Assembly: GCA_030248195.1 (NCBI GenBank)
Contig: JASAND010013050.1
Coordinates: 1-64,000, forward strand
Length of the DNA stretch: 64,000 bases
Source of the DNA: Trissonchulus latispiculum
Taxonomy: Eukaryota > Nematoda > Enoplea > Enoplida > Ironidae
Direction of reading: 5' to 3'
The position numbers and the translations under genes were made by a program. The notes under the pieces were generated by a model. The model was not told the DNA's origin. It saw only the letters and a program-made list of their open reading frames with translations, and ran no database searches. This document shows, one piece after another, positions 1 to 64,000 of the stretch. Position 1 is the first letter of the stretch; every line of letters starts with the position of its first letter.

Positions 1-1010
1 CATTACACATGTTTAGCAGGTTCACCACTAAAATACGTTAAACAAGCCAGACTTTAAACAACTTAATTTGGAATACTCATTTAAACGTTCAAATCGCTTC
101 AAAATGACCCAAATTATTGTCGCTTCTAATTAGCCTCCCGAAACTGGAACGAGAACGACTGATTCGGTAGAGTGAGAGAAGGAGCACAAAAAGTAAAATT
201 GCCATCGGGTAAACACATGATACTGCCAACAAATGATAAACCGAATTTTAATTATAAGATAGACATGAAATTCACACCAGCCCAAGCAAACAGGACAAAT
301 CTACCAACTATAGTAGAAAACTGATTAGTTTACACAAAAAAGGGTTTACACAAGAAATCCATTTAGCTAAGTTTATAACTCGCACTTACGCAGTGTATAG
401 AAAAATCCTAATAAGGGGTAGATCCACTCAACCTGTGGGGCATTCTGTGAAACAAATGGCGGAACCAATGTTAGCAGGAACCAGCCTCTAGGAGGAAAGT
501 TTATCTCAGCCAGAATCGGAAGGAAAGGAAAACATTTCTGGGGTGTCCTGTCAGGAGAGAGGCTGACGCCACAGCCAACCAATGCATAGGAATGGATGTC
601 TGTGATTAACATTGTTTAAGTCTAAAAGGTTCCAAAATTTAGGAAGCCGTTCACTTCCACAATCCATCACAGACTGATTTCAAATATTGGGCAAGCTCTT
701 TGTGCTGTATTTGATGAAAAAATTCTGAGAAAAGGTAAAATTTCAAAAAGAATAGGATTTCTTGCAATAATTTGTTGAATGAAACCAAATAAAAAAACAC
801 GTGAGTGTAAAATACTTCTGAAGTGTTTTTACAACACAAAAATAGAATAGGACGAACGAAAGAAAGAAAGTACGAAAGAATGCTGAACTTTAAGTTCAAG
901 GTAAACGTACTGAAAACTGGAAGGTAACAACAGCACATTGGCTGCGTTAGTCGAACAATTTCAGAAGCATGACAGTAAACTTTGTGTAACTGTAGCTTTC
1001 AGGCAAGGGT
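1..1010. repeat. Dispersed repeat, left copy
   Basis: Most of this stretch is repeated, with point differences and small indels, at about 19850-21930 in the same orientation; shared blocks include positions 63-290 with 20260-20460 and 360-960 with 21170-21840. The right copy carries about 600 bp of extra sequence near 20530-21160. No supported coding region is present: the short minus-strand open frames here have no recognisable domain. Probably an old interspersed element of unknown class. Confidence 0.7.
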
Positions 1011-1042
1011 TGGCTCGTTTTGGGTCGGCTCGGAGCAGAACA

Positions 1043-1205
1043 AGGGGCGTTTGAATTGACTCTCCTAAGCTTAGGAGCGCTCTTAAGTTCAGCTTAGAAG
1101 GAAACTTACGAGAATCCCGTTTCAAAAGATTTCTTCTTACTAGCAAATCTCGTAAAACCATAGGAGAGTCCTGACCGCTACTAGCGGTCCTCCTACGTTC
1201 ACTTT
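1043..1205. mobile_element. Small palindromic CTTAGGAG-rich MITE-like repeat
   Basis: The stretch is full of CTCCTAAG and CTTAGGAG blocks that can pair with one another and begins with a GGGGCGTTTGAATTGAC-type end. Related copies lie at 10995-11172, 11383-11575 and 15358-15522, some with GCGTTTCAAAAGA or TTTTGAAACGC-like ends. The internal self-complementarity and multiple copies suggest a short non-autonomous foldback element. Confidence 0.55.
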
Positions 1206-1489
1206 TCACTGCGTTCAGCGCAATAGTATTTAGAATTTATTATTTAAGTATATTTGTATTTATTATTAGTATAATATTTGAGACTAATATTTATTAAATT
1301 ATTCATGATCTAAAATCAATTGCTTGCTAACTGATTTAGAGAGTCAGCTGTTATTAGCTTTTGAAAGAAAAATTGGCAGACTTGATAGGCTTAATACTTT
1401 TCTCAGTTCCGATTTCATTATCGGTATTGTTTTTTAATAATTGGAGGTAATTCATATTCTGTAAAAATTATGTGAATCTAGCATTTTTA

Positions 1490-2240
1490 TTCCTGCTGGA
1501 GCAGGAATATATAAAACGGTTTTTCGCTATGCTTAGCGTGTATTGTCTCAGTTTTACCACATCGATAGCCTATCTTCAACACAGCGCTAGTATAGGGCAC
1601 TTTTTTGTGGAAGTGAAATAATGCAAATTAGGTAAGCAGCTATTTAAGAAACAGAATCTGCAGTCTTGTCGCAGTTGTCAACTGTCAGCAACCTAAACGT
1701 TGCATGTTTTTTGTGAGGCTCTGGAGCTTACTTATGAGCGTAAGGAAGTAAGGAGCATAACTTATATACACTCCACTCAAAGAACTGAAATGAAAACATA
1801 ATTATCAAGTAGAAATAGTTTTGCATTTCACACAGAATGAGTTTGAAATTGTCGAAATGCACGAGCTGCAGTTGTCGCTGCTTTAATACAGTGGTTGATT
1901 GGAAATTCATAAGAATAAACATTTGCAATAAGAAATAATAAGAATAGGATTTGCTATAAAGCAAGTTGACATTAAAACGGAAATCAGCTTCATCTGCCGT
2001 TAATGGATCGCAGATAAACTGTGTTGTATTGTTAGCAAGCGAATGCTGGAAACAACCAAGCTGAGTTGCAGCTGAGTAGTTTTGTTAACTGTTTGTTGTT
2101 TCACAAAATAAAAATTTATTAAATAGAAGACTATTTCTAAGCATCTCTTACAAAAATCCGTACAGGTCTACGAAGGAATATTGCCCCTTTTGGGGCCAAC
2201 TTATTATTATTATTCCTGCTGGAGCAGGAATGTATAAAAT
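1490..2240. repeat. Repeat unit, first copy (second copy split by gypsy insertion)
   Basis: The block starts with ATTCCTGCTGGAGCAGGAAT followed by a TATAAAA box and ends near a CCCCTTTTGGGGCCAACTT block. The same start recurs at about 2211, and after the gypsy element the same order of blocks continues at 6757-7412 (mini-hairpin, CAACACAG block, TGCAAATTAG block, CTGTCAGCAA block, then the GGGGCCAACTT end). This reads as two tandem copies of a roughly 720-bp unit, the second interrupted by the retrotransposon. The TATA box near the start is compatible with an old LTR. Confidence 0.6.
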
Positions 2241-2370
2241 TGATAGAGACTGAATTGAAGAGTATCCTAACTATTAAGAAAACACAAAATGATATATCTT
2301 AGTTTTAATCCACTACATGTGTGTTCGTATGATTTTGAATACAATAGTTAGTTAGCCAGCAGTTATTTCA
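2241..2370 (+). repeat. 5' LTR of the gypsy element
   Basis: The 130-bp sequence begins TGATAGAGACTG and ends AGTTATTTCA, and is almost identical to 6608-6737. It is followed directly by ATTGGCGCAC, a plausible tRNA primer-binding site. The last 50 bp plus this PBS are duplicated again at about 2470-2521, just before the gag start. Confidence 0.88.
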
Positions 2371-2529
2371 ATTGGCGCACAGCATCTACTTTAGGAGGCA
2401 ATGGCTGAATACCCTCCTTGTTTACCAACACACCGACGTAATCAACTGAATTTTGCAAGAATTTGCTTCGTATGATTTTGAATACAATAATTAGTTAGCC
2501 AGCAGTTATTTCAATTGGCGCACTGCGGT

Positions 2530-3843
2530 ATGGCTACTCACCTTTTTGGAGTTCCTGATACTTTCGACCCCAAATCGGAAGAATGGCAGATTTACGTTAA
2601 ACGCTTCCGCCGATTTCTGGAAGTGAACTTTCCCATGGATAATCAGCTTTCTGATGCGCGGAAAGTAGGGTTCCTATTAACTTCTTTGCCACCAGATGTT
2701 TACCGACTTTTGCGAAATCGGGTCCTTCCGCGAGACGTAGACGATCTTTCTTTCGATGATATAGTGACTGAACTGAATGCCCATTTCAGACCCAAGTTGT
2801 CTCCGATTGCAGCCAGCTTCGAATTCAACAAGCGAGATCAACACCAAGAATCTATTCAAGATTTCGTTGCTGAATTACAACGGCTAGCGACCTTCTGTGA
2901 TTACGGTCCATTTCTCGACCGTGCTCTCAGAGACAGGTTTGTTGCCGGCCTGCGCGATCAGTCTATTCGTAAGAATCTGTTGTCCCACGAACACGACCTT
3001 TCCTTTGCCCGTGCTGTGGAAATCGCTGTTAATATCGAATCGGCCACAATTAAATCGAAAAGCATGGCTCCCCGGTCCGAAGCTTTCTCCGTTAAAGCTG
3101 TAAAGAATGCTAAAACAAGCAAAGACAAAAACACTCCTTCCGGATCGTGCTTTTTCTGTGGTTCAAAAGGGCACTACAGACAAGACTGTAAATTTCGAGG
3201 TGCAAAATGCCATTACTGCGGTAAAGAGGGTCACATTTCAAAGGTCTGCAAAGATAACAAAGGTCGAAAACGAAAAGACCAAGGGAAGGCAAGAAAGAAT
3301 CCCGCCCGAGCCAATTGCGTTGATCCTGCTACGCCTGATGAAAGTACTGACAATGATGAATCGTATTCAGTGGGAACCATTAGGGTTTGCCAAGTCAAGT
3401 CGAACCTAACCAGACCCATAACTGTTAAATTGACACTTAACGGTAGTCCGACTAATCTTGTGGTCGATACGGGTTCTTGCTTAACATTACTTTCCCATGA
3501 AACCTGGGCCAATCTTGGCAAACCAGATCTTTCTAAAAGCAACCTAAAATTAGAAAGTTACACTGGTTCCAAAGTGCCTGTCTTAGGGGTTACCCAAGTG
3601 CCGGCTACTTACAATGACCAGACTAATACGTTGCCGGTCACTGTAGTTAAAGGGAAAGTTCAGGATATCCTTGGCAGGGATTGGCTTGGAACAATCAAGT
3701 TGGATTGGAAATCCATATTTCAAGTGAATACAGTCCATAAGACTTCACCAATTCAATCTACATTGCCCACAGATTTCAAACAGCTGTTGGAGGATAACAG
3801 TCAGCTTTTTCAAGATGCTCTTGGCACTTGTAAAAAAAGCTGA
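2530..3843 (+). CDS. Gag-protease polyprotein of gypsy element
   Basis: This ORF encodes the structural Gag and aspartic protease of the retrotransposon. The frame is open from 2515, but the first ATG is at 2530, preceded by a repeat of the primer-binding region, so 2530 is the better start. The N-terminal half is a capsid-like helical region. Two CCHC zinc knuckles follow at about 3148-3189 and 3208-3249 (CFFCGSKGHYRQDC and CHYCGKEGHISKVC), then a retropepsin with the active-site DTG in VVDTGSCLTLL near 3460. The 3' end overlaps the pol frame by 29 bp at a run of seven A, consistent with -1 frameshifting to make Gag-Pol. Intact as read. Confidence 0.9.
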   Translation: MATHLFGVPDTFDPKSEEWQIYVKRFRRFLEVNFPMDNQLSDARKVGFLLTSLPPDVYRLLRNRVLPRDVDDLSFDDIVTELNAHFRPKLSPIAASFEFNKRDQHQESIQDFVAELQRLATFCDYGPFLDRALRDRFVAGLRDQSIRKNLLSHEHDLSFARAVEIAVNIESATIKSKSMAPRSEAFSVKAVKNAKTSKDKNTPSGSCFFCGSKGHYRQDCKFRGAKCHYCGKEGHISKVCKDNKGRKRKDQGKARKNPARANCVDPATPDESTDNDESYSVGTIRVCQVKSNLTRPITVKLTLNGSPTNLVVDTGSCLTLLSHETWANLGKPDLSKSNLKLESYTGSKVPVLGVTQVPATYNDQTNTLPVTVVKGKVQDILGRDWLGTIKLDWKSIFQVNTVHKTSPIQSTLPTDFKQLLEDNSQLFQDALGTCKKS

Positions 3844-5374
3844 AGCTACGCTTCAGTTAAAACCTGATTTCCGGCCGGTTTTTCATAAACCGCGTCCCAT
3901 TCCGTTTTCTTTACGAGAAAAAGTGGCCAAAGAGTTGGATAGATTAGAGGAAAGGGGTGTGATTGAAAAAGTGAACTACTCCGATTGGGCAGCTCCGATT
4001 GTTCCAGTTATTAAACCTACCGGTGCTGTTCGAGTGTGTGGTGATTTCAAAGTGACTGTGAACCCTCAGCTGCTGGTCGACCAACACCCGATTCCAAGAC
4101 CGGAAGAACTCTTTGCTAAAATTGCATTTGGCGAGAAGTACACCAAAATCGACTTAGCTGATGCCTATCTTCAAATTCCTTTGGCAGAAGATTCCCAAAA
4201 GCTGCTGGTTATCAATACTCATAAAGGACTATACAAATATAAACGAATGCCATTTGGAATTGCCCCGGCACCAGCAATATTTCAACGATTGATTGAAAAT
4301 ATGGTGAGTGATCTGCCCGGAGTTGCTTCCTATCTCGACGACATTATTGTCACTGGTAAGGACAATCAAGACCATCTCCACAACTTGTCACGGTTGTTTC
4401 ACCGCTTGACAGAGTATGGCTTCATTGTCAATCTGAATAAATGCAAATTCTTGCAAAATTCAGTTGATTACGTCGGTGTGTTGGTAAACAAGGAGGGTAT
4501 TCAGCCATTGCCTCCTAAAGTAGATGCTGTGCTGAAATTGCCTACCCCAAAGAATCAGACAGAGCTCCGTTCGTTTTTGGGAGCAGTAAACCACTACGGA
4601 AAGTTTGTTCCTAACCTGGCAGACAAAGCAGCACCATTGAATTCACTGTTACAGAAAGACAGGGATTTTCTGTGGGAAGATATCCACCAGACAGCATTTG
4701 ATAATCTGAAGTCGGCTTTGACGTCGATGCAACTTCTCGTCCATTACAATCCACAGCTTCCTCTTGGTCTGGCTGCGGATGCTAGTTCTGTTGGAGTTGG
4801 AGCTGTTCTATTTCATATTTTTCCAGATGGTACAGAGCGACAAATCTCATTTGCATCCAAGACATTAAATTCAGCTGAAAAGGCATACTCACAAATAGAA
4901 CGCGAAGCTCTTGGAATCATTTTTGGTATAAAGAAATTCCACCAATATTTGTGGGGTAGAGAGTTCGTATTGGTCACGGATCATAAGCCATTGGTCAGTA
5001 TCTTCAATCCAGTGAAAGGTATTCCTCTACACTCCGTTAATCGCTTACAACGGTGGGCGTTTATCCTCTCTTCTTACAACTATGCCATTCAGTTCAAACC
5101 TACTGCTAACCATGGAAACGTCGATTTCCTTTCCCGATTGCCCTATTCCGATTCCTGCGAGGATTCGATTATGGATCCACTAGTATTCAGCATTTCCTCG
5201 GACTCAGAGGTTACCGAACTACAGACTGAAATAATAGCCTCTGTACCGGTGTCCTTTCAATTGATTGCGGCCCACACAGCTCGAGATCCAGTTCTGGGTA
5301 AAGTTTTCCGGTCTATTCAAACAGGCTGGCACAATGTTAGGAAAGATCCTTCATTGGTGCCGTTTGCTCGTTGA
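3815..5374 (+). CDS. Reverse transcriptase-RNase H of gypsy element
   Basis: This frame encodes the pol core. It lies -1 relative to gag and is probably entered by frameshifting at the A7 run (3832-3838), so the first in-frame ATG/TTG need not be a real start. The RT fingers-palm region contains KIDLADAYLQIPL, MPFGIAPAPAIFQR and the catalytic YLDDIIV near 4331-4351. RNase H follows with AADASSVGVGAVL and a DHKPLV block. The frame ends at 5374 just as the zinc-binding start of integrase should be entered, and the rest continues in other frames. Confidence 0.9.
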   Translation: MLLALVKKAEATLQLKPDFRPVFHKPRPIPFSLREKVAKELDRLEERGVIEKVNYSDWAAPIVPVIKPTGAVRVCGDFKVTVNPQLLVDQHPIPRPEELFAKIAFGEKYTKIDLADAYLQIPLAEDSQKLLVINTHKGLYKYKRMPFGIAPAPAIFQRLIENMVSDLPGVASYLDDIIVTGKDNQDHLHNLSRLFHRLTEYGFIVNLNKCKFLQNSVDYVGVLVNKEGIQPLPPKVDAVLKLPTPKNQTELRSFLGAVNHYGKFVPNLADKAAPLNSLLQKDRDFLWEDIHQTAFDNLKSALTSMQLLVHYNPQLPLGLAADASSVGVGAVLFHIFPDGTERQISFASKTLNSAEKAYSQIEREALGIIFGIKKFHQYLWGREFVLVTDHKPLVSIFNPVKGIPLHSVNRLQRWAFILSSYNYAIQFKPTANHGNVDFLSRLPYSDSCEDSIMDPLVFSISSDSEVTELQTEIIASVPVSFQLIAAHTARDPVLGKVFRSIQTGWHNVRKDPSLVPFAR

Positions 5375-6277
5375 CAGACGGAGTTGACAATTCAAGAAGG
5401 CTGTATTTTGTGTGGACTGAAAGTGGTTGTCCCTACCTCTCTACAAAAGAATATGCTGAAAGCGTTACACGTAGCTCACTGTGGTATATCCCGAATGAAA
5501 GCTCAGACGAGCTCATGTTTGGTGGCCAGGGATTGATAGTGAAATCGAATCCTTTGTCCGACAATGTGTGCCATGCCAAGAGCTCGCAGATTTACCACCA
5601 GAGCAAACTGCGTCCTGGCTTATCCCACAGAAGCCTTGGGAGCGGCTGCACATAGATTTCGCCGCCCCTTTCTTTTCGAAGATGTGGTTAATTGCGGTCG
5701 ATGCTTATTCTAAATGGCCAGTGGTCACCTCCTTGAAATCTACCACGACACAATCGTTGATTTCCTCCCTGAGATCCCTATTTTCAACTCACTGAATTCC
5801 GATATCGCTTGTATCTGATAATGGTCCTCAGCTGACGTCATCAGATTTGATGCTTTTTGCAAGAAGAACGGAATTAATCATATTCTGACAGCACCCTATC
5901 ATCCGAAATCTAATGACTTAGCTGAGCGATTTGTTCGCACGTTCAAGAGCCATTTCAAGAGAGCCGAACGAGATGGAGAAAAAGATCTAGCAAAGAACTT
6001 GGCGAATTTCTTGCTGTACTACCGAACAACGCCGCATCCTGCAACTGGAAAGTCGTCTGATGAACTACAGATGGGACGAAGACTGCGAACTGTCATTGAT
6101 CTGCTACATCCGTCCCTGTCCTCTAAGGGAGAAGATTCAGTTGGAACGGCTGCCTCCAGATGTTTCCTTTTGGGTGAAAAGGTTTGGGCACTCAATTTTG
6201 GGAAAGGGTCAAAATGGGTCCCAGCGGTTGTCACACATGTGGCGGGTCCGCATTCTTACGGGGTAAGACCCATTTAG
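5375..6277 (+). pseudogene. Gypsy integrase, frameshifted
   Basis: Integrase similarity continues directly behind RNase H but is spread over all three frames. The HHCC zinc region is near 5480-5580 (HVAHCG and CVPC), the first catalytic Asp is in HIDFAAPF near 5656, the second in a SDNGPQ block near 5815, and the catalytic Glu in LAERFVRTF near 5925. A C-terminal domain with YYRTTPHPATGKS runs in the frame 5999-6277. At least four frame changes (near 5375, 5520, 5800 and 5870) are needed to follow it, so no functional integrase is made from this copy. Confidence 0.85.
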
Positions 6278-6607
6278 CAGTCCCAGCTGAACTGGCGACG
6301 CCATATCGATCAACTTCGGAGAAGGGATGTTGAGATAACGGTTCCAGACAAGCTAGAAGAAACGTCCAATGGAAAGATGCACACGAGAGAAACACCGGAT
6401 AAAGTCCTGCAAGAGAGCGGTTCGGAAGCAAGGCGAACACAAAAAAGAAAGATCCGAATTTTCACAAATCCAGACGTAGCCAGAAATCCTAAGCCAGAGA
6501 TATGCCGGTCCGCCGCAGCGGACGCACAAGAAGGAAACCGCTACAGATACATTCTGGAACTGGGCTGTTTTACAGACCAGACTGATGTCATTAATTTAGC
6601 GGGAAGA

Positions 6608-6737
6608 CGATAGAGACTGAAATGAAGAGTATCCTAACTATTAAGAAAACACAAAATGATATATCTTAGTTTTAATCCACTACATGTGTGTTCGTATGAT
6701 TTTGAATACAATAGTTAGTTAGCCAGCAGTTATTTCA
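6608..6737 (+). repeat. 3' LTR of the gypsy element
   Basis: Nearly identical to 2241-2370, with C instead of T at its first base. It is preceded by a short polypurine tract and followed by the AAAAT target-site duplicate. The high LTR identity suggests a fairly recent insertion despite the frameshifted integrase. Confidence 0.88.
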
Positions 6738-7705
6738 AAAATGAAAACTTATATGGTTTGTGTATAGTGAGTCAGTTCTCTATTTAAACGCCATATCTTT
6801 AACACAGGGCTAGCTTAGGTGATTTTTTGCATTCCGATTATGCAAATTAGATTTGGATTCTATTTACGTAGCAAAATTGACAACTTTTACGCAGTCTTTG
6901 ACTGTCAGCAATCCACACGGTTGCGGATTTTTTAGCGCTAGTATAGCTTCGGAGCTACACATAGGTGTAGTAGGTAAGAAAGTACTAGCTGGCACTGGGC
7001 ATCACAAGTCCAGTCCATTCATGGCATGTAAAAGCATAGGCCTGCTTTTCCTTATCCTTAGTCAGATCAGCGAGAAAATAATGAAAAGTCATGAAATTTC
7101 AGTCTTGGAAATCAACGACTTTTCCCTGTTTATTTGGGATGAAGTATGTACTTATGTAAAGGTGTACTGCTGAGTCCAATGTTGTCCAATGACATCTGGC
7201 CCCAAGATATAACAATGATTTAGTAGGATATTTTAAAAAAATAATAGTAGTTTGATATCAAAGAAGCTAAAGAAAAGTCAAGTGAAATTATAATGTAAAC
7301 CTGAAGCTTCTAAACGCTTAACCGTCCTTCTAACTAAAGACAATGTTGGTAATTGAATAATTAACAGGTCTAAGCATGAATACTGACCCTTTTGGGGCCA
7401 ACTTGTTGTGTTTTGTGTTTTGAGGGCTATGCAGTTCCTCCCTTAGTGTCTGCTGTACTGTTTCAGACTGGCGTTTTTATGGTTTCTTTTGTTTAGGATT
7501 AATGCCTTCTACAGGTTAACGCATTCGTCTTTAAGCACTTCTGTGTAAAAATTAACAGAAATTACAGCTCATTTAGCTGTTTGATCTCTATGTACACCAG
7601 ATTTTTCTTCGACATCCAAGTCCACTTGCGTCTTATGCTCCTGTTGTATGCTTCAATATGCACAACAGCAGCCAAACTGACAGTGCAGGAAAACTGTTAG
7701 ACTTA

Positions 7706-8875
7706 AGGGGGGGCGACTAAAATGTGGATGCCCCGAATTTGTCCGATTGGCCTAGTTTTTAGCGAAAATATAGAGCATGGGTGTGGGCAAAAATACTTGG
7801 TCGTTGGTTCTTAGCTGCTTCCAGCCATGTGCAGTCGTCGGGTTTATGTGCTCGATCCCCCCCTTTTTTCACAACTACCAACATAATTAAAAATCTCTGC
7901 TGGCTGCAATACCCTAGCTTCAAGGTTGCCATTTGCCAATATGATTTCGCACATGTGCCACTATCTGCGGAAAAGTACTAGACGTCACTATCTTATCTGC
8001 ATCTAAGGGAATTGCTTTTCAAAGTTGAAGTTTCGTCAAAAATATTATTACTGGTGCGAGCTATTATAGGCTATAATTTGGCATAAAAGGAAACCCTATA
8101 GGAGTACTCATTTGTGCCAAATGGCAAGAAATTCTGCAGCGTGAAAAAATTTTTATGTCAACTTTAATCTTCAAAAATTGCCAAAATCGCTTTTTTGGGC
8201 TATGGTACCCCAAAAATCGAAAAATTCAAATTATATATGAGATATTTGAACTCAGCGTGGTCAAAAACACACCCACAAAAGATTTCAGCTCGATTAGTGA
8301 TGGTTTGCTACTTCTATGGCTGCAGAAAGCCTCTACATAGGATCTGACAGGCAGAAAATGGCTGTTTCGGCAATTTTTGAAGATTAAAGTTGACATAAAA
8401 ATTTTTTCACGGGGCAGAATTTCTTGCCATTTGGCACAAATGAGCACTCATATAGGGCCTCGTTCTATGCCAAATCGCAGCCTTATAGCTCGCACCAGTA
8501 ACGAAACTTTCCTTTCCTTAACCAAAATTTTATAAATGAATACTGAAACTTCAACTTTGAAGAATAATTCCCTTAGCTGCAGATAAGATAGAGACGTCTA
8601 GTATTTTTCTGCAGAAAGGGGCACATGCGCCAAATCATGTTGGCAACCTTGAAGCTAGGGTCTTGCAGCCAGTAGAGATTTTTAATTAATTATGTTGGTA
8701 GTTGTGAAAAAGGTGGGGTCGGGCACATAAACCCAATGACTGCACATGGCTGGAAGGCAGCTAAGAACCAACGACCAAGTATTTTTTGACCACACCCATG
8801 CTCTATAACTTCGCCAAAAAGTAGGCCAATCGGACAAAGTCGGTGCAAAAGTTTGGTCCCCCCCTTAAGACGTGG
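7706..8875. mobile_element. 1.17-kb foldback (palindromic) element
   Basis: The first half is repeated in reverse complement by the second half around a centre near 8290. For example, the CATGGGTGTGG, TAGCTGC, CAACTACCAACATAATTA and AGATAAGATAG-type blocks at 7775-8030 recur inverted at 8560-8815. The ends read CTTAAGGGGGGG and CCCCCCCTTAAG. A diverged relative follows at about 8885-9700, and a similar end (TTAAGGGGGGGCTAC) lies at 57878. No ORF of recognisable function is present. Confidence 0.75.
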
Positions 8876-10994
8876 AGGCTACTAAAAATTTGACCAGATT
8901 TGTCCCATCGGCCACTTTTTTGAACAGATATCCTAAAAAGGCACACTTTTTAGTATTGGGTTCTGAAATCTTAGCTGCCCTCCAGCGTGTGCAGAGGTGA
9001 CGTTTCTGTGCCCAATTCCCCACTTTTCATAACTGCCATACCAACATAAATAATTTCTGCTGGCTAGTTGACTCCTGCCTCAAGGTTGCCATGTGACATA
9101 ATGATTAGGCCCATGTGTGCCCATATGAAGAAAGGTGCCCGACAGCTATAGCTGATGTACAGCCGAGGGAACTGATCATCAATGCTGAAGCTTCGCCAAA
9201 ATATTCGGTCAGAAGTTTTTGGCTAATGACAAGAAAATTTTAATTCTCGTGCTAATTATGAGTCTGCAATTTGATAAACAGAGAGGCACTAAAGGTCCGT
9301 ACATTTCTGCCAAATGATAAAAAATTCTGCTGCCTGAAACGTTTGATGTCAGCTAAAATTTTCAAAAATAGTCACAATTGCCAATTTTGGGCAATGTTGC
9401 CCAAAATCACAATGGAAATTTCTTGAAATTAAAACAATTTGATGTATTTGAACTCAGCGTGGTCGTCAATATAACTACACCAAAGTTCAGCTTGATTACG
9501 GAAAAGCTGAGGGAATCTTCTACACAAGAACAACCAAAACCTGCCATTTTGGCAATAATTGAAGATTCAAGTTGACATAAAGATTTTGGCACAAAAGTAC
9601 AGACTTCCATGTATATGCCTAATTACAGCCTCATAGCTTGCACCAGAATTAGAATTTTTTCGTAAACCGAAAATTCGGTAAATTCTGTAAAATTCAAATT
9701 TGATGATCATGTCTCTTAGCTGTTCGTAAGCTTACAGCTGTTACAGCGTAATCTTTCAAGGATCAAGACACATTAGCCCCATCATCGTCGCAAATGGCAA
9801 CCTTGAAGACGGTCATACAAACTTTGCTTCTCCCTGTCGCTGTGTGCACGGTGCACAAAATTTTGCAGATATACTTTTCACAGAGATCACAAGTCGGAAA
9901 CTGGGTCTGGTGGTCAATGCTTTCTTTGTGTGCCGCAAACGAATTCATGACAAACAGTTTCGAAAAGGTTTCCTCCCGCAATAAAAAACCGAATTTCCGC
10001 ATCAAAAAATCATTTGGTGGCTTAATATTTGATCTTATTCAGACTCTGCGATTGCACAAAAAGTACAACCGCGTAAGTGACCGTGAGATAACGAAAGTTA
10101 TATAGTTCAAAGTCCAGAACTCGGTCTCATTCTAAACCGAAAATTTGCCAGTCTCTGGCTCGCTTAGAATTCCCGATGGCCCAAATGGTAATTTTTTGGG
10201 AGCACAATAAGCGGAAAATCTATATTAGTGTCAAAAGGTTGTACATAGTTGGGAATTACAAGCAAAATTTTGTTTTTAATGTATCCCAACTTAAACTTAA
10301 ATTGAATCATTTGAAGCAGTTGTCTTTTGACTTTTATTTTTCGTCCGACGTGTCGGTACTATCGGGTTTTCTGCCTAGAACGGCAGTATTGCTCTCCGAG
10401 CTGTGGATGTATCGGTGAAATCTTTGCCTAGTCCCAGGCTCTGAGTTCGGCTTGTAAGTGTAAGCAAACTGTAAGCACCTATGCATCAATTTAGAAATGA
10501 CAGTAAAATGTTAATTTCCACCAAAACTATTGACTTTTTGCTGCATTAAAGCTATTTTTAAAGTTTTGTTCTCGATGCGAGACCGAGAAAAATTGGGCGA
10601 TCAAGTTTCGTCTTTTTGGCAACAACAAGTCTCTCGGCGCTCGCCTGTCGGTTTTCTTGAGGTTTTGCAGTTTTTCAAATTTCTGTGTGAATCGTAAGTG
10701 TGAAAATTTGCGCATAAGTAAAGGTTTGTCTTTCATATTTCGTTAGTGAATCGAGTCTGCGAAAGTGGGACTTTTTCGAGATCTCGTTGGAATCAGCTGG
10801 ACGCTTTAGTTTCCATTACTGCAGTTTTTAGTTAATAAGAAATTAGCTGAAATTAGCTGATAACATGAACAAAATTAGTATAACTGCAATGAAATGCAAC
10901 TACTGCACCGCTTGTTGTGAGTGAATGACGTAGACAGTTTTATCAATTGAAAATTTGGCAAAAATGTCATGGATTTAGCAAAAAATTAACTTAA

Positions 10995-11172
10995 CTAGAA
11001 CCTTAGGAGAACTACTAGGAGCAGACATAGTAGAACCGATAGTAGTGTCTTAGGAGAATTCCTTAGAAACGCCCTTAGGAGCTCTCCTAACTAGGCCTAA
11101 GGAGCTCCTAATACGATTCTAATGATTCTCCTAAGTCTGCCCCTAAGGAGAATCTTTTGAAGCGCCCTCCTC
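10995..11172. mobile_element. CTTAGGAG palindromic MITE-like repeat, copy 2
   Basis: Rich in CTTAGGAG/CTCCTAAG inverted blocks and ending with AATCTTTTGAAGCGCCC, like the other members of this family in the window. It is followed by about 200 bp (11180-11375) that recur at 21955-22150. Confidence 0.5.
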
Positions 11173-11382
11173 ACCTTTTGCAAGGATCAGCTCTGGCAAG
11201 CTGCTTTTTAAAACAAGGAAACAGGTTGGCTGGTCCACCTCAAATCAATACTTAACTATTAGTGTAATAGGTAACTGCAGGAGCTCCGTATATACGTAAC
11301 ATGATTGATTTGGTAAAGAAACATTCGTGGCAGAAATTAAAATTTTGTCATAATTTCAGATATAATAAGCTGGGAAGCGTTT

Positions 11383-11575
11383 CAAAAGATTCTCCTAAGT
11401 CCGCTCCTCAGTGCGCTTAGGAGTAGTCTTAGGAGAATACTTAGAAGCGTCTTAGGAGCTCCTAAGGCATAGTTAGGAGCGCTCCGAAATGCGTTTCAAA
11501 AGAATTCTCCTAAGACACCCCTATCCGTTCTACTAAGTCTGCTCCTAGCAGTCCTCCTAGAGTTTTAGTTAAGTG
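11383..11575. mobile_element. CTTAGGAG palindromic MITE-like repeat, copy 3
   Basis: Begins with GCGTTTCAAAAGATTCTCC and contains many mutually inverted CTTAGGAG/CTCCTAAG blocks. A second GCGTTTCAAAAGA appears at about 11491, suggesting two overlapping copies. Confidence 0.5.
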
Positions 11576-11696
11576 ATTTCTTCGCAGAATCTGTTATATT
11601 TTTACCTAAGTTTTAGTTGATAAAACTGTCCAAGTAATTCGTTGACAAAAATCTATGCAGTTAAGTCAGTTTCTCAGGTCTTCAGCTTATTTCAGC

Positions 11697-12038
11697 CAAG
11701 AGTACATAATAACTAAGAGTGTGACAAGCGTCACGCTCTTAGTTATCAAGCGAAAAACATCATCTGCACAATAACGGCTGACCCCCCCACAACTGAGTAT
11801 GTGCACTTCAAAGATTTTTGCCCGCTATGCCTACGTTCTAAAGCTCGCTACAGACGCACATTGAACCAACTGACTAGTTGTGTTTTTGAGCTTTAGAACG
11901 TAGGCATAGCGGGCAAAAATATTTGAAGTGCACATACTCAGTTGTGGGGGGGGTCAACCGTTATTGTGCAGGTGATGTTTTTCGCTTGATAACTAAGAGC
12001 GTGACGCTTGTCACACTCTTAGTTATTATGTACTCTTG
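11697..12038. mobile_element. Perfectly flanked palindromic MITE
   Basis: The left half (11697-11850) is repeated inverted by 11890-12038 with only a few mismatches. The ends are CAAGAGTAC and GTACTCTTG, exact reverse complements. Both flanks carry the 7-base direct repeat TTTCAGC (11690-11696 and 12039-12045), a convincing target-site duplication. The element is non-coding and almost fully foldback, with a loop of about 40 bases. Confidence 0.85.
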
Positions 12039-12067
12039 TTTCAGCTTATTCATTATAACTTCTTGTA

Positions 12068-12815
12068 GTGTGTAGATCAAATTGTAGATTTAGGTGTCAC
12101 TTTAAGTAACAATATAAAGCCCTCGTGTCATTGTCTGAAGGTAGCTCAGAAAGCGAATAAAGTCGCAGCTGCTATTTTTCGCTGTTTTGTGACTCGTGAC
12201 CGCAAATTTCTAACCAAAATGTTTACTGTATACGTACGGAAAATACTTGAGTATAAATCGCAAGTATGGTCTCCGTATCTTCTCAAAGATATGACTTACT
12301 TGAAAATGTACAGCGCCGGTATACAAAAAATACCAGGTTTACAGAACATGTCATATAAGGATCGTCTTGAGACATTAGGCCTCAAATCTCTTGAGTTAAG
12401 ACGTCTAACTAATGATGTACTTTTAACCTACAAACTTGTTCATTGGATTGGTTATGTTAGATTTTGCGGAATTATTTGAATTTGCCCCTAGTATTGGTTT
12501 ACGTGGTCACTCATGTAAACTAAAACCAGCATTATGCAAAAGAGAGAGCACAAAGGTTATTTCAATAACCGGGTTGTTGATGTTTGGAACAGTTTACCAA
12601 ATTGGGTAGTAAATGACGTATAGTATATTGACTTTAGCTTTTATTATAATGTTCATACTAATTATATTAAATTAATAATTAGGTTATATAAGTCTTTAAC
12701 AATTTGTTTATATGTATCGTGAACCGTACACTAAAACATTTTTGTCTGTTTTTGTACGTATTTAATTCATTTGTTTGGGAAATAAATCTTCCTCTATTCT
12801 ATTCTATTCTATAAT
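12068..12815 (+). pseudogene. 3' end of a non-LTR (LINE) retrotransposon
   Basis: The frame 12189-12479 carries the typical C-terminal sequence of LINE reverse transcriptases (YVRKILEYKSQVWSPYLL, then PGL..MSYKDRLETLGLKSLELRRL). Coding similarity begins upstream in another frame (about 12085-12190) and continues weakly past the stop, so the copy is truncated and frameshifted. The insertion ends in a (TTCTA)n tail at about 12795-12815, the tail type of CR1/L2-like LINEs (family assignment is inference). Confidence 0.8.
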
Positions 12816-14091
12816 CTGCAGTTATAAGAACTAGAACCTCCAACAGTTTCCAATGGAATTTTGAAAAAGTGAAAGTTTATAGATTCATCTGTTTCGGTGT
12901 CGCATCGAGCTAAAACTGTTTAAAACAGTTCTAATTCAGCACAAATCTTTAGTTTGGTGAAATTTTAAAATTTTTGCTGCAATTGTAAAGCTACCTAGAA
13001 TTTGTTTAAGCCGAACTCAGAGCCTAAGGCTAAGGCTACACTTTATACTTTTACGTTGACAAAAGTTGGACGAAGGCAAAGGTCCCACCAATACATCCAC
13101 AGTACCAGCAGCAACGCTGTCGCTCCAGGCAGAGAACCCCATAGTACCGAGGCACCGGAATTCAAACGAAAAGTAAAACTCAAAAGATATCTGCTTCAAA
13201 TCATTCAGTACAGATTTTGACATTAATTTTAATTTTCAGATGATTGTGCTGCCAAAAATTTATATACAGTTTTTCTGAGCGAGGCAGAAACTAGAAACTG
13301 GCAAATTTCTTGTATAGAACGAGACGGCTACTTACACGGTTCTTATACGGCTGTAGTTTCTGGTGTGAAGTTTGACTCTACTGAACTTAATAAAATGCTG
13401 TTGACTGACTTTGATGCACTAAGTTAAGATCCAAAAACTACAGGTGAACAACAGTGGTGTGCGATGTTGGAGAACTGTTCGGCCCTGACCAACTGAAACC
13501 CGACGAAACGGTTGCAACGATTTACTGTAATTTCAACAAAAACTTGACGACGAGATTAATACAAAATATTAATTTCAACCAAAATTATAAACTTAACAAA
13601 ATACCAAACCAATAATAAACACCCGGCAAAAGCCGACAAAGCGATGAGGAAAAACTTGACCAAACACCCAACACAAGTCAACCCCAAATTCGAACCCAAA
13701 GATTACTATCCAACCACTCGCGACAGAACTTATGCCCACAACTGCACCTAACCAACCCAATATGGAGAATCTCAAGTATTAGCTAGCCAGACCTGCGAAT
13801 TTAGACAGAAGTAATGTTAAATCATTGAACGTTTGTCGAATGTAATGTTAATTTCACTTAGGCTTAGCAGCTCATGAATAATTTATATCTTTCCTGTCGG
13901 TGCTAACTTCACACTGGGCAATCGTATAGTCTGAATAAGAACAAACCCTTAAGGCACCCAATGATTCACAAAGCAGAAATTCGGTTTTTTATTGTGAGAA
14001 CTGGGAACCTGTTTGAAATGGCCTGTGATGAATTCCCGTCCCAGCACGTGCAGGAAAGCATTAGGTTAGGTAGGTGTATTGACTCCCAGAC

Positions 14092-14560
14092 TAGAGATGA
14101 GCACGGGCCGGATTTTTCCGGCCCGGCCCGGCCCGCTCCAAAATCTTGCCCGGCCCGGCCCGGCCCGGCCCGCTGGCAAAATGTTTCGGCCCGGCCCGGC
14201 CCGGCCCGCTCCAAGATTCGGCCCGGCCCGGCTCGCCAAAAGAAAATTTCCAAAATTTTATTAACAATATTATTTCAAAGGCTCCAGTGCAATATGGAAA
14301 CGCTAAATTATGCTATAAAATGTTAAATTTTGCTTTAAATAGCCAGAATAAACAGATATTTAGCTAATTTTAGCGATTTTAGAACATTTTCTATAGTCGA
14401 TCCGGCCCGTTTCGGCCCGCGCCGGCCCGCAGTTATAAAATTTTGTCGGCCCGGCACAGCCCGGCCCGCTAACAAATGGATGTCAGCCCGGCCCTGCCCG
14501 GCCCGCGGGCCGGGCCGTGCCGGGCCGGGCCGGGCCGACGGGCCGAAATGCTCATCTCTA
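14092..14560. mobile_element. hAT-like MITE with GGCCC arrays
   Basis: A 469-bp element with terminal inverted repeats TAGAGATGAGCA / TGCTCATCTCTA and a perfect 8-bp target duplication TCCCAGAC (14084-14091 and 14561-14568), the TSD length of hAT transposons. Both ends hold arrays of CCGGC/GGCCC units that can fold back, while the middle is AT-rich. It is extremely GC-rich against its surroundings. The open frames across it, rich in Pro, Ala, Gly and Arg, are artefacts of the array. Confidence 0.88.
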
Positions 14561-15357
14561 TCCCAGACCCTCTTTGAATTTACTTATGTCCAATTTCCAA
14601 TTTTTGATCTCTGTAGAGAGTATTGTCTCTGCAAAATTTGGGTACCGTGCACACAGGAACAGGACGAAGCAAAGTTTGTACTTGCTTCAAGGTTGCCAGC
14701 TGCCACAATGATTGGGCTGTGCCCAGAAAAATACCAGACGGCTGTAGCTGAAGAACAGCTAAGTGACTTGCATATCAAACACAGTTAGTTTTCACCACCA
14801 TTTGGCTCACTTTTGCGCTGATTTAAGCATTACAGTGGTGTAATATTCAAGCGACCTTGAATATCAAAGAAACATGTCGAATGCACAGAGATTAAACAGA
14901 TAAATGAGCTAATTTATGTTAATTTTTACATAGAAAGTTGCTAATGAGGGCTAACAGATGAATCAGTTAAGTACCTATAGACTTAATCCTAAAGAAAAGA
15001 AACAATGAAAAACGCCATCACTACATGCATTGAGGCAAAGCCTCCGACACAGTTGAGCAGATACTAAGGGCGGACCTTTGCCGAAAAAAGACAAAGATTA
15101 TATTTTCCCACCATTTCTGCACAATATGTGTTACCTCAACATTATTACAAACAATATCGATAATACAATAGGAACTAAGAAAATAATTGTGTCCAATAAA
15201 GCTACCAGTTTTCCTTTCTGAAAGCTGACACTATTACAGCTGAAACTTTAAATCAGTCGGGAATTAAATGCAGATCAAGAAGACATGAAATACTAATTAC
15301 GTAGAATCAATGAAATTCTAAATGAAGAAAAATTATTGCGCTGAAAACAGTGCAAAT

Positions 15358-15522
15358 TGAACTTAGGAGGACCGTTAGGAGCAGTGTGAGTGCTCCGAAG
15401 GATTTAGAAGAATTGCTTGTAAGGAGAAATTTTTTGAAACAGGATTCTCCTAGGTGTGCTCCTAAGCTGGACTTAGGAGCGGTCCCAAGCTTAGGAGCGT
15501 CTTTTGAAATGCCCCCCTGGCC
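15358..15522. mobile_element. CTTAGGAG palindromic MITE-like repeat, copy 4
   Basis: Contains the same CTTAGGAG/CTCCTAAG inverted blocks and ends with CTTTTGAAATGCCCCCC, the complement of the family's GGGGCGTTT-type start. It is followed by a block (15525-16090) whose parts recur at 22150-22330 and 23400-23750. Confidence 0.5.
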
Positions 15523-16188
15523 TACTTAGTTTAGTTACTTTAGTTACGCTCAGTTAACTTAGTTACTTAGTAACAGGGTTACTTACATTGTGCGATTTCA
15601 ACCTTCCATGGACTGCCTGCTGTCTATTTCTATACTGCATAAGAGTTAGCATTATGCTGGTTAGTGGGATACCCTTAATATGATGTAAAATATTGGTTTA
15701 ATTTAATTAAATAATAATTGATGTTATGGTTGTGTTTGTTGTGTTAGTCAGTAGCCTTCACGACATAATCAATTTCAAGAAGCTGTTTCTTAAAATTTTC
15801 TGGAATTTGGGCTGTGTGCGTCAATGCTTCTTGTCAATTAAACTGGCTTAGAAATAATGAAAGGCAAATAAAAATTAGGTACATTCAGAAGTTGGAGAAC
15901 ATAAATCAGGCGAACTCTGCTATATTTGGTCCCAGTTCATTAACATACCTTTGTATTTTGTAATTTCGCATTCCCTTCAGTTTTACACGACGGTAAACGT
16001 CAGTTTACTGTAATTTTCCATGTTAACTTTCGCCAAGAACAGTTGTCGTAATCAACCATAACAAGCCAATCAAGCATTCAAGCTCTTCCCTCGAGGATGC
16101 TGAGCTGTGATTAAAGGCACCTCTCACCTTTAATATTGTTGTACTTACGTTTATTTCTGAAAAATATAATAAATAAAACAGTGTTACT

Positions 16189-17154
16189 ATGAATTCGTCG
16201 GAATCCGGAACCCAGTTTGACCCTTATTCCATAATCATGGGTGGTTACTTTGTCGAAGGCATTTTTCAAGTCGGCTTCAATGCCATCCTGGTGGGCGTTG
16301 TAATGGTGACACCTATTCTCAGAGAAAAAGAGTTCGTGTTTCCGGCTGGCTTAGCTATTGCAGATGGTGCAACAGGATTTGGGCAACTATGGGCATCAGT
16401 CAATAGACATTTGATAACGCAGAGTGGAAGAAGTAACCAATTGGTTCCATCTTCATACTGCAGAAATAAAGTGCATACACTGTTATTCCAGTGGAGTGCA
16501 TATGCGTCTTCATTGATTGTATTTATGATATCAATAGACAGGTTCATTGCATGCAGCAGCATTAAGGTTTATGCTAAAATTAGTAGGAAGCATACATTGA
16601 TTGCCACTGTTTCTTGCTACATCTTAGCCACAATTAACCTAATGATAAATGTCGTAGTGATGTCAATCAGTGAAGACATGGTCTCAATATTTTGCTTTTC
16701 TGGAGGTAGCATGCCATATTGGAGAAAGCAAATGCATTGGGGATTTCAGATGCTGTTTTCGAGTTGCAGTGTACTTATTTATATCACTGCATTGATGATT
16801 TTAAAACATAGTTCGAAGACCCAGTATTCGGAAGTTTTCCAGTCAATGCTGGAAAGGCAACGAAAAGTAACCAAGTCGTTACTACATTTGAGTACCTGCA
16901 CATTTTGTTTGTTTTGTGTTCCTCTGACTCTATTCTTGTTTCTTGATTATATCGCCCATAATTTGACGATAAAAAGGTATCTGGGAGGTACTTTATTTTT
17001 TATTATGAACATAAATTCCTGTTACAACATTGTTTTGTACTATTTTAAAAACCGAGACTTTAGAAACTCGCTGAAACACATAATTAATCCTTGGAAAAGC
17101 ACAGCTGTTGTTTCTATTAGTCAATCACAATTTAAAGTTAGCAGACTTGCGTAA
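16189..17154 (+). CDS. Seven-transmembrane GPCR, chemoreceptor-like
   Basis: A single-exon, 321-residue membrane receptor and the only host-type gene recognised. The hydrophobic segments fit seven transmembrane helices. A Cys at residue 91 fits the conserved extracellular disulfide, and ISIDRFIA at residues 115-121 is the DRY-like motif at the end of helix 3 (DRF here). The last helix ends NINSCYNIVLYYFKN, close to the NPxxY region, followed by a short basic tail. It resembles rhodopsin-like orphan or nematode srsx/srx-type chemoreceptors; the ligand is unknown. The start ATG lies in a clean context after an AT-rich leader. It lacks introns and has no neighbours of related function. Confidence 0.75.
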   Translation: MNSSESGTQFDPYSIIMGGYFVEGIFQVGFNAILVGVVMVTPILREKEFVFPAGLAIADGATGFGQLWASVNRHLITQSGRSNQLVPSSYCRNKVHTLLFQWSAYASSLIVFMISIDRFIACSSIKVYAKISRKHTLIATVSCYILATINLMINVVVMSISEDMVSIFCFSGGSMPYWRKQMHWGFQMLFSSCSVLIYITALMILKHSSKTQYSEVFQSMLERQRKVTKSLLHLSTCTFCLFCVPLTLFLFLDYIAHNLTIKRYLGGTLFFIMNINSCYNIVLYYFKNRDFRNSLKHIINPWKSTAVVSISQSQFKVSRLA

Positions 17155-19499
17155 AGACTATTATAAATATAATAATGTTGCGAGTGGCGATTTCTAGCTT
17201 TCGTGGTTTCTGCTGTTGCTGGTCATGTATCTGTCATTTTTAATCATTTACAACGATTAATCTGACCGTAAAAAGTTAGTACAAGCAATATCTCTTCCGA
17301 AGTTCAACGATGTTAACCTATTTCAAAAGTTTTGGTGTGTTGTTGTTGTTTACCCCACTTGTACTAACAGGTTGCACCATTTGCATATAGAAGCAGATTT
17401 GGCTCTACTTGCTTTTGTCTACAAGTATTTGTTGTTAGCCTTCCCTGGCAGCTAAAATGTGAAGAAGGGTTAAGCAATTTATACACAACTAAAACATCCA
17501 ATTTCGGTCAGACAAGCAATGAACAAATGAAAATAATATTTTTATTTGTTTTTGACTGTGTGTGTTGGTTGCTGTTGTTGTTGTTGGTTGTATACACTAA
17601 CACAAGGTACGAATATGGGGTGAGTCTACCCCGACTCTGGCTTGGGTTCTACCCCTAAAAATTTCAAAATATTAAGGGTCTACCCCTAATTTAGCAGATA
17701 TTGCAATGTTTTTTCAATTTTTAGCCACAAAGTTAGTTAAAATGACCATTTCTAGCGACTTTTAAGAAATTTTTAAAAAAAATTCGCTAAAATGTGCTAA
17801 AAATGTTCAGTTTTGGTAAAAATCGCTGAGCGGTCTACCCTATTTTTCTTTGTGGACGAGAGGGCTGCCCTTTCTTCCTTCGCGAGGAGGGTGTCTACCC
17901 GTTTTTGTCGGTGTGGGGGGAGTGTGCACCCCCATTCCCCTAAATTTATCCTATAGTTGGTTGTAATGATAAGAATGTTTGGATTAGAATTGAGAAATGT
18001 GTCTATCATTTGCAATTGCTGCTAGTAACGTATTAGTGTGCTGGATTGTGCGTTTTCTTTTTGTGCGGATTGTGAGTTTTTAATTTTTATAAACATAGAT
18101 TCAACATTCAAATAAAATGTAGGCTAGTAAGGCTATTATGGACTTCTTAACAGGAAACCGTTTTATCTACAAATACGACATTTTGTACGTTATTAGCAAT
18201 GATTTTTTTTGCCAGTCTTTCTTTCTTCCCCAATAAACAATGAAGGGAAAACACGGTGCCAAAATGGGCGCACATAACTCTTTGAGGCTTATTTGCTATT
18301 TGAACTTTTGGCTTCGCTGAAAATTGTATTACTTTACGTCCTGATAAAACAGCTGGTCAGGGCAGCAGTAAGGTAGAAGCTTATTTACACCCTAAAATTA
18401 CAATTGGAGAAGAAGCTGGAAACAGGTAGTTGGCTAAATACATTTAGCATATCTATATTCACCCAAAGTTAAATGTTCCTCTAAACGTCAAATTTGCTAA
18501 CATGCTTAATCCCACTTTTGTTAAAAACGCACCTAACCCCGTTTGCAGCTTCTGCAACAGTTCGCCATGTTATGATACATTAACGAAATATTGAATTGTT
18601 ATTTCTGTTATGAAGGAAAAACTACCATCTAAAATTTTACCATCTATTTATAACTTCCGGAAACGCAAGAGCTACACTAATGCAATGGAGAGGCCTGGCA
18701 TTTGAACAACGGAACCACCACCAATACTAGGGCTGGCACAATGCAATACAAACCCCGACTGCTAATTAGGTTTTTGTCCAGGCGGCTCTCTTTTAAATCC
18801 CGGAGGAGCCTCGACAAGGGAGGGGGATTAGTTTTCCGGGGGACGCCGGGCTGCCGGGCGCCAGAGAAAGGGGAAATTGGGACTGTACTCACTCGAAAAG
18901 TGCTCCGGGCTAGCCCCAGAGAACTTATTTACGAATCACTCAAAGCGTGGTTTGAACTAGGTAAATACTAGATATACAACTATTGGTTTACTAAAAGTAG
19001 TTATAAAACAACGAGGGTAGTCGAAATGACTATCAAGACAAGTTACTGATACTCAATAAAAGGACGTGGGAAATGGGGAGACAAGGCCAGGGAAAAGGGA
19101 GGAAGTGGACGGAGTTAGAGAATGAAAGGAATAAAACAATCTTTAAGGGTTTGAAAACGGAATTGAACAAAAGATAGGTTAAGTTGGGCAACCAAAAAGT
19201 AATTCCAATTTGTTCATCCGAAATTTGTAATGCGACCTGTCACAACCACAGAAAGCTTTCAACTCAATAAGATATGAGTAATGCTTTCAAGTCGGCAGGT
19301 GTTTCGTAATCGCAATTTGATATAAGCAAAAATGATGTGCTCAATTTTTCGCAAGCTAAAAGTAAGGCAGTTTAGATGCAGTGCTACTTTTATGGTAATT
19401 TGAGAAAAATGACTAATTTCAAGTTTTGGCAACACTATCGTAAAGATTACAAACATTACATTCCAGAAAACATACATTTTCGCATCCAAAAAATGTAAA
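17155..19499. other. Long non-coding stretch
   Basis: No supported gene. It contains TGTTGTTG microsatellite-like runs near 17340 and 17570, a patch at about 17610-17945 rich in TCTACCCC/GGGGTAGA-type repeats, and a GC-rich patch at 18690-18920. Short open frames here overlap one another on both strands and show no domain. Confidence 0.5.
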
Positions 19500-19715
19500 A
19501 TACATACCAGACACCAGACATGCGCAGGAGGGGAAGTTCTGGGGGGAGTGAACCGGCGGGGAATTCCGGCTTTTCCGGTTTTTTTCCCAAAAACGATTCC
19601 CTTTTCCGATTCTGGGGGGGGGGGGTGAGGGACCCCTCTGGGGAACGTGAACTCCAGGTCTGGGAGGGGTGTGAAAACCCCCCAAGCACATGTATGCCAG
19701 ACACTCTAGTAACGA
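19500..19715. mobile_element. Miniature element made of Polinton terminal repeats
   Basis: The left part (AGACATGCGCAGGAGGGGAA, then TTCCGGTTTTTTTCCC and CGATTCTGG) matches the reverse complement of about 57470-57597. The right part, read in reverse complement (CATACATGTGCTTGGGG followed by G-runs), matches 49005-49040. Both are terminal sequences of the second Polinton in this window. The 216-bp unit is therefore probably a non-autonomous derivative containing little but the two ends. Confidence 0.65.
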
Positions 19716-19849
19716 TCTTAGTGGTTTTAAAAGAAATTTAGGGATGTTTTACGGAAAATTCATGAAGCTCTTCATGGCATTGAATTGGAGGAGAGATTGT
19801 AGCGTTTCCCGCTACTGCCTATACTATAATAATTTAGCGAAAACCTAAC

Positions 19850-21930
19850 AGGCTGGAATGTTAGCAGGTTCTCTACTAAAATACTTTGAAAAACAAATTT
19901 AATTTGATATCTAAATTTAAATATGCAAACATATATAAATAAACAAATTCATTGCAATGTTTTGACTGAATCGCTATGTAACGGCTCACCCAGATAACGG
20001 TACAGGAGCCCGTTGAATAAAAGTGGTTAGTTGATTAGAGTAACGGTTTTTCGAGCAAAATGTCTGCAACAGTCAGCAATTTTTATAGTTTTTGACACGA
20101 TATCGTATCTGTTGAAGTGCTTTAGCCAAGCAGCTGGAGTATTTAACTCTCACAGACTCAATCAGTTAAAGGAAAATTTTAACCAAGAGTGCATGCTTAA
20201 CTCATTAGAAATTTTTTAAGTTTCTATGCTGGAATTATTCCAATTTGAAATGTAACTTAATTTGGAATACTCATTTAAACGTTCAGATCGCTTAAAAATG
20301 TCCCAAATTATTGTTGCTTCTAATTATCCTTCCGAAACTGTAACGACTGGTTCGGTAGAGTGAGAGGAGCACAAAAAAGTAAAATTGACATCGGGTAAAC
20401 ACATAATACTGCCAACAAATGATTAGCCAATTTCTAATTATAAGATCGACATGAAATTCACTCCTGCCCAAGCAATCAGGACAAATCTGCCAACAATAGA
20501 AGACAAACTGATTAGTTTAGACAAGAAAGGGCAAGATAATGGCCAGAGTGAGTACAGGTTAGTTAATGCTTGAATTAAAACAAACATATATATAAGAGAA
20601 ACCACAAAACAAAAATAAAAACGACGCCAGAGCACATGCTCAGGAAGAAGAAAGTAACTGTGCTGGATGATGTTACTGCATCGAAATCTCTTCTAATGGC
20701 GGGTACGGCAGAATGAAACTGTTCAGATTAGTTTCGAATGTTAAAGATTTCGCTCCGCGCTTCTCCAGATAAATATTTATAGATAAAGATAAATGATTTG
20801 ATTTGATCAATCACCCACCCTACTTCAAATTTTTTTAAAGTTGAACTTTTGAGCAGAAACTTGAAGAAACTAGATAAACTGCACTTTCGATTTGGAAGAA
20901 AAAGAAAGAACAAGAGGCGAAATACAATCGGATAGAATAGAAATAGAAATCTTGAAGAAGGATTTTAGTTGAAATCCCTACCAATGACGAACTTCTGTTT
21001 TTCCTTGGCAGGAAATCCAGGGAAATCCAGCTATTTCACCTCGTATTAGCACACCAGCACAAAAGTAACAATACGACAAAATTAAATAAACGTAAGTCGG
21101 CGAAAAGCCGGCTTTTAGCGTAGGCCTTTTCAAGAGAGGGACTGAGCGTCCATTTAGGTAATATTATTACTCGAACTTACGCAGTTTGTAGAAAACTGTG
21201 GGGTGGATCCACTCAACCTGACGGGCTTTCTGTGAAAAAATGGCTTTAGACGCCGGACCCAATTTTAGCAGCAACCTGCCTCTAGGAGGAACCTCAATCC
21301 CACTCATGGATAGGAAGGAAAGGTAAAACTATCTGAGGTGTCCTGTCAGGAGAGAGGCTGACGCCACAGCCAACCAATGCATATGAATGGATGTCTGTGA
21401 TTAACATAGTTTAAGTCTAAAAGGTTCCAAAATTTAGGAAGCCGTTCACTTCCACAATCCACCTCAGACTGATTTCAAATGTTGGGCAAGCCCTTTGTGT
21501 TATATTTGATGGAGAAAATTCTGAGAAAACGAAAAATTTCAGAAAGACTGGGATTTCATGCAATAATTTGTTGAATGAAACCAAATAAATAAACACGTAG
21601 GTGTAAAATAGTTCTGAAGTGTTTTTACAGCACAGAAATAGGAAAAAAGAATTAAAGAAAGTACGAAGGAAAGTTGAACCTAAAATTTAAACTAAACATA
21701 GGCAAAACTGGAAGGTAACAGCACCAAAGAAAGCTAAAAATGTAGAAAATTATGTTGGAAAGTTTAAAGCTGAACAACATGTATATACCGAAGAAAAAGT
21801 CAAGGATTCTATTGGATGTTTTAGTCGAACAATTTCAGAAGCATGACAGTAAAATTTGTGTAACTTTAGGTTTCCGGCAAGACCCAACTCGTTTCGGGTC
21901 GGATCGGAGTTTAAGTTTAAACCAGCGAGT
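19850..21930. repeat. Dispersed repeat, right copy
   Basis: Second copy of the repeat at 1-1010, in the same orientation, with extra sequence around 20530-21160. It is followed by blocks shared with 11180-11375 (at 21955-22150) and 15525-15730 (at 22150-22330). No coding region was recognised. Confidence 0.65.
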
Positions 21931-22354
21931 CGAATAAACAAAAATCCTCATCTTTAGCAAGGATCAGCTCAGGCAAGGGGCTGTCTAAACAAGAAACCAG
22001 GTTAACTGGCTTACCTCAAGTCAAAACTTAGCTATTATTGTAATAGGTAACTGCAGGAGTTCTGTAAATACGCGACATGATTGATTTGGTAAAGAAAACG
22101 TTCGCGATAGAAATTAAAATGTTGCCATTGTTTTAGATATAATAAGCTGGCTTCCTTAGTTTAGTTACTTTAGCTACTTTCAGTTAGCTTAGTTACTAAG
22201 TAACAGGGTCACTATGTTGTGCGATTTCAACCTTTCATGGACTGCCTGCGACCTATTGCTATACTACATAAAAGTTATCATTGTATTGGTTAGTGAGATA
22301 CCCTTAAAATGATTTAAATCCAGAGTTACGTAAAAATGTTCCTAACTCACTGAC

Positions 22355-23343
22355 TTAAGGTGGTGATTCCTTTTAGAGACATCAAATTTGAACCGTTATT
22401 ACTTATTCATTCCTTGGAGTTAAGTAGCCATTTTTATATCAAAATGGAGCTCTACATTTTCTCTTTCTAGTTAATACAGTGAACATAACTTTAGCTCTCT
22501 GAAATTATTTTACTGCATTTTTGAAGTAATTTAATTTTCCAGATTTTTTGCAGACTAAAGCAAATTTTTTCGTAAGGCGTCGGCCACATAATTCGATTCC
22601 ACTATCAAATAGCTGGGGACCCTTTTTTAGTTATTATGAAACCACTCTTCGTTATAAAGAAATTAACTAAAATGTATGCGCAACCTGGTTTTTGCCTACT
22701 TTTCCCAACTTTGGCACGCGACAACTTTAGCTCTAAAGCAGCAATCGGGGCACCTAAAAAGGGTCCCTGGGTATTTTTGCGTAAAACACGTCCAGTAAGG
22801 GGCAACCCTCTCGCTTGCATAGTAAACGCTCCACAATCGCTGGAAAAAATTTGGTCATGTTTTTGCAAAAACAACGTTTTTTATGATAGCAGCGTACGGG
22901 ATAGCACTTAGAAGATCACAATGCCAAGAATAATCGGCCCCGGCGAGACCTTCAAATTCACACCCTTAGTTTTATTTTACGGCACGCGTAGCTCAAGAAA
23001 TGGCGGATTTTTTGATATCTGCAAAAATGACAAGTTTTCAACGCCAAAATAAGAAAATTAGCTATATCTCACCATAGAGAAAAGCTAGAAAGGTGCTTCA
23101 AAAAAGAAAAATGTAGAGCTCAATAAGATTTTTCGAATGAATATAATCGTAGCTATGCAGCTACTGTCTAATTGTCAGAAATCGGCAAAAACGGCCCTGA
23201 ACGGAGACGTCAAAGTTCTGAAGCGGGATTGCGCGGAGAGTGTTAGAATGCTAAAATAACTTATTTTGGAAAGTTTCCTTAAATTTCATCTTGGTTTGAG
23301 CCATAAACCGACAATATGTGCCCAAAAGGAATCACCACCTTAA
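22355..23343. mobile_element. TTAA-flanked MITE (piggyBac-type target site)
   Basis: A 0.99-kb sequence whose two ends are a 20-base inverted repeat, TTAAGGTGGTGATTCCTTTT, at 22355-22374 and, inverted, at 23324-23343. Terminal TTAA at both ends is the target-site signature of piggyBac-like elements. It interrupts a repeat that continues on both sides (left partner 15525-15730, right partner 15730-16090), confirming insertion. There is no transposase ORF. A related right end (GTGCCCAAAAGTAATCACAA) is found at about 45090-45117. Confidence 0.75.
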
Positions 23344-23909
23344 ACGAAGTCATGTAGTAGTCTTTGCCGTTGTTGTTGCTGTTGTTGTTGGTGGTGGTGA
23401 TGGTGGTGGTGTGTTAAGGTTCTGGTTGTTGTGTTAGTTAGCAGCCTTTACGACATAATAAATTTCAATAAGCTGTTTCTTAGCATGGTCTGGAATTTGG
23501 GCTGTGTGCGTCAATGCTTTCTCTGACTTTCACTAAACTGGCTTAGAAATAATCCAAGGCAAATAGGAATTAGGTACATTCAGAATTGGAGAACATAGAT
23601 CAGGCGAATTCAGATATATTTGGTACCAGTTCATTAACATACCTTTGTATTTTGTAGGTTTGCATTCTCTTCAGTTTTACGCAGTTGTAAATGTCAGTTA
23701 ACTGTAATCTTCCCTGTTAGCTTTCGCAAGGAACACAAGAAACGCTTTCACCAAGATGACCAGCAGCACAAAGAATTGACTCGCTACGTCGAAAACTTCA
23801 AACAGGAACTGGTATTGCTCTTAGGAAGCTGTAATGGAAGATAGTTTGCAGCACCATTACTATTCCCCTTCCAGTCCAGTTACATATTCAGGTCCTGTCA
23901 AGCTATTGC

Positions 23910-24380
23910 AGAAGACGATACTTTGTGGATGGCATTGCTAAATTATGGCAGTTTGACTTAGCAGACATGCAAAGAGTATCTGATGAAAACGATGAATATA
24001 GATTTCTACTCACGTGTATAGATATTTTTTCAAAGTTGGTTGTACCTACAAAATCCATAGGCGGTCCAGAGATTCGTAAGGCATTTGCAGAAATTCTCAG
24101 GAGTGGAAGACTTCCAGAGAAGTTGCAGTCGAAGGAATTTCTCACCAAACAATTTCAGCACCTCCTCCTCTATACGTGTGATAATCCTGATATCAATTGT
24201 AGCATTGTCGAAAGATTTAATCGTACAATAAAGACTAAGTTGTGGAAACATTTTACTGTGACCAGAAGCTTTTGGTATCTAGAAGTATTACCTGAGTTAG
24301 TAGAAGCATATAACAATGCAAAGCGTTCAAGCATCGGGATGAGTAGTAATAGAGACATCAATTGGGACCTCTTTGGGAGC
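23910..24380 (+). pseudogene. Polinton-type integrase remnant
   Basis: The conserved region LWQFDLADMQRVSDENDEYR, then LLTCIDIFSKLVVP and later IVERFNRTIKTKLWKHF, is the catalytic core of Polinton/Maverick integrases (first Asp in FDLAD, Glu in IVERF). The block that should carry the second Asp has been lost or shortened between about 24095 and 24190. The frame then runs into a minisatellite and stops. It is not closely similar in sequence to the integrase at 33129-34223, so it derives from another Polinton family. Confidence 0.8.
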
Positions 24381-24960
24381 CATTTTGATCCCAACTTTTG
24401 GGAGCCATTTTTGATCTCAGTTTTTTGGGAGATATTTTGATCCCAGCCATTCTGAATCCAACTTTTTGAGCCTTTGAATGGACTGAGATTTTTGGGAACT
24501 GACTAAATCCAACTTTCGGGAACCATTTTGAATCCAACTTTTTCGGTCTATGAAAGGTCTGACGAGAATTTGTGTGTGAGTACTTACTTGAATTCCAACT
24601 TTTGGGAGCTATTTTGATCCGAACTTTTGGGAGCCATTTTGATCCAAACTTTTGGGAGATATTTTGAATCAAACTTTTGGGAGATATTTTGAATCCTACT
24701 TTTTGCGCCTTTGAGTGGACTGAGATTTTTGTGAACTGACTGAATCCAACTTTTGGTTCTATGTTGATCCGAACTTTTGGGAGCCATTTTGATCCTTACT
24801 TTTGGGAGCCGTTTTGATCCAAACTTTTGGGAGCTATTTTGATCCCAACTTTGGGGAGCCATTTTGATCCCTATTTTTGGGAGCCATTTTGATCCCAATT
24901 TTTGGGAGCCATTTTGATCCCTATTTTTGGGAGATATTTTGATCCCAACTTTTGATGTCA
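24365..24960. repeat. Minisatellite, ~26-bp unit
   Basis: More than 20 imperfect copies of a unit like TTTTGATCCCAACTTTTGGG with AGCCA or AGATA variants. The array starts inside the reading frame of the integrase remnant. Longer open frames on either strand (24358-24961) are periodic translations of the array, not genes. Confidence 0.9.
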
Positions 24961-26000
24961 ATGTTTTGAGAAAGAAGGTTTGTGGAAGTCTGTGATGAGC
25001 ATAGATGTTCAGGAGGGATTAATATATGTAATGAAATCTTATTTGTGGTCGAAAATATACTGAATCAAAATATATGTGATAGGTATGGGTATTCACAGCT
25101 CATTTAGTATATGTAATGAAACCGATGAGGACTGGGTAATTTGTAGATAGACATACATTAAATATATGTGATGGGTTCTACTTGAAAATTTTCTTCATCT
25201 TAGCAGTTTTATATTTTAATTTTGATTGTTACGTAAGTTTGGAAAATTAGTTCGTAAATAATTGGAATAGTTCTTTGTATGGAACGAATATTGCTAAATA
25301 TATTAACGTTTTGAATAATATATAGTAAGTATATATTATTTAACAGCATTATAAGAATACTAGGCTAAACTTTAGTTCTTTGAAGAAGCTTTGTCCTAGA
25401 TAGAATCATTGTCGTGGTTTTCGTTATATGCATTGCTGAGTCTAATTTCGATGTTGCTTATATGCTTTACTGCTATAGCTTTAGTAGCCTGCGTGTATAT
25501 TTCAAGTTTCTTTCCCAGCTGTTCTAAAGTCTTAGGCGTTACTTTCGCATTCGAACTTAGTATATATTCCTACTACACTGCATATATCATAAATCTAAAC
25601 GTATTTTCTGCTTTTCAGGTTATTTGACTGGTATTGAAATTTTCCGTATTATTTCATTATTATTCTAATCCATTACTATTCTTATTATTCATTGAAACTT
25701 AATTCTGTTATTCCTTTCTGGCTATTCCTCATCATCGTCTTAAACCTTATTTATCTTTTCCTCCTATGCTTTTTCTGCCAATCAACGACCACATCTCAAC
25801 GTTAGTTTCAAACCTTTATTTAAAGAAACAATTAACTGATACTTACCCATTATGAATATAGCCAAAATTGGAGTAAAATAGATAATAGTGAGGGCAAAAA
25901 TGGCTCATCATAATTTATAAATAGCGCATAACATTGATCAAATAAGTAAATAATAATAGAAATCTCCATAAATAAAATAATCAAACAGGGAATTGCAATG
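24961..26000. other. AT-rich stretch without genes
   Basis: Contains ATATATGTGATGGGT-type short repeats around 25010-25165 and otherwise unstructured AT-rich sequence up to the presumed left end of the Polinton. No TIR could be assigned with confidence. Confidence 0.4.
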
Positions 26001-26134
26001 GGAGGGAAGGGAATAGGAGGGAAGGGCAACGCTGCTCATGAAAGTTGTAGGTAGAATTCAATTTTTAACTATCTCAAATTTCATGGGCCAATGTTGCCCT
26101 TATGAGGGCAGTTGGGATAGGGTCAGGGTACCGC

Positions 26135-26548
26135 TTAACATACAGCTGGAAATGCTGTGATCACATGGTATCCGTAGGGCCGCTCCTCCACTACGACCCG
26201 GATACCCTTGGTTGGGCCCCCGTCGAAGCCCATGTTCCCCAGCCCCTCTTCGAATTCATGAAAAATTCGGAAGCGAGTGCCGATGTCCTTTCGCCAGGAC
26301 TTGTTGGGGAGGGCCAGGGTGCGTAGGATGAGCTGCTTAATCGATTCCATGGAACCGAAGAAACAGCTTTTGACCTTGGACGTAGGCTTGCAATGACTTG
26401 CAATGTGTCCCTCGTCAATGGTAACACAGCCGACATTCTCAACGGGATACATTTTGCAACTGATAGCAAAACTTTTGGAGTCCTGGACATTTTGTTGGTT
26501 TTTAAATTTAAAATTCAAAAAAACGTCAAAAATTGAGTCATTGACCAC
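26135..26548 (-). CDS. BECR/EndoU-like RNase-type domain protein (second copy)
   Basis: Function inferred from pattern only. The C-terminal 100 residues show an H-x-x-x-H start (GHIASHC), a KSCFF block, a helix with IKQLILRTLALP, and a final GIRVVVEE...HVITAFP strand pair. This order is seen in Barnase-EndoU-ColicinE5-RelE (BECR) fold ribonucleases, including phage PBECR and bacterial EndoU toxin domains. It aligns well with the C-terminal domain of the upstream gene (VHVQTHA, RSYFSS, LIMETVENP, YVITAYP). It is in the same frame as that gene, separated only by a TGA at 26555-26557. The first ATG is at 26452, just before the domain, giving about 105 residues. It could be a separate small protein or the tail of the upstream gene. 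Confidence 0.5.
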   Translation of the reverse strand: MVNDSIFDVFLNFKFKNQQNVQDSKSFAISCKMYPVENVGCVTIDEGHIASHCKPTSKVKSCFFGSMESIKQLILRTLALPNKSWRKDIGTRFRIFHEFEEGLGNMGFDGGPTKGIRVVVEERPYGYHVITAFPAVC

Positions 26549-26554
26549 AACTGG

Positions 26555-27589
26555 TCAGTCAACATAAAATGGATAGGCCGTAATCACATAAATTTCATCA
26601 ACACTAATAATACACACAACTTTTACGGCATATAAGACTTCATTTGTATGTCCGGAATATCCAGTGGGATTATCAAAAATTTTATACAGCACCACTTTAT
26701 CCTCACTCTGCATATATACAGCCCTAGGATTTTCTACAGTCTCCATAATTAACATCCCTATATCCACATTTGACGAAAAATACGAACGCCGTCTTTTATT
26801 TACACAAGCATGAGTCTGTACATGGACATTGTCAATTACAATCTGTTTAGTTCGCAACAAGGTCTTCCACTGAGCAGGATTCGTCACATTCCATGATACA
26901 GTCTTCGGAACAGTCTTCGGATCTTCCTGGATGTAGTCATGGTAGAATGAGTCTAGTTTCGATTTCAGTTGAATCCAGTCTTCGTGCTGATACTCAACAG
27001 GCACAATCTCGATTTCGCCAACTCTAGGTGCGTAGATGGCGAGGTGTGCGATCTTTAATCCAGTAATGGCAAGCTCTCCAAGGATCTGATGGTAGTAGGG
27101 ATGTGACTTCTTCAGTTCCAATCTATCTGCAGACCGTTTACAGTAAAATCTGGATCCACGCTCGGTTATGATCTCTGACAGTCTCTTCGGTCGGAAGGAT
27201 TTATCGTAGATGCACTTGACTTCCAGGATCCAGGGCTGTTGATCTCCTGCAGTTACAATACCGTCCGGCGATGTGCCCAGGTGCTTAGCCCAGGTAGGTA
27301 CGCAAAGTCAAATAGGATGTATGGTTGCGTCGATGCCGTGGACTGTCCGTAGTTTTTCTAGATATGCCTGTTTGGCGTTGTCCTCCTCGGCAATTCCAAC
27401 ATGACAGGCGGCAGGAACCGTCCCTGACGTTGGGGCCTTGATGTTGTTTGCTAGCTTCTGAACCGTTTCCGATGACCTGGCACTTGCAATTCGGCCAAAG
27501 TAGGATGAGGTGACTCTCCCCTTTCGATGGAGCCACCACTGTTGACTATCACGCTGATCAACGGTACTGATTGCCACTGACTTATACAT
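26555..27589 (-). pseudogene. YqaJ-type exonuclease fused to a BECR-like domain, one in-frame TGA
   Basis: The N-terminal two thirds belong to the YqaJ/lambda-exonuclease family of PD-(D/E)XK nucleases, which resect double-stranded DNA for recombination. QRDSQQWWLHRKGRVTSSYF opens the domain, LGTSPDGIV carries the metal-binding Asp (about 27255), and WILEVKC supplies the E-x-K pair (about 27212). KKSHPYYHQILGELAITG is the conserved helix of YqaJ proteins. The start is ATG 27589. A TGA at 27308-27310 interrupts the frame just before the active site, yet similarity continues in the same frame. After the exonuclease, residues encoded at about 26555-26830 form a BECR-like domain ending VITAYP. 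Either a pseudogene by a single CGA-to-TGA type change, or a read-through case. Confidence 0.75.
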
Positions 27590-27639
27590 ACCGACTGCTC
27601 TCGACGGTGGAACTAGTCATACTGACCTGATAAGTACTA

Positions 27640-27836
27640 CATCTCTCTATTTATACTCGCCGCTTTCCTAGACTGTCCCACTCTTAGACTGCCCTAGACT
27701 GCCTTACACTGTCCTACAGTTCGACTGTCCTAGACTACCTATTTCTAACCTAGTAGTCAACGAACGCAACACTTTCTTTCTTTCTTTCTTTTATTAATTA
27801 CATGACACACACACACACACACAATAACTGTCAATA
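27640..27836. repeat. Short tandem repeats between two Polinton genes
   Basis: Positions 27665-27740 hold imperfect 10-11 bp repeats of the TAGACTGCCC/TAGACTGTCC type. 27776-27792 is a CTTT run and 27803-27825 a CA run. No gene. These separate the exonuclease gene from the NADAR gene. Confidence 0.75.
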
Positions 27837-28352
27837 TTATTTTGTCAATATGTCTCTGATTTCCATTAGGATTTGGCCCATCAGGTTAGGTCCACACCAG
27901 GTTGACTCATCTTCTGCCAGTTTATCGTCCATGGCCCGTCCAATTCCGAACAATGTATCATAGGGTGATGCTTCGGCGAGGATGGCACTTCCTGTTAATA
28001 GCAACAGGTCGCGGCATGTTCCGTTCTGCCTGAACCTTGGCAGGACGCCGTCACGCATACATTTCGCCGGTTCGGTTCTCCATAGGTTCTTATCATAGTT
28101 GCGAATGTTCTTGGCGATCTGCTTCGCCTGCTTGGCTGAACGAGTTGCCATGATCCTGCGGAAGGCATCTTCATCGTTGAAGTACTTGGCCTTCTCGCTC
28201 TGGTAGTACTGTTCCACATTGTGGTATCGCATGCCACGGTGCACGAACTGCACTGGATAGAAGTTGCTGAACGGCGAATATCCGCTGTAGTACAGGAACA
28301 GGTCGGGCTTTCCTTCCCGTTTAACAATGCGACTGCACTGAACGGAATCCAT
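27837..28352 (-). CDS. NADAR-domain protein (YbiA/RibX-like)
   Basis: A 171-residue protein consisting almost entirely of a NADAR domain. This family hydrolyses N-glycosidic bonds in ADP-ribose-like compounds, and some members remove ADP-ribose from DNA guanine. Diagnostic blocks are GYSPFSNFYPVQF, NVEQYYQSEKAKYF, KQAKQIAKNIR with a following W, CRDLLLLTGSAILAEASPYD and WCGPNLMGQILMEIRD. The frame is open to 28388, but the first ATG is at 28352; the N-terminal 20 residues lie in a short duplicated segment. It sits between a membrane protein and the exonuclease/RNase-like genes. Its role in a Polinton is unknown; counter-defence or toxin neutralisation is an inference. Confidence 0.88.
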   Translation of the reverse strand: MDSVQCSRIVKREGKPDLFLYYSGYSPFSNFYPVQFVHRGMRYHNVEQYYQSEKAKYFNDEDAFRRIMATRSAKQAKQIAKNIRNYDKNLWRTEPAKCMRDGVLPRFRQNGTCRDLLLLTGSAILAEASPYDTLFGIGRAMDDKLAEDESTWCGPNLMGQILMEIRDILTK

Positions 28353-28440
28353 TGATTGAATTTTCTGGTCGGACTTCACGTTTAACAATGCAACTGTTCT
28401 GGACGGACTCCACTGGGACGACTGATTGTTTCTTCTGGGC
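28300..28440 (-). repeat. Direct duplication at the NADAR gene start
   Basis: A block of about 65 bp containing GTTTAACAATG and CGGACT/CGGGCT sequences occurs twice (about 28307-28352 and 28372-28420). It duplicates the first codons of the NADAR gene upstream of its start. The upstream copy is open in a different register and is probably a 5' UTR relic. Confidence 0.6.
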
Positions 28441-28472
28441 TGGCTGGATAGGGTAGTTAGCTAATAGTTGGC

Positions 28473-28934
28473 TCAGTAATGATAGTTGATTGCAACATAA
28501 ATACATTGACCGTTCACAATATCATCCAAATTAAATTTACACAATTTTTCTAATACAGTTGCACCATTAAGACAAGTAGGAACAAATGACACTCTGGATG
28601 ACTCACTGGTTTCAAGAATAAGTCGGGCAGGTAATGGACGCAGTGGTCTATTTCTAAATATTGTATTTAGTGTATCGATTAGAAAGACTGTTTTTTCTGT
28701 AAATGACGTCAAGTTTTGAATAGGATGAAGCGTAATGGAAAATCCCAAATTTAGAGGGCTTATGTCCGAGGTTGTAAGGGTATAATTTTCGTGCTTCACC
28801 TGTTCTCCCTTTCCACATGTACACAACACAATAACAATACTGACAAACACAAACGCTGTCACAACATAGATAAACACAAACGCTGTCACAACATAGATGC
28901 CATAACTGGTACCACCAGTCCACGTGATTTTCAT
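28473..28934 (-). CDS. Putative single-pass membrane protein
   Basis: A 153-residue protein (ATG 28934) with a strongly hydrophobic N-terminal segment at residues 12-40 (YVVTAFVF repeated, then VSIVIVLCTC), followed by a polar domain of about 110 residues with several Cys. No family recognised. The hydrophobic segment contains a 27-bp direct duplication (about 28847-28901), which lengthens it by nine residues. It sits three bases after the preceding conserved virion-type gene and before NADAR. Membrane or virion-envelope function is inference. Confidence 0.55.
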   Translation of the reverse strand: MKITWTGGTSYGIYVVTAFVFIYVVTAFVFVSIVIVLCTCGKGEQVKHENYTLTTSDISPLNLGFSITLHPIQNLTSFTEKTVFLIDTLNTIFRNRPLRPLPARLILETSESSRVSFVPTCLNGATVLEKLCKFNLDDIVNGQCIYVAINYHY

Positions 28935-28936
28935 GA

Positions 28937-29380
28937 CTACTTGAACCAAATTTTTCTTTGCACACTTTGCTCCTTCTTATTAGTTTTTCCTATGACTTTA
29001 CGAGCAATTGCGGTCTTAGGAACACCTACTTCGGTCAAAAGTTTCGCAAATCTGGGTGCGTCAAGTGGTCTGGCTAATTTGACGTGATCAGGAGAAACAA
29101 AAAATTTTGCTAAGTCAAGTAACTGAGAACCGCGCTCACCATTAGCGTAAATTATGCGTTGCTGTGGGTCTAACTTTATATGTCCTTCCAAGTAGTGGAG
29201 CAGTACTCTGGCCTTGTTTCGATAATGCTTGGGCAATAAATCTGCTATCTCTGTTAAAATTTGTTGCTTGGACGACTCAACAAGTGAATAGTCCTGTCCA
29301 GGTTCACTGACACTTTGCTCTTCCTGCTTCAAGAGTTTGTGATACACTTCCTCTGGGATGACCACCATACGTTTAGCCAT
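28937..29380 (-). CDS. Conserved Polinton protein of unknown function
   Basis: A 147-residue basic protein starting MAKRMVVIPEEVYHKLL. The centre (RNKARVLLHYLEGHIKLDPQQ) and C-terminus (RFAKLLTEVGVPKTAI.RKVI) look like a small helical domain. Proteins with this start and length are commonly found between the packaging ATPase and late genes of Polintons/adintoviruses (from memory of the family, not a search). The ATG overlaps the stop of the upstream gene by one base (TAATG), indicating coupled expression or a compact transcript. Confidence 0.6.
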   Translation of the reverse strand: MAKRMVVIPEEVYHKLLKQEEQSVSEPGQDYSLVESSKQQILTEIADLLPKHYRNKARVLLHYLEGHIKLDPQQRIIYANGERGSQLLDLAKFFVSPDHVKLARPLDAPRFAKLLTEVGVPKTAIARKVIGKTNKKEQSVQRKIWFK

Positions 29381-29700
29381 TAGACAAACGTTTCTAGGAA
29401 TTTCAATGCCGGTGAAATGATGAATTTTATTCCTGCAAGGTAGCGCTTTAATAATCTGAGTTTGCGCTGGTCACTTGCTCTTTTATTAGCTATTGCTTCC
29501 AGTTGTTTTCTATATCTATTGACTTTACGAGTTTGGGAAGGATTCAAGGGAATGGACCCTTTTAGGATGTTGATGCAAATCTCAATTAGTGCTCGCAGTA
29601 AATGCTTAGGTGCGTGGGCTAGTATTGCTTCACCGAGACTTTGATTTGCATCGGCAAGCACTCGTAGCAAGTGAATACTTCTCCTGACGCTAACTGACAT
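29380..29700 (-). CDS. Small basic virion-type protein (PX-like)
   Basis: A 106-residue protein rich in Leu, Ile, Arg and Lys. An N-terminal helical domain (IHLLRVLADANQSL, then LLRALIEICINILKGSIPL) is followed by a basic middle (RKVNRYRKQLEAIANKR) and a hydrophobic C-terminal segment (AGIKFIISPALKFLETFV). This basic-helix plus hydrophobic tail resembles a recurrent Polinton/adintovirus virion protein next to the packaging ATPase. A membrane-active or core role is inferred. Clean ATG at 29700; 29 bp behind the ATPase stop. Confidence 0.65.
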   Translation of the reverse strand: MSVSVRRSIHLLRVLADANQSLGEAILAHAPKHLLRALIEICINILKGSIPLNPSQTRKVNRYRKQLEAIANKRASDQRKLRLLKRYLAGIKFIISPALKFLETFV

Positions 29701-29729
29701 TTTATTATACCTTCTACGCTGTTAAGTGG

Positions 29730-30365
29730 TTAACTTATTGGCATATAGACGTAATGTTGCTCTCCCGGAAGTATCCCTTCCATTACTCGGAATCTGGAGT
29801 CGGCATTAGGTTTTAGATTAAGAAACAGGTAACCATAAGGCTTCTGTGTAGTCTGTGAGAAGGCGGATGGTAGAAACTTTGGTTTTCCAGGAAAAATCTG
29901 ACTGCCCAATCGACTTATCATCAATGCGTCTCGCCGATTTGGAAATATAACTAGATAGCGAGCGTTTCTAGTTATTGTGCGTATATATTTTGATTCCTGA
30001 TATAGATTTTGAAGCAAAAGGATCACTGAACAATCTGCGTGACGACACTTTGTGAACAGTTGTGGAAACCGTTTATCGTTTTCCAACTCTACCATTAAAT
30101 CGTCCAGTACGATCAGTACATTTCCACCAGTGCTGACTATGTCTAGAAGACTGTCATCCGGCACACCCTGTTTAAGTTCTAGGTTGGGTACTGTGCCTAG
30201 CATATCTTTGTAAGCGTCTTGAAACATAGAGTATAGATAAATTATTTTATCGAATGGCTTGCTATGCAGTTCTTCCTGGTTCTTTAGTATTTGCTTAGTA
30301 AAGTGGGTTTTACCGGAACCAGTGGCTCCTGATATAACCATAGTATAGGGCGTTTGTAGTAGCAT
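29730..30365 (-). CDS. Genome-packaging ATPase (FtsK/HerA superfamily)
   Basis: A 211-residue ATPase that would pump the element DNA into capsids. Walker A is ISGATGSGKTHF near residues 10-21, Walker B is NVLIVLDDLM near residues 106-115, followed by a sensor/arginine-finger region (SVILLLQNLY). Length and motif spacing match Polinton and adenovirus-like packaging ATPases. The frame is open upstream to 30413 and overlaps the MCP end by TTG only; the first ATG is 30365, 35 bp after the MCP stop. Intact. Confidence 0.92.
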   Translation of the reverse strand: MLLQTPYTMVISGATGSGKTHFTKQILKNQEELHSKPFDKIIYLYSMFQDAYKDMLGTVPNLELKQGVPDDSLLDIVSTGGNVLIVLDDLMVELENDKRFPQLFTKCRHADCSVILLLQNLYQESKYIRTITRNARYLVIFPNRRDALMISRLGSQIFPGKPKFLPSAFSQTTQKPYGYLFLNLKPNADSRFRVMEGILPGEQHYVYMPIS

Positions 30366-30400
30366 GATAGCATGTAAGGCGTTTGTTATTGCCCTTCTTA

Positions 30401-31756
30401 TTACTCTATCCAACTAGGATTACGTGAGCCGTCTATGTGCAAGGTGGCACTGAATTCACCGATTGCAATAATATTTATTGCCTGTGTCAACGGTTTTTGA
30501 TAATCAATACGCACACGGAGATTTCCTTGCACTTGAGGATTTCTATACTCGCAACCACACCCCGCGTCTTTTGTGCAGTCAATGGCAAAGACTGTGTAGT
30601 CATTTAAGAACTCCATGCGAGTAATGTCTAACTGACTGTTCTCTCGTAGGACTCCCATTAGGGCATTAGCAAAGAGTCGTATGTTTTCCTTGGGGCTCAT
30701 AGTAAGTCCTGTCGCTACTGGAATGCTGAGTTCGTTCACAAAGATGCTCAACGAGGCAAGATCACAGTGAACAAATCGGAACGGGTTTGAATAGATGGTT
30801 GCATTGTATGCTGACGACGTTACCTGAACTAGGAACAGTCTGCTTGGCAATGGCCCAGTAAATACAGTCCAGTCGACGTTCTGGTCACCTTTAGCTACAC
30901 TTTTGACGCGTCCAACAAATCTCGATACAGGGTAGTTGAACCCACGACTTGTGAGAATTCGTTCGTAGTTTGCTAGAGCTGATGGCTCCAGTTTAATTCT
31001 TGGGACGTAGAGTCTCGCGTCAATGATTCTAATTTTGTAGCTGTCCTTCTTGATGTTGTCAAATAATGCAAAATTGACTGGGGTTCTATGTAGACGAATG
31101 GTGATTTCAGTCTGGTTAGGTATAAGTCGATCTAGTCTGGACATATCTGTCAGGAGTGGAAAGAAAAATTCCGCTTCACTTGACATCTTGATCCAATCCA
31201 TTCGTTTATTCATTGCCGTATTTAATATTGTCGGCGCTGGTGTTTCGGTTGCTGTGGCTCCTTCAGTGGCGGTGGTAGTGGCAGTGCCTGGTATGTAGTG
31301 CAAATCTCCGACTCCCCACGGATCTTTGGTCCACTTTATTAGTTCCAATATCCAGGCATCCTTGGGATAAAACAGTAGGTACCTGAGATAGCATAGCCAA
31401 GGATAGATTGTCTGATCGCTTGTAATGCTCTGATCATTAATGTAGAGCTCACAGTTTGCAAATACTGCATAGTTAAATAGATTGCAAACAGTGACCATAT
31501 CTGTTTGTTCCAATTTAGTACCGTCACCCTTCAGTACTTGAAGACGTGTGTAAACCCCGATATTGTCAATGTCAATGTAGGTGTCAGTTTTATCGATGCG
31601 GAAATCCAATGGCGTAAGGTCATCCCGAGGAAGTGTAGTGTAACATGGTATTTCTGTTATCTGAGTACTGCCCACTACTTGTTGAACTTTAGGCACATAA
31701 TCATAATCTAGGGCATCAATATTACACCCAATTTCTGTTCTTGCGCGCTTAGACAT
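30401..31756 (-). CDS. Major capsid protein (double jelly-roll hexon type)
   Basis: A 451-residue protein matching the family often annotated as uncharacterised F54H12.2-like, now understood as the Polinton/adintovirus major capsid. Conserved features include the N-terminal segment TEIPCYTTLPRDDLTPLDF, the stretch MKR-like MNKRMDWIK followed by a hydrophobic strand, the mid region IRIIDARLYVPRIKLEP, and the C-terminus ending RNPSWIE. The first ATG is 31756 (the open frame extends to a GTG at 31783). The start lies one base after the upstream core-protein stop. Intact, and alignable with the fragment at 51136-51819. Confidence 0.9.
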   Translation of the reverse strand: MSKRARTEIGCNIDALDYDYVPKVQQVVGSTQITEIPCYTTLPRDDLTPLDFRIDKTDTYIDIDNIGVYTRLQVLKGDGTKLEQTDMVTVCNLFNYAVFANCELYINDQSITSDQTIYPWLCYLRYLLFYPKDAWILELIKWTKDPWGVGDLHYIPGTATTTATEGATATETPAPTILNTAMNKRMDWIKMSSEAEFFFPLLTDMSRLDRLIPNQTEITIRLHRTPVNFALFDNIKKDSYKIRIIDARLYVPRIKLEPSALANYERILTSRGFNYPVSRFVGRVKSVAKGDQNVDWTVFTGPLPSRLFLVQVTSSAYNATIYSNPFRFVHCDLASLSIFVNELSIPVATGLTMSPKENIRLFANALMGVLRENSQLDITRMEFLNDYTVFAIDCTKDAGCGCEYRNPQVQGNLRVRIDYQKPLTQAINIIAIGEFSATLHIDGSRNPSWIE

Positions 31757-31757
31757 T

Positions 31758-31925
31758 TTAACGTCTTCCCCTTCTTCGAACACTCTCAGTTTTTCGGCGT
31801 CTTTTTTGACAAGTGCACATCTTCTTCTTCCTCTTATTAATTTTTCTCGCTCTACGCCTAGGCTTTACTCGCCTTCCACCCATCGAGTAAGCTGGAAGGG
31901 CAATTGCTCTGCGTCTGGCTGCCAT
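31758..31925 (-). CDS. Arginine-rich core protein
   Basis: A 55-residue protein with more than 20 Arg and Lys residues: MAARRRAIALPAYSMGG at the start, then RRVKPRRRARK and RRRKTES blocks. Such short protamine-like, DNA-condensing proteins occur in adenoviruses and many Polintons. The position immediately before the MCP gene fits a virion core role. ATG 31925; stop 31758 almost touches the MCP start. Too short for firm family assignment. Confidence 0.7.
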   Translation of the reverse strand: MAARRRAIALPAYSMGGRRVKPRRRARKINKRKKKMCTCQKRRRKTESVRRRGRR

Positions 31926-31981
31926 TGATAATTTTTGCAACAACTATTTTGCAACAACCATTTTTTGCTTAAATATCTACC

Positions 31982-32562
31982 CTACTTATTAACTTTAAAG
32001 TGTAATTGTAGAAATAGAAATCCTTCTTTGATCGGACACAAGGAAGCGTCTAAGACTTCAAACTTAAGATGGTCGACCACCGTCTGGTTTGGTGGAATAT
32101 AGTAAAGGTTTGTGGTTTCAGGCATTATGTAAATCAGGGGAATCATAGTATTGTTTACGATTTGAGGTTGTACAAAGTTGCAGGTTATGTAGTGTATCCT
32201 GGAGTTGTAGTTTACATCTATGGGGTGCTATTCCGAATACCAAGCACATTTTCTAATGAATCTTCAAACGTTACGCTACCGGAAACTTTTGCTCGGTTTT
32301 TTACTTGCTTGATACTGACCTCCTGGCTTTGTAGTAAACTATTTAATGTCTTTAGCAGTTCAGCAGACGATTTAAAGTTACCTCCAGGAAATTTTATTTC
32401 TTTCGTGTCAGTTCTAATAATACTAGATCCTACATTCTTTGTTAAGTTTGTAAGAATGCATTTTACTACTCCAACTTTGTAATTATTTAGTGTTATCATT
32501 TTTGGGAGTCTGACTATAGAACTTTCTAAATTTAAACTTGCGCAAATGAAGAAGTCGTCCAT
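31982..32562 (-). pseudogene. Minor capsid protein, single frameshift
   Basis: The first 114 codons (ATG 32562) start MDDFFICASLNLESS and contain FPGGNFKSSAELLKTLNSLL. They stop at 32218. Coding character continues at once in another frame to 31982, with blocks such as LKFEVLDASLCPIKEGF and FLQLHFKVNK that fit the C-terminus of Polinton minor capsid (penton-type) proteins. The break is near 32220. Position between TBP-like gene and MCP is shared with the second Polinton (51792-51929). About 190 residues in total, somewhat short for the family. Confidence 0.65.
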
Positions 32563-32575
32563 TGTTTACCATACT

Positions 32576-33111
32576 TTATATTTTGTTGTTGTTCCTTCTT
32601 ATTAGGTTGTCAATTTCTGTCACTTTACTACTCATTTCTATTTCGTCACTTGCCCCGGTGACAATTATTTTTCCAGTGTGAAATATGATACATACCACTG
32701 GTTTCTTTAGACAAACTTTGAGACCTGCATATTCTGGTTCCAACACAACATGATGAGTTTTTTAAGGTTTTCCGCAATGGCACATAAATTTAGGCTAGAC
32801 TGCACGTCCATCAACGCTACGACATTCCTCACACGAATGCTGCTTTCAATGCTTAAGCGTAACGTCTGGGCACACATATTAGCCGCAGTCTGGGCTTGCT
32901 CTCTGGACTGAGCCCCTGCAAGAGAAACATTACCATTGTGAAAAATTAATAGTGTCACGTTTTTATCAAGAACTAATTGACGCCAAACCAAACCCTGAAA
33001 CTTTTGAGGGTTATAGGTTGCGATGTTTGGATGAGTAGCTGCAATTTCATGTAAATTTAGTTCTTGATTAAAGCGAAAGGTCGCTATCATGTTAGTAATA
33101 CGCCACTGCAT
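32576..33111 (-). pseudogene. TATA-binding-protein-like gene, single frameshift
   Basis: TBP binds the minor groove of TATA DNA to start transcription. Here the first TBP repeat is complete: TNMIATFRFNQELNLHEIA, YNPQKFQGLVWR, TLLIFHNGNVSLAGAQS. The second repeat starts RVRNVVALMDVQ, runs into an A6 tract at about 32762, shifts frame, and continues with YAGLKVCLKKP and VVCIIFHTGKIIVTGAS to a stop at 32576. Both direct repeats of the saddle fold are thus represented in about 178 codons. ATG 33111; the gap to the minor capsid ATG is 13 bp. The homopolymer location makes an assembly indel possible. A homologue exists at 51936-52200. Confidence 0.85.
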
Positions 33112-33128
33112 TCTAGCTTGCACAATTG

Positions 33129-34223
33129 CTACACTGAAGGAAAACTAACTTTGTCTAACTTATATACGTTTTCTTCTGGTTGCCAAGTACTTGCTGATTC
33201 TGTATAGCCTAGCCATTTTACCAGGAATTCTTTTTGACCATTTTTGCCACGACGTTGTTTTAATATGCGTTCTACTTTATAGGTGGCTTCAGGTCCTTTA
33301 ATTACTTTTTGTAATTCTGGCTCATAAAACGTACCTACAATTTCCTCACCAGTACTGTCTTTGATTTTATAGACTGGCTGTCTTCGAGGAATAAGTTTGG
33401 CTATCGTAAAAATTTCCTCTGTCCAATTTGGTTTGTAACCTTTATTGAAAACTGTCTGTTCTTTTTGAATTCTAACTTGATCTCCTTCTTTAAATTTAGT
33501 TACCGGGGGCATTAGTGGAAACGTTTGCGGGTAAAGATTGCTCTTAACTTCTGATTCCACATCTTTTGTCACATCTACAGGTCTGAACTTTGTGCTACTG
33601 TGCTTAGTATGATTATATGCCTTTACAATATCTTGTAGGGCATCTATGTACCGCCAAGAATTAGCGTGAGTAAGGTAGCGGTAAATCCTTGACTTTAAAG
33701 TTCTGATAAATCTTTCCGCCATACTTGCTTTTGTTTGTGGATTTTGTGCTGTGTAAAAATTTATCCCTTTCTGTTTAAAGTAGTTATCTAAAAGAGTGTT
33801 AACAAATTTCCTACCTTTGTCTGACATGAGATTGCGAGGTTGCCGATCAGTAATAATGTTTTTGATTGCGCTTAAAATTGACCCTGCTTGTTTGGTTTTT
33901 GTTGGCTGTACCCATGCCATTTTCGAGAAACCATCAATCACAACTAGCAGGTACTTCACACCGTTGTTGTATTTGCTAAGCGCACTGATGTCTGCCAAGT
34001 CCATCTGCCAAAGATCATCTATGCCTGACATTTCACATCTATTCCTCTTAAACTTTCTTCTTGTAGGCGCATGTAGTGTGTATGCATCCTGCGAGTTCAA
34101 CCACTGCCTAACGTCGCTTTTTGTAGCCCCTAATTTGCGTGCTTGACTGTATAAACTATCTAAACCTCCTAGGCTGCCTACCCTGCCTGGTGTATAGTAA
34201 ATTTCTTCTAACTGATGCTCCAT
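33129..34223 (-). CDS. Polinton integrase with C-terminal chromodomain
   Basis: A 364-residue retroviral-type DDE integrase. A short N-terminal segment is followed by the catalytic core with D75 (DLWQMDLADIS), D135 (NLMSDKGRKF) and E170 (ASMAERFIRTL). An SH3-like segment comes next (KFKEGDQVRIQK, GYKPNWTEEIFTI), then a chromodomain at the end (YKVERILKQRRG, FLVKWLGYTESASTWQPEENV region). The chromodomain would steer insertion to marked chromatin. The open frame begins at a TTG (34232) but the first ATG is 34223. Intact. Confidence 0.95.
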   Translation of the reverse strand: MEHQLEEIYYTPGRVGSLGGLDSLYSQARKLGATKSDVRQWLNSQDAYTLHAPTRRKFKRNRCEMSGIDDLWQMDLADISALSKYNNGVKYLLVVIDGFSKMAWVQPTKTKQAGSILSAIKNIITDRQPRNLMSDKGRKFVNTLLDNYFKQKGINFYTAQNPQTKASMAERFIRTLKSRIYRYLTHANSWRYIDALQDIVKAYNHTKHSSTKFRPVDVTKDVESEVKSNLYPQTFPLMPPVTKFKEGDQVRIQKEQTVFNKGYKPNWTEEIFTIAKLIPRRQPVYKIKDSTGEEIVGTFYEPELQKVIKGPEATYKVERILKQRRGKNGQKEFLVKWLGYTESASTWQPEENVYKLDKVSFPSV

Positions 34224-34287
34224 TCCACTCAAGATAAATAAACTAGACTAGGCTACCTATAATCAAACCAAACTACTTATTAACATT

Positions 34288-34761
34288 TTATTTACATAAG
34301 TCATTCATACAGTAATCAACGGCACTGTCCCAATAGAATGTCTTATTCCTTTCATTGTCTTTGCATGAATGGGTTGGAACGACGTGGCGACATCCGTTAC
34401 AGTCTGAGCGGGCCATCATCTGCACCACTTCCGCTATGCCCATATTCCACATTTCCTGAATCGGGTAGAGGAATCGACTCCTCCAATTGTCCAGGTATTG
34501 CTCTCTGAACTTGCGCACGACTTCCATCCGCAGTTCTACGTCACGATTTTCTTTGGGCCATAGGAGGAGGACACGCTGCTCTGGGGTGAACAGGCAAACA
34601 TGGGTTGGGTTTTCGTTTAGGAGTAATAGTTGAGTCATCTCGAGGATCTGTTTCTTTCTATCCTCTTGACGGAAGAACTCATCAATCGCATCCTCCACAC
34701 AGTCACGTCCAGGTACAGGAATAGCCATGGGCATAGCATTAAGTAAGTAATTGTCCTCCAT
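34288..34761 (-). CDS. Unknown accessory protein behind hammerhead ribozymes
   Basis: A 157-residue protein (ATG 34761) of unknown family. The N-terminal two thirds are predicted helical (EDAIDEFFRQEDRKKQILEM, RMEVVRKFREQYLDNWRSRF). The C-terminus is Cys/His-rich (CNGCRHVVPTHSC, then two more Cys), suggesting zinc binding. Ribozyme B ends 11 bases before the ATG, and a splice-acceptor-like TGTGTTTAG touches the ATG. It lies between the paralogous pair of unknown genes and the integrase. No function is proposed. Confidence 0.6.
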   Translation of the reverse strand: MEDNYLLNAMPMAIPVPGRDCVEDAIDEFFRQEDRKKQILEMTQLLLLNENPTHVCLFTPEQRVLLLWPKENRDVELRMEVVRKFREQYLDNWRSRFLYPIQEMWNMGIAEVVQMMARSDCNGCRHVVPTHSCKDNERNKTFYWDSAVDYCMNDLCK

Positions 34762-34771
34762 CTAAACACAT

Positions 34772-34872
34772 AAAAGTTGTTTCGCTTTCAGCCACGAAAG
34801 CTCATCAGGAGGCTTTGCTAGATTTATTGTAGATGAATACAATAAATCTAGTAGGCAACCCCGACGACTTTT
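34772..34872 (-). ncRNA. Hammerhead ribozyme B
   Basis: Read on the minus strand: stem III 5' strand AAAAGTCGT, cleavage triplet GTC (cut after the base complementary to 34863), stem I starting GGGG and containing a 13-bp perfect hairpin (TAGATTTATTGTA), then the core CTGATGA (34802-34808), stem II GCTTTC-loop-GAAAGC (34784-34801), core GAAA (34780-34783) and stem III 3' strand ACAACTTTT. Stem III has one C-A mismatch. All invariant hammerhead bases are present. It lies 11 bases upstream of the ATG at 34761. Confidence 0.88.
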
Positions 34873-34893
34873 ACAACAATAACACTTCACAAT

Positions 34894-34980
34894 AAATTGT
34901 TTCGCTTCCAGCAACGAAAGCTCATCAGGAGGCTTTGCTAGATCTAATACAATAAATCTAGAAGGCAACCTCTACAATTT
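34894..34980 (-). ncRNA. Hammerhead ribozyme A
   Basis: On the minus strand: stem III AAATTGT pairs with ACAATTT (7 of 7), cleavage triplet GTA, stem I GAGG/CCTC plus an inner CTAGAT/ATCTAG helix, core CTGATGA (34922-34928), stem II GCTTTC-loop-GGAAGC with one G-U, and core GAAA (34900-34903). It shares most of its sequence with ribozyme B, 22 bp downstream, but the stem III sequences differ and still pair, which is evidence for conserved structure. Confidence 0.9.
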
Positions 34981-35126
34981 ACAGACCCTTAATTCTTTTA
35001 TTTTTTCTTTTCATGTGTTTTCATAATTATTCATTCTTTTCTCTTTTCATAGTCTTTCTTTTGCAATGTTATTTTGATTCTTTGTTTTAGGGTCGCTTTT
35101 TACACATTCAATATTTTACATTATTG

Positions 35127-35757
35127 TCACCAACCATTAGGGTTTCTTCTTTCTTCTTTAAACTCAACCATGAAGGTTGCAGTTTGCAGTTCAGTTGTGG
35201 GTTCAAATTGCAGGTTCTCACAGGCCTCCTCGAAGCAGGTTTCGGTTAGGCACCACCCATGGATACCGTTACGATTCTCCCGCACAATTCGACCGATTTC
35301 GGTTAGAATTTTGGTAGCCATGGAGATACCAGTGGAACCCATGGGAATTCTCATCAGGTACAGTTCTTGTCTTACCGCTTCTTCCAACTGGTCGATGTCA
35401 ACTTCCAGGACCTTTTCCAGTACTTTCTGGAAACTGTTGCCCAAGGGATAGCGGTTATTGATCGTGTAGGTAATCATTTTCCGGACAAGTTTGGACGTTC
35501 GATCCATGTTTGTTGGACGCTTTTCTATCAGGCACCGTTCCAGTTTTTCTGTCGGGATATCTTCTCTCGGCGTCTCCATTCTGATGCATTCACATTCAAT
35601 TTCTTCCATCCATCGTTTCTTCAATGCGTCGATGTTGTAGTTTCGTAGTTCCATAAGTTTCGCCAGTAGTTTCTCTGAAGCTAGGTGTAGTATCGTCGTG
35701 ATCAAAGTCCCTCAACTTTTCAGCTAATCTCACGGCCGTCATATTAATGTTATTCAT
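35127..35757 (-). pseudogene. Unknown accessory protein X2 (paralogue of X1), frameshift near the start
   Basis: About 200 residues, clearly related to the next gene upstream (36177-36923): shared blocks are TSKLVRKMI, DIDQLEEAVRQELYLMRIPM, ILTEIGRIVRENRNG, WCLTETCFEEACENL and TATFMVEFKEERR. No domain is recognised. The likely ATG is 35757, equivalent to X1's, but its frame meets the main frame only by a shift near 35700, so the N-terminus is displaced. Ribozyme C lies about 60 bp upstream of the ATG, and a TTTGTGTTTCAG acceptor-like site is 5 bases before it. Confidence 0.55.
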
Positions 35758-35814
35758 AATGTCTGAAACACAAATATAGTTATTATATCGGTATTAGCAC
35801 CGGTTTATTTGCTG

Positions 35815-35926
35815 ATGTATCATGTTTCGTCCTCGCCACAGGACTCATCAGGCACCAAAACCATCGAATGAGCATGGTTAGTTGAACCATCCTCACGCGC
35901 TGGTTGGCAGGTGCGACAGGACACAT
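35815..35926 (-). ncRNA. Hammerhead ribozyme C
   Basis: Minus strand: stem III ATGTGTCCTGT with its partner ACATGATACAT (one mismatch and one G-U), cleavage triplet GTC (cut after the complement of 35915), stem I GCACC/GGTGC closed by a long arm whose tip is ATGGTT-CAACT-AACCAT, core CTGATGA (35845-35851), stem II GTCC-loop-GGAC (35829-35844), core GAAA (35825-35828). Almost identical to ribozyme D except in the stem III 3' strand. Confidence 0.9.
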
Positions 35927-36176
35927 TTTAACTTTCTTCTTTTTAATTCACAATACTTCTTTTTATTCTTCTTTAAGGACTTGTAATCTTTTAAGTCCAT
36001 TTCTTTCTTGTGTTCATATTTTTGTGTGTCCCTCCTAGAGATACACTTGTGCTTTTTCACTTGAAACGGAACTACAAATTTCGCACTGTGTATCTCTATC
36101 AACAGTTATAACAGACATGTGTTTTTGGTATTTTGATTATGCAAGTATAGACATTCACAACAAGTTTTGTTACAAT

Positions 36177-36923
36177 TTACTCATCGCAGCAGTTTATTCC
36201 AGGCCACATCCATTCATCATAAAGCATTTGGCGTCCTATTTGCTCCCTCACATCATATAGGTCACTAGGTTTTCTTCTCTCGTCTTGAAACTCGACCATG
36301 AATGTAGCAATTTGCAGTTTATAATTTGGTTCGAAGTTCAAGTTCTCACATGCTTGCTCGAAGCAGGTATCAGTTAAGCACCACTCCTGTTTACCGTTAC
36401 GTTCTTCACGAACAATACGTTCAATCTCCATTAATATCTGGGCACCCATGTATATTCCAGTAGTACCCATGGGAATTGTCTTTCTGTAAAGTTCTCTCCT
36501 GACCTCTTCTTCTAATTGGTCCATGTCAACAGGAAGCACATTTTCCAAGGCGTCTTTGAAACGGCTATAGTAAGTGCGACAATCACAGATAGGGTTTGAA
36601 CATACGAGGTTGAACTGTTTAATCATTTTCATCACCAATTTAGAGGTTCGACTTACACCTGCAGGCCGAGCATTGACCAAACATCTCTGTAAAGTTTCTT
36701 TAGGAATGTCTGCTTTCGGATTTCGGGCTTTACCAAGTTCACACATGACTTCTTCCGTCCATCTGTTCCTCAAGACTACCACGTTGTAATCCATCAATTC
36801 GATCACGGCTGTTGGCAAATAATGTCTGATATCACCCTCGGGATCCCTGCAGCCAGCAATAATCAGCTTGTCCGCTAAATTTGCAGCAGTTAACTTATCA
36901 TTAGGAATTGGAAGGTTAGCCAT
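36177..36923 (-). CDS. Unknown accessory protein X1
   Basis: A 248-residue intact ORF (ATG 36923), acidic to neutral and mostly helical, with conserved blocks shared with X2: TSKLVMKMI, DMDQLEEEVRRELYRKTIPM, ILMEIERIVREERNG, CFEQACENL and ATFMVEFQDERR. No known domain or motif was recognised. It lies between ribozymes D and C directly behind polB. An acceptor-like TTTGTGTTTCAG sits 5 bases before the ATG. The amino-acid identity to X2 is moderate while the intergenic DNA of the two copies is nearly identical. Confidence 0.7.
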   Translation of the reverse strand: MANLPIPNDKLTAANLADKLIIAGCRDPEGDIRHYLPTAVIELMDYNVVVLRNRWTEEVMCELGKARNPKADIPKETLQRCLVNARPAGVSRTSKLVMKMIKQFNLVCSNPICDCRTYYSRFKDALENVLPVDMDQLEEEVRRELYRKTIPMGTTGIYMGAQILMEIERIVREERNGKQEWCLTDTCFEQACENLNFEPNYKLQIATFMVEFQDERRKPSDLYDVREQIGRQMLYDEWMWPGINCCDE

Positions 36924-36980
36924 AATGTCTGAAACACAAATATAGTTATTATATCGGTATTAGCACCGGTTTGTTTGCTG

Positions 36981-37092
36981 ATGTGTCCTGTTTCGTCCTC
37001 GCCACAGGACTCATCAGGCACCAAAACCATCGAATGAGCATGGTTAGTTGAACCATCCTCACGCGCTGGTTGGCAGGTGCGACAGGACACAT
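36981..37092 (-). ncRNA. Hammerhead ribozyme D
   Basis: The clearest copy. Minus strand: stem III ATGTGTCCTGT with ACAGGACACAT (11 of 11 pairs), cleavage triplet GTC (cut after the complement of 37081), stem I GCACC/GGTGC extended by AACCA/TGGTT, GTGAG/CTCAT and ATGGTT/AACCAT helices, core CTGATGA (37011-37017), stem II GTCC-TGTGGCGA-GGAC (36995-37010), core GAAA (36991-36994). It lies between the polB stop (37348) and the X1 ATG (36923). In native circular order this is a type III (open stem III) hammerhead. Confidence 0.94.
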
Positions 37093-37347
37093 TTTTACTT
37101 TCTTCTTTTTAATTCACAATACTTCTTTTTATTCTTCTTTAAGGACTTGTAATCTTTTAAGTCCATTTCTTTCTTGTATTCATATTTTTGTGTGTCCCTC
37201 CTAGAGATACACTTGTGCTTTTTCACTTGAAACGGAACTACAAATTTTGCACTGTGTATCTCTATCAACAGTTATATATATGTTTAACAAACATGTGTTT
37301 TTGGTATTTTGATTATGCAAGTACATATACAATTTCATACACAATAT

Positions 37348-40300
37348 TTATATTAGGAGGGGTTTCGTCGATATATGGTCAGGCTGTACTTGTCTTTTGA
37401 CATATAGGTAGGATAGGGCATTGCGTTGTTGTTTGTACTGTAGGGCTTCCGAATTATTGACCATGAATCCGTGGTTAGTCCCGCCCTGGGCTTCATGATC
37501 ACCCAGTAGGACCTCCATGAACATTTCCTTTGTAACAGTGTTAGTTGTCTTTGATAGTCCTTTGGTGGATAGTTTCTGGTTAGTGCACCATCCTATATAG
37601 GTCTTTGAATTCAGTGCAATCATTCCATCTCCCGACGATTCCTGTTTGAATAGGCCAGGGGTTCGTTGTTGGTAATCAGTCAGGGCAAGGTATCGATGTT
37701 TCATTTCCTCGTAGAATTTCCGCTTCGACTCTGGAATTGCCGCTTCAAGTGATTCATGGGCCAGTGCGAAGTATAGACTGTCTGTGTCTATTTCCATCAT
37801 TTGCCAGTCGTCTCTATCCAATACGGCATGAAGGAAATCGTAGAAGTCCAACATAGTTTCCTTCGCATACTGGTATACGAAGAAGGCAATGAGGGTTGGC
37901 AGACCAAACTTTACTTTCTTCTTGTACATGCAGATTTCGTTGATGTTATCCGTTATAGGATCCATTGAGTGAAACAGGGGGTCGTTTATGAATTTCGGGG
38001 TTTTGTTGTCGTCGCAGAATATGATATTTCTGTGTTTTTCCAAGTCAGTCAATGTTCGGCCATAATAGGATTTTCCCTGCAGCTTGAACAGCTCGCCCTT
38101 GATCTTCATGCTTGGGTCTCCATCTGCTTGACGGTGATTATTGGCAACTTCATCAACCAGGTGCTCGAATGCGTTGGCTTGAACGAATTCTATTGCCTGG
38201 TACACCCGGGTCACCACCAGTCCACCAGCCAGGTATCTAGTCAGCAATGGTGATGCCAATAGGATTTTCTGGGCGTGATAACTACCAACTAAACATCGCC
38301 GGGGTTTCTTCATTTGACCCGTTTCCAAGGCGAATGCTTCCATAGTATCACCGATGTCATCAATTCGGACTTCTACGTTTTTGAATATCGGTGGCATCTC
38401 AGCGTACAGTTCCAACATTTCCTGATCATACCAAGGCACTTGAATATCGACTTCTACAACACCAAAGAACTCTCCACTTTTAACTTGATTCAGCAGGTCC
38501 TGTGCATTATGGTCCTTTTCCACGCGAACTTTCAACTCGTACTCACTGCGGAATTCCCTGCTCAGGTGATTCTGTCGGAAGTCACACTCCCACATTTCGA
38601 TGTACTCAACATCCTGCTGCTGGAAGACTTCCTTTTGTCGTTCCATTCGTTGTCTGATCTCAGTGATTCTTTCTGGATCCATTTCTCCTTTGAATCTACA
38701 GTCTGGATCCTCATGCTGATGCCAATAGCATCCATGGAACTGCATGACAATCGGTTTCTCGTGCCCAGGCATGAATAGACGTATCCATCAACTGGATATC
38801 TGGATGTTTCGTGATAGAACACTTTCTGACCGCCATTGAATCGGTGCTGTATCCTGACTGAGTGGACCTCTCCTGTTGTTTCCTGAGCGTCTCGTTCCAA
38901 TACTGTGCGCATCCATTCTAGCCATAACAGTTCCATCTTGCACATGGTGTAGCCAGGTGTGCGTTTGAATTGTACAGTCAAGTTCTGGGTGACTTGCCAT
39001 TGCCACTGAATTCTATTACCTTCTTCTTGTACAGTCAAGGGTCTTGTTGCAGGCGCATGACGAACATGTTTTATCTTTTCTTTCTATTCTCCTTCTTTAG
39101 GTTCCCATAGCCCGTAGATACCAGTTGGCATAGGACGACCCAGACTGTGAAGGTACAGGCCATTCGCATCGTAGCCCAGAATTTTCTTGACTAGCTTCTT
39201 GTTGTTGATCATTGTCACACCGGCTTCATGATAGCGATGGAATACCATGGACGGACCTCCAACTATGTTGTTTTTAATCAGGTGATGGAGATGGTGTGTC
39301 TTCTGATTCCACAGGGTGAACACATGTTTTGGATGTATGGACTGGAACATGTGGATCATACTAACACCTGGAAGGCTGACTGCTTGTTTGAACATGTCGA
39401 TGTTGAGTGTTTTGAAGTGATCAAACATTTTCTGAGCTGCTTCTAGGAAGGGAACGACGTCCAGGTTATTATACGAGATAAGCATCGCTTTCATCGTACG
39501 GAATCCATTTTCGTTCCATATTTGCTGTACTTCAACATACTGTTCATCGGTAAGGTCGGAGTTTTTCAGGGTGGAGTGGAAGTCAGCTTTCGGTGGAAGG
39601 TAGTTTTGATTCAACTTTTCAATGTCAGTCAGCCATTCGTAGGGCCAGTATCCCTTGCCTTCGCTGACCTGGAACGCCTTGATCCGTTTTTCGAGATAGT
39701 TGGTTATGTCCAGGAATATGATATTGTTTGTCCCCATGGTCATGTAGGTATTGTTCTTCTTGACTGTGTAGTTGACCTGAACTTTTGCTTGCACAAGGAA
39801 CGGGATCAGGTATTTCTTCATCAAGTTCATGTCGAATTTTCCAGAGCAGAACTCGAGCACTACGAGCTGTCGGATCCAGCGATTGAATCGTTTGTACAGG
39901 ATACTCCAGCGTTTGTTTTCCATCATTCTTCCTTTTAGGTCACCGAGATCCATGTTCTGTTCCTTTAGTCGATTCGCTTCTCGCACCAGTTGTTGATACT
40001 CTGAATTCTTTTGTTGAAGGATGTGCAAGACGTCACCATATTTTTCCTTCATGCATTCGAAGGCTTTTTCGCTGATCTCTTCTAGGTATAAGTACATGTT
40101 AACCACAATCTCTGTGGGTTCTCCATTGGACACAAAGCATTTTGCTTCTTCGTATCCGGGTACATTTGAAGCCACGCTGACACTAGCAGGTATCAGTGTC
40201 TGTGTATAACACAGTTTTCCAGCTGTTGGTTCACGTCTTTCAAACAATGCTTCGAAGTCGTAGGTGGCCCGGTACGGATAGAAGTTGTCCTCTGGTAGTG

Positions 40301-41327
40301 TTATCCCTTCTTCTCGCAATTCCTGATGGATTGACTTTGGCAGACCGAATCCTCCACCGGGGTAGATGTACTCTGTCTTAGGACCACTGCAGTTTTCCAT
40401 GTGCTGTTTAGCATTTCCATGGTGGTCAAACAAGCGATCACACTTTGTACATCTCCAACACTTGGCGTACAGTTCTACGTCAGTGATCAGACTGAAGTGA
40501 TTTTCATACAGGTTAAGGTTCACTGTTATTGGATAGGTTGTCAGTGACAATCTGATGATGGCTGCATGTGGCTCTGTAATTTCTTCAGTTTCCATAAGTT
40601 CTTCTTCTTGTTGTTCTTCATCAACTGCTTCTTCCTGGTTCTCTTCTTCTTCATCGCCCTCTTCTTCTTGTTCTTCATCTTCCCCTTCTTCTTCTTCTTC
40701 TTTACCTGCCTCAGTTAGAATGAAGGGATTCTGTTGCAAGGCTGGAGCATCTACCATCGGAACGTCATTTTCTTCCTCTGGCTCCGGTTCTTCCAGCACT
40801 GCTAGAGGAATAATGTTTGGTTCACAGACGGCATTCAGTAGTTGTTGTAGACCCTGTGCTGGTTCAACCTCCATTGGTTGTTCCTCGTTTGGTTGTTCCC
40901 CTGGAATTCGCATCTCGTATACATTGATGTTCACATCAAATAACTTTTCCAAGTCTTTCAGTTGGCTCATCTTCACTCCATGGAATGGTTTCCTTGCATC
41001 CCGTCCTGTCTTATGGCACCAATGTCTGAAGAATCCTTTTGCTATCTTTTCCACATGCCTCGGATTTCCTTTCTTTGCTGCTGCAATGCACCGGAATGCG
41101 CAAAGATTATCTTCGTATGGAGCGCTGGTGTTCGGTTTGGTGTCGAAGGCTCGGATTGCGGGACATCGTTTAATCGACTGGGGTAGATTAACTGGTGCCC
41201 CAATGAGTCGAGATGGCATGGCGTATATAGTCACCAACATGTTCGTCAAGCTATCCACCACGTATTTGGTATTTGGTCTTTGATGAAGCGCCCATTCGAG
41301 TTGAAGATGAAGCGCCCTTAATGTCAA
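37348..41327 (-). pseudogene. Protein-primed DNA polymerase B, one stop and one frameshift
   Basis: About 1310 codons. The N-terminal part (41327-39084) has a Cys-centred region (DNLCAFRCIAAAKKG), a very acidic insertion (about 40650-40730 in plus coordinates), a CX2C-H zinc element (CWRCTKCDRLFDHHGNAKQH), an exonuclease DxE motif (YDFEALF) and polymerase motif A (YDANGLYLHS). A TAG at 39084-39086 then interrupts the frame. The segment to about 38775 continues in the same frame, after which the frame shifts, carrying FHGCYWHQH, motif B (KLQGKSYYG) and motif C (MEIDTDSLYF) to 37348. No ATG exists at 41327 (TTG); the first ATGs are near 41240 and 41219. This is the organellar/viral, protein-primed type typical of Polintons. 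Confidence 0.92.
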
Positions 41328-41330
41328 ATT

Positions 41331-42060
41331 TATCCTTTAAATGGCACATAAAATCACACTCAAAATCGTCTTTTATTTTCAAAATTATGTTAATTCTTAA
41401 TTAGAATACACAATTCTAGTCGTTTTATATGATATACAATAGGCGTAATCGTTTAAATTAAATTACACTCAACGTCGTCCTATATCTCAACATTTTCTTT
41501 AAGTAGAACATAAAATTTCCAATCTTTTGATACGTAACCCATCAGGATTGTGTGACGATTCCCCCAAAAGGGACATGCCGCTGTCAAAATGTTGACAGTT
41601 ACATGTCAAATGCAATGGTCACTTGAGATTGAAGGAGAGTTGAAGTAAAGGAAAATCGGAGAAACTGTAAAGAAAAGATGGGGGTCTTTTTGCGAATTTC
41701 GAATCTTTTACATTCCAAGCTAAATAACACAAATTTTAATTTCAAAGTTAAAATGAGGATATTTGTAATAATTAAATGAATTCAAAGCTAAAATAATTTC
41801 TTCAAAAATTAACTAAAGCAAGTAAACTTCAAAAATAAGTACATAACGTAACTCACCAATTAAAAGCAATCTCTACATTTAACACAAACGATCTAAATTT
41901 AAACATAACATTAAAATGGTTTTGCACTATGCACTATGACCTTAAGATTTTATAAGGTTCATAGATTTGACCTTTCTAATTTCTAGTTGTACTTACGTGT
42001 TAGTCTACGGCGTCATAAATCTTTCGTAAACAATACATTGGCTCAAACGGCACCCAATCA
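41331..42060. other. AT-rich stretch upstream of polB
   Basis: No gene seen. It should contain the right end of the Polinton and the promoter of the polB operon, but no terminal inverted repeat matching 26 kb was found. Around 41340-41540, blocks such as CATTTTCTTT..AGAACATAAAATTT foreshadow the tandem repeats that follow. Confidence 0.4.
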
Positions 42061-42720
42061 CACAGCCACACAACAGCTGTTCTACATACCAACTAAAACA
42101 GTTACACGCATTCCTCTATGTACATTTTCTTTGACTAGAACACAAAATTTCTAGTCGTTTGACAGCATGTTGCATAACTGCTTAAGCCTTCACAACATTT
42201 TCATTAATTAGAAAATAAAATTTTCAGTTGTTTGATATGCTACGTGGCCCTTTAAATTAGAGCACACTTAAAGTCTTTCTTTATCTTAACATTTTCTTTT
42301 ATTAGAACATAAAATTTGCAATCTTTTGATACGTAACACAACAGCTGTTCTATATATCAATTAAAACAGTTACACGCATTCCTCTATGTACATTTTCTTT
42401 GACTAGAACACAAAATTTCTAGTCGTTTGACAGCATGTTGCATAACTGCTTAAGCCTTCACAACATCTTCATTAATTAGAAAATAAAATTTTCAGTTGTT
42501 TGATATGCTACGTGGCCCTTTAAATTAGAGCACACTTAAAGTCTTTCTTTATCTTAACATTTTCTTTTATTAGAACATAAAATTTGCAATCTTTTGATAC
42601 GTAACACAACAGCTGTTCTATATATCAACTAGAACAGTTACACGCATTCCTCTGTGTACACATTTTCAAACACAAAATTTCAAATCGTTTGATATGTAAC
42701 ACAGCAGGTGTTCCTTTCAT
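42060..42720. repeat. Tandem repeat, ~268-bp unit
   Basis: ACACAACAGCTGTTCTA marks unit starts at about 42066, 42337 and 42604. The first two units are full-length and more than 90% alike, and the third is partial (to about 42720). Within a unit there are shorter degenerate repeats of the TAGAACA.AAAATTT type. Non-coding satellite-like array. Confidence 0.85.
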
Positions 42721-43092
42721 AGTCAAAAATGGATGTGGACCCATTTTCATTACGAATTCCATGAAAACAAAGTATGTGGTCTTTATTAACTAAGTTATTA
42801 CTTGAAACAGAGCAAGACATTTTTGAAAGTTATATATATGTTACTAAACTCGGATAAAATATTAGCTCATAATATAATTAATCTACTCTTCATCAATTAA
42901 AATTAAAAGCGTTAAAGCTTAAAATTAAAATTCGATTAAGCTATATTTAAAGGCAAATATGTGCAGCAAGCCAAACCCCAGTCAACACTATTAATAAAAC
43001 TGAGAATTTGCATTCAAGCCACCATCCTCCGGTTTTTCTGAAAATTTGAGAAGTAAAGTTGCATAAGTTTCGTTGTTATTGGTTTGTAGATT

Positions 43093-43202
43093 CATCCGCC
43101 AGCCGGATACGAATCAGATGGCCTCTGGCCGCTGGATGGGGAGCCATCAGATACCAACGAGTATCTGACCGAGGATGGAGAAGAAGAAGAAGACTTTGGC
43201 TG
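43093..43202 (+). other. Possible terminal exon encoding an acidic tail
   Basis: After an acceptor-like TTGGTTTGTAG, one frame reads PPAGYESDGLWPLDGEPSD, then NEYLTEDGEEEEDFG and a stop at about 43200. Composition (acidic, Pro, Trp) and GC content differ from the AT-rich surroundings and recall the PPTPEW acidic exon at 57027. No upstream exon was identified. Confidence 0.25.
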
Positions 43203-43499
43203 AAAATGCCGCAATTGGTGATGGTTCAATGAAAGGAGGACAGTTGATGAACTTTTTCATGTATTGTATGCGTAACTGTCTTTTAGTAAACGCAAATTTT
43301 ATTTCGTCTTGATTTATGATTAAAGTGTTTTAGCTAGAAAAAGAAAAATTTATTCCATATTTTATTTTAAAAAAGGAGCTGGAAAATTTAGTTCAATGTT
43401 TTAGTGCTTGTAAAATTAAATTACACATTTTTATTAGAACATTCCATTCCTTCCTTTTCTGTGCATGCAAATTGAAGAATCTAGCTAAATTTTTCAGCA

Positions 43500-43890
43500 A
43501 GGACTAGCATCCCAGAAAAACAGGTGTTCATACAGAAATATTAATCACTAGTTAAACTTTGCAGTAAGTACATCCTTCTTTGCTAAGCAAGCCAGAACTA
43601 TAAATTTTAATCTCGGACTAAACTTTACAGTAAGCACATACAGTCATTGAAGGAAAGTTAATTTTTAAGGACTGGCATAAGTACGTGTTAATACAGAAAT
43701 TTTAATCTCTAGTTAAACTTTCCAGTAATTGAAGGAAAGTTATATTTTACAAACTGGCACAAGCAGGTGTTCGTAATGAAATTTTAATCTCTAGTTAAAC
43801 TTTGCAGTAATTTAAGGAAAGCTAATTTTTTACAGACTGGCATAAGCAGGTGTTCATATAGAAATTTTAATCTGTATTTAGCTCCCTCTT
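43500..43890. repeat. Tandem repeat, ~100-bp unit
   Basis: About four imperfect copies of a unit containing GAAATTTTAATCTCTAGTTAAAC, TTTGCAGTAA, AAGGAAAGTTA and CTGGCATAAGCAGGTGTTC. Non-coding. Confidence 0.8.
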
Positions 43891-44399
43891 TGCTAAGCAA
43901 GCAGATGGTTAAGGTAAGGGCGGTAGCTTCATAGACAATAGGAAGAGGAGGGCGGCATCTTCAAAGGAAAGTACGAAGGAGGAGGTTGTATAATCATTAT
44001 ATTATCAATACTGTTCCGGGACTATATTACGTTCTTTAGCCTAAAGGGTCGGCGATGTTGACCAAATTATCTCTGTTTGTAATTAATTTTCATTAACCGA
44101 AGCGTACTCTGCGGTGCAGAAAATCACTATATCTATATCACACAATATAGCAATATGTATATAACAATCACACCCTTAATCAACTAATCTTTCTTCACTC
44201 TCTTGAAAAACGCTGAGTTATCTGTTTAACTAACCAGATGATCAAAAATAAAATGCACCGTTACTTATGTTAGATGTTTTAGACAAATCAAGAATTCACC
44301 CCAATAATAATAAGATGCTCATTAGCTGTATGTTTACAGCTGAATTTCCACAACACAGCTGCATAAAGTTAATATTGGACCCAATCGAGATAAAACCGG

Positions 44400-44850
44400 G
44401 CACTATTTCTTGGTAGTGAGACACTTCGCCACACTTTAATTGCTCTTTTTGCAAATGCGTAAAGGGAATTCTCAAACACTCAATAGAAAACAAAAGGGAA
44501 AGGAGGGGGCCAGATAAACAGTGTGTTAAACCTGAAACGATTTTGGTACACTGCATCAATACTTTATGGTAACTTTATAAAGAAAATAAGAAAAATTTTA
44601 TCATTTAAATTAGTCAAATTTTATTTTTTATTATTAGTACATATTTGGACTTTATTAACATTTTATAAAAGTTTTGCCAAAATAAAAACAACAAATAATT
44701 ATAGCATAAGCAAACTCTTTTAATTTTGTAACGATTGCCCCCTCTTTCAACATTACAGTTAAAACCTTTAAAAATATTTAAGTCAAAGGTCAAGTATCCA
44801 AAGAGAACAATAGTGTGGCGAAGTGTCTCACAATCCTATTTCTTGAGCCG
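44400..44850. mobile_element. Small foldback sequence
   Basis: GAGACACTTCGCCACACT at about 44420-44437 recurs inverted as AGTGTGGCGAAGTGTCTC at 44813-44830, with further weaker pairing on both sides. The span between is AT-rich and non-coding. Probably the ends of a roughly 450-bp non-autonomous element. Confidence 0.5.
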
Positions 44851-45079
44851 GTCGACCTCTGTCCCGGTGACATAGTCCTTCTTTTGTCTTTCGGTCTCTA
44901 TTTGGACTGTTCGGGCGCGATCTAGGATAGACTTCGTACCACATATGCAGTGATAAAAGGATAGCATCAGCTCTTACAGATGGAAATCGACAGCTTGGAC
45001 CAAGGTAAGGGAAAGGATAGGGAGCTATCAATTCATATGCCTCCAAGCTTCCAAATATTTTCTTTTCAGAAATATCGAC

Positions 45080-45118
45080 TAACAATATGTGCCCAAAAGT
45101 AATCACAACCTTAAATTG
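45080..45118. repeat. Right-end fragment related to the TTAA-flanked MITE
   Basis: AACAATATGTGCCCAAAAGT followed by AATCACAACCTTAA closely matches the right end of the element at 22355-23343 (23309-23343). It abuts the BEL/Pao remnant. Confidence 0.55.
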
Positions 45119-47275
45119 CACCAATGACAGGTAAGGTTAAGTCTCGACTGACTGGTAACCCAGTCGATAGCCATCGCTATGCAGCCTGCCGATTCCTTGG
45201 AAATGGTAGGACTGCTGGCGCTTTGTCTAATTTCTTTTACTCTTCTTGAAACGAATTGAGACTGAAGACGGGTTGTTCTGATCCTTTGTAGTACATACTT
45301 TGAGTCGGTCCAAAGCATCATGTTTCCTGTTGGCAATGTTAAGTGACCGGAAATATATTTCAGGCATCTTGTTCCACAGAGAATGGCTAAAAGTTCAAGC
45401 TGTGGTATGGTTGCAGCTCTGCTTGTAGCCAATCTAGGTTTACTAAAGAGAAGATGAGTTTGACATGTACCAGGGCACTCAATTCGTAGATATGCAGACG
45501 CAGCGTAGATCGCGGCTGAGGCATCTGTGAAACAGAGTAGACTGTATTTCCGGCACCGGAAATATTTCGGTAAGCAGAAATCTTGGAAACTGTACCAAGG
45601 GAATGTTTTCAAAATCCTCTGACAGTTTCTTCCATATGGTCTTGTCTTCTACTGAAGTTTATCGTTCCAACCTGACGGTGTTTCCCATAGTTTGCTCTAC
45701 AACAACTTGGTCTGTACAGTAACAGAAGTAAAGTAGCCAAGAGAATCATAGTATGGTGCCATCGATTTTAGAATCTCTCTTCCGGATACTTTGAATCCCT
45801 GGTGTGATTTCAGCTGTGGAATTGCTATTGTGTCTTTCTGAACATTCCAACGAAGTCAAGTACCTTCATGGTTATATCGGAAACCTTGTCTTCGTTTGGA
45901 AGGTAGCACATGAAACTCTGATCATTGCTGGCCCATTCCCTTATGCTCATGGTCACTTGTTGGATGATAGTTTTTGCTTCATAGTAGAACATTGATGCAG
46001 ATATTGCATCATCCATACCTGTTACCAGGTTGTCGACGTGAGTGCTCTCCTGTATAGTCGTTGATACCAAACTGTCGTATTTCTGAAGATGAAATTGCAC
46101 ATTTGCTGCCAACAGAAAAGGGCTGGCAACCATCCCAAAAGGAACCATGCAGAATCTTTATATTTGTAGTTTTTCTTCTACCGCAGGTTTGTGGATGTCG
46201 TTTATCCAAAGCAATCTAGCTAAATCTCTATCTGCCAGTTGTAGGCCAACCTGATAGAAAAGCTTTTTAATGTCGGCCAAAATGTCAACTGGTTTATCCA
46301 AAATCGTAGTAGCAAGCTGACTAAATCTTCTAAGAGTACCGGTCATCTGTAGATGCATTCATTCAAACTAAGATTTGATTTTTGGACTGGGCTGACCCGT
46401 CGTAGACAATTCTGTCCTTTGTCGTAGTTATTTGTAGTGTCAAGACGCCATGATGTGGGATATAATGGAAGAACGGACCATGCTGGTATCGTTGTTAACC
46501 AGTTCAACCACAACCTTACTGCTAAGTGTTCTCAAAAGCGAGTGTAGTCTGCCCAAAGCCAACTCAAAATTGTCTAGCAATTCTATGTCGCTGCCATTGT
46601 AGGGCCATTTTACGTAGTATCTTCCGTTTGAAAATGATATAGAACTCAAAAACTGATGGAGAGCTTTATGGTCATCAGTATGTTCTATGGATTCTTTGAG
46701 TGACAGTGACAGAGACCTTAGGTTGAAATTGTTCTTCAGTTTCTGAATGCTTTCCACAAGCCTGAACAATGCTGATGTTTGCCAGAGTTACCATTGAGAT
46801 TGTGTCGTCTCTGTATAAAGCATCCTTATCTGAGCTTCTACCGGTTACAATCGATCCCAACTTTGTTTAGATGCAGTCCGGTCTTTAATTTGTGCATTTC
46901 CATGGTCATAAGATCCATGCAGTAGTCTGATCCTATCAGAAGCTCAACAGTGGTATCTTCACTTTGTTGTGGTAAAGTATCAGCTAGACTTAGATCAAGT
47001 ATAGATAGTTCATCGGCAATGTTCTTTGTATCTCCCTTGTAATCTGTTCAACAATGTTCACAGTCATATTGTAGCTTTAACCACATTTTAGCTTAATACA
47101 AAGAACAGTTGTTGGGCTTTTTTGATCTAGATTCAAAAACTGTATCCATGTGACGTCTTTATTGCGTGGCCAAATGCCTGCATAAAACCTTCTACTTTTC
47201 CTAAAAACATTTGCTTTGCTAAACTTCTGGGAGTGAGTTTGTCTGCTGGATCCTTCATAAGAATGATATACCAAG
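45119..47275 (-). pseudogene. Decayed BEL/Pao LTR retrotransposon pol
   Basis: Successive minus-strand pieces in different frames reconstruct the order of a BEL/Pao polyprotein. The protease-to-RT linker is at about 46440-46769 (FSNGRYYVKWPY, LALGRLHSLLR). RT lies at 46158-46358 (DILADIKKLFYQVGLQ, RDLARLLW) and 45825-46148 (VPFGMVASPFLLAANV, VDNLVTGMDD, REWASNDQSF), and RNase H at 45119-45612 (FTDASAAIYAASAYLR, TIPQLELLAILCGTR, LWTDSKYVLQRI). At least four frame changes separate them. No LTRs or integrase were identified. Confidence 0.85.
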
Positions 47276-47279
47276 ATTT

Positions 47280-48000
47280 AATACGACTTTTTCTTTTCTT
47301 ATCAAAAATATGCCCTGTTGTGGGATATTATCCATTAGGGCACTAGTAGCTGCCTGTGCAGCAGCGCAGCATTGAAAAGTACAGGTAGTGCTATCTTCAT
47401 ATGCGTAGCGTAAAGTATATTCTATTTGATGAAATTGTACAGCTTTGAACTATTTTGACAATTGTCTTATTCATGAATGATAAAGGTGATTTCTTTTAGG
47501 CTAGCTACGCCACTAGCACAAAGTATATATAAGCGAGAGAAAGTCTAGGTTTGCGTCAGTTGGGGTTTTGTCAGCATTGGGGTCGGGTGACTTTTATCAG
47601 TTGGGTAGGAGACGTGGGTGAAGTTTAGGTGTACGGGAGTGGGTAACGCCCTCCCTGGTGCTCTTTGTGTCTTGTTATCGTGCTCCCCTTTGTATTTTCT
47701 ATTAGTTTTGTATGTCCATTCTAAAGTTGGTATGAGTATTTTGTATTCGTTATAGTAAAACCTAACTGTTATTTTGTCTATTAGCTTTGGAGACGGTCGT
47801 CTAAGGCTCATAGGTGACTCTATTCTAATTTACTCGCTAACCTACAACTCTCTTGCATCTCTCACTTGGCTAGGACTGGATATCACCCACTGAATACCTA
47901 CTTGCAATCGTTTACTGAAGTCCGACATAGTTTACTACAGAGGTACACGCACAGTATCTTCACACTGTGTTATATGAATAACACTATATGACCATAGGTG
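47280..48000. other. Intergenic stretch without recognised genes
   Basis: Includes a TATATATAAGCG element at about 47523 and a minus-strand open frame (47545-47811) without recognisable domains, which I do not support as a gene. Confidence 0.4.
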
Positions 48001-48001
48001 A

Positions 48002-48300
48002 CAACTACGCGTAAACGATAGAATCAATTTGCTGCTTTTTTGAATCCCTGTCATCAAGTACTACTAAAGTACGTTTGCCACTTTTCAATGCATTCATATC
48101 TGGCAAACCTTTGATAAACTCTACTTTTTCAATTTGATCAAATATCTGCTGCCAATCACTAAAATTCCAAACTATTCTTTCCGGTGAAGGATTAATCATT
48201 TCGCTCGAGAAACGAAGCAGGCGTGAAACAAAAGTAGTTTAACCTGCTTTTATTGGGGCGGCAACTATGCAGGTAAAGGGTGTTGGAATTTGAGGAAAGG
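48002..48300 (-). pseudogene. Polinton packaging ATPase remnant
   Basis: The minus strand reads a Walker A-like AAPIKAG then a stop (TAA at about 48241) in place of the catalytic Lys, followed by TTFVSRLLRF. It continues through SPERIVWNFSDWQQIFDQI, FIKGLPDM and a Walker B RTLVVLDD before decaying near 48005. This pattern is that of the common Polinton-type ATPase and differs from the intact ATPase at 29730-30365. It lies just outside the second Polinton, so it may belong to a third element. Confidence 0.75.
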
Positions 48301-48994
48301 AGTCGGGATCATCTTATCTGCATGACTTTCTACTATTCAAAACGACACATTTTAATTAATTCGTTTGACATAAGACACACTGCATTCATACAGCCCCTCA
48401 AATTATTTAGACAAATTGACGAAACCTTCACACCAGATCAGGGTGTTTGACCTGGTAACCTGGGCGGTTTCACAAAAATCGACTGCCATGCGAGTACTAT
48501 GTGTTACTACTAGCAATGCTATAGCGAAATGCAAGTGCGAGTGTTTCATAAAACATTTTGAGAACACGACCAGATTAAGTAAGATTCTGCTATTAACCAA
48601 AAGGATTCTGCTGCTGGTGCGGGCAACAAGTTTGCTAGTTCAGGGCTTGCATGAAAAAAGGTAATTTAAAAAAATCGTGTCTTTTCTTTCCGAGGATCAA
48701 ACTATTTAAAACTTCGACATAGCGACAAGAACAGATCTTTGTTCAGGTCACGAAAGTTTGAATATAATATAACAACAATGCAAAAGTTATTACGGTGTGT
48801 CTGTGAGTTCTCTAATCAAAATTGACTAGAGAAGTAGTCGGCTGCTAGTTACGAGTTCGGCAGCAGTAACTAGAGTTTTATGAAACAGGTAGTTGCAGGC
48901 AGCAGCTATATTTAGTCGCACTCGACCATCTACAATGCTCACAAATCCAGCACTAATAAAAACTCGACTGCACAACTTTCAAGAAACACATTAG

Positions 48995-49238
48995 CTAGTC
49001 GACCATACATGTGCTTGGGGAGGTTGGGGGAGGTTTCACTCCCCCCCAGACCTAGAGCTCACCCCCATAAGGTAGCTCACCCCCTCCAGAGTAGTGGATT
49101 TTTGAGATCTCTTGGACCACTCGCCACCGCCACCCTCCGTCACCCCTGTCTTACTTAGCCATAAAGTCTGGATTTCCATGTTGTTTGTTTAAGCGTCGCA
49201 TTTTATTCGGATTTCTGTAACCCTTTTGCACATAGGCA
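48995..49238 (+). repeat. Left terminal inverted repeat of the second Polinton
   Basis: Outermost sequence CTAGTCGACCATACATGTGC, then G-runs, a GAGTAGTGGATTTTTGAGAT block and a near-perfect 150-bp inner part (49087-49238) that is the reverse complement of 57357-57520. The inner part also encodes, on the minus strand, the same 25-residue C-terminus (YVQKGYRNPNKMRRLNKQHG onward) as the RING gene region at the other end. Confidence 0.75.
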
Positions 49239-50131
49239 TAAATTGTCCTTTTCAATGTTTGCCCATGTACATATGAAAAGTCTTCACATAAATTCTAATT
49301 GAGTGTCACTGTTTGCACAAAGAATTCAAATCATTTGAACTAGGTAGCTTCTGATTGGTTGATTTGTTAAGTGCTTGTTTCTAATTTGCTAGAGCTATCT
49401 ATCTAGTCGAATAGTTAGAAGATCCTTTTTGTCAATTGGAAAGCACTTGGATTGAAATGGATTTCAACTTGACCTACGCTTCTGACAGCTTTGGGAAATT
49501 TCTGCGTCTGCTTTTCCTGATTATAATTCAACTGCTTGATGCTAGTCAACTATTCTGGATTTTGAAGTTACTGTGCTGATTCTGCCACAAAGCTGAAGCC
49601 AGGGAGTCTATGTAGTCACAAAAGAGCCTGCTGCTACTGCAATCACAGCAAAAGGATGTCTTCTCGGATCAGTCGAAATGTTAGTCAAGCAGCAACTCAC
49701 TGTTATCCCAACTGCCCTTCTAAGGCAACCGTTTTAATAGAACTGTACTACTAGAATCGTCTCATCGTATCAACTGAAAGTGTATGCTCCACACTTGAAT
49801 GCTTCTATCATTTTCCCATTGGATAATTTGAACAATGGGACTTCCGAAATAGTCGGGACTGTCATATCCAGTCGAACAAGCGTCAACACATACTAGCACT
49901 GGATTAGAAAATAAGTGGGTAGAAGACCCGATTGCAAGTTCTTGCATGCCACTGATTGCTACTAATTTCCACGTAAACATTTTTGTCGCTTCTTTCTTCA
50001 CTTTCCCACCTTTTAAGTGTTTGCTCTTGGAGATAAATTGTACATGGGGAGGCACGTATACAAACAGATGCAGTTACACAAGGATTTCACATGAATCGGC
50101 ATAATTACAATGCTTTCTCAGTCAATGTGCA

Positions 50132-50476
50132 CTAGCAACTTTGTTTTCTATAAGCATATATACATAAAGAACACCAGTAAATTACAGTATTTTTATCCAT
50201 TTTATATACGTCAACCAGTAATGTACAGTAGGCAATAAAGGCAATTATTCTACCTGTATTACTTCTTTCTCGGACTACATTTTGAGCAATTAATCGAATA
50301 TGATCTAGAAAACAGTCTGAACTTTTGGAGTAGGAAGGCTCAAATTGTGATCGTGGAAATTGCATTTGACAAATTTGTCTACCGCATCCATCATTCCAGT
50401 ACTGAATATCTTCTTTTACTTGATCGATAGCATTCAAATACCAAGTGAGCTCCAAGTCTGGTAGTGAATCGTCCAC
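50132..50476 (-). CDS. Possible Bcl-2-like protein
   Basis: A short helical protein whose segment VVRERSNTGRIIAFIAYCTL resembles the BH1 region of Bcl-2 proteins (consensus around N-W-G-R-I-V-A-F; here Trp is replaced by Thr). It is followed by a hydrophobic stretch (VIYWCSLCIYAYRKQ) that could be a short membrane anchor. Bcl-2 homologues are known in several DNA virus groups. The frame begins without ATG (GTG at 50476); upstream is a different open frame with CX2C pairs (50391-50627). It may be a decayed or spliced gene. Low confidence. Confidence 0.35.
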   Translation of the reverse strand: MDDSLPDLELTWYLNAIDQVKEDIQYWNDGCGRQICQMQFPRSQFEPSYSKSSDCFLDHIRLIAQNVVRERSNTGRIIAFIAYCTLLVDVYKMDKNTVIYWCSLCIYAYRKQSC

Positions 50477-50627
50477 AAACGTGGCAAAGTTGTAATCGTT
50501 TTGGCTGTGTACTCGTTAATCGCTTAGGCTTTGATGCTTTTTTGCGAGTCCAAGCTCCAAGGGCAACCAAGTCCATAATGCACTCACAGTTCTTAGATCT
50601 AAGGCACGTTTTGCAGCGTTTCGCCAT
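50391..50627 (-). CDS. Small Cys-rich basic ORF
   Basis: From ATG 50627: MAKRCKTCLRSKNCECIMDL, a Lys-rich middle and a LCHVCGRF pair, so two CX2C elements that could bind zinc. It overlaps the Bcl-2-like frame in another register. No family recognised. It may be the first exon of the same gene or a decayed zinc-binding protein. Confidence 0.3.
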   Translation of the reverse strand: MAKRCKTCLRSKNCECIMDLVALGAWTRKKASKPKRLTSTQPKRLQLCHVCGRFTTRLGAHLVFECYRSSKRRYSVLE

Positions 50628-50902
50628 TAGAAATGAAATCATTCTACAAATTCGGATGATTTATAAGAAAACGCATTACCAGAACGGAGGGAGTTTTAAA
50701 ATCGCAATTGCTTTATTTTGAGCAATACTTCTCGAGACAAGGTAAGCTGTTCAAACCACCCAAACATAATTTGCTTATCATCTGCCATGCACAGCTTCCA
50801 GCTACTGTCTGCAGCCACATACGGACACAGCAAGCTTTCAGTCTTATTCAGTATACAACGATGGTTAGCACAGTCATCAATAAAATGTTGAAACTTATAG
50901 AA

Positions 50903-51127
50903 TTATTTCATTGTCAATACCTTTCTTACCGAGTTTTGAACGAAAGCAACACTTCCGTTTTCTAATATCTCAATTGTTACTGGCTGAAATGGTACATTTC
51001 GTTGTACGTATAAACAAGTCAAAATAACCACACTGAATGTAATTGTTAATGAAAAAGACGCAAAAATGATGGTTATTGCTTTTTTCTGCATGTTTCTGCA
51101 TACATTGTCTATTTCGTAAGATTTCAT
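50903..51127 (-). CDS. Small membrane protein of the second Polinton
   Basis: ATG 51127 gives 74 residues: a charged N-terminus (MKSYEIDNVCRNMQKK), one strong transmembrane segment (ITIIFASFSLTITFSVVILT) and a polar tail. It starts 9 bp behind the MCP stop. A comparable single-pass protein in the first element (28473-28934) is not alignable. Function unknown. Confidence 0.5.
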   Translation of the reverse strand: MKSYEIDNVCRNMQKKAITIIFASFSLTITFSVVILTCLYVQRNVPFQPVTIEILENGSVAFVQNSVRKVLTMK

Positions 51128-51135
51128 AATTGCTT

Positions 51136-51819
51136 TTATACCTTTTCCCAAGAAGGATTCCTATTTTTGTCAAGCTTCATGAGAAAGTTATATTCAGCTA
51201 CACAGAAAACAACGATTGGTGAACCCAGAGCTTCCTTATAGTCAATTTTAATTCTGATTGTACCGTATTCCTCGGGACTAATATAGTTGCAATTAGTGGA
51301 ATGATCAGGAGTCAAATCAACGCATGTAATGAAGAATCCCACTCTATAGTCATCCCATTTAAATCCAAGGTCAATATTGTTATAGTTTAAACCTCTAAGA
51401 AATTCCATAAATAAATTTGGATACTTATATTCTTCAAGAGTTTGCACTGGTGTTGAATGTGGAAGCAGCATTTCATTTTTATAAACATAGATTTGTTGAG
51501 CACCAAATTCCAAAAAGTAAAATGGGTTATTCTGCAAAGAACAATTATACGCTGACTGCTTCACCATGAATATGTAAACTCGCCTTGGAAGAGAACCACT
51601 ATAAGGTACCCAATCCAGATTTTGTTCACCAACAGAAATTGTACGACAGTTAGTATCATAGCGAAGAGCTGGATATGTGCAGCCTGCAGAATTTAAAATT
51701 TTGTTATGTTGTAGCAGTGCCTGATCACTCAGCTTAATTCGAGATACATACATTTTGGCATCTGATATTTTTAAAATACGCTCCACTTTTTTTACCAATA
51801 AAAATGAGTGATAATCCAT
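51136..51819 (-). pseudogene. Major capsid protein, C-terminal half
   Basis: About 215 residues align with the second half of the MCP at 30401-31756: SDAKMYVSRIKLSDQAL with DARLYVPRIKL, NLDWVPYSGSLPRRVYIF with NVDWTVFTGPLPSRLFLV, YGTIRIKIDYKEAL with NLRVRIDYQKPL, and the ending RNPSWE. Identity is about 30%, so the two elements are distant relatives. The N-terminal half is missing: the frame joins directly to the start of the minor capsid gene, indicating an internal deletion. Confidence 0.88.
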
Positions 51820-51929
51820 TCATCAGTAGGTAGAACGACTCTTTGCAGTGCTATCTGGCTTGCTTCCACAGGTGTAGCAAGTTGGATTTTCATATTATTA
51901 AGTGGTTTAGCTATTATTACAAATTCCAT
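51792..51929 (-). pseudogene. Minor capsid protein, N-terminal stub
   Basis: ATG 51929 opens MEFVIIAKPLNNMKIQL, similar in pattern to the start of the minor capsid gene at 32562 (MDDFFICASLNLESS), and stops after 45 codons at the junction with the truncated MCP. It starts 6 bp after the TBP-like stop, as in the first element (13 bp). Confidence 0.6.
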
Positions 51930-51935
51930 TTTTTG

Positions 51936-52200
51936 CTAAATCGACAGATTACTTGCTTTTATAACTTTTGCCAATGCATTATGTGACTGATGCAACTGTT
52001 GAAGTGATCTGTTGCCAGTAATTACACATTTTCCAGTATAAAAAATAAGTGCAGTGCTACCTGCTTTTAGTTCCAAGAAATTGCAGGAAATCTTACTGGA
52101 GTGAAATTTAACAAAAAGCTGTGTCGCAAGTAGCTATATATCCAGGACAAGTCGAGCTTTCTCCCTATATCACAAGTTCCGACAATTATTTGTATTTTCA
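51936..52200 (-). pseudogene. TBP-like gene, second repeat only
   Basis: The minus strand reads IQIIVGTCDIGRKLDL (TBP second-repeat start) and, after a frame change near 52075, TALIFYTGKCVITGN, the conserved LIF-x-x-GK-x-x-x-TG core of TBP, ending with a TAG at 51936-51938. The first repeat was not found upstream. It is independent support for a TBP-like gene as a standard part of this Polinton lineage. Confidence 0.75.
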
Positions 52201-52309
52201 ACTCCCATGGTTGCACAAGATAGCCTAATCTGGGGGCAGTTACATAAAACTTTTTATTTACTAGACTCGACTACTAGCAGAGTCTAGTAGTCGAGTCAAG
52301 TAGCTAAAC

Positions 52310-53256
52310 TGTTCGATACAAGTGTTGTCTTCACGTTTGGATATGTACAAAGGAATGATGCTGTTATTTTCTAGACCGTAAACGTTAATTCGGAGGTTGT
52401 TTTGGTCTTCCACTCTGGGAACAGCTGAAACCGCTACAGGAAATTGAATACCAGCGAAGTTTAATTCGTTAGAGTAAGCAGTGTAATTCTAAATTCTTTC
52501 GGCATGGACAGCGACAGGATGGAGAGCAGCCAATAAGCACCACTTAAAGCACTGGTTGTCACTATTCTGAACATTAATGACTGCTTTTTAGTCGATATAT
52601 TTGGGGGTAGAGTAATGTAAGAGGAGCCTCTGAGAGGACTATATCGGGCAAAGTGAACATCTAAATGACAAAGCTCTCGAATAATCCAACCAGAACCTTG
52701 ACGGAGAAAGTTTTCAATGTTGTTGTGAACTTCAGCGAATGCTTCTGTAATTTCGTTGTTAATATCATTTCCTCTGAGTATGATCCTGTTTTTAGTTAGT
52801 AAAGTGGGCGTCCATTGTTTCTCCCGGATTGACGTCCCTTTCGAAGATTATTTTGAGGCTCAGCCAGAGCTTTACTCCATATTCGTTTTCCAAAATATGT
52901 TCGATAGCATCTTTGATTGCTGCTGCCTGAGAATTCAGAAAAGAAACGGGATCCTGTTCATTTGCGGGTAGTAGCTTTAGTGTCCGCAATGAATTATTTA
53001 ATGCGGTCTGGGTAAATTTAGTTGTTTTTCTAGGACATTTTCTGGGAATCACAGCAGGAGACTTTGATTTCCTTGGCAATGCCCTTTTTCTGTTATGTAT
53101 TTCTTTATGTTTACTTAAATCGTTGGTTCTGGAGAAGGATTTTGAGCAAATAGAACAAGCAAAATTATTCTTCCTTTCGTGGATTTCTCGAATGTGGCGA
53201 TTCAGAGCTTTCTTCTCTGCGAATGATCTGTTGCAATTATGACACTGAAAATGCAT
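52310..53256 (-). pseudogene. Polinton polymerase-associated N-terminal region with C2H2 fingers
   Basis: ATG 53256 starts two C2H2 zinc fingers (FQCHNCNRSFAEKKALNRHI, FACSICSKSFSRTNDLSKHK), then a linker and VKLWLSLKIIFERDVNPGE with a stop at 52792. The next stretch continues in several frames with GSGWIIRELCHLDVHFARY, a FKWCLLAALHP-type block near 52550 and INVYGLENNSIIPLYI near 52370. These blocks are the conserved N-terminal region of one class of Polinton DNA polymerase genes. The exonuclease and polymerase domains are gone. Confidence 0.75.
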
Positions 53257-53599
53257 TTAGTTTATGAAATTTGTTATGTATTATTACATTATGATGAATT
53301 TCTGCACATGATGACGAATTTCTGCATCTATAATAAATCAGGGTTCACTAATTCAAATCATTAGTTTTTAATAAAAGCACGTACTGTGTAAGATTTTGGC
53401 GAGACTATACTGATAATTGAGTCTTCTGATACTGTTTGAGCATTTGCGCAAATCGTTGCTTCAGCTACCTGAAAAATACTTTAGATGAAAAAATAGACTA
53501 GATTTCCACAGTTTAGCGTGAACAAATGTGATATTGTGTTAGGAAGTTGTCAACTAACGCAGGAAGTTAGCACAGCTTTTTCATGTATGTGTTTCACTT

Positions 53600-54330
53600 G
53601 GCTAGCAATATGAAAATTATAGTTGTGGATGGTTGTAAAACAGTTGCGATAAAATCAACTAAAAAAATTGCAGTAGAAAGTTTTCATTCTAAATGGTTGT
53701 AGGCTTAAAGTCAGTTGGGATAAAATCAACTTGCATTTCACACTGAAAAGATAAGTTGTAGTAGAAAGTTTTCATTCTAAATGGTTGTAGGTTTAAAGAT
53801 AAAATCAACTGAAAAGATGAAATTATAGTAGAAAGTTTTCATTCTGAATGGTTGTAAGTTTAAAGTCAGTTGGGATAAAATCAACTTGCATTTCACACTG
53901 AAAAGATAAAATAGCAGTAGAAAGTTTTCATTCTAAATGGTTGTAGGTTTAGAGATAAAATCAACTAAAAAATTGCAGTAGAAAGTTTTCATTCTGAATG
54001 GTTGTAAGTTTAAAGTCAGTTGGGATAAAATCAACTTGCATTTCACACTGAAAAGATAAAATTGTAGTAGAAAGTTTTCATTCTAAATGGTTGTAGGTTT
54101 AGAGATAAAATTAACTGAAAAGATAAAATTGTAGTAGAAAGTTTTCATTCTGAATGGTTCTAAGTTTAAAGTCAGTTGGGATAAAATCAACTTGCATTTC
54201 ACACTGAAAAGATAAAATTGTAGTAGAAAGTTTTCATTCTAAATGGTTGTAGGTTTAGAGATAAAATTAACTGAAAAGATAAAATTGTAGTAGAAAGATT
54301 TCATTCTAAATGGTTGTAAGTTTACTGAAA
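53600..54330. repeat. Tandem repeat, ~75/120-bp alternating units
   Basis: About eight copies of GTAGAAAGTTTTCATTCTRA with ATGGTTGTARGTTTA, alternating between short units and long units that also contain GTCAGTTGGGATAAAATCAA and TTGCATTTCACACTGAAAAG. Higher-order alternation suggests amplification of a dimer. Non-coding. Confidence 0.85.
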
Positions 54331-54838
54331 TGTCCGACCTTCAAAACTCTCTTCCATTTTTTAAATTTATAACACTGTTTGCTGGTGACTGTTGTGGAGA
54401 AATCTCAGGAAGTGTGTTGTGAATGTTTTGCATGTTCTCGCAAAAACTTTCCCAAGCTCCGTTTAGCTTTTTCAGCCTTTCTAATAATGGCACGTGAAAA
54501 GACTAACTACAGTTGAAATATTAGTCTACTAACAGTCTTAGTTCTGATTGACTGCTCATATTCTATTTTCTATTCTATGTTGTCGGTTTTCATTGGTTGA
54601 AGGTGTTCACCTCTTGTGTTAATTAGATTGGACTTCAGCTACTTCCGCGGTGGGTGGAGCTTCCCCTGGCTATCCCAGGTTCGCCTTTCGCCGCTGGCCC
54701 TTTAATCTCACACTGTTGGACATGCTACTGGTTTTTGTGCAGCAGACGCCTCCGTGTGGTCGGCTTTTCGACGCCGATCTCATAAGGTTAGTTTGCAAGC
54801 ATTTCACACCATACCAGACAAGTTCTATTTGGACAAGT

Positions 54839-54940
54839 TCAGCGTACTTTAGACGTCGACTGCTTCCATTTTATGTGTCTGGTTAGGGCGTCGCGTCGGG
54901 ACAATAAAAGTTTGCAATGCGGACACTGGAACGAATCCAT
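54839..54940 (-). pseudogene. C2H2 zinc-finger fragment
   Basis: ATG 54940 opens MDSFQCPHCKLLLSRRDALT followed by RHIK, a single C2H2 finger like those beginning the polymerase-associated gene at 53256, then stops. It is probably the start of another copy of that gene or an unrelated short zinc-finger ORF. Confidence 0.4.
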
Positions 54941-56471
54941 GTGCTTTGAACTGTTACTCAGTGAACTAAACTTCTCCCCCTTGTCTCTTGTCTTATATAT
55001 TTGCCGGATTGCACCATATTTACATATTATTGCGATAGATTGCCTCATTTCTTTCACAATTTTCATTTCAAATTCTATTACTTTGGTCTTATTGCGATAG
55101 ATTGCACAATTTCCTTGAGGTTTTGTAGTCGGAACCCACAATTTCTTTGAGGTTTTTGTAGTCTGAACCTCATTGTTACATGACAGACTAAAGGTAACTT
55201 TGAGTTAGCGATGACCGCTGTGTCAATAAAAGAGTGTTTAATCTTTCATATTGAATCTTTAATCTTTGATTTTGCCAAACTTGTTCGCCGCTAAACGGAT
55301 AATGTTTGCTACAGTAAACAAAGGACTAGAGGTAAATAGCAGGACGACAACCTCTGCTTCAATATTTGCGTTAGTCCTTAACAATCTCAATTGCTACCGA
55401 AAGTTAGGTAAATCAGTTCAGAAATGTCCACCTGAAAATACGTTGACCAAAAATGTTTGTCTCTCCACATGTGTTTGAGAAACACGGAAAGCACTCCAAT
55501 CAAAAGGCTGGCAAAGTTTTCGGAAACGGAAAAAGATTTTGCAGTGGATCCGCTGCTGTGTTAATTGCAGCACCGAATGGCAAAATCAGCATTCAAATGA
55601 AAATATTGTGCTGCTCTGGTTTCAATTCGATTACAATATTGGCATCACTTGCAACGAAGTAACCACAAAGACAATTAAGGTGCATACATAATTAAGAAAT
55701 ATTTAATTTAAAGAACATTCATTTCTGAAATAAAAGCTAGCGATACAGTTATGTTTCTTTGTTATTTGCATTTCATTCAGTAATATATTTTAGGTAGTGC
55801 TCAACAAGAAGCACAATTTTGTAATAACCCCTTTCCCGGATGAAGATCTTGAAGAATCGTTTTAAATGTTATAGGTTTTCTGTAAGCTGTATTTGTTCTT
55901 TATGTAATTGTTGTAATAAAAATGAAAAAATGAAAAAGAAACCAAAAAAACAGGGGGCTCACACATACTAGGTAAGTGAGCTAGCATCGGAATAGCAGTA
56001 CACTTGCATTAGGTACTGTGTGATTCCTCCCTCACATAGTGACGGTTGCGATGCAGCTAAAAACACTAGCCAAACTTGCTACACTTCATCACTTTAAATC
56101 TGCATTAGAACTATAACTACGTACAACTCGTTAGGTAATGTTTACAGATTTCCTATTATTAGCAAATAAGAACGCGGTAAGTATTCTTTACTAATACTAT
56201 CTGCGATATTTGTTAAGTGAAAGTCTGTTACTATTTACACAAGCTATGAGGTAGGTAAGCAAATAGTCTCTGTTGATACAAAAATTGTATTTGTTGGATC
56301 AATCTGTCTCAATCTGTCTGACTGTCGGTTCATTTTATCTGTGACCACGGTGGAAGGAGGGTGCATAGTTGTTTTTTCATCTATTTTTTTATTTTATATT
56401 AGACGACATTTTCAAATGAAACTTTATTGTTGTGTCACATTTTATAAGTTGCACTTTATATTTTAGAAAAA

Positions 56472-57311
56472 ATGCCTTCACCAGTTACTGAATGTCTTGT
56501 CTGCATGGAGAGAGCTCCTGATTGCATTTTTGGAGGCTGCGACCCGATATATTGCGGTTCTCAGCCGTCCGCGTGCCTCCGCTGCACTATTAAATTGGCG
56601 GAATCTGAAACGCTGAAATGTCCAGCATGCCGGAAGCCTTTCACTACTTATTCCCATAATGGCGAGCATTTTCAGCTAACTGTAAGTAGTCTACTATTTA
56701 ATATGAAAGAAAGAAGAAAGTCATGTACCTTGTTGGTAAACTAAATATATAAGTAGTCCTAGTTACCAATATTTAGTAAAAAATTATAAAGCCGAATAGA
56801 GCACATTTTATAACTATAATAGTAATAATATCATAAATTACTTACAAATTGAGTACAGGTTATAATACTAGGTAATTATTTATAATTGTATGTAACAACG
56901 GTACGTATCGTTTCTAAAATTGTTAGGACATAAATCTTTGAGCAAAATACGAAAATGCACCTAGCAGACCTGAATTCTTGATAAAATAATGATAGCCATG
57001 CTTTTGTAGTAATATTTTATTTTTAGGATTCTTCAAACGACGTTGAATACATTCCCCTACCTCCAACACCTGAATGGTTCCTTCCACGACCCCCTACCCC
57101 AGCCATTTTGGATCCGTTTGCCGAATATGACCCCAATACGTGGGATTCGGACGATGACAAAGAAGAGGAAGTGGAGGTCTTAGAAGTGGACCACTCGACA
57201 TCGCTCCCTCCGTCCCCACAATGGCTGCTCCCTCACCCTCCTACCCCAGCAATGGAGGAGGAAATGGAACCCCTAATGGGCATGATGTCGAAACCGATGA
57301 TGAAATCATAG
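56472..57311 (+). CDS. Two-exon RING-finger protein with acidic tail
   Basis: Exon 1 (56472-56681) encodes a RING-like domain: ECLVCMERAPDCIFGGCDP, YCGSQPSACLRCTIKLAE and KCPACRKPF, giving the C-x2-C ... C-x2-C order of E3 ubiquitin ligases. It ends at a GTAAGT donor with codon phase 0. A TTTTATTTTTAG acceptor at 57026 opens exon 2 in phase 0: repeated LPPTPEW/LPRPPTP/LPPSPQW motifs around an acidic block (DSDDDKEEEVEVLEVD), ending at 57311. An overlapping frame from 57221 encodes DDEIIDIASDTE, which looks like a SUMO-interacting motif, and then the C-terminus shared with the left terminal repeat, so one more splice or frame change may join it. Splice sites are inferred. Confidence 0.6.
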
Positions 57312-57356
57312 ACATTGCCAGCGACACTGAGACTTCCGAAGCCGGACATCAAATGT

Positions 57357-57610
57357 CCTATGTGCAAAAGGGATACAGAAATCCGAATAAAATGCGACGC
57401 TTAAACAAACAACATGGAAATCCAGACTTTATAGCTAAGTAAGACAGGGGTGGCGGTGGCGAGTGGTCCTAGAAATCTCAAAAGTCCACTACTCTCCAGA
57501 ATCCGGATTTTGGGCAAAAAACCGGAAATGCCGCTTATCCGGCGGCCTGAGGCCGCCTGAGCATCCTCCCCCCTAACTTCCCCTCCTGCACATGTCTGGA
57601 CTAGAATCGA
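57357..57610 (-). repeat. Right terminal inverted repeat of the second Polinton
   Basis: Reverse complement of 48995-49238, best over 57357-57520. The outer part (GCGGCCTGAGGCCGCC palindrome, CCTCCCCCC, CCTCCTGCACATGTCTGGAC) also matches the small element at 19500-19715. Confidence 0.7.
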
Positions 57611-60350
57611 CAGCTGGCGAAGTCTAGTTGTCAAGTCGGGTAGGAGAAAGTTTCATAGAACTGTCCCCCTGGTTTCATCTCTAATCCAATCTCCTGCCAT
57701 GCAGAGGTGGCTATATAATAGCAAAGATTTAAGAAGTTAAGAACATTATTTCAACAAGTTTTTATTTCGAGGAGAAGATTGACGGCCTCGATATGGTTCC
57801 TCCTGCGCCCAACATATTACCCTATCATTACAATAAAAATTGCATCCCAAACAGATCCTATGCAAGCTAAGTAGTTAAGGGGGGGCTACGAATTTCATTA
57901 AAAGTTCGATGTTGGAAAAGCAAGCTCGTCTTTTTAACAGTATTAGGATTGATACAAAATAGTTTATAGTTTGAAAGTATTCCATGCAGCGTAGCGTCCT
58001 ATGGAGCCATCAGAAATTGGTGTTGGTCGGTCCAAAGCTCGACATGACACGTACACAAACTTCGCCTCGCCCTGATCGCTATGCGCAAGGTACGGTACCC
58101 AAATTTTCCAGAAACAGTTCTGACATATAGTGCTTTGACATCATGGAAAATAATCTCTAGACCATTGCATTCTTTTCTGTGCGATACAATAAAAGTGCGA
58201 AAAATTGGGTGTTGCAGGTCTACATGGGTGGAGGTTAACTAACGTCTAATGAGCTGTGGTTTACCAAATGAACCCAACTTTGCTCCAATTAATACTCCAA
58301 GTATCTGTCTTAACTTATGTAAAAATGACGTGCGTTCGCAGTACTAGATTCCATTTTCGATATTGTCGCTGTTATTTGGTGCCATTTTGAAGATGTGAGT
58401 CAATTACTCCAAAGTACTGTGGCAGAATCGGCTGAAACTTTGCGCATTACAGGCCAGTGAGTGTACCAAGATGTGCAGAAAGCCAGGTCACTAAACCTCG
58501 CCTCAATGTTTAGAAAAGATTGATTTCTCGAAGTATGGATGGCGATCGCTCCAAAAAGCTTTAAGACAGTTGTAAGCGCATACTGAACGAAAGAAGCGTT
58601 ATATCGAAAAACGGATATCATATTCGATTCAGCAGACCAAATAACCCATATAAGCAGTTTTTCGGCAAAATCGGAGACAAACCTTTTGCCAAATTTCAAA
58701 CTTTGAGCTGTAATAGCTGAAGAAGTAAGCAATGCTCGAAAGCCGAAAAATTTTTTATATTTAGCACTAGTAAAAGTTAACATTTATGGCTGAAAGTTTC
58801 AGAATTGGTCAAACCGTTAATCCAACAGAGCTGAAAAAACTTCATTATTTCACAATTAAATTGAAATTTTCTCCAGTATGATATCTCAACCTGAATCAAA
58901 TAATCGTTCTTCAATATTTCGAAAATATCTAAATTAAAATGTGTAAGCAGAATCCTTTATTCTAGCTAATTAATACTAATCCTTTAAACTATCTCCGTTT
59001 TGTAAACAAAATGTCCAATTACAATTCTAAAAACCTGAAAGTTAGAAACCTATAATTCCATTTTAAGCTTATACCGTCCGCCTTATTCAGTATTTTCTCA
59101 CCTTGAGGCAGTTTCCCGCCGTCTTGGTTGCTATTGCCAAGCTGGAGGCAACAACAGTCGGTTTGACGGCCGTTTTATTAGTTTGCATCATTTAAAAGTT
59201 CTCAATTCAGACTGTGGTAAGTGCTTGGGCTATATACGATTATATGCTGAATATAAGATTTCTAAGGATTGAGCAGGAATTGGTTTGCATATTGGCATGC
59301 TGGATATTTGCTGAATGATATAAAGCAAGTTAATCATTTCGCTAGTCACAATGACATAACTGAAGGCAAGAACTTTTTGTAAGTGTTATTGCGCCGGTTA
59401 TTTTAGTCGCCATAGAAACTCTATAGTTCTTCCAATATTTTCTTGGTTCTGAACGATTCTGAATTCGGACTGAATGAGTCAGTGATTCTCACGGACTGCA
59501 ATCAAACAATAGAAATAATCCATATTTGGAATTATTGTAAATTATTATAAATGGTCAATCAGGATTTGTACTGTTGCGTACGATCCAAAGCCGCACTTAG
59601 CTACTTGTCACTTTAACACAAAACACAAGCGTGAGCGTTTAGTTGGTTTTGGGATTTCACGTGGGGTAGTCGCCCCTTTTTGACTGACAACTTCACACTT
59701 CAGCGCGTTTTGGGCGGGGCACAGTATTTGGGTGATCACCTTGGATTTCGTGTCTGGGTTTGTTCCTTTTTTGTATTTTTATTTTTCTTATAGAAATTGT
59801 GTTCCGGTGCTTACTGTAGGCTTAATGTGAAATTTAATTTGATTGTGTAAGTCCATTTTTGCAAAAATCACAGTAAACTCGCATCACTCTCAGATTTTGC
59901 CCATTTTGTTTCGTAGTTGACTAGGGAAACCGAACGGTAGGATTTGACATGCGCACACTCAGTTGAGCCTCGGCATAATTGTAGATCGTTCAAATTAAAT
60001 TGTTTGTTCAGAGATTCTTTTATTGTGTCAACTACCGGTTTACTGTCCGGTAACTAAACCGGTAACTAGATGGCGGAACGATAGCAGGTTCTATTTAGTC
60101 CCTAACTAGGATGCAACTCGCTTCAAGAAAATAGAAATATCCTAACTAAGCTTCCCTAATTAAATGATAAATAAGGCATAGTATTTACTGAAGAACTTAC
60201 GATGGTTTGAATGGACATAATAAATGGCGGAATAGCAATACAATGAATGGCACTATTGGCCGCAACACGTAATACCGAGACTAATACATTGATCATTCAT
60301 GAAACACAAGTAGTGTAATTTGGGGCGGATTACAGTTAGTAAAGTAGGTT
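57611..60350. other. Long non-coding stretch
   Basis: A TTAAGGGGGGGCTAC end at 57878 and similarity of 58030-58130 to 9800-9880 and 14620-14700 (ACAAACTT.GC, GGTAC..AAATTTT blocks) mark a diverged member of the foldback family seen at 7.4-15 kb. The rest shows no recognised gene. Confidence 0.45.
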
Positions 60351-60357
60351 TTTAACA
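59950..60357 (-). repeat. Possible 3' LTR with polypurine tract
   Basis: On the minus strand, CCAGGGGGATGATG at about 60353-60366 is a polypurine-type tract directly followed by TGTTAAAAACCTACTTTAC, a TG-starting candidate LTR. The other end could not be fixed, and no second LTR lies in the window because the element continues past 64000. Confidence 0.35.
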
Positions 60358-61682
60358 TCATCCCCCTGGAAATAATTTTAGCGCCTGATAAAATTCCAAG
60401 ATAACGAGAATGCTACCGTAATTCGAGTAAAGAATAAAAATAAGTAAAGTCCCATTTCCAACTCCGTATGAGCGGACCTAAACCGTGCAACACCGTGCGG
60501 TGCGCCATTCAGATGCCCACATAAGAGTGAAAGAAAGAACTTCAAAAGGAAGAAAGATTGGTAGCTATTGGTAGTCAAAATACAAGTAACCTCAAAACGT
60601 AGGGGTTAGATGTTTCACATTGAACGCAAACTTGATAGCAATATTAGACTAACTGTAAATCCAATTTAGAAAAACAAAAAGAAACGTAAGCTCAATAAAG
60701 AAGAAAGATCCCACAATAGAAAAATAAGTACCCTAAAGCCACTATTGTATAAAACCTCACAATCACACAAAACCACAACACACAAAACATTCACACTTAC
60801 AAAATACTTATATAGCGCGCACAATACAGTCAATTCACTGCTTTACAAGAACAATATACAACATATATCCTATACACAGTATAAAAGTACAAGTTACCTT
60901 TACAACGATTTCAATACATCTTATCTTTACAACAGTGAAAAAAGACTAAATACGACAAAATACTGACAAACAATTAGGTTGATAATGGATCTTATTACAT
61001 GGCATTAAACTATGCATTTCATAAGATAAAGGTAGCTTACGCTAACAGTACAAAATTCAATTACTGTACAGTACAAAGAAAGAAACAATTATAGACTAAC
61101 TATAGATTCACAGATTGAACAGATAAATGTAATGAGCAGAACAAAAACTGCCGTATCAGTACAATCCATTCTAACTCAACTCTTGGACCTTGGCATAAAT
61201 GCCCTTAGCATCAATGAATTGCATTACCGAGATGGTAGTTTAGAAGAAAACAAATTTCAACATAAACAATCCAAAGTAAACCCAAAATAAACCTAACTTA
61301 AAGATCCAAAATAAGAAAAATTCAAGAATTTAGTTTGTCCGAAAGATAGCAAATTTTAAGTAACCTAAACTCACACAACTAAACCACAAATACAACTACA
61401 AATATCAATTTACAGGTTCATCCCCAGGCGAAAAATACGAGTACCTACGAGTTACCAACACAAACCAACACATACACCCTGACAAAGCCAAAATAATTTC
61501 AAAAACTATACAAAATCAAAACTAACTACACAAAGAAAGATAGACAAAATAGAGAAAATAACTAACTAACTAACAGACAAAATATAAAGCACAGAAAATT
61601 TAAGACAAAGAAAATATGACTATGAAATTCAAAAGGCAAAATATTATGGCAGTTTAACAGTTCGTAAATATGATGGCTGATA

Positions 61683-63194
61683 TTAGGCCTTGAGATTGAG
61701 CATGAAAGCACCGTTGGAAGGAATGCAGATGTAGATATCGAATGGCGCATACACCTTATCAAAATCAATAAGAAATATTCTATCCATGGCTAAACGTATT
61801 GCTTTGCAAATGACCAAAACTTCACGCCAATTATGACTATGCAATTTTGAGTAAAGCCAATCCAAATACACTCCTTTACTGAGGGGTGCGAGAACCTCCT
61901 CTTGTTCTCCGTGCGTGAATAAAGGTCTTTCTTCCAACCATTTCTGATATTCTGGTATAGCCTTAATCAATCTATTGGCTTCGAGCCCATCATCTTCTAG
62001 CCACGTAAAGTCCAAGATGTCACGAAATTCAGCTGGTTGCATAACTGGTCTTACCTCATCGTCTAGCATTTCCTTCTTTATTTTACTACGATGCTGCTTT
62101 GCTCTATCGGAAAGTTTCTCCTCTGGCACTATCAGTCCTACAGATGGTTGCGCACGAGCTGGCTCATCATACACCTGCAGCGCTCGTTTTCTTTCCCTTT
62201 TGGCCTGTTCGACTCGTCGCACTTCGTTTCAAACTCCAAGGAATTCCTCTGAAGATGGTTCAAACACTGCATTTGGCACTACATTAACAATTGCCCCTTT
62301 TGCCAATCTGGATTTGGTAATCAACACGGAGTAAGGGTAAATACCCAAACGTCCATCGGGACCAAATGCGTACAAACTCCTTTCCACTAGAACCTCGTCT
62401 GTCAATTCACTGACCACTTCAGAAATATTTGGTTTTCCAGCCTGTTCATTCCGTAGGTACTTAAGAAGCACCGTTTTAGCATTCCAATTATTAATTCCAG
62501 ATACAGGCGGTCTAAGTAAATAGGAAAAATGCTCATTATGCGTTAGCATAGTTTCTCTAGCTCGAATCTGAATAGGATGTACATCTTCCAATTCTGGAAT
62601 CCCTTCTGGCATCTGAGCTACTGCCACAAACTCATTCTTATGCAGGGAATTGATCAACACAACATGGAAAGTATGATGATTAGCTTGATTTGGAATTCCA
62701 TTAAACTGTGTAGTAATCAACTCGACATAAATTCCTGTTTGTGGTGGCGCATAATTCGTAGCCTGTGCTCGTTTAACTATATCAATGAGCCCTCTCACAT
62801 TCAAAGAAAATTCGGAAGACTGAGCTGTTTCTGGTAAAGTTACATGTCCTTCGTTTGAACGACTTGCAGACTCTTCCACAGACTCAGATTCCTTTTCCTG
62901 ATGTTCTGTTGGATAGAGATAATTTTGTCCAAATGCCTGTTTCCAATGAGCCACACTAATTTCATCGTCTGTCTCAATATCCTCTACCAATTTCACCTGC
63001 TTTGGAGATCTGGATGGAGATGAAATATCCCTCATTTCTGGCAATTCAGGTAGTACTGGAGGTGGAGGTAAGATTCCTGATGGTCCTGGCTGTTGCTCTG
63101 GAACCGGTGGATCAACTAACTCCAACTCCTCCTCTGGAAGCCGGAGTGAACTCTTTTGGCCATGAAAATTCCAGAATTTAGAAGAAAAGCGCAA
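61683..63194 (-). pseudogene. Unknown ORF in the env position of a gypsy-like element, one in-frame TGA
   Basis: About 500 codons in one frame, broken only by a TGA at 62229-62231. The N-terminal part is Pro/Glu-rich (PPPPVLPELPEM, acidic DIETDDE). The middle contains a globular-looking segment (YVELITTQFNGIPNQ, HTFHVVLINSLHKNEF). The C-terminal 180 residues are charged and helical (RVEQAKRERKRALQVYDEPA, FTWLEDDGLEANRLIKAIPE). No family recognised: there is no transmembrane segment or signal peptide, so it is not an obvious envelope protein. The open frame has no ATG near 63194, suggesting splicing or frame entry from the upstream pol. Confidence 0.45.
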
Positions 63195-64000
63195 AATATA
63201 GAATTAATTTGTCCTAAATTACAAAGTGCACATATAGTTTCAGTCATAGGAAAGTTTGTTTGACAAGATACAATCATTTTAATTTTAATTTGGGGAAGGG
63301 GGAAAAGTGGACTTCGGTTGTTGGGTAATTGGAGCTGTGGGCAGGCAACCGAATGAGTAAAGTTTATGGTAGTAGATATAACTTGACATGGTTGAGATTG
63401 ATGTACTTTGGTCTCTTCCGTTTCCGTTTCCGTAGGCAACTCTTTTTGTTGCACCATATTAAGTTCTTTACTAACGACTTGAATATCATCGTCATGATGT
63501 TCATTTACATTGTTATTATTAAGTTCTTGGTCGGTTTCAGTGGGTTTTAGTACACATTTACGTACGACAATATCATCATCGATAGCTACAGTATCCTTAT
63601 CTACGGACGTATCTACGACATCAGTACCAGTGGAAGCAGTTGGATCGTCAACGTTTATTTCCAACTCCTCCAAAGTTTCAGGGTTTATGTCAGGTAATAG
63701 CTTCAAGCTATTTACATGAATTACCTTACTAATGTCACCCTTTTTCATATCACGTAAGCGCACATTTTGATCAGAAAGGACCTCAACAATTCTATAGGGC
63801 CGTCGTACTTGGGTGCCAATTTAGAAAGAGTACCCGTAGGTTGTGGCACTTGAGTAATGTTACGCATAACAATTTGACCCACTTCAAAATTCTTTAAACG
63901 CACACGTTTATCGTACCGCTGTTTTACAAGTTCCGCTTTATCAGCTATAATTTGAGCTGTAAGATGCCAGTTTTCAGTCAAAGTTCGTATTAAAGAAGTC
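63116..64000 (-). pseudogene. Gypsy-like integrase C-terminus, partial and frameshifted
   Basis: The segment 63981-63790 reads AQIIADKAELVKQRYDKRVR, LKNFEVGQIVMRN and KLAPKYDGP, the SH3-like C-terminal domain of gypsy/retroviral integrases. A frame change near 63790 leads into the frame 63763-63116, which continues with VIHVNSLKLLPDINPETLEE and an acidic Thr/Asp-rich tail. The rest of the element lies beyond the window edge. Confidence 0.75.

What the first reader, a model, noticed from the sequence alone, without database searches (positions are those of the whole stretch)
34772..37092. Four hammerhead ribozymes between accessory genes of a Polinton
Four minus-strand copies (34772-34872, 34894-34980, 35815-35926, 36981-37092) contain the invariant CTGATGA and GAAA cores, GTC or GTA cleavage triplets, and self-complementary stems I, II and III. 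Stem III sequences differ between the A/B and C/D pairs but pair within each ribozyme, showing structural conservation. They precede each of the three unknown ORFs behind polB. I know of hammerheads in Penelope-like elements, SINEs and retrozymes, but not between Polinton genes. They could cut a polycistronic RNA into single-gene mRNAs, act as leader-embedded switches, or make linear/circular RNAs.
Basis: partly seen in the sequence, partly recalled or inferred. Interest (0 to 1): 0.97.

Follow-up and report, generated by a model that had tools for sequence, protein, structure and literature searches.

The report
Hammerhead ribozymes between Polinton genes
A Polinton (a virus-like mobile element) in what is likely an animal genome carries four predicted hammerhead ribozymes, RNAs that would cut themselves, in the gaps before three of its genes, where they likely split one long RNA into separate messages.

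Summary
Four minus-strand type III hammerhead motifs lie at the stated places with the stated cut sites. No other site in the 64 kb joins CUGANGA, stem II and GAAA. A three-stem descriptor finds three of them where 0.03 are expected by chance. Of 80 base-pair cells 77 pair, and 12 of 20 pairs change on both sides. Copy B matches Rfam Hammerhead_3 over its full length (30.0 bits, E=4e-5, below the 48.5 cut-off). The architecture resembles an atypical animal type III class that cleaves in vitro (PMC7936874, passages). The host element is a Polinton: polB, integrase, packaging ATPase, double-jelly-roll capsid. The motifs occupy all three gaps from polB to the third gene behind it. I found no paper placing hammerheads in Polintons. 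The likeliest role is cutting a shared transcript, as proposed for prophages; this is untested. Against it: with the full leaders, computed folding disfavours the ribozyme for C and D, copy A is weak even alone, and no relative's DNA could be reached.

The parts
36981..37092 (-). Hammerhead copy D (type III), predicted cut 37081/37080, 10-bp perfect stem III, 5-bp basal stem I, GCCA in the internal loop, 5-bp stem II with loop GUGGCG
35815..35926 (-). Hammerhead copy C (type III), predicted cut 35915/35914; differs from D at 2 of 112 positions, giving one stem III mismatch and one G.U pair
34890..34984 (-). Hammerhead copy B (type III), predicted cut 34973/34972 after GUA; Rfam RF00008 30.0 bits
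34770..34874 (-). Hammerhead copy A (type III), predicted cut 34863/34862; C.A mismatch at stem III pair 3; lowest-energy fold is not the ribozyme
36924..37347 (-). Gap polB to ORF D: leader cassette with hairpin, A-rich spacer, hammerhead D, acceptor-like TTTGTGTTTCAG 5 nt before the ATG
35758..36176 (-). Gap ORF D to ORF C: second copy of the leader cassette (333 of 339 aligned bases identical to that of D)
34762..35126 (-). Gap ORF C to ORF A: hammerheads B and A in tandem, cuts 110 nt apart
37202..37264 (-). Leader hairpin upstream of D, 11-bp closing stem UAGAGAUACAC/GUGUAUCUCUA plus 4 bp; copy upstream of C at 36036-36098
   Evidence: 0 of 200 shuffles fold as well, for each copy
37191..37200 (-). 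Segment able to pair with the 5' strand of stem III of D in place of the ribozyme pairing (candidate anti-ribozyme element)
   Evidence: suggestive only
36177..36923 (-). ORF D, 248 aa, unknown function, no homologue found
35127..35757 (-). ORF C region, paralogue of ORF D (99 of 185 aligned positions identical); reading frame broken near the start, intact part 35127-35711
34288..34761 (-). ORF A, 157 aa, unknown function, no detectable relation to ORF D
37348..41336 (-). polB in pieces in different frames; 37348-38787 assigned by homologues, 39084-41336 by position and a polB-type motif read by eye
33129..34247 (-). Integrase (rve 6.9e-9, chromodomain 2.5e-12)
30401..31864 (-). Major capsid protein, double-jelly-roll by fold match
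29730..30413 (-). Packaging ATPase (Pox_A32 8.4e-10)

Best explanation
The four sequences are predicted type III hammerhead ribozymes in the three gaps between polB and three accessory ORFs of a Polinton, where they would likely cut a shared transcript at each gene boundary. Shown by the sequence: positions, strand, cores, stems, covariation, gene order. Inferred: transcription across the gaps, self-cleavage, separation of messages. Each cut would leave the upstream message with a 2',3'-cyclic phosphate and the downstream message with a 5'-OH, 101-211 nt before the next ATG. The downstream piece still carries the rest of the ribozyme and 2 to 5 upstream AUGs, so it would need a further step. 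The candidate is splicing at the acceptor-like TTTGTGTTTCAG (C, D) or TTTTATGTGTTTAG (A), 5 or 0 nt before the ATG, which would remove the ribozyme and the upstream AUGs. The splicing step is the weakest part.
For: Ribozyme identity: the only 4 core sites in 64 kb; the three-stem descriptor finds 3 of 4 where 0.027 are expected; B, C and D fold as hammerheads unaided; 77 of 80 pair cells hold and 12 of 20 pairs change on both sides (counted by eye from the table); B matches Rfam Hammerhead_3 over its full length. The stem I GCC / loop II GGC contact of the published animal class that cleaves in vitro can form 4 bp in C and D, 3 in A and 2 in B (read). Role: 4 of 4 lie on the coding strand and in gaps, and all 3 gaps from polB to ORF A hold at least one. 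Stem III spans 10 positions (9 or 10 paired), unlike the weak helix III of many type I retrozyme hammerheads, so single copies could cut. The leader and ribozyme cassette of C and D is 333/339 identical while third codon positions of the ORFs are 55/99 identical in one gap-free stretch, so the cassette is kept alike. Precedent: prophage hammerheads flank single genes and were proposed to cut phage RNA into single-gene mRNAs, and three arrays cleaved during in vitro transcription.
Against: No RNA data: neither co-transcription nor cleavage is shown. With the natural leader included, the computed share of the hammerhead fold drops from 0.48 to under 1e-5 for D and from 0.39 to 1.3e-4 or less for C; A is 3e-4 alone and 5e-8 in its leader; B falls only from 0.43 to 0.19 (tertiary contacts and co-transcriptional folding are not modelled). 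Rfam gathering scores are not met. Cleavage alone leaves uncapped downstream RNAs; the acceptor-like sites rank only in the top 3.5% (C, D) and 11.2% (A) of AG sites in the window by a crude matrix from memory. No hammerhead lies between the later genes. polB and ORF C have broken frames, so this copy may be dead. C/D and A/B each look like duplicates, so there are about two independent observations, not four.
Confidence: 0.45

Rival explanations
1. Leader switch: each accessory gene would have its own promoter, and the ribozyme in its 5' leader would destroy the message unless an alternative fold, favoured by the upstream leader segment 37191-37200, holds the catalytic core closed.
For: In the leader the alternative fold is 7-10 kcal/mol better for D and 4-10 for C; it pairs the leader segment with the 5' strand of stem III and CUGAUG with CAUCAG. 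Only 2 of 200 shuffled leaders do as much for D. A TATA-like stretch lies upstream in D, and the element encodes a TBP-like protein. A TAATAAG motif recurs near several late-gene starts, which hints at gene-by-gene transcription.
Against: 11 of 200 shuffles do as much for C, so the competition may be chance. B is little affected by its leader. The TATA-like stretch is cut short in C. No ligand or protein is known.
Confidence: 0.22
2. RNA excision: pairs of ribozymes would release unit RNAs (1166 nt with ORF D between D and C, 942 nt with ORF C between C and B, 110 nt between B and A) that host RtcB ligase could close into circles, as in retrozymes.
For: Cut spacings. C and D share an identical 5' stem III strand, so a D-to-C circle would restore a fully paired hammerhead (10 of 10 pairs, C 5' strand with D 3' strand). 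Retrozyme circles are known in animals (PMC7229834, passages). RtcB is recalled, from no call.
Against: No retrozyme-like short tandem repeat at the ribozymes and no reverse transcriptase among the 13 element ORFs scanned with Pfam; animal retrozyme hammerheads are type I, many with a weak stem III. A strong stem III would recut circles.
Confidence: 0.13
3. Passenger relics: the ribozymes would be remnants of a small mobile or delta-like RNA captured by the element, with no role in it.
For: Isolated genomic copies of this atypical class exist in two termite genomes without recognisable ORFs within 2 kb (PMC7936874, passages). polB and ORF C are broken here, and A has lost a stem III pair.
Against: 4 of 4 are sense and intergenic. 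The cassette identity between C and D stops at the ATG. Stems of A/B and C/D differ much in sequence but keep pairing, which suggests selection since their divergence.
Confidence: 0.14
4. Chance or non-catalytic hairpins that resemble hammerheads.
For: Rfam gathering score not reached; stability of B is not unusual (17 of 200 shuffles fold as well).
Against: 0-0.027 expected by chance; full core, cleavage triplet and three stems together; covariation.
Confidence: 0.03

Closest known systems
[quoted passage not shown] abstract and passages read)
   Same: Type III; short first stem I, internal loop starting GCCR, extra apical hairpin, loop II YGGC able to pair with it. C and D match at these; A matches the loop II; A and B have GCCU
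   Different: There they are in circular RNA genomes or, in termites, isolated in host DNA with no recognisable ORFs near; here four lie between genes of a DNA virus-like element. Stem II is 5 bp in C/D (6 bp there, and in A/B); the first stem I is 6 bp in A/B (5 bp there, and in C/D); B has UUGC in loop II
Hammerhead arrays in prophages, e.g. A. tumefaciens ardA, and halovirus HF1/HF2 13 nt before the helicase gene (PMC3088659; passages read)
   Same: Hammerheads in a virus genome, in gaps, next to single genes; for prophages several per genome and the same proposed role
   Different: Bacterial and archaeal viruses, no cap needed; here a eukaryotic element, where an uncapped product needs another step
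Phage contig L016 (IMG/VR), found here
   Same: Type III hammerhead with a GCC/GGC contact just behind a stop codon and some 10-20 nt before an ATG (read by eye)
   Different: Tailed-phage-like contig by its ORFs (read by eye); no hit by the Polinton proteins tested; the frame of that ATG is also open through the motif, so its start is uncertain
Animal and plant retrozymes, Penelope-like elements (PMC7229834, PMC7761336, PMC6431247; passages read)
   Same: Hammerheads in eukaryotic mobile elements
   Different: Retroelements; animal ones are type I, many with a weak stem III and in tandem repeats; plant ones are type III in LTRs
HDV-like ribozymes at the 5' end of R2 and other non-LTR elements (abstract listing of PMC3774820; passages)
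   Same: A self-cleaving RNA frees an element's message from an upstream transcript
   Different: Different ribozyme class; retroelement; ribozyme at the element's 5' end rather than between its genes

Membership tests
Hammerhead ribozyme, type III | CUGANGA and GAAA core with a NUH triplet at the cut | tested here: met
   4 of 4 copies
Hammerhead ribozyme, type III | Three stems around the core, open at stem III | tested here: met
   77 of 80 cells pair; A, B and C each have one mismatch in stem III; B, C and D are the lowest-energy fold on their own stretch, A is not
Hammerhead ribozyme, type III | Contact between stem I loop and loop II | tested here: inconclusive
   By reading the loops: GCCA/UGGC 4 bp in C and D, GCCU/UGGC 3 bp in A, GCCU/UUGC 2 bp in B; not modelled in 3D
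Hammerhead ribozyme, type III | Match to Rfam RF00008 (a detection threshold rather than a defining trait) | tested here: inconclusive
   B 30.0 bits, E=4e-5, full length but below the gathering score 48.5; D 14.7 and A 13.0, partial; C searched only within, no match
Hammerhead ribozyme, type III | Self-cleavage at the predicted site | not testable with these tools
   Needs in vitro transcription or 5'-OH RNA-seq
Atypical animal type III class (PMC7936874) | 5-bp first stem I, GCCR internal loop, apical hairpin, 6-bp stem II, YGGC loop | tested here: inconclusive
   C and D meet all but the stem II length (5 bp); A and B have a 6-bp stem II but a 6-bp first stem I and GCCU; B lacks YGGC
[quoted passage not shown]
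   83 homologues of 37348-38787, some with PF03175 or named DNA-directed DNA polymerase in invertebrates; no Pfam polB hit by the window fragments themselves; frame broken; protein priming not tested
Polinton/Maverick (adintovirus-like) | Retrovirus-like integrase | tested here: met
   rve 6.9e-9 and chromodomain 2.5e-12
Polinton/Maverick (adintovirus-like) | Packaging ATPase and double-jelly-roll capsid protein | tested here: met
   Pox_A32 8.4e-10; capsid model (mean pLDDT 63) matches Sputnik 3j26 2.2e-15, PBCV-1, mavirus and an adintovirus protein
Polinton/Maverick (adintovirus-like) | Long terminal inverted repeats and 6-bp target duplication | tested here: inconclusive
   No inverted arms flanking the element found; target duplication not looked for, since the ends are not defined; the copy is damaged
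Polinton/Maverick (adintovirus-like) | Adenovirus-type cysteine protease | not tested
   Not identified; not all small ORFs were scanned with Pfam
Animal retrozyme / Penelope-like element | Type I hammerhead in short tandem repeats or terminal repeats of a retroelement | tested here: not met
   Type III order; C/D cuts are 1166 nt apart with an ORF between; no reverse transcriptase among 13 element ORFs scanned

The most novel reading that the evidence does not exclude
A eukaryotic DNA virus-like transposon punctuates its genome with self-cleaving RNA: a repeated leader cassette (hairpin, gated hammerhead, splice acceptor) separates the accessory genes from polB. It would be a eukaryotic counterpart of prophage hammerhead arrays, with an alternative fold that decides when the RNA is cut.
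Probability: 0.3. Interest if true: 0.93.

Novelty: new variant of a known kind. Interest (0 to 1): 0.8.

Why it matters
Hammerheads in animals are known chiefly as type I motifs in retroelements (PMC7229834, PMC7761336; passages). The atypical type III class stood in termite DNA without recognisable ORFs near it, and I saw no gene context given for the fly copies (PMC7936874; passages). Placing four such motifs between the genes of a Polinton would give that class a home. It would suggest that a eukaryotic DNA virus lineage uses RNA self-cleavage in gene expression, and it makes testable how such an element makes separate messages from tightly packed genes on one strand.

Tried and rejected
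Looked for relatives that would show the hammerheads conserved. ORF D protein search: 190 candidates, none at E<=0.001. Viral contigs with integrase, polB fragment, capsid and capsid alignment: no relative. polB fragment in phages: no match. The capsid and polB protein searches found 10 and 83 proteins, but the DNA around them could not be fetched. DNA patterns in viral contigs: loop II of A/B type, 1 contig (L001, a phage by its ORFs); loop II of C/D type, 0; general TGGC loop, 111 stretches. With L001 that makes 112 loci, of which 7 have all three stems closed in type III order by my script and 1 (L016) has GCC/GGC. Six window proteins (integrase, ATPase, TBP-like, capsid, ORF D, ORF A) and the 93 fetched proteins were run against the 112 loci: none of the six hit, and of the 93 only P0072 and P0093 did, each once on L106 and once on L043.

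Rejected: poly(A) hexamers upstream of the cuts as evidence (A-rich leaders make them likely by chance). The leader hairpin as a known RNA family (4 matches, best E 0.29, all below gathering). ORF A as a relative of ORF D. Purifying selection as the only reason for the C/D leader identity: even the A-rich spacer is nearly identical, so gene conversion or recent copying is at least as likely.

Paper searches besides those cited in the report: (listings; ten searches in all with 12, 13, 20, 52, 97).

Script error: copy A was anchored on the wrong GAAA, which gave wrong stem counts for A; corrected. An earlier count said 6 of 8 minus-strand TAATAAG sites; one search lists 9.
Full report
What was checked. 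The stretch 34500-37300 was read on the minus strand. The four motifs are there. Each has CUGAUGA, a paired stem II, GAAA, a stem III closing around the motif and a stem I whose 5' strand follows GUC (A, C, D) or GUA (B). The order stem III 5', cut, stem I, CUGAUGA, stem II, GAAA, stem III 3' is type III.

Is it more than chance? A scan for CTGANGA + stem II + GAAA on both strands of the 64 kb gave exactly these four. A three-stem descriptor gave D and B when strict and D, C and B when relaxed, and missed A. In 150 Markov-1 simulations it found 0.0 and 0.027 sites per 64 kb. Folded alone, B, C and D adopt the hammerhead as the lowest-energy structure; A does not. Shuffles that fold as well: A 0, B 17, C 0, D 0 of 200. 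So the overall stability of B is not unusual, and its case rests on the motif and the Rfam match.

Covariation. Counting ten pairs of stem III and five each of stems I and II in four copies, 77 of 80 cells pair. Twelve of the 20 positions differ on both sides between copies (six in stem III, three in stem I, three in stem II; counted by eye from the table). Within the A/B pair, stem III positions 5 and 8 already differ on both sides. Strands crossed between A/B and C/D make fewer pairs than own strands in every stem; the closest is B's 5' stem III strand with the C/D 3' strand, 7 against its own 9. Only about two lineages are being compared, since C/D and A/B each look like duplicates.

Rfam. 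No match at gathering score in the window or at E<=10 in 34500-37400. With only the ribozyme stretch given, B matches Hammerhead_3 over its whole length at 30.0 bits, E=4e-5, below the gathering score of 48.5. D gives 14.7 bits, E=1, and A 13.0 bits, E=2.6, behind several chance families, both only from the core. C was not searched on its own. I read the shortfall as the cost of stems I of 44-63 nt.

A known architecture. [quoted passage not shown] the paper reports cleavage in vitro. Here C and D have a 5-bp first stem, GCCA and UGGC with a 5-bp stem II. A and B have a 6-bp first stem, GCCU and a 6-bp stem II, with UGGC in A and UUGC in B. So the loop contact can form 4, 4, 3 and 2 pairs in C, D, A and B (read).

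The element. On the minus strand, in order: polB in broken frames (41336-37348), ORF D (36923-36177), ORF C (frame broken near its start; intact part 35711-35127), ORF A (34761-34288), integrase with rve and chromodomain, a TBP-like protein, small ORFs, the capsid protein, a packaging ATPase and further ORFs. The polB fragment 37348-38787 has 83 homologues, a few of them named for sea cucumbers, a snail and a pearl oyster. The capsid model matches Sputnik, PBCV-1, mavirus and an adintovirus protein (mean pLDDT 63). No terminal inverted repeats were found. The host is likely an animal, from a rhodopsin-family receptor ORF at 16189-17154; it could not be named.

Where the ribozymes sit. All four are sense to the genes and lie in gaps; all three gaps from polB to ORF A hold at least one. 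No such core lies between the later genes. The leader of D and that of C are identical at 333 of 339 positions, and the likeness drops at the ATG; the ORFs behind them keep 55 of 99 third codon positions in one gap-free stretch. The unit leader + ribozyme is thus kept alike, by gene conversion, recent copying or selection. An 11-bp hairpin precedes the ribozyme in both.

How it most likely works. Shown: sequence, pairing, place. Inferred: an RNA running from polB through ORF A is cut at each boundary. The cut would leave 5'-OH RNAs whose first 101-211 nt hold the rest of the ribozyme and, after the cuts of D, C and A, 4, 5 and 2 upstream ATGs. A splice acceptor-like sequence 5 nt (C, D) or 0 nt (A) before the ATG could remove these; by a crude matrix from memory it ranks in the top 3.5% and 11.2% of 7665 AG sites, which is weak. 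Prophage hammerheads flanking single genes were proposed to act by cutting long phage transcripts (PMC3088659, passages). A phage-like contig found here, L016, has a type III hammerhead with the same GCC/GGC contact just behind a stop codon and some 10-20 nt before an ATG, though that ATG's frame is open through the motif too (partly read by eye).

Results against. In the leader the alternative fold beats the hammerhead by 7-10 kcal/mol for D and 4-10 for C, and the computed hammerhead share falls below 1e-5 (D) and to 1.3e-4 or less (C); B is little affected (0.43 to 0.19), and A is low throughout. For D 2 of 200, and for C 11 of 200, shuffled leaders do as much. This can be read as an off-state, a chance effect or a limit of the energy model. 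No transcript data and no related DNA were available.

Literature. Two held papers contain both 'hammerhead ribozyme' and 'Polinton': PMC6431247, whose hammerhead passages concern Terminons and Penelope-like elements, and PMC4609113, seen in the listing only. 'Maverick' gave PMC6431247 alone. Of I saw the 25 listed of 479 papers, none of which held 'hammerhead ribozyme'; the 15 listed of 21, with ribozyme passages looked at in PMC11071296, PMC8969392 and PMC5718144, none about Polinton hammerheads; one search listed 3 of 3, none new. Most subscription papers are not held, so absence from print is not shown.

Verdict. It is a new context for a known ribozyme class, hence a new variant of a known kind; the function is open.

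Noticed in passing
minus strand 34282, 32604, 31991, 31839, 30403, 28982: TAATAAG occurs 6 times in 5.4 kb on this strand, against 0.84 expected and 0 of 500 simulations reaching 6, mostly some 40-85 nt before an ORF start by eye (TAATAAG[A/T]AG in five of six). A candidate gene-start or promoter motif; not every late gene has it, and none of the hammerhead-led genes does.
   Followed up: partly
32707-33144 minus: The Polinton encodes a TATA-binding-protein-like domain (Pfam TBP 3e-24; PDB TBPs to 4e-19), which would fit element-specific transcription.
   Followed up: partly
27837-28460 and 26555-27307 minus: A NADAR-domain ORF (1.7e-39) and a YqaJ-like recombinase ORF (1.3e-4) lie beyond the capsid-side genes; whether they belong to the element is open. 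One polB relative (P0045) carries PF08719, the NADAR family.
   Followed up: no
37322-36921 versus 36146-35755: A leader cassette of about 400 nt is nearly identical before two paralogous ORFs whose coding parts are far apart; the identity stops at the ATG.
   Followed up: partly
23835-24440 plus: A second ORF resembles the Polinton integrase by eye (LWQFDLADM against LWQMDLADI), overlapping a 25-bp tandem array at 24372-24978.
   Followed up: no
L016 about 3280-3370 minus: Phage-like contig with a type III hammerhead with GCC/GGC loop contact just behind a stop codon.
   Followed up: partly
42068-42692: 268-bp tandem repeat upstream of polB, with a related copy of part of it at 41452-41545.
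   Followed up: no
2515-5374 plus; 45103-45648 minus; 16189-17154 plus: Retrotransposon gag, protease, reverse transcriptase and RNase H domains, a Pao-type peptidase fragment and a rhodopsin-family receptor ORF in the flanks.
   Followed up: no
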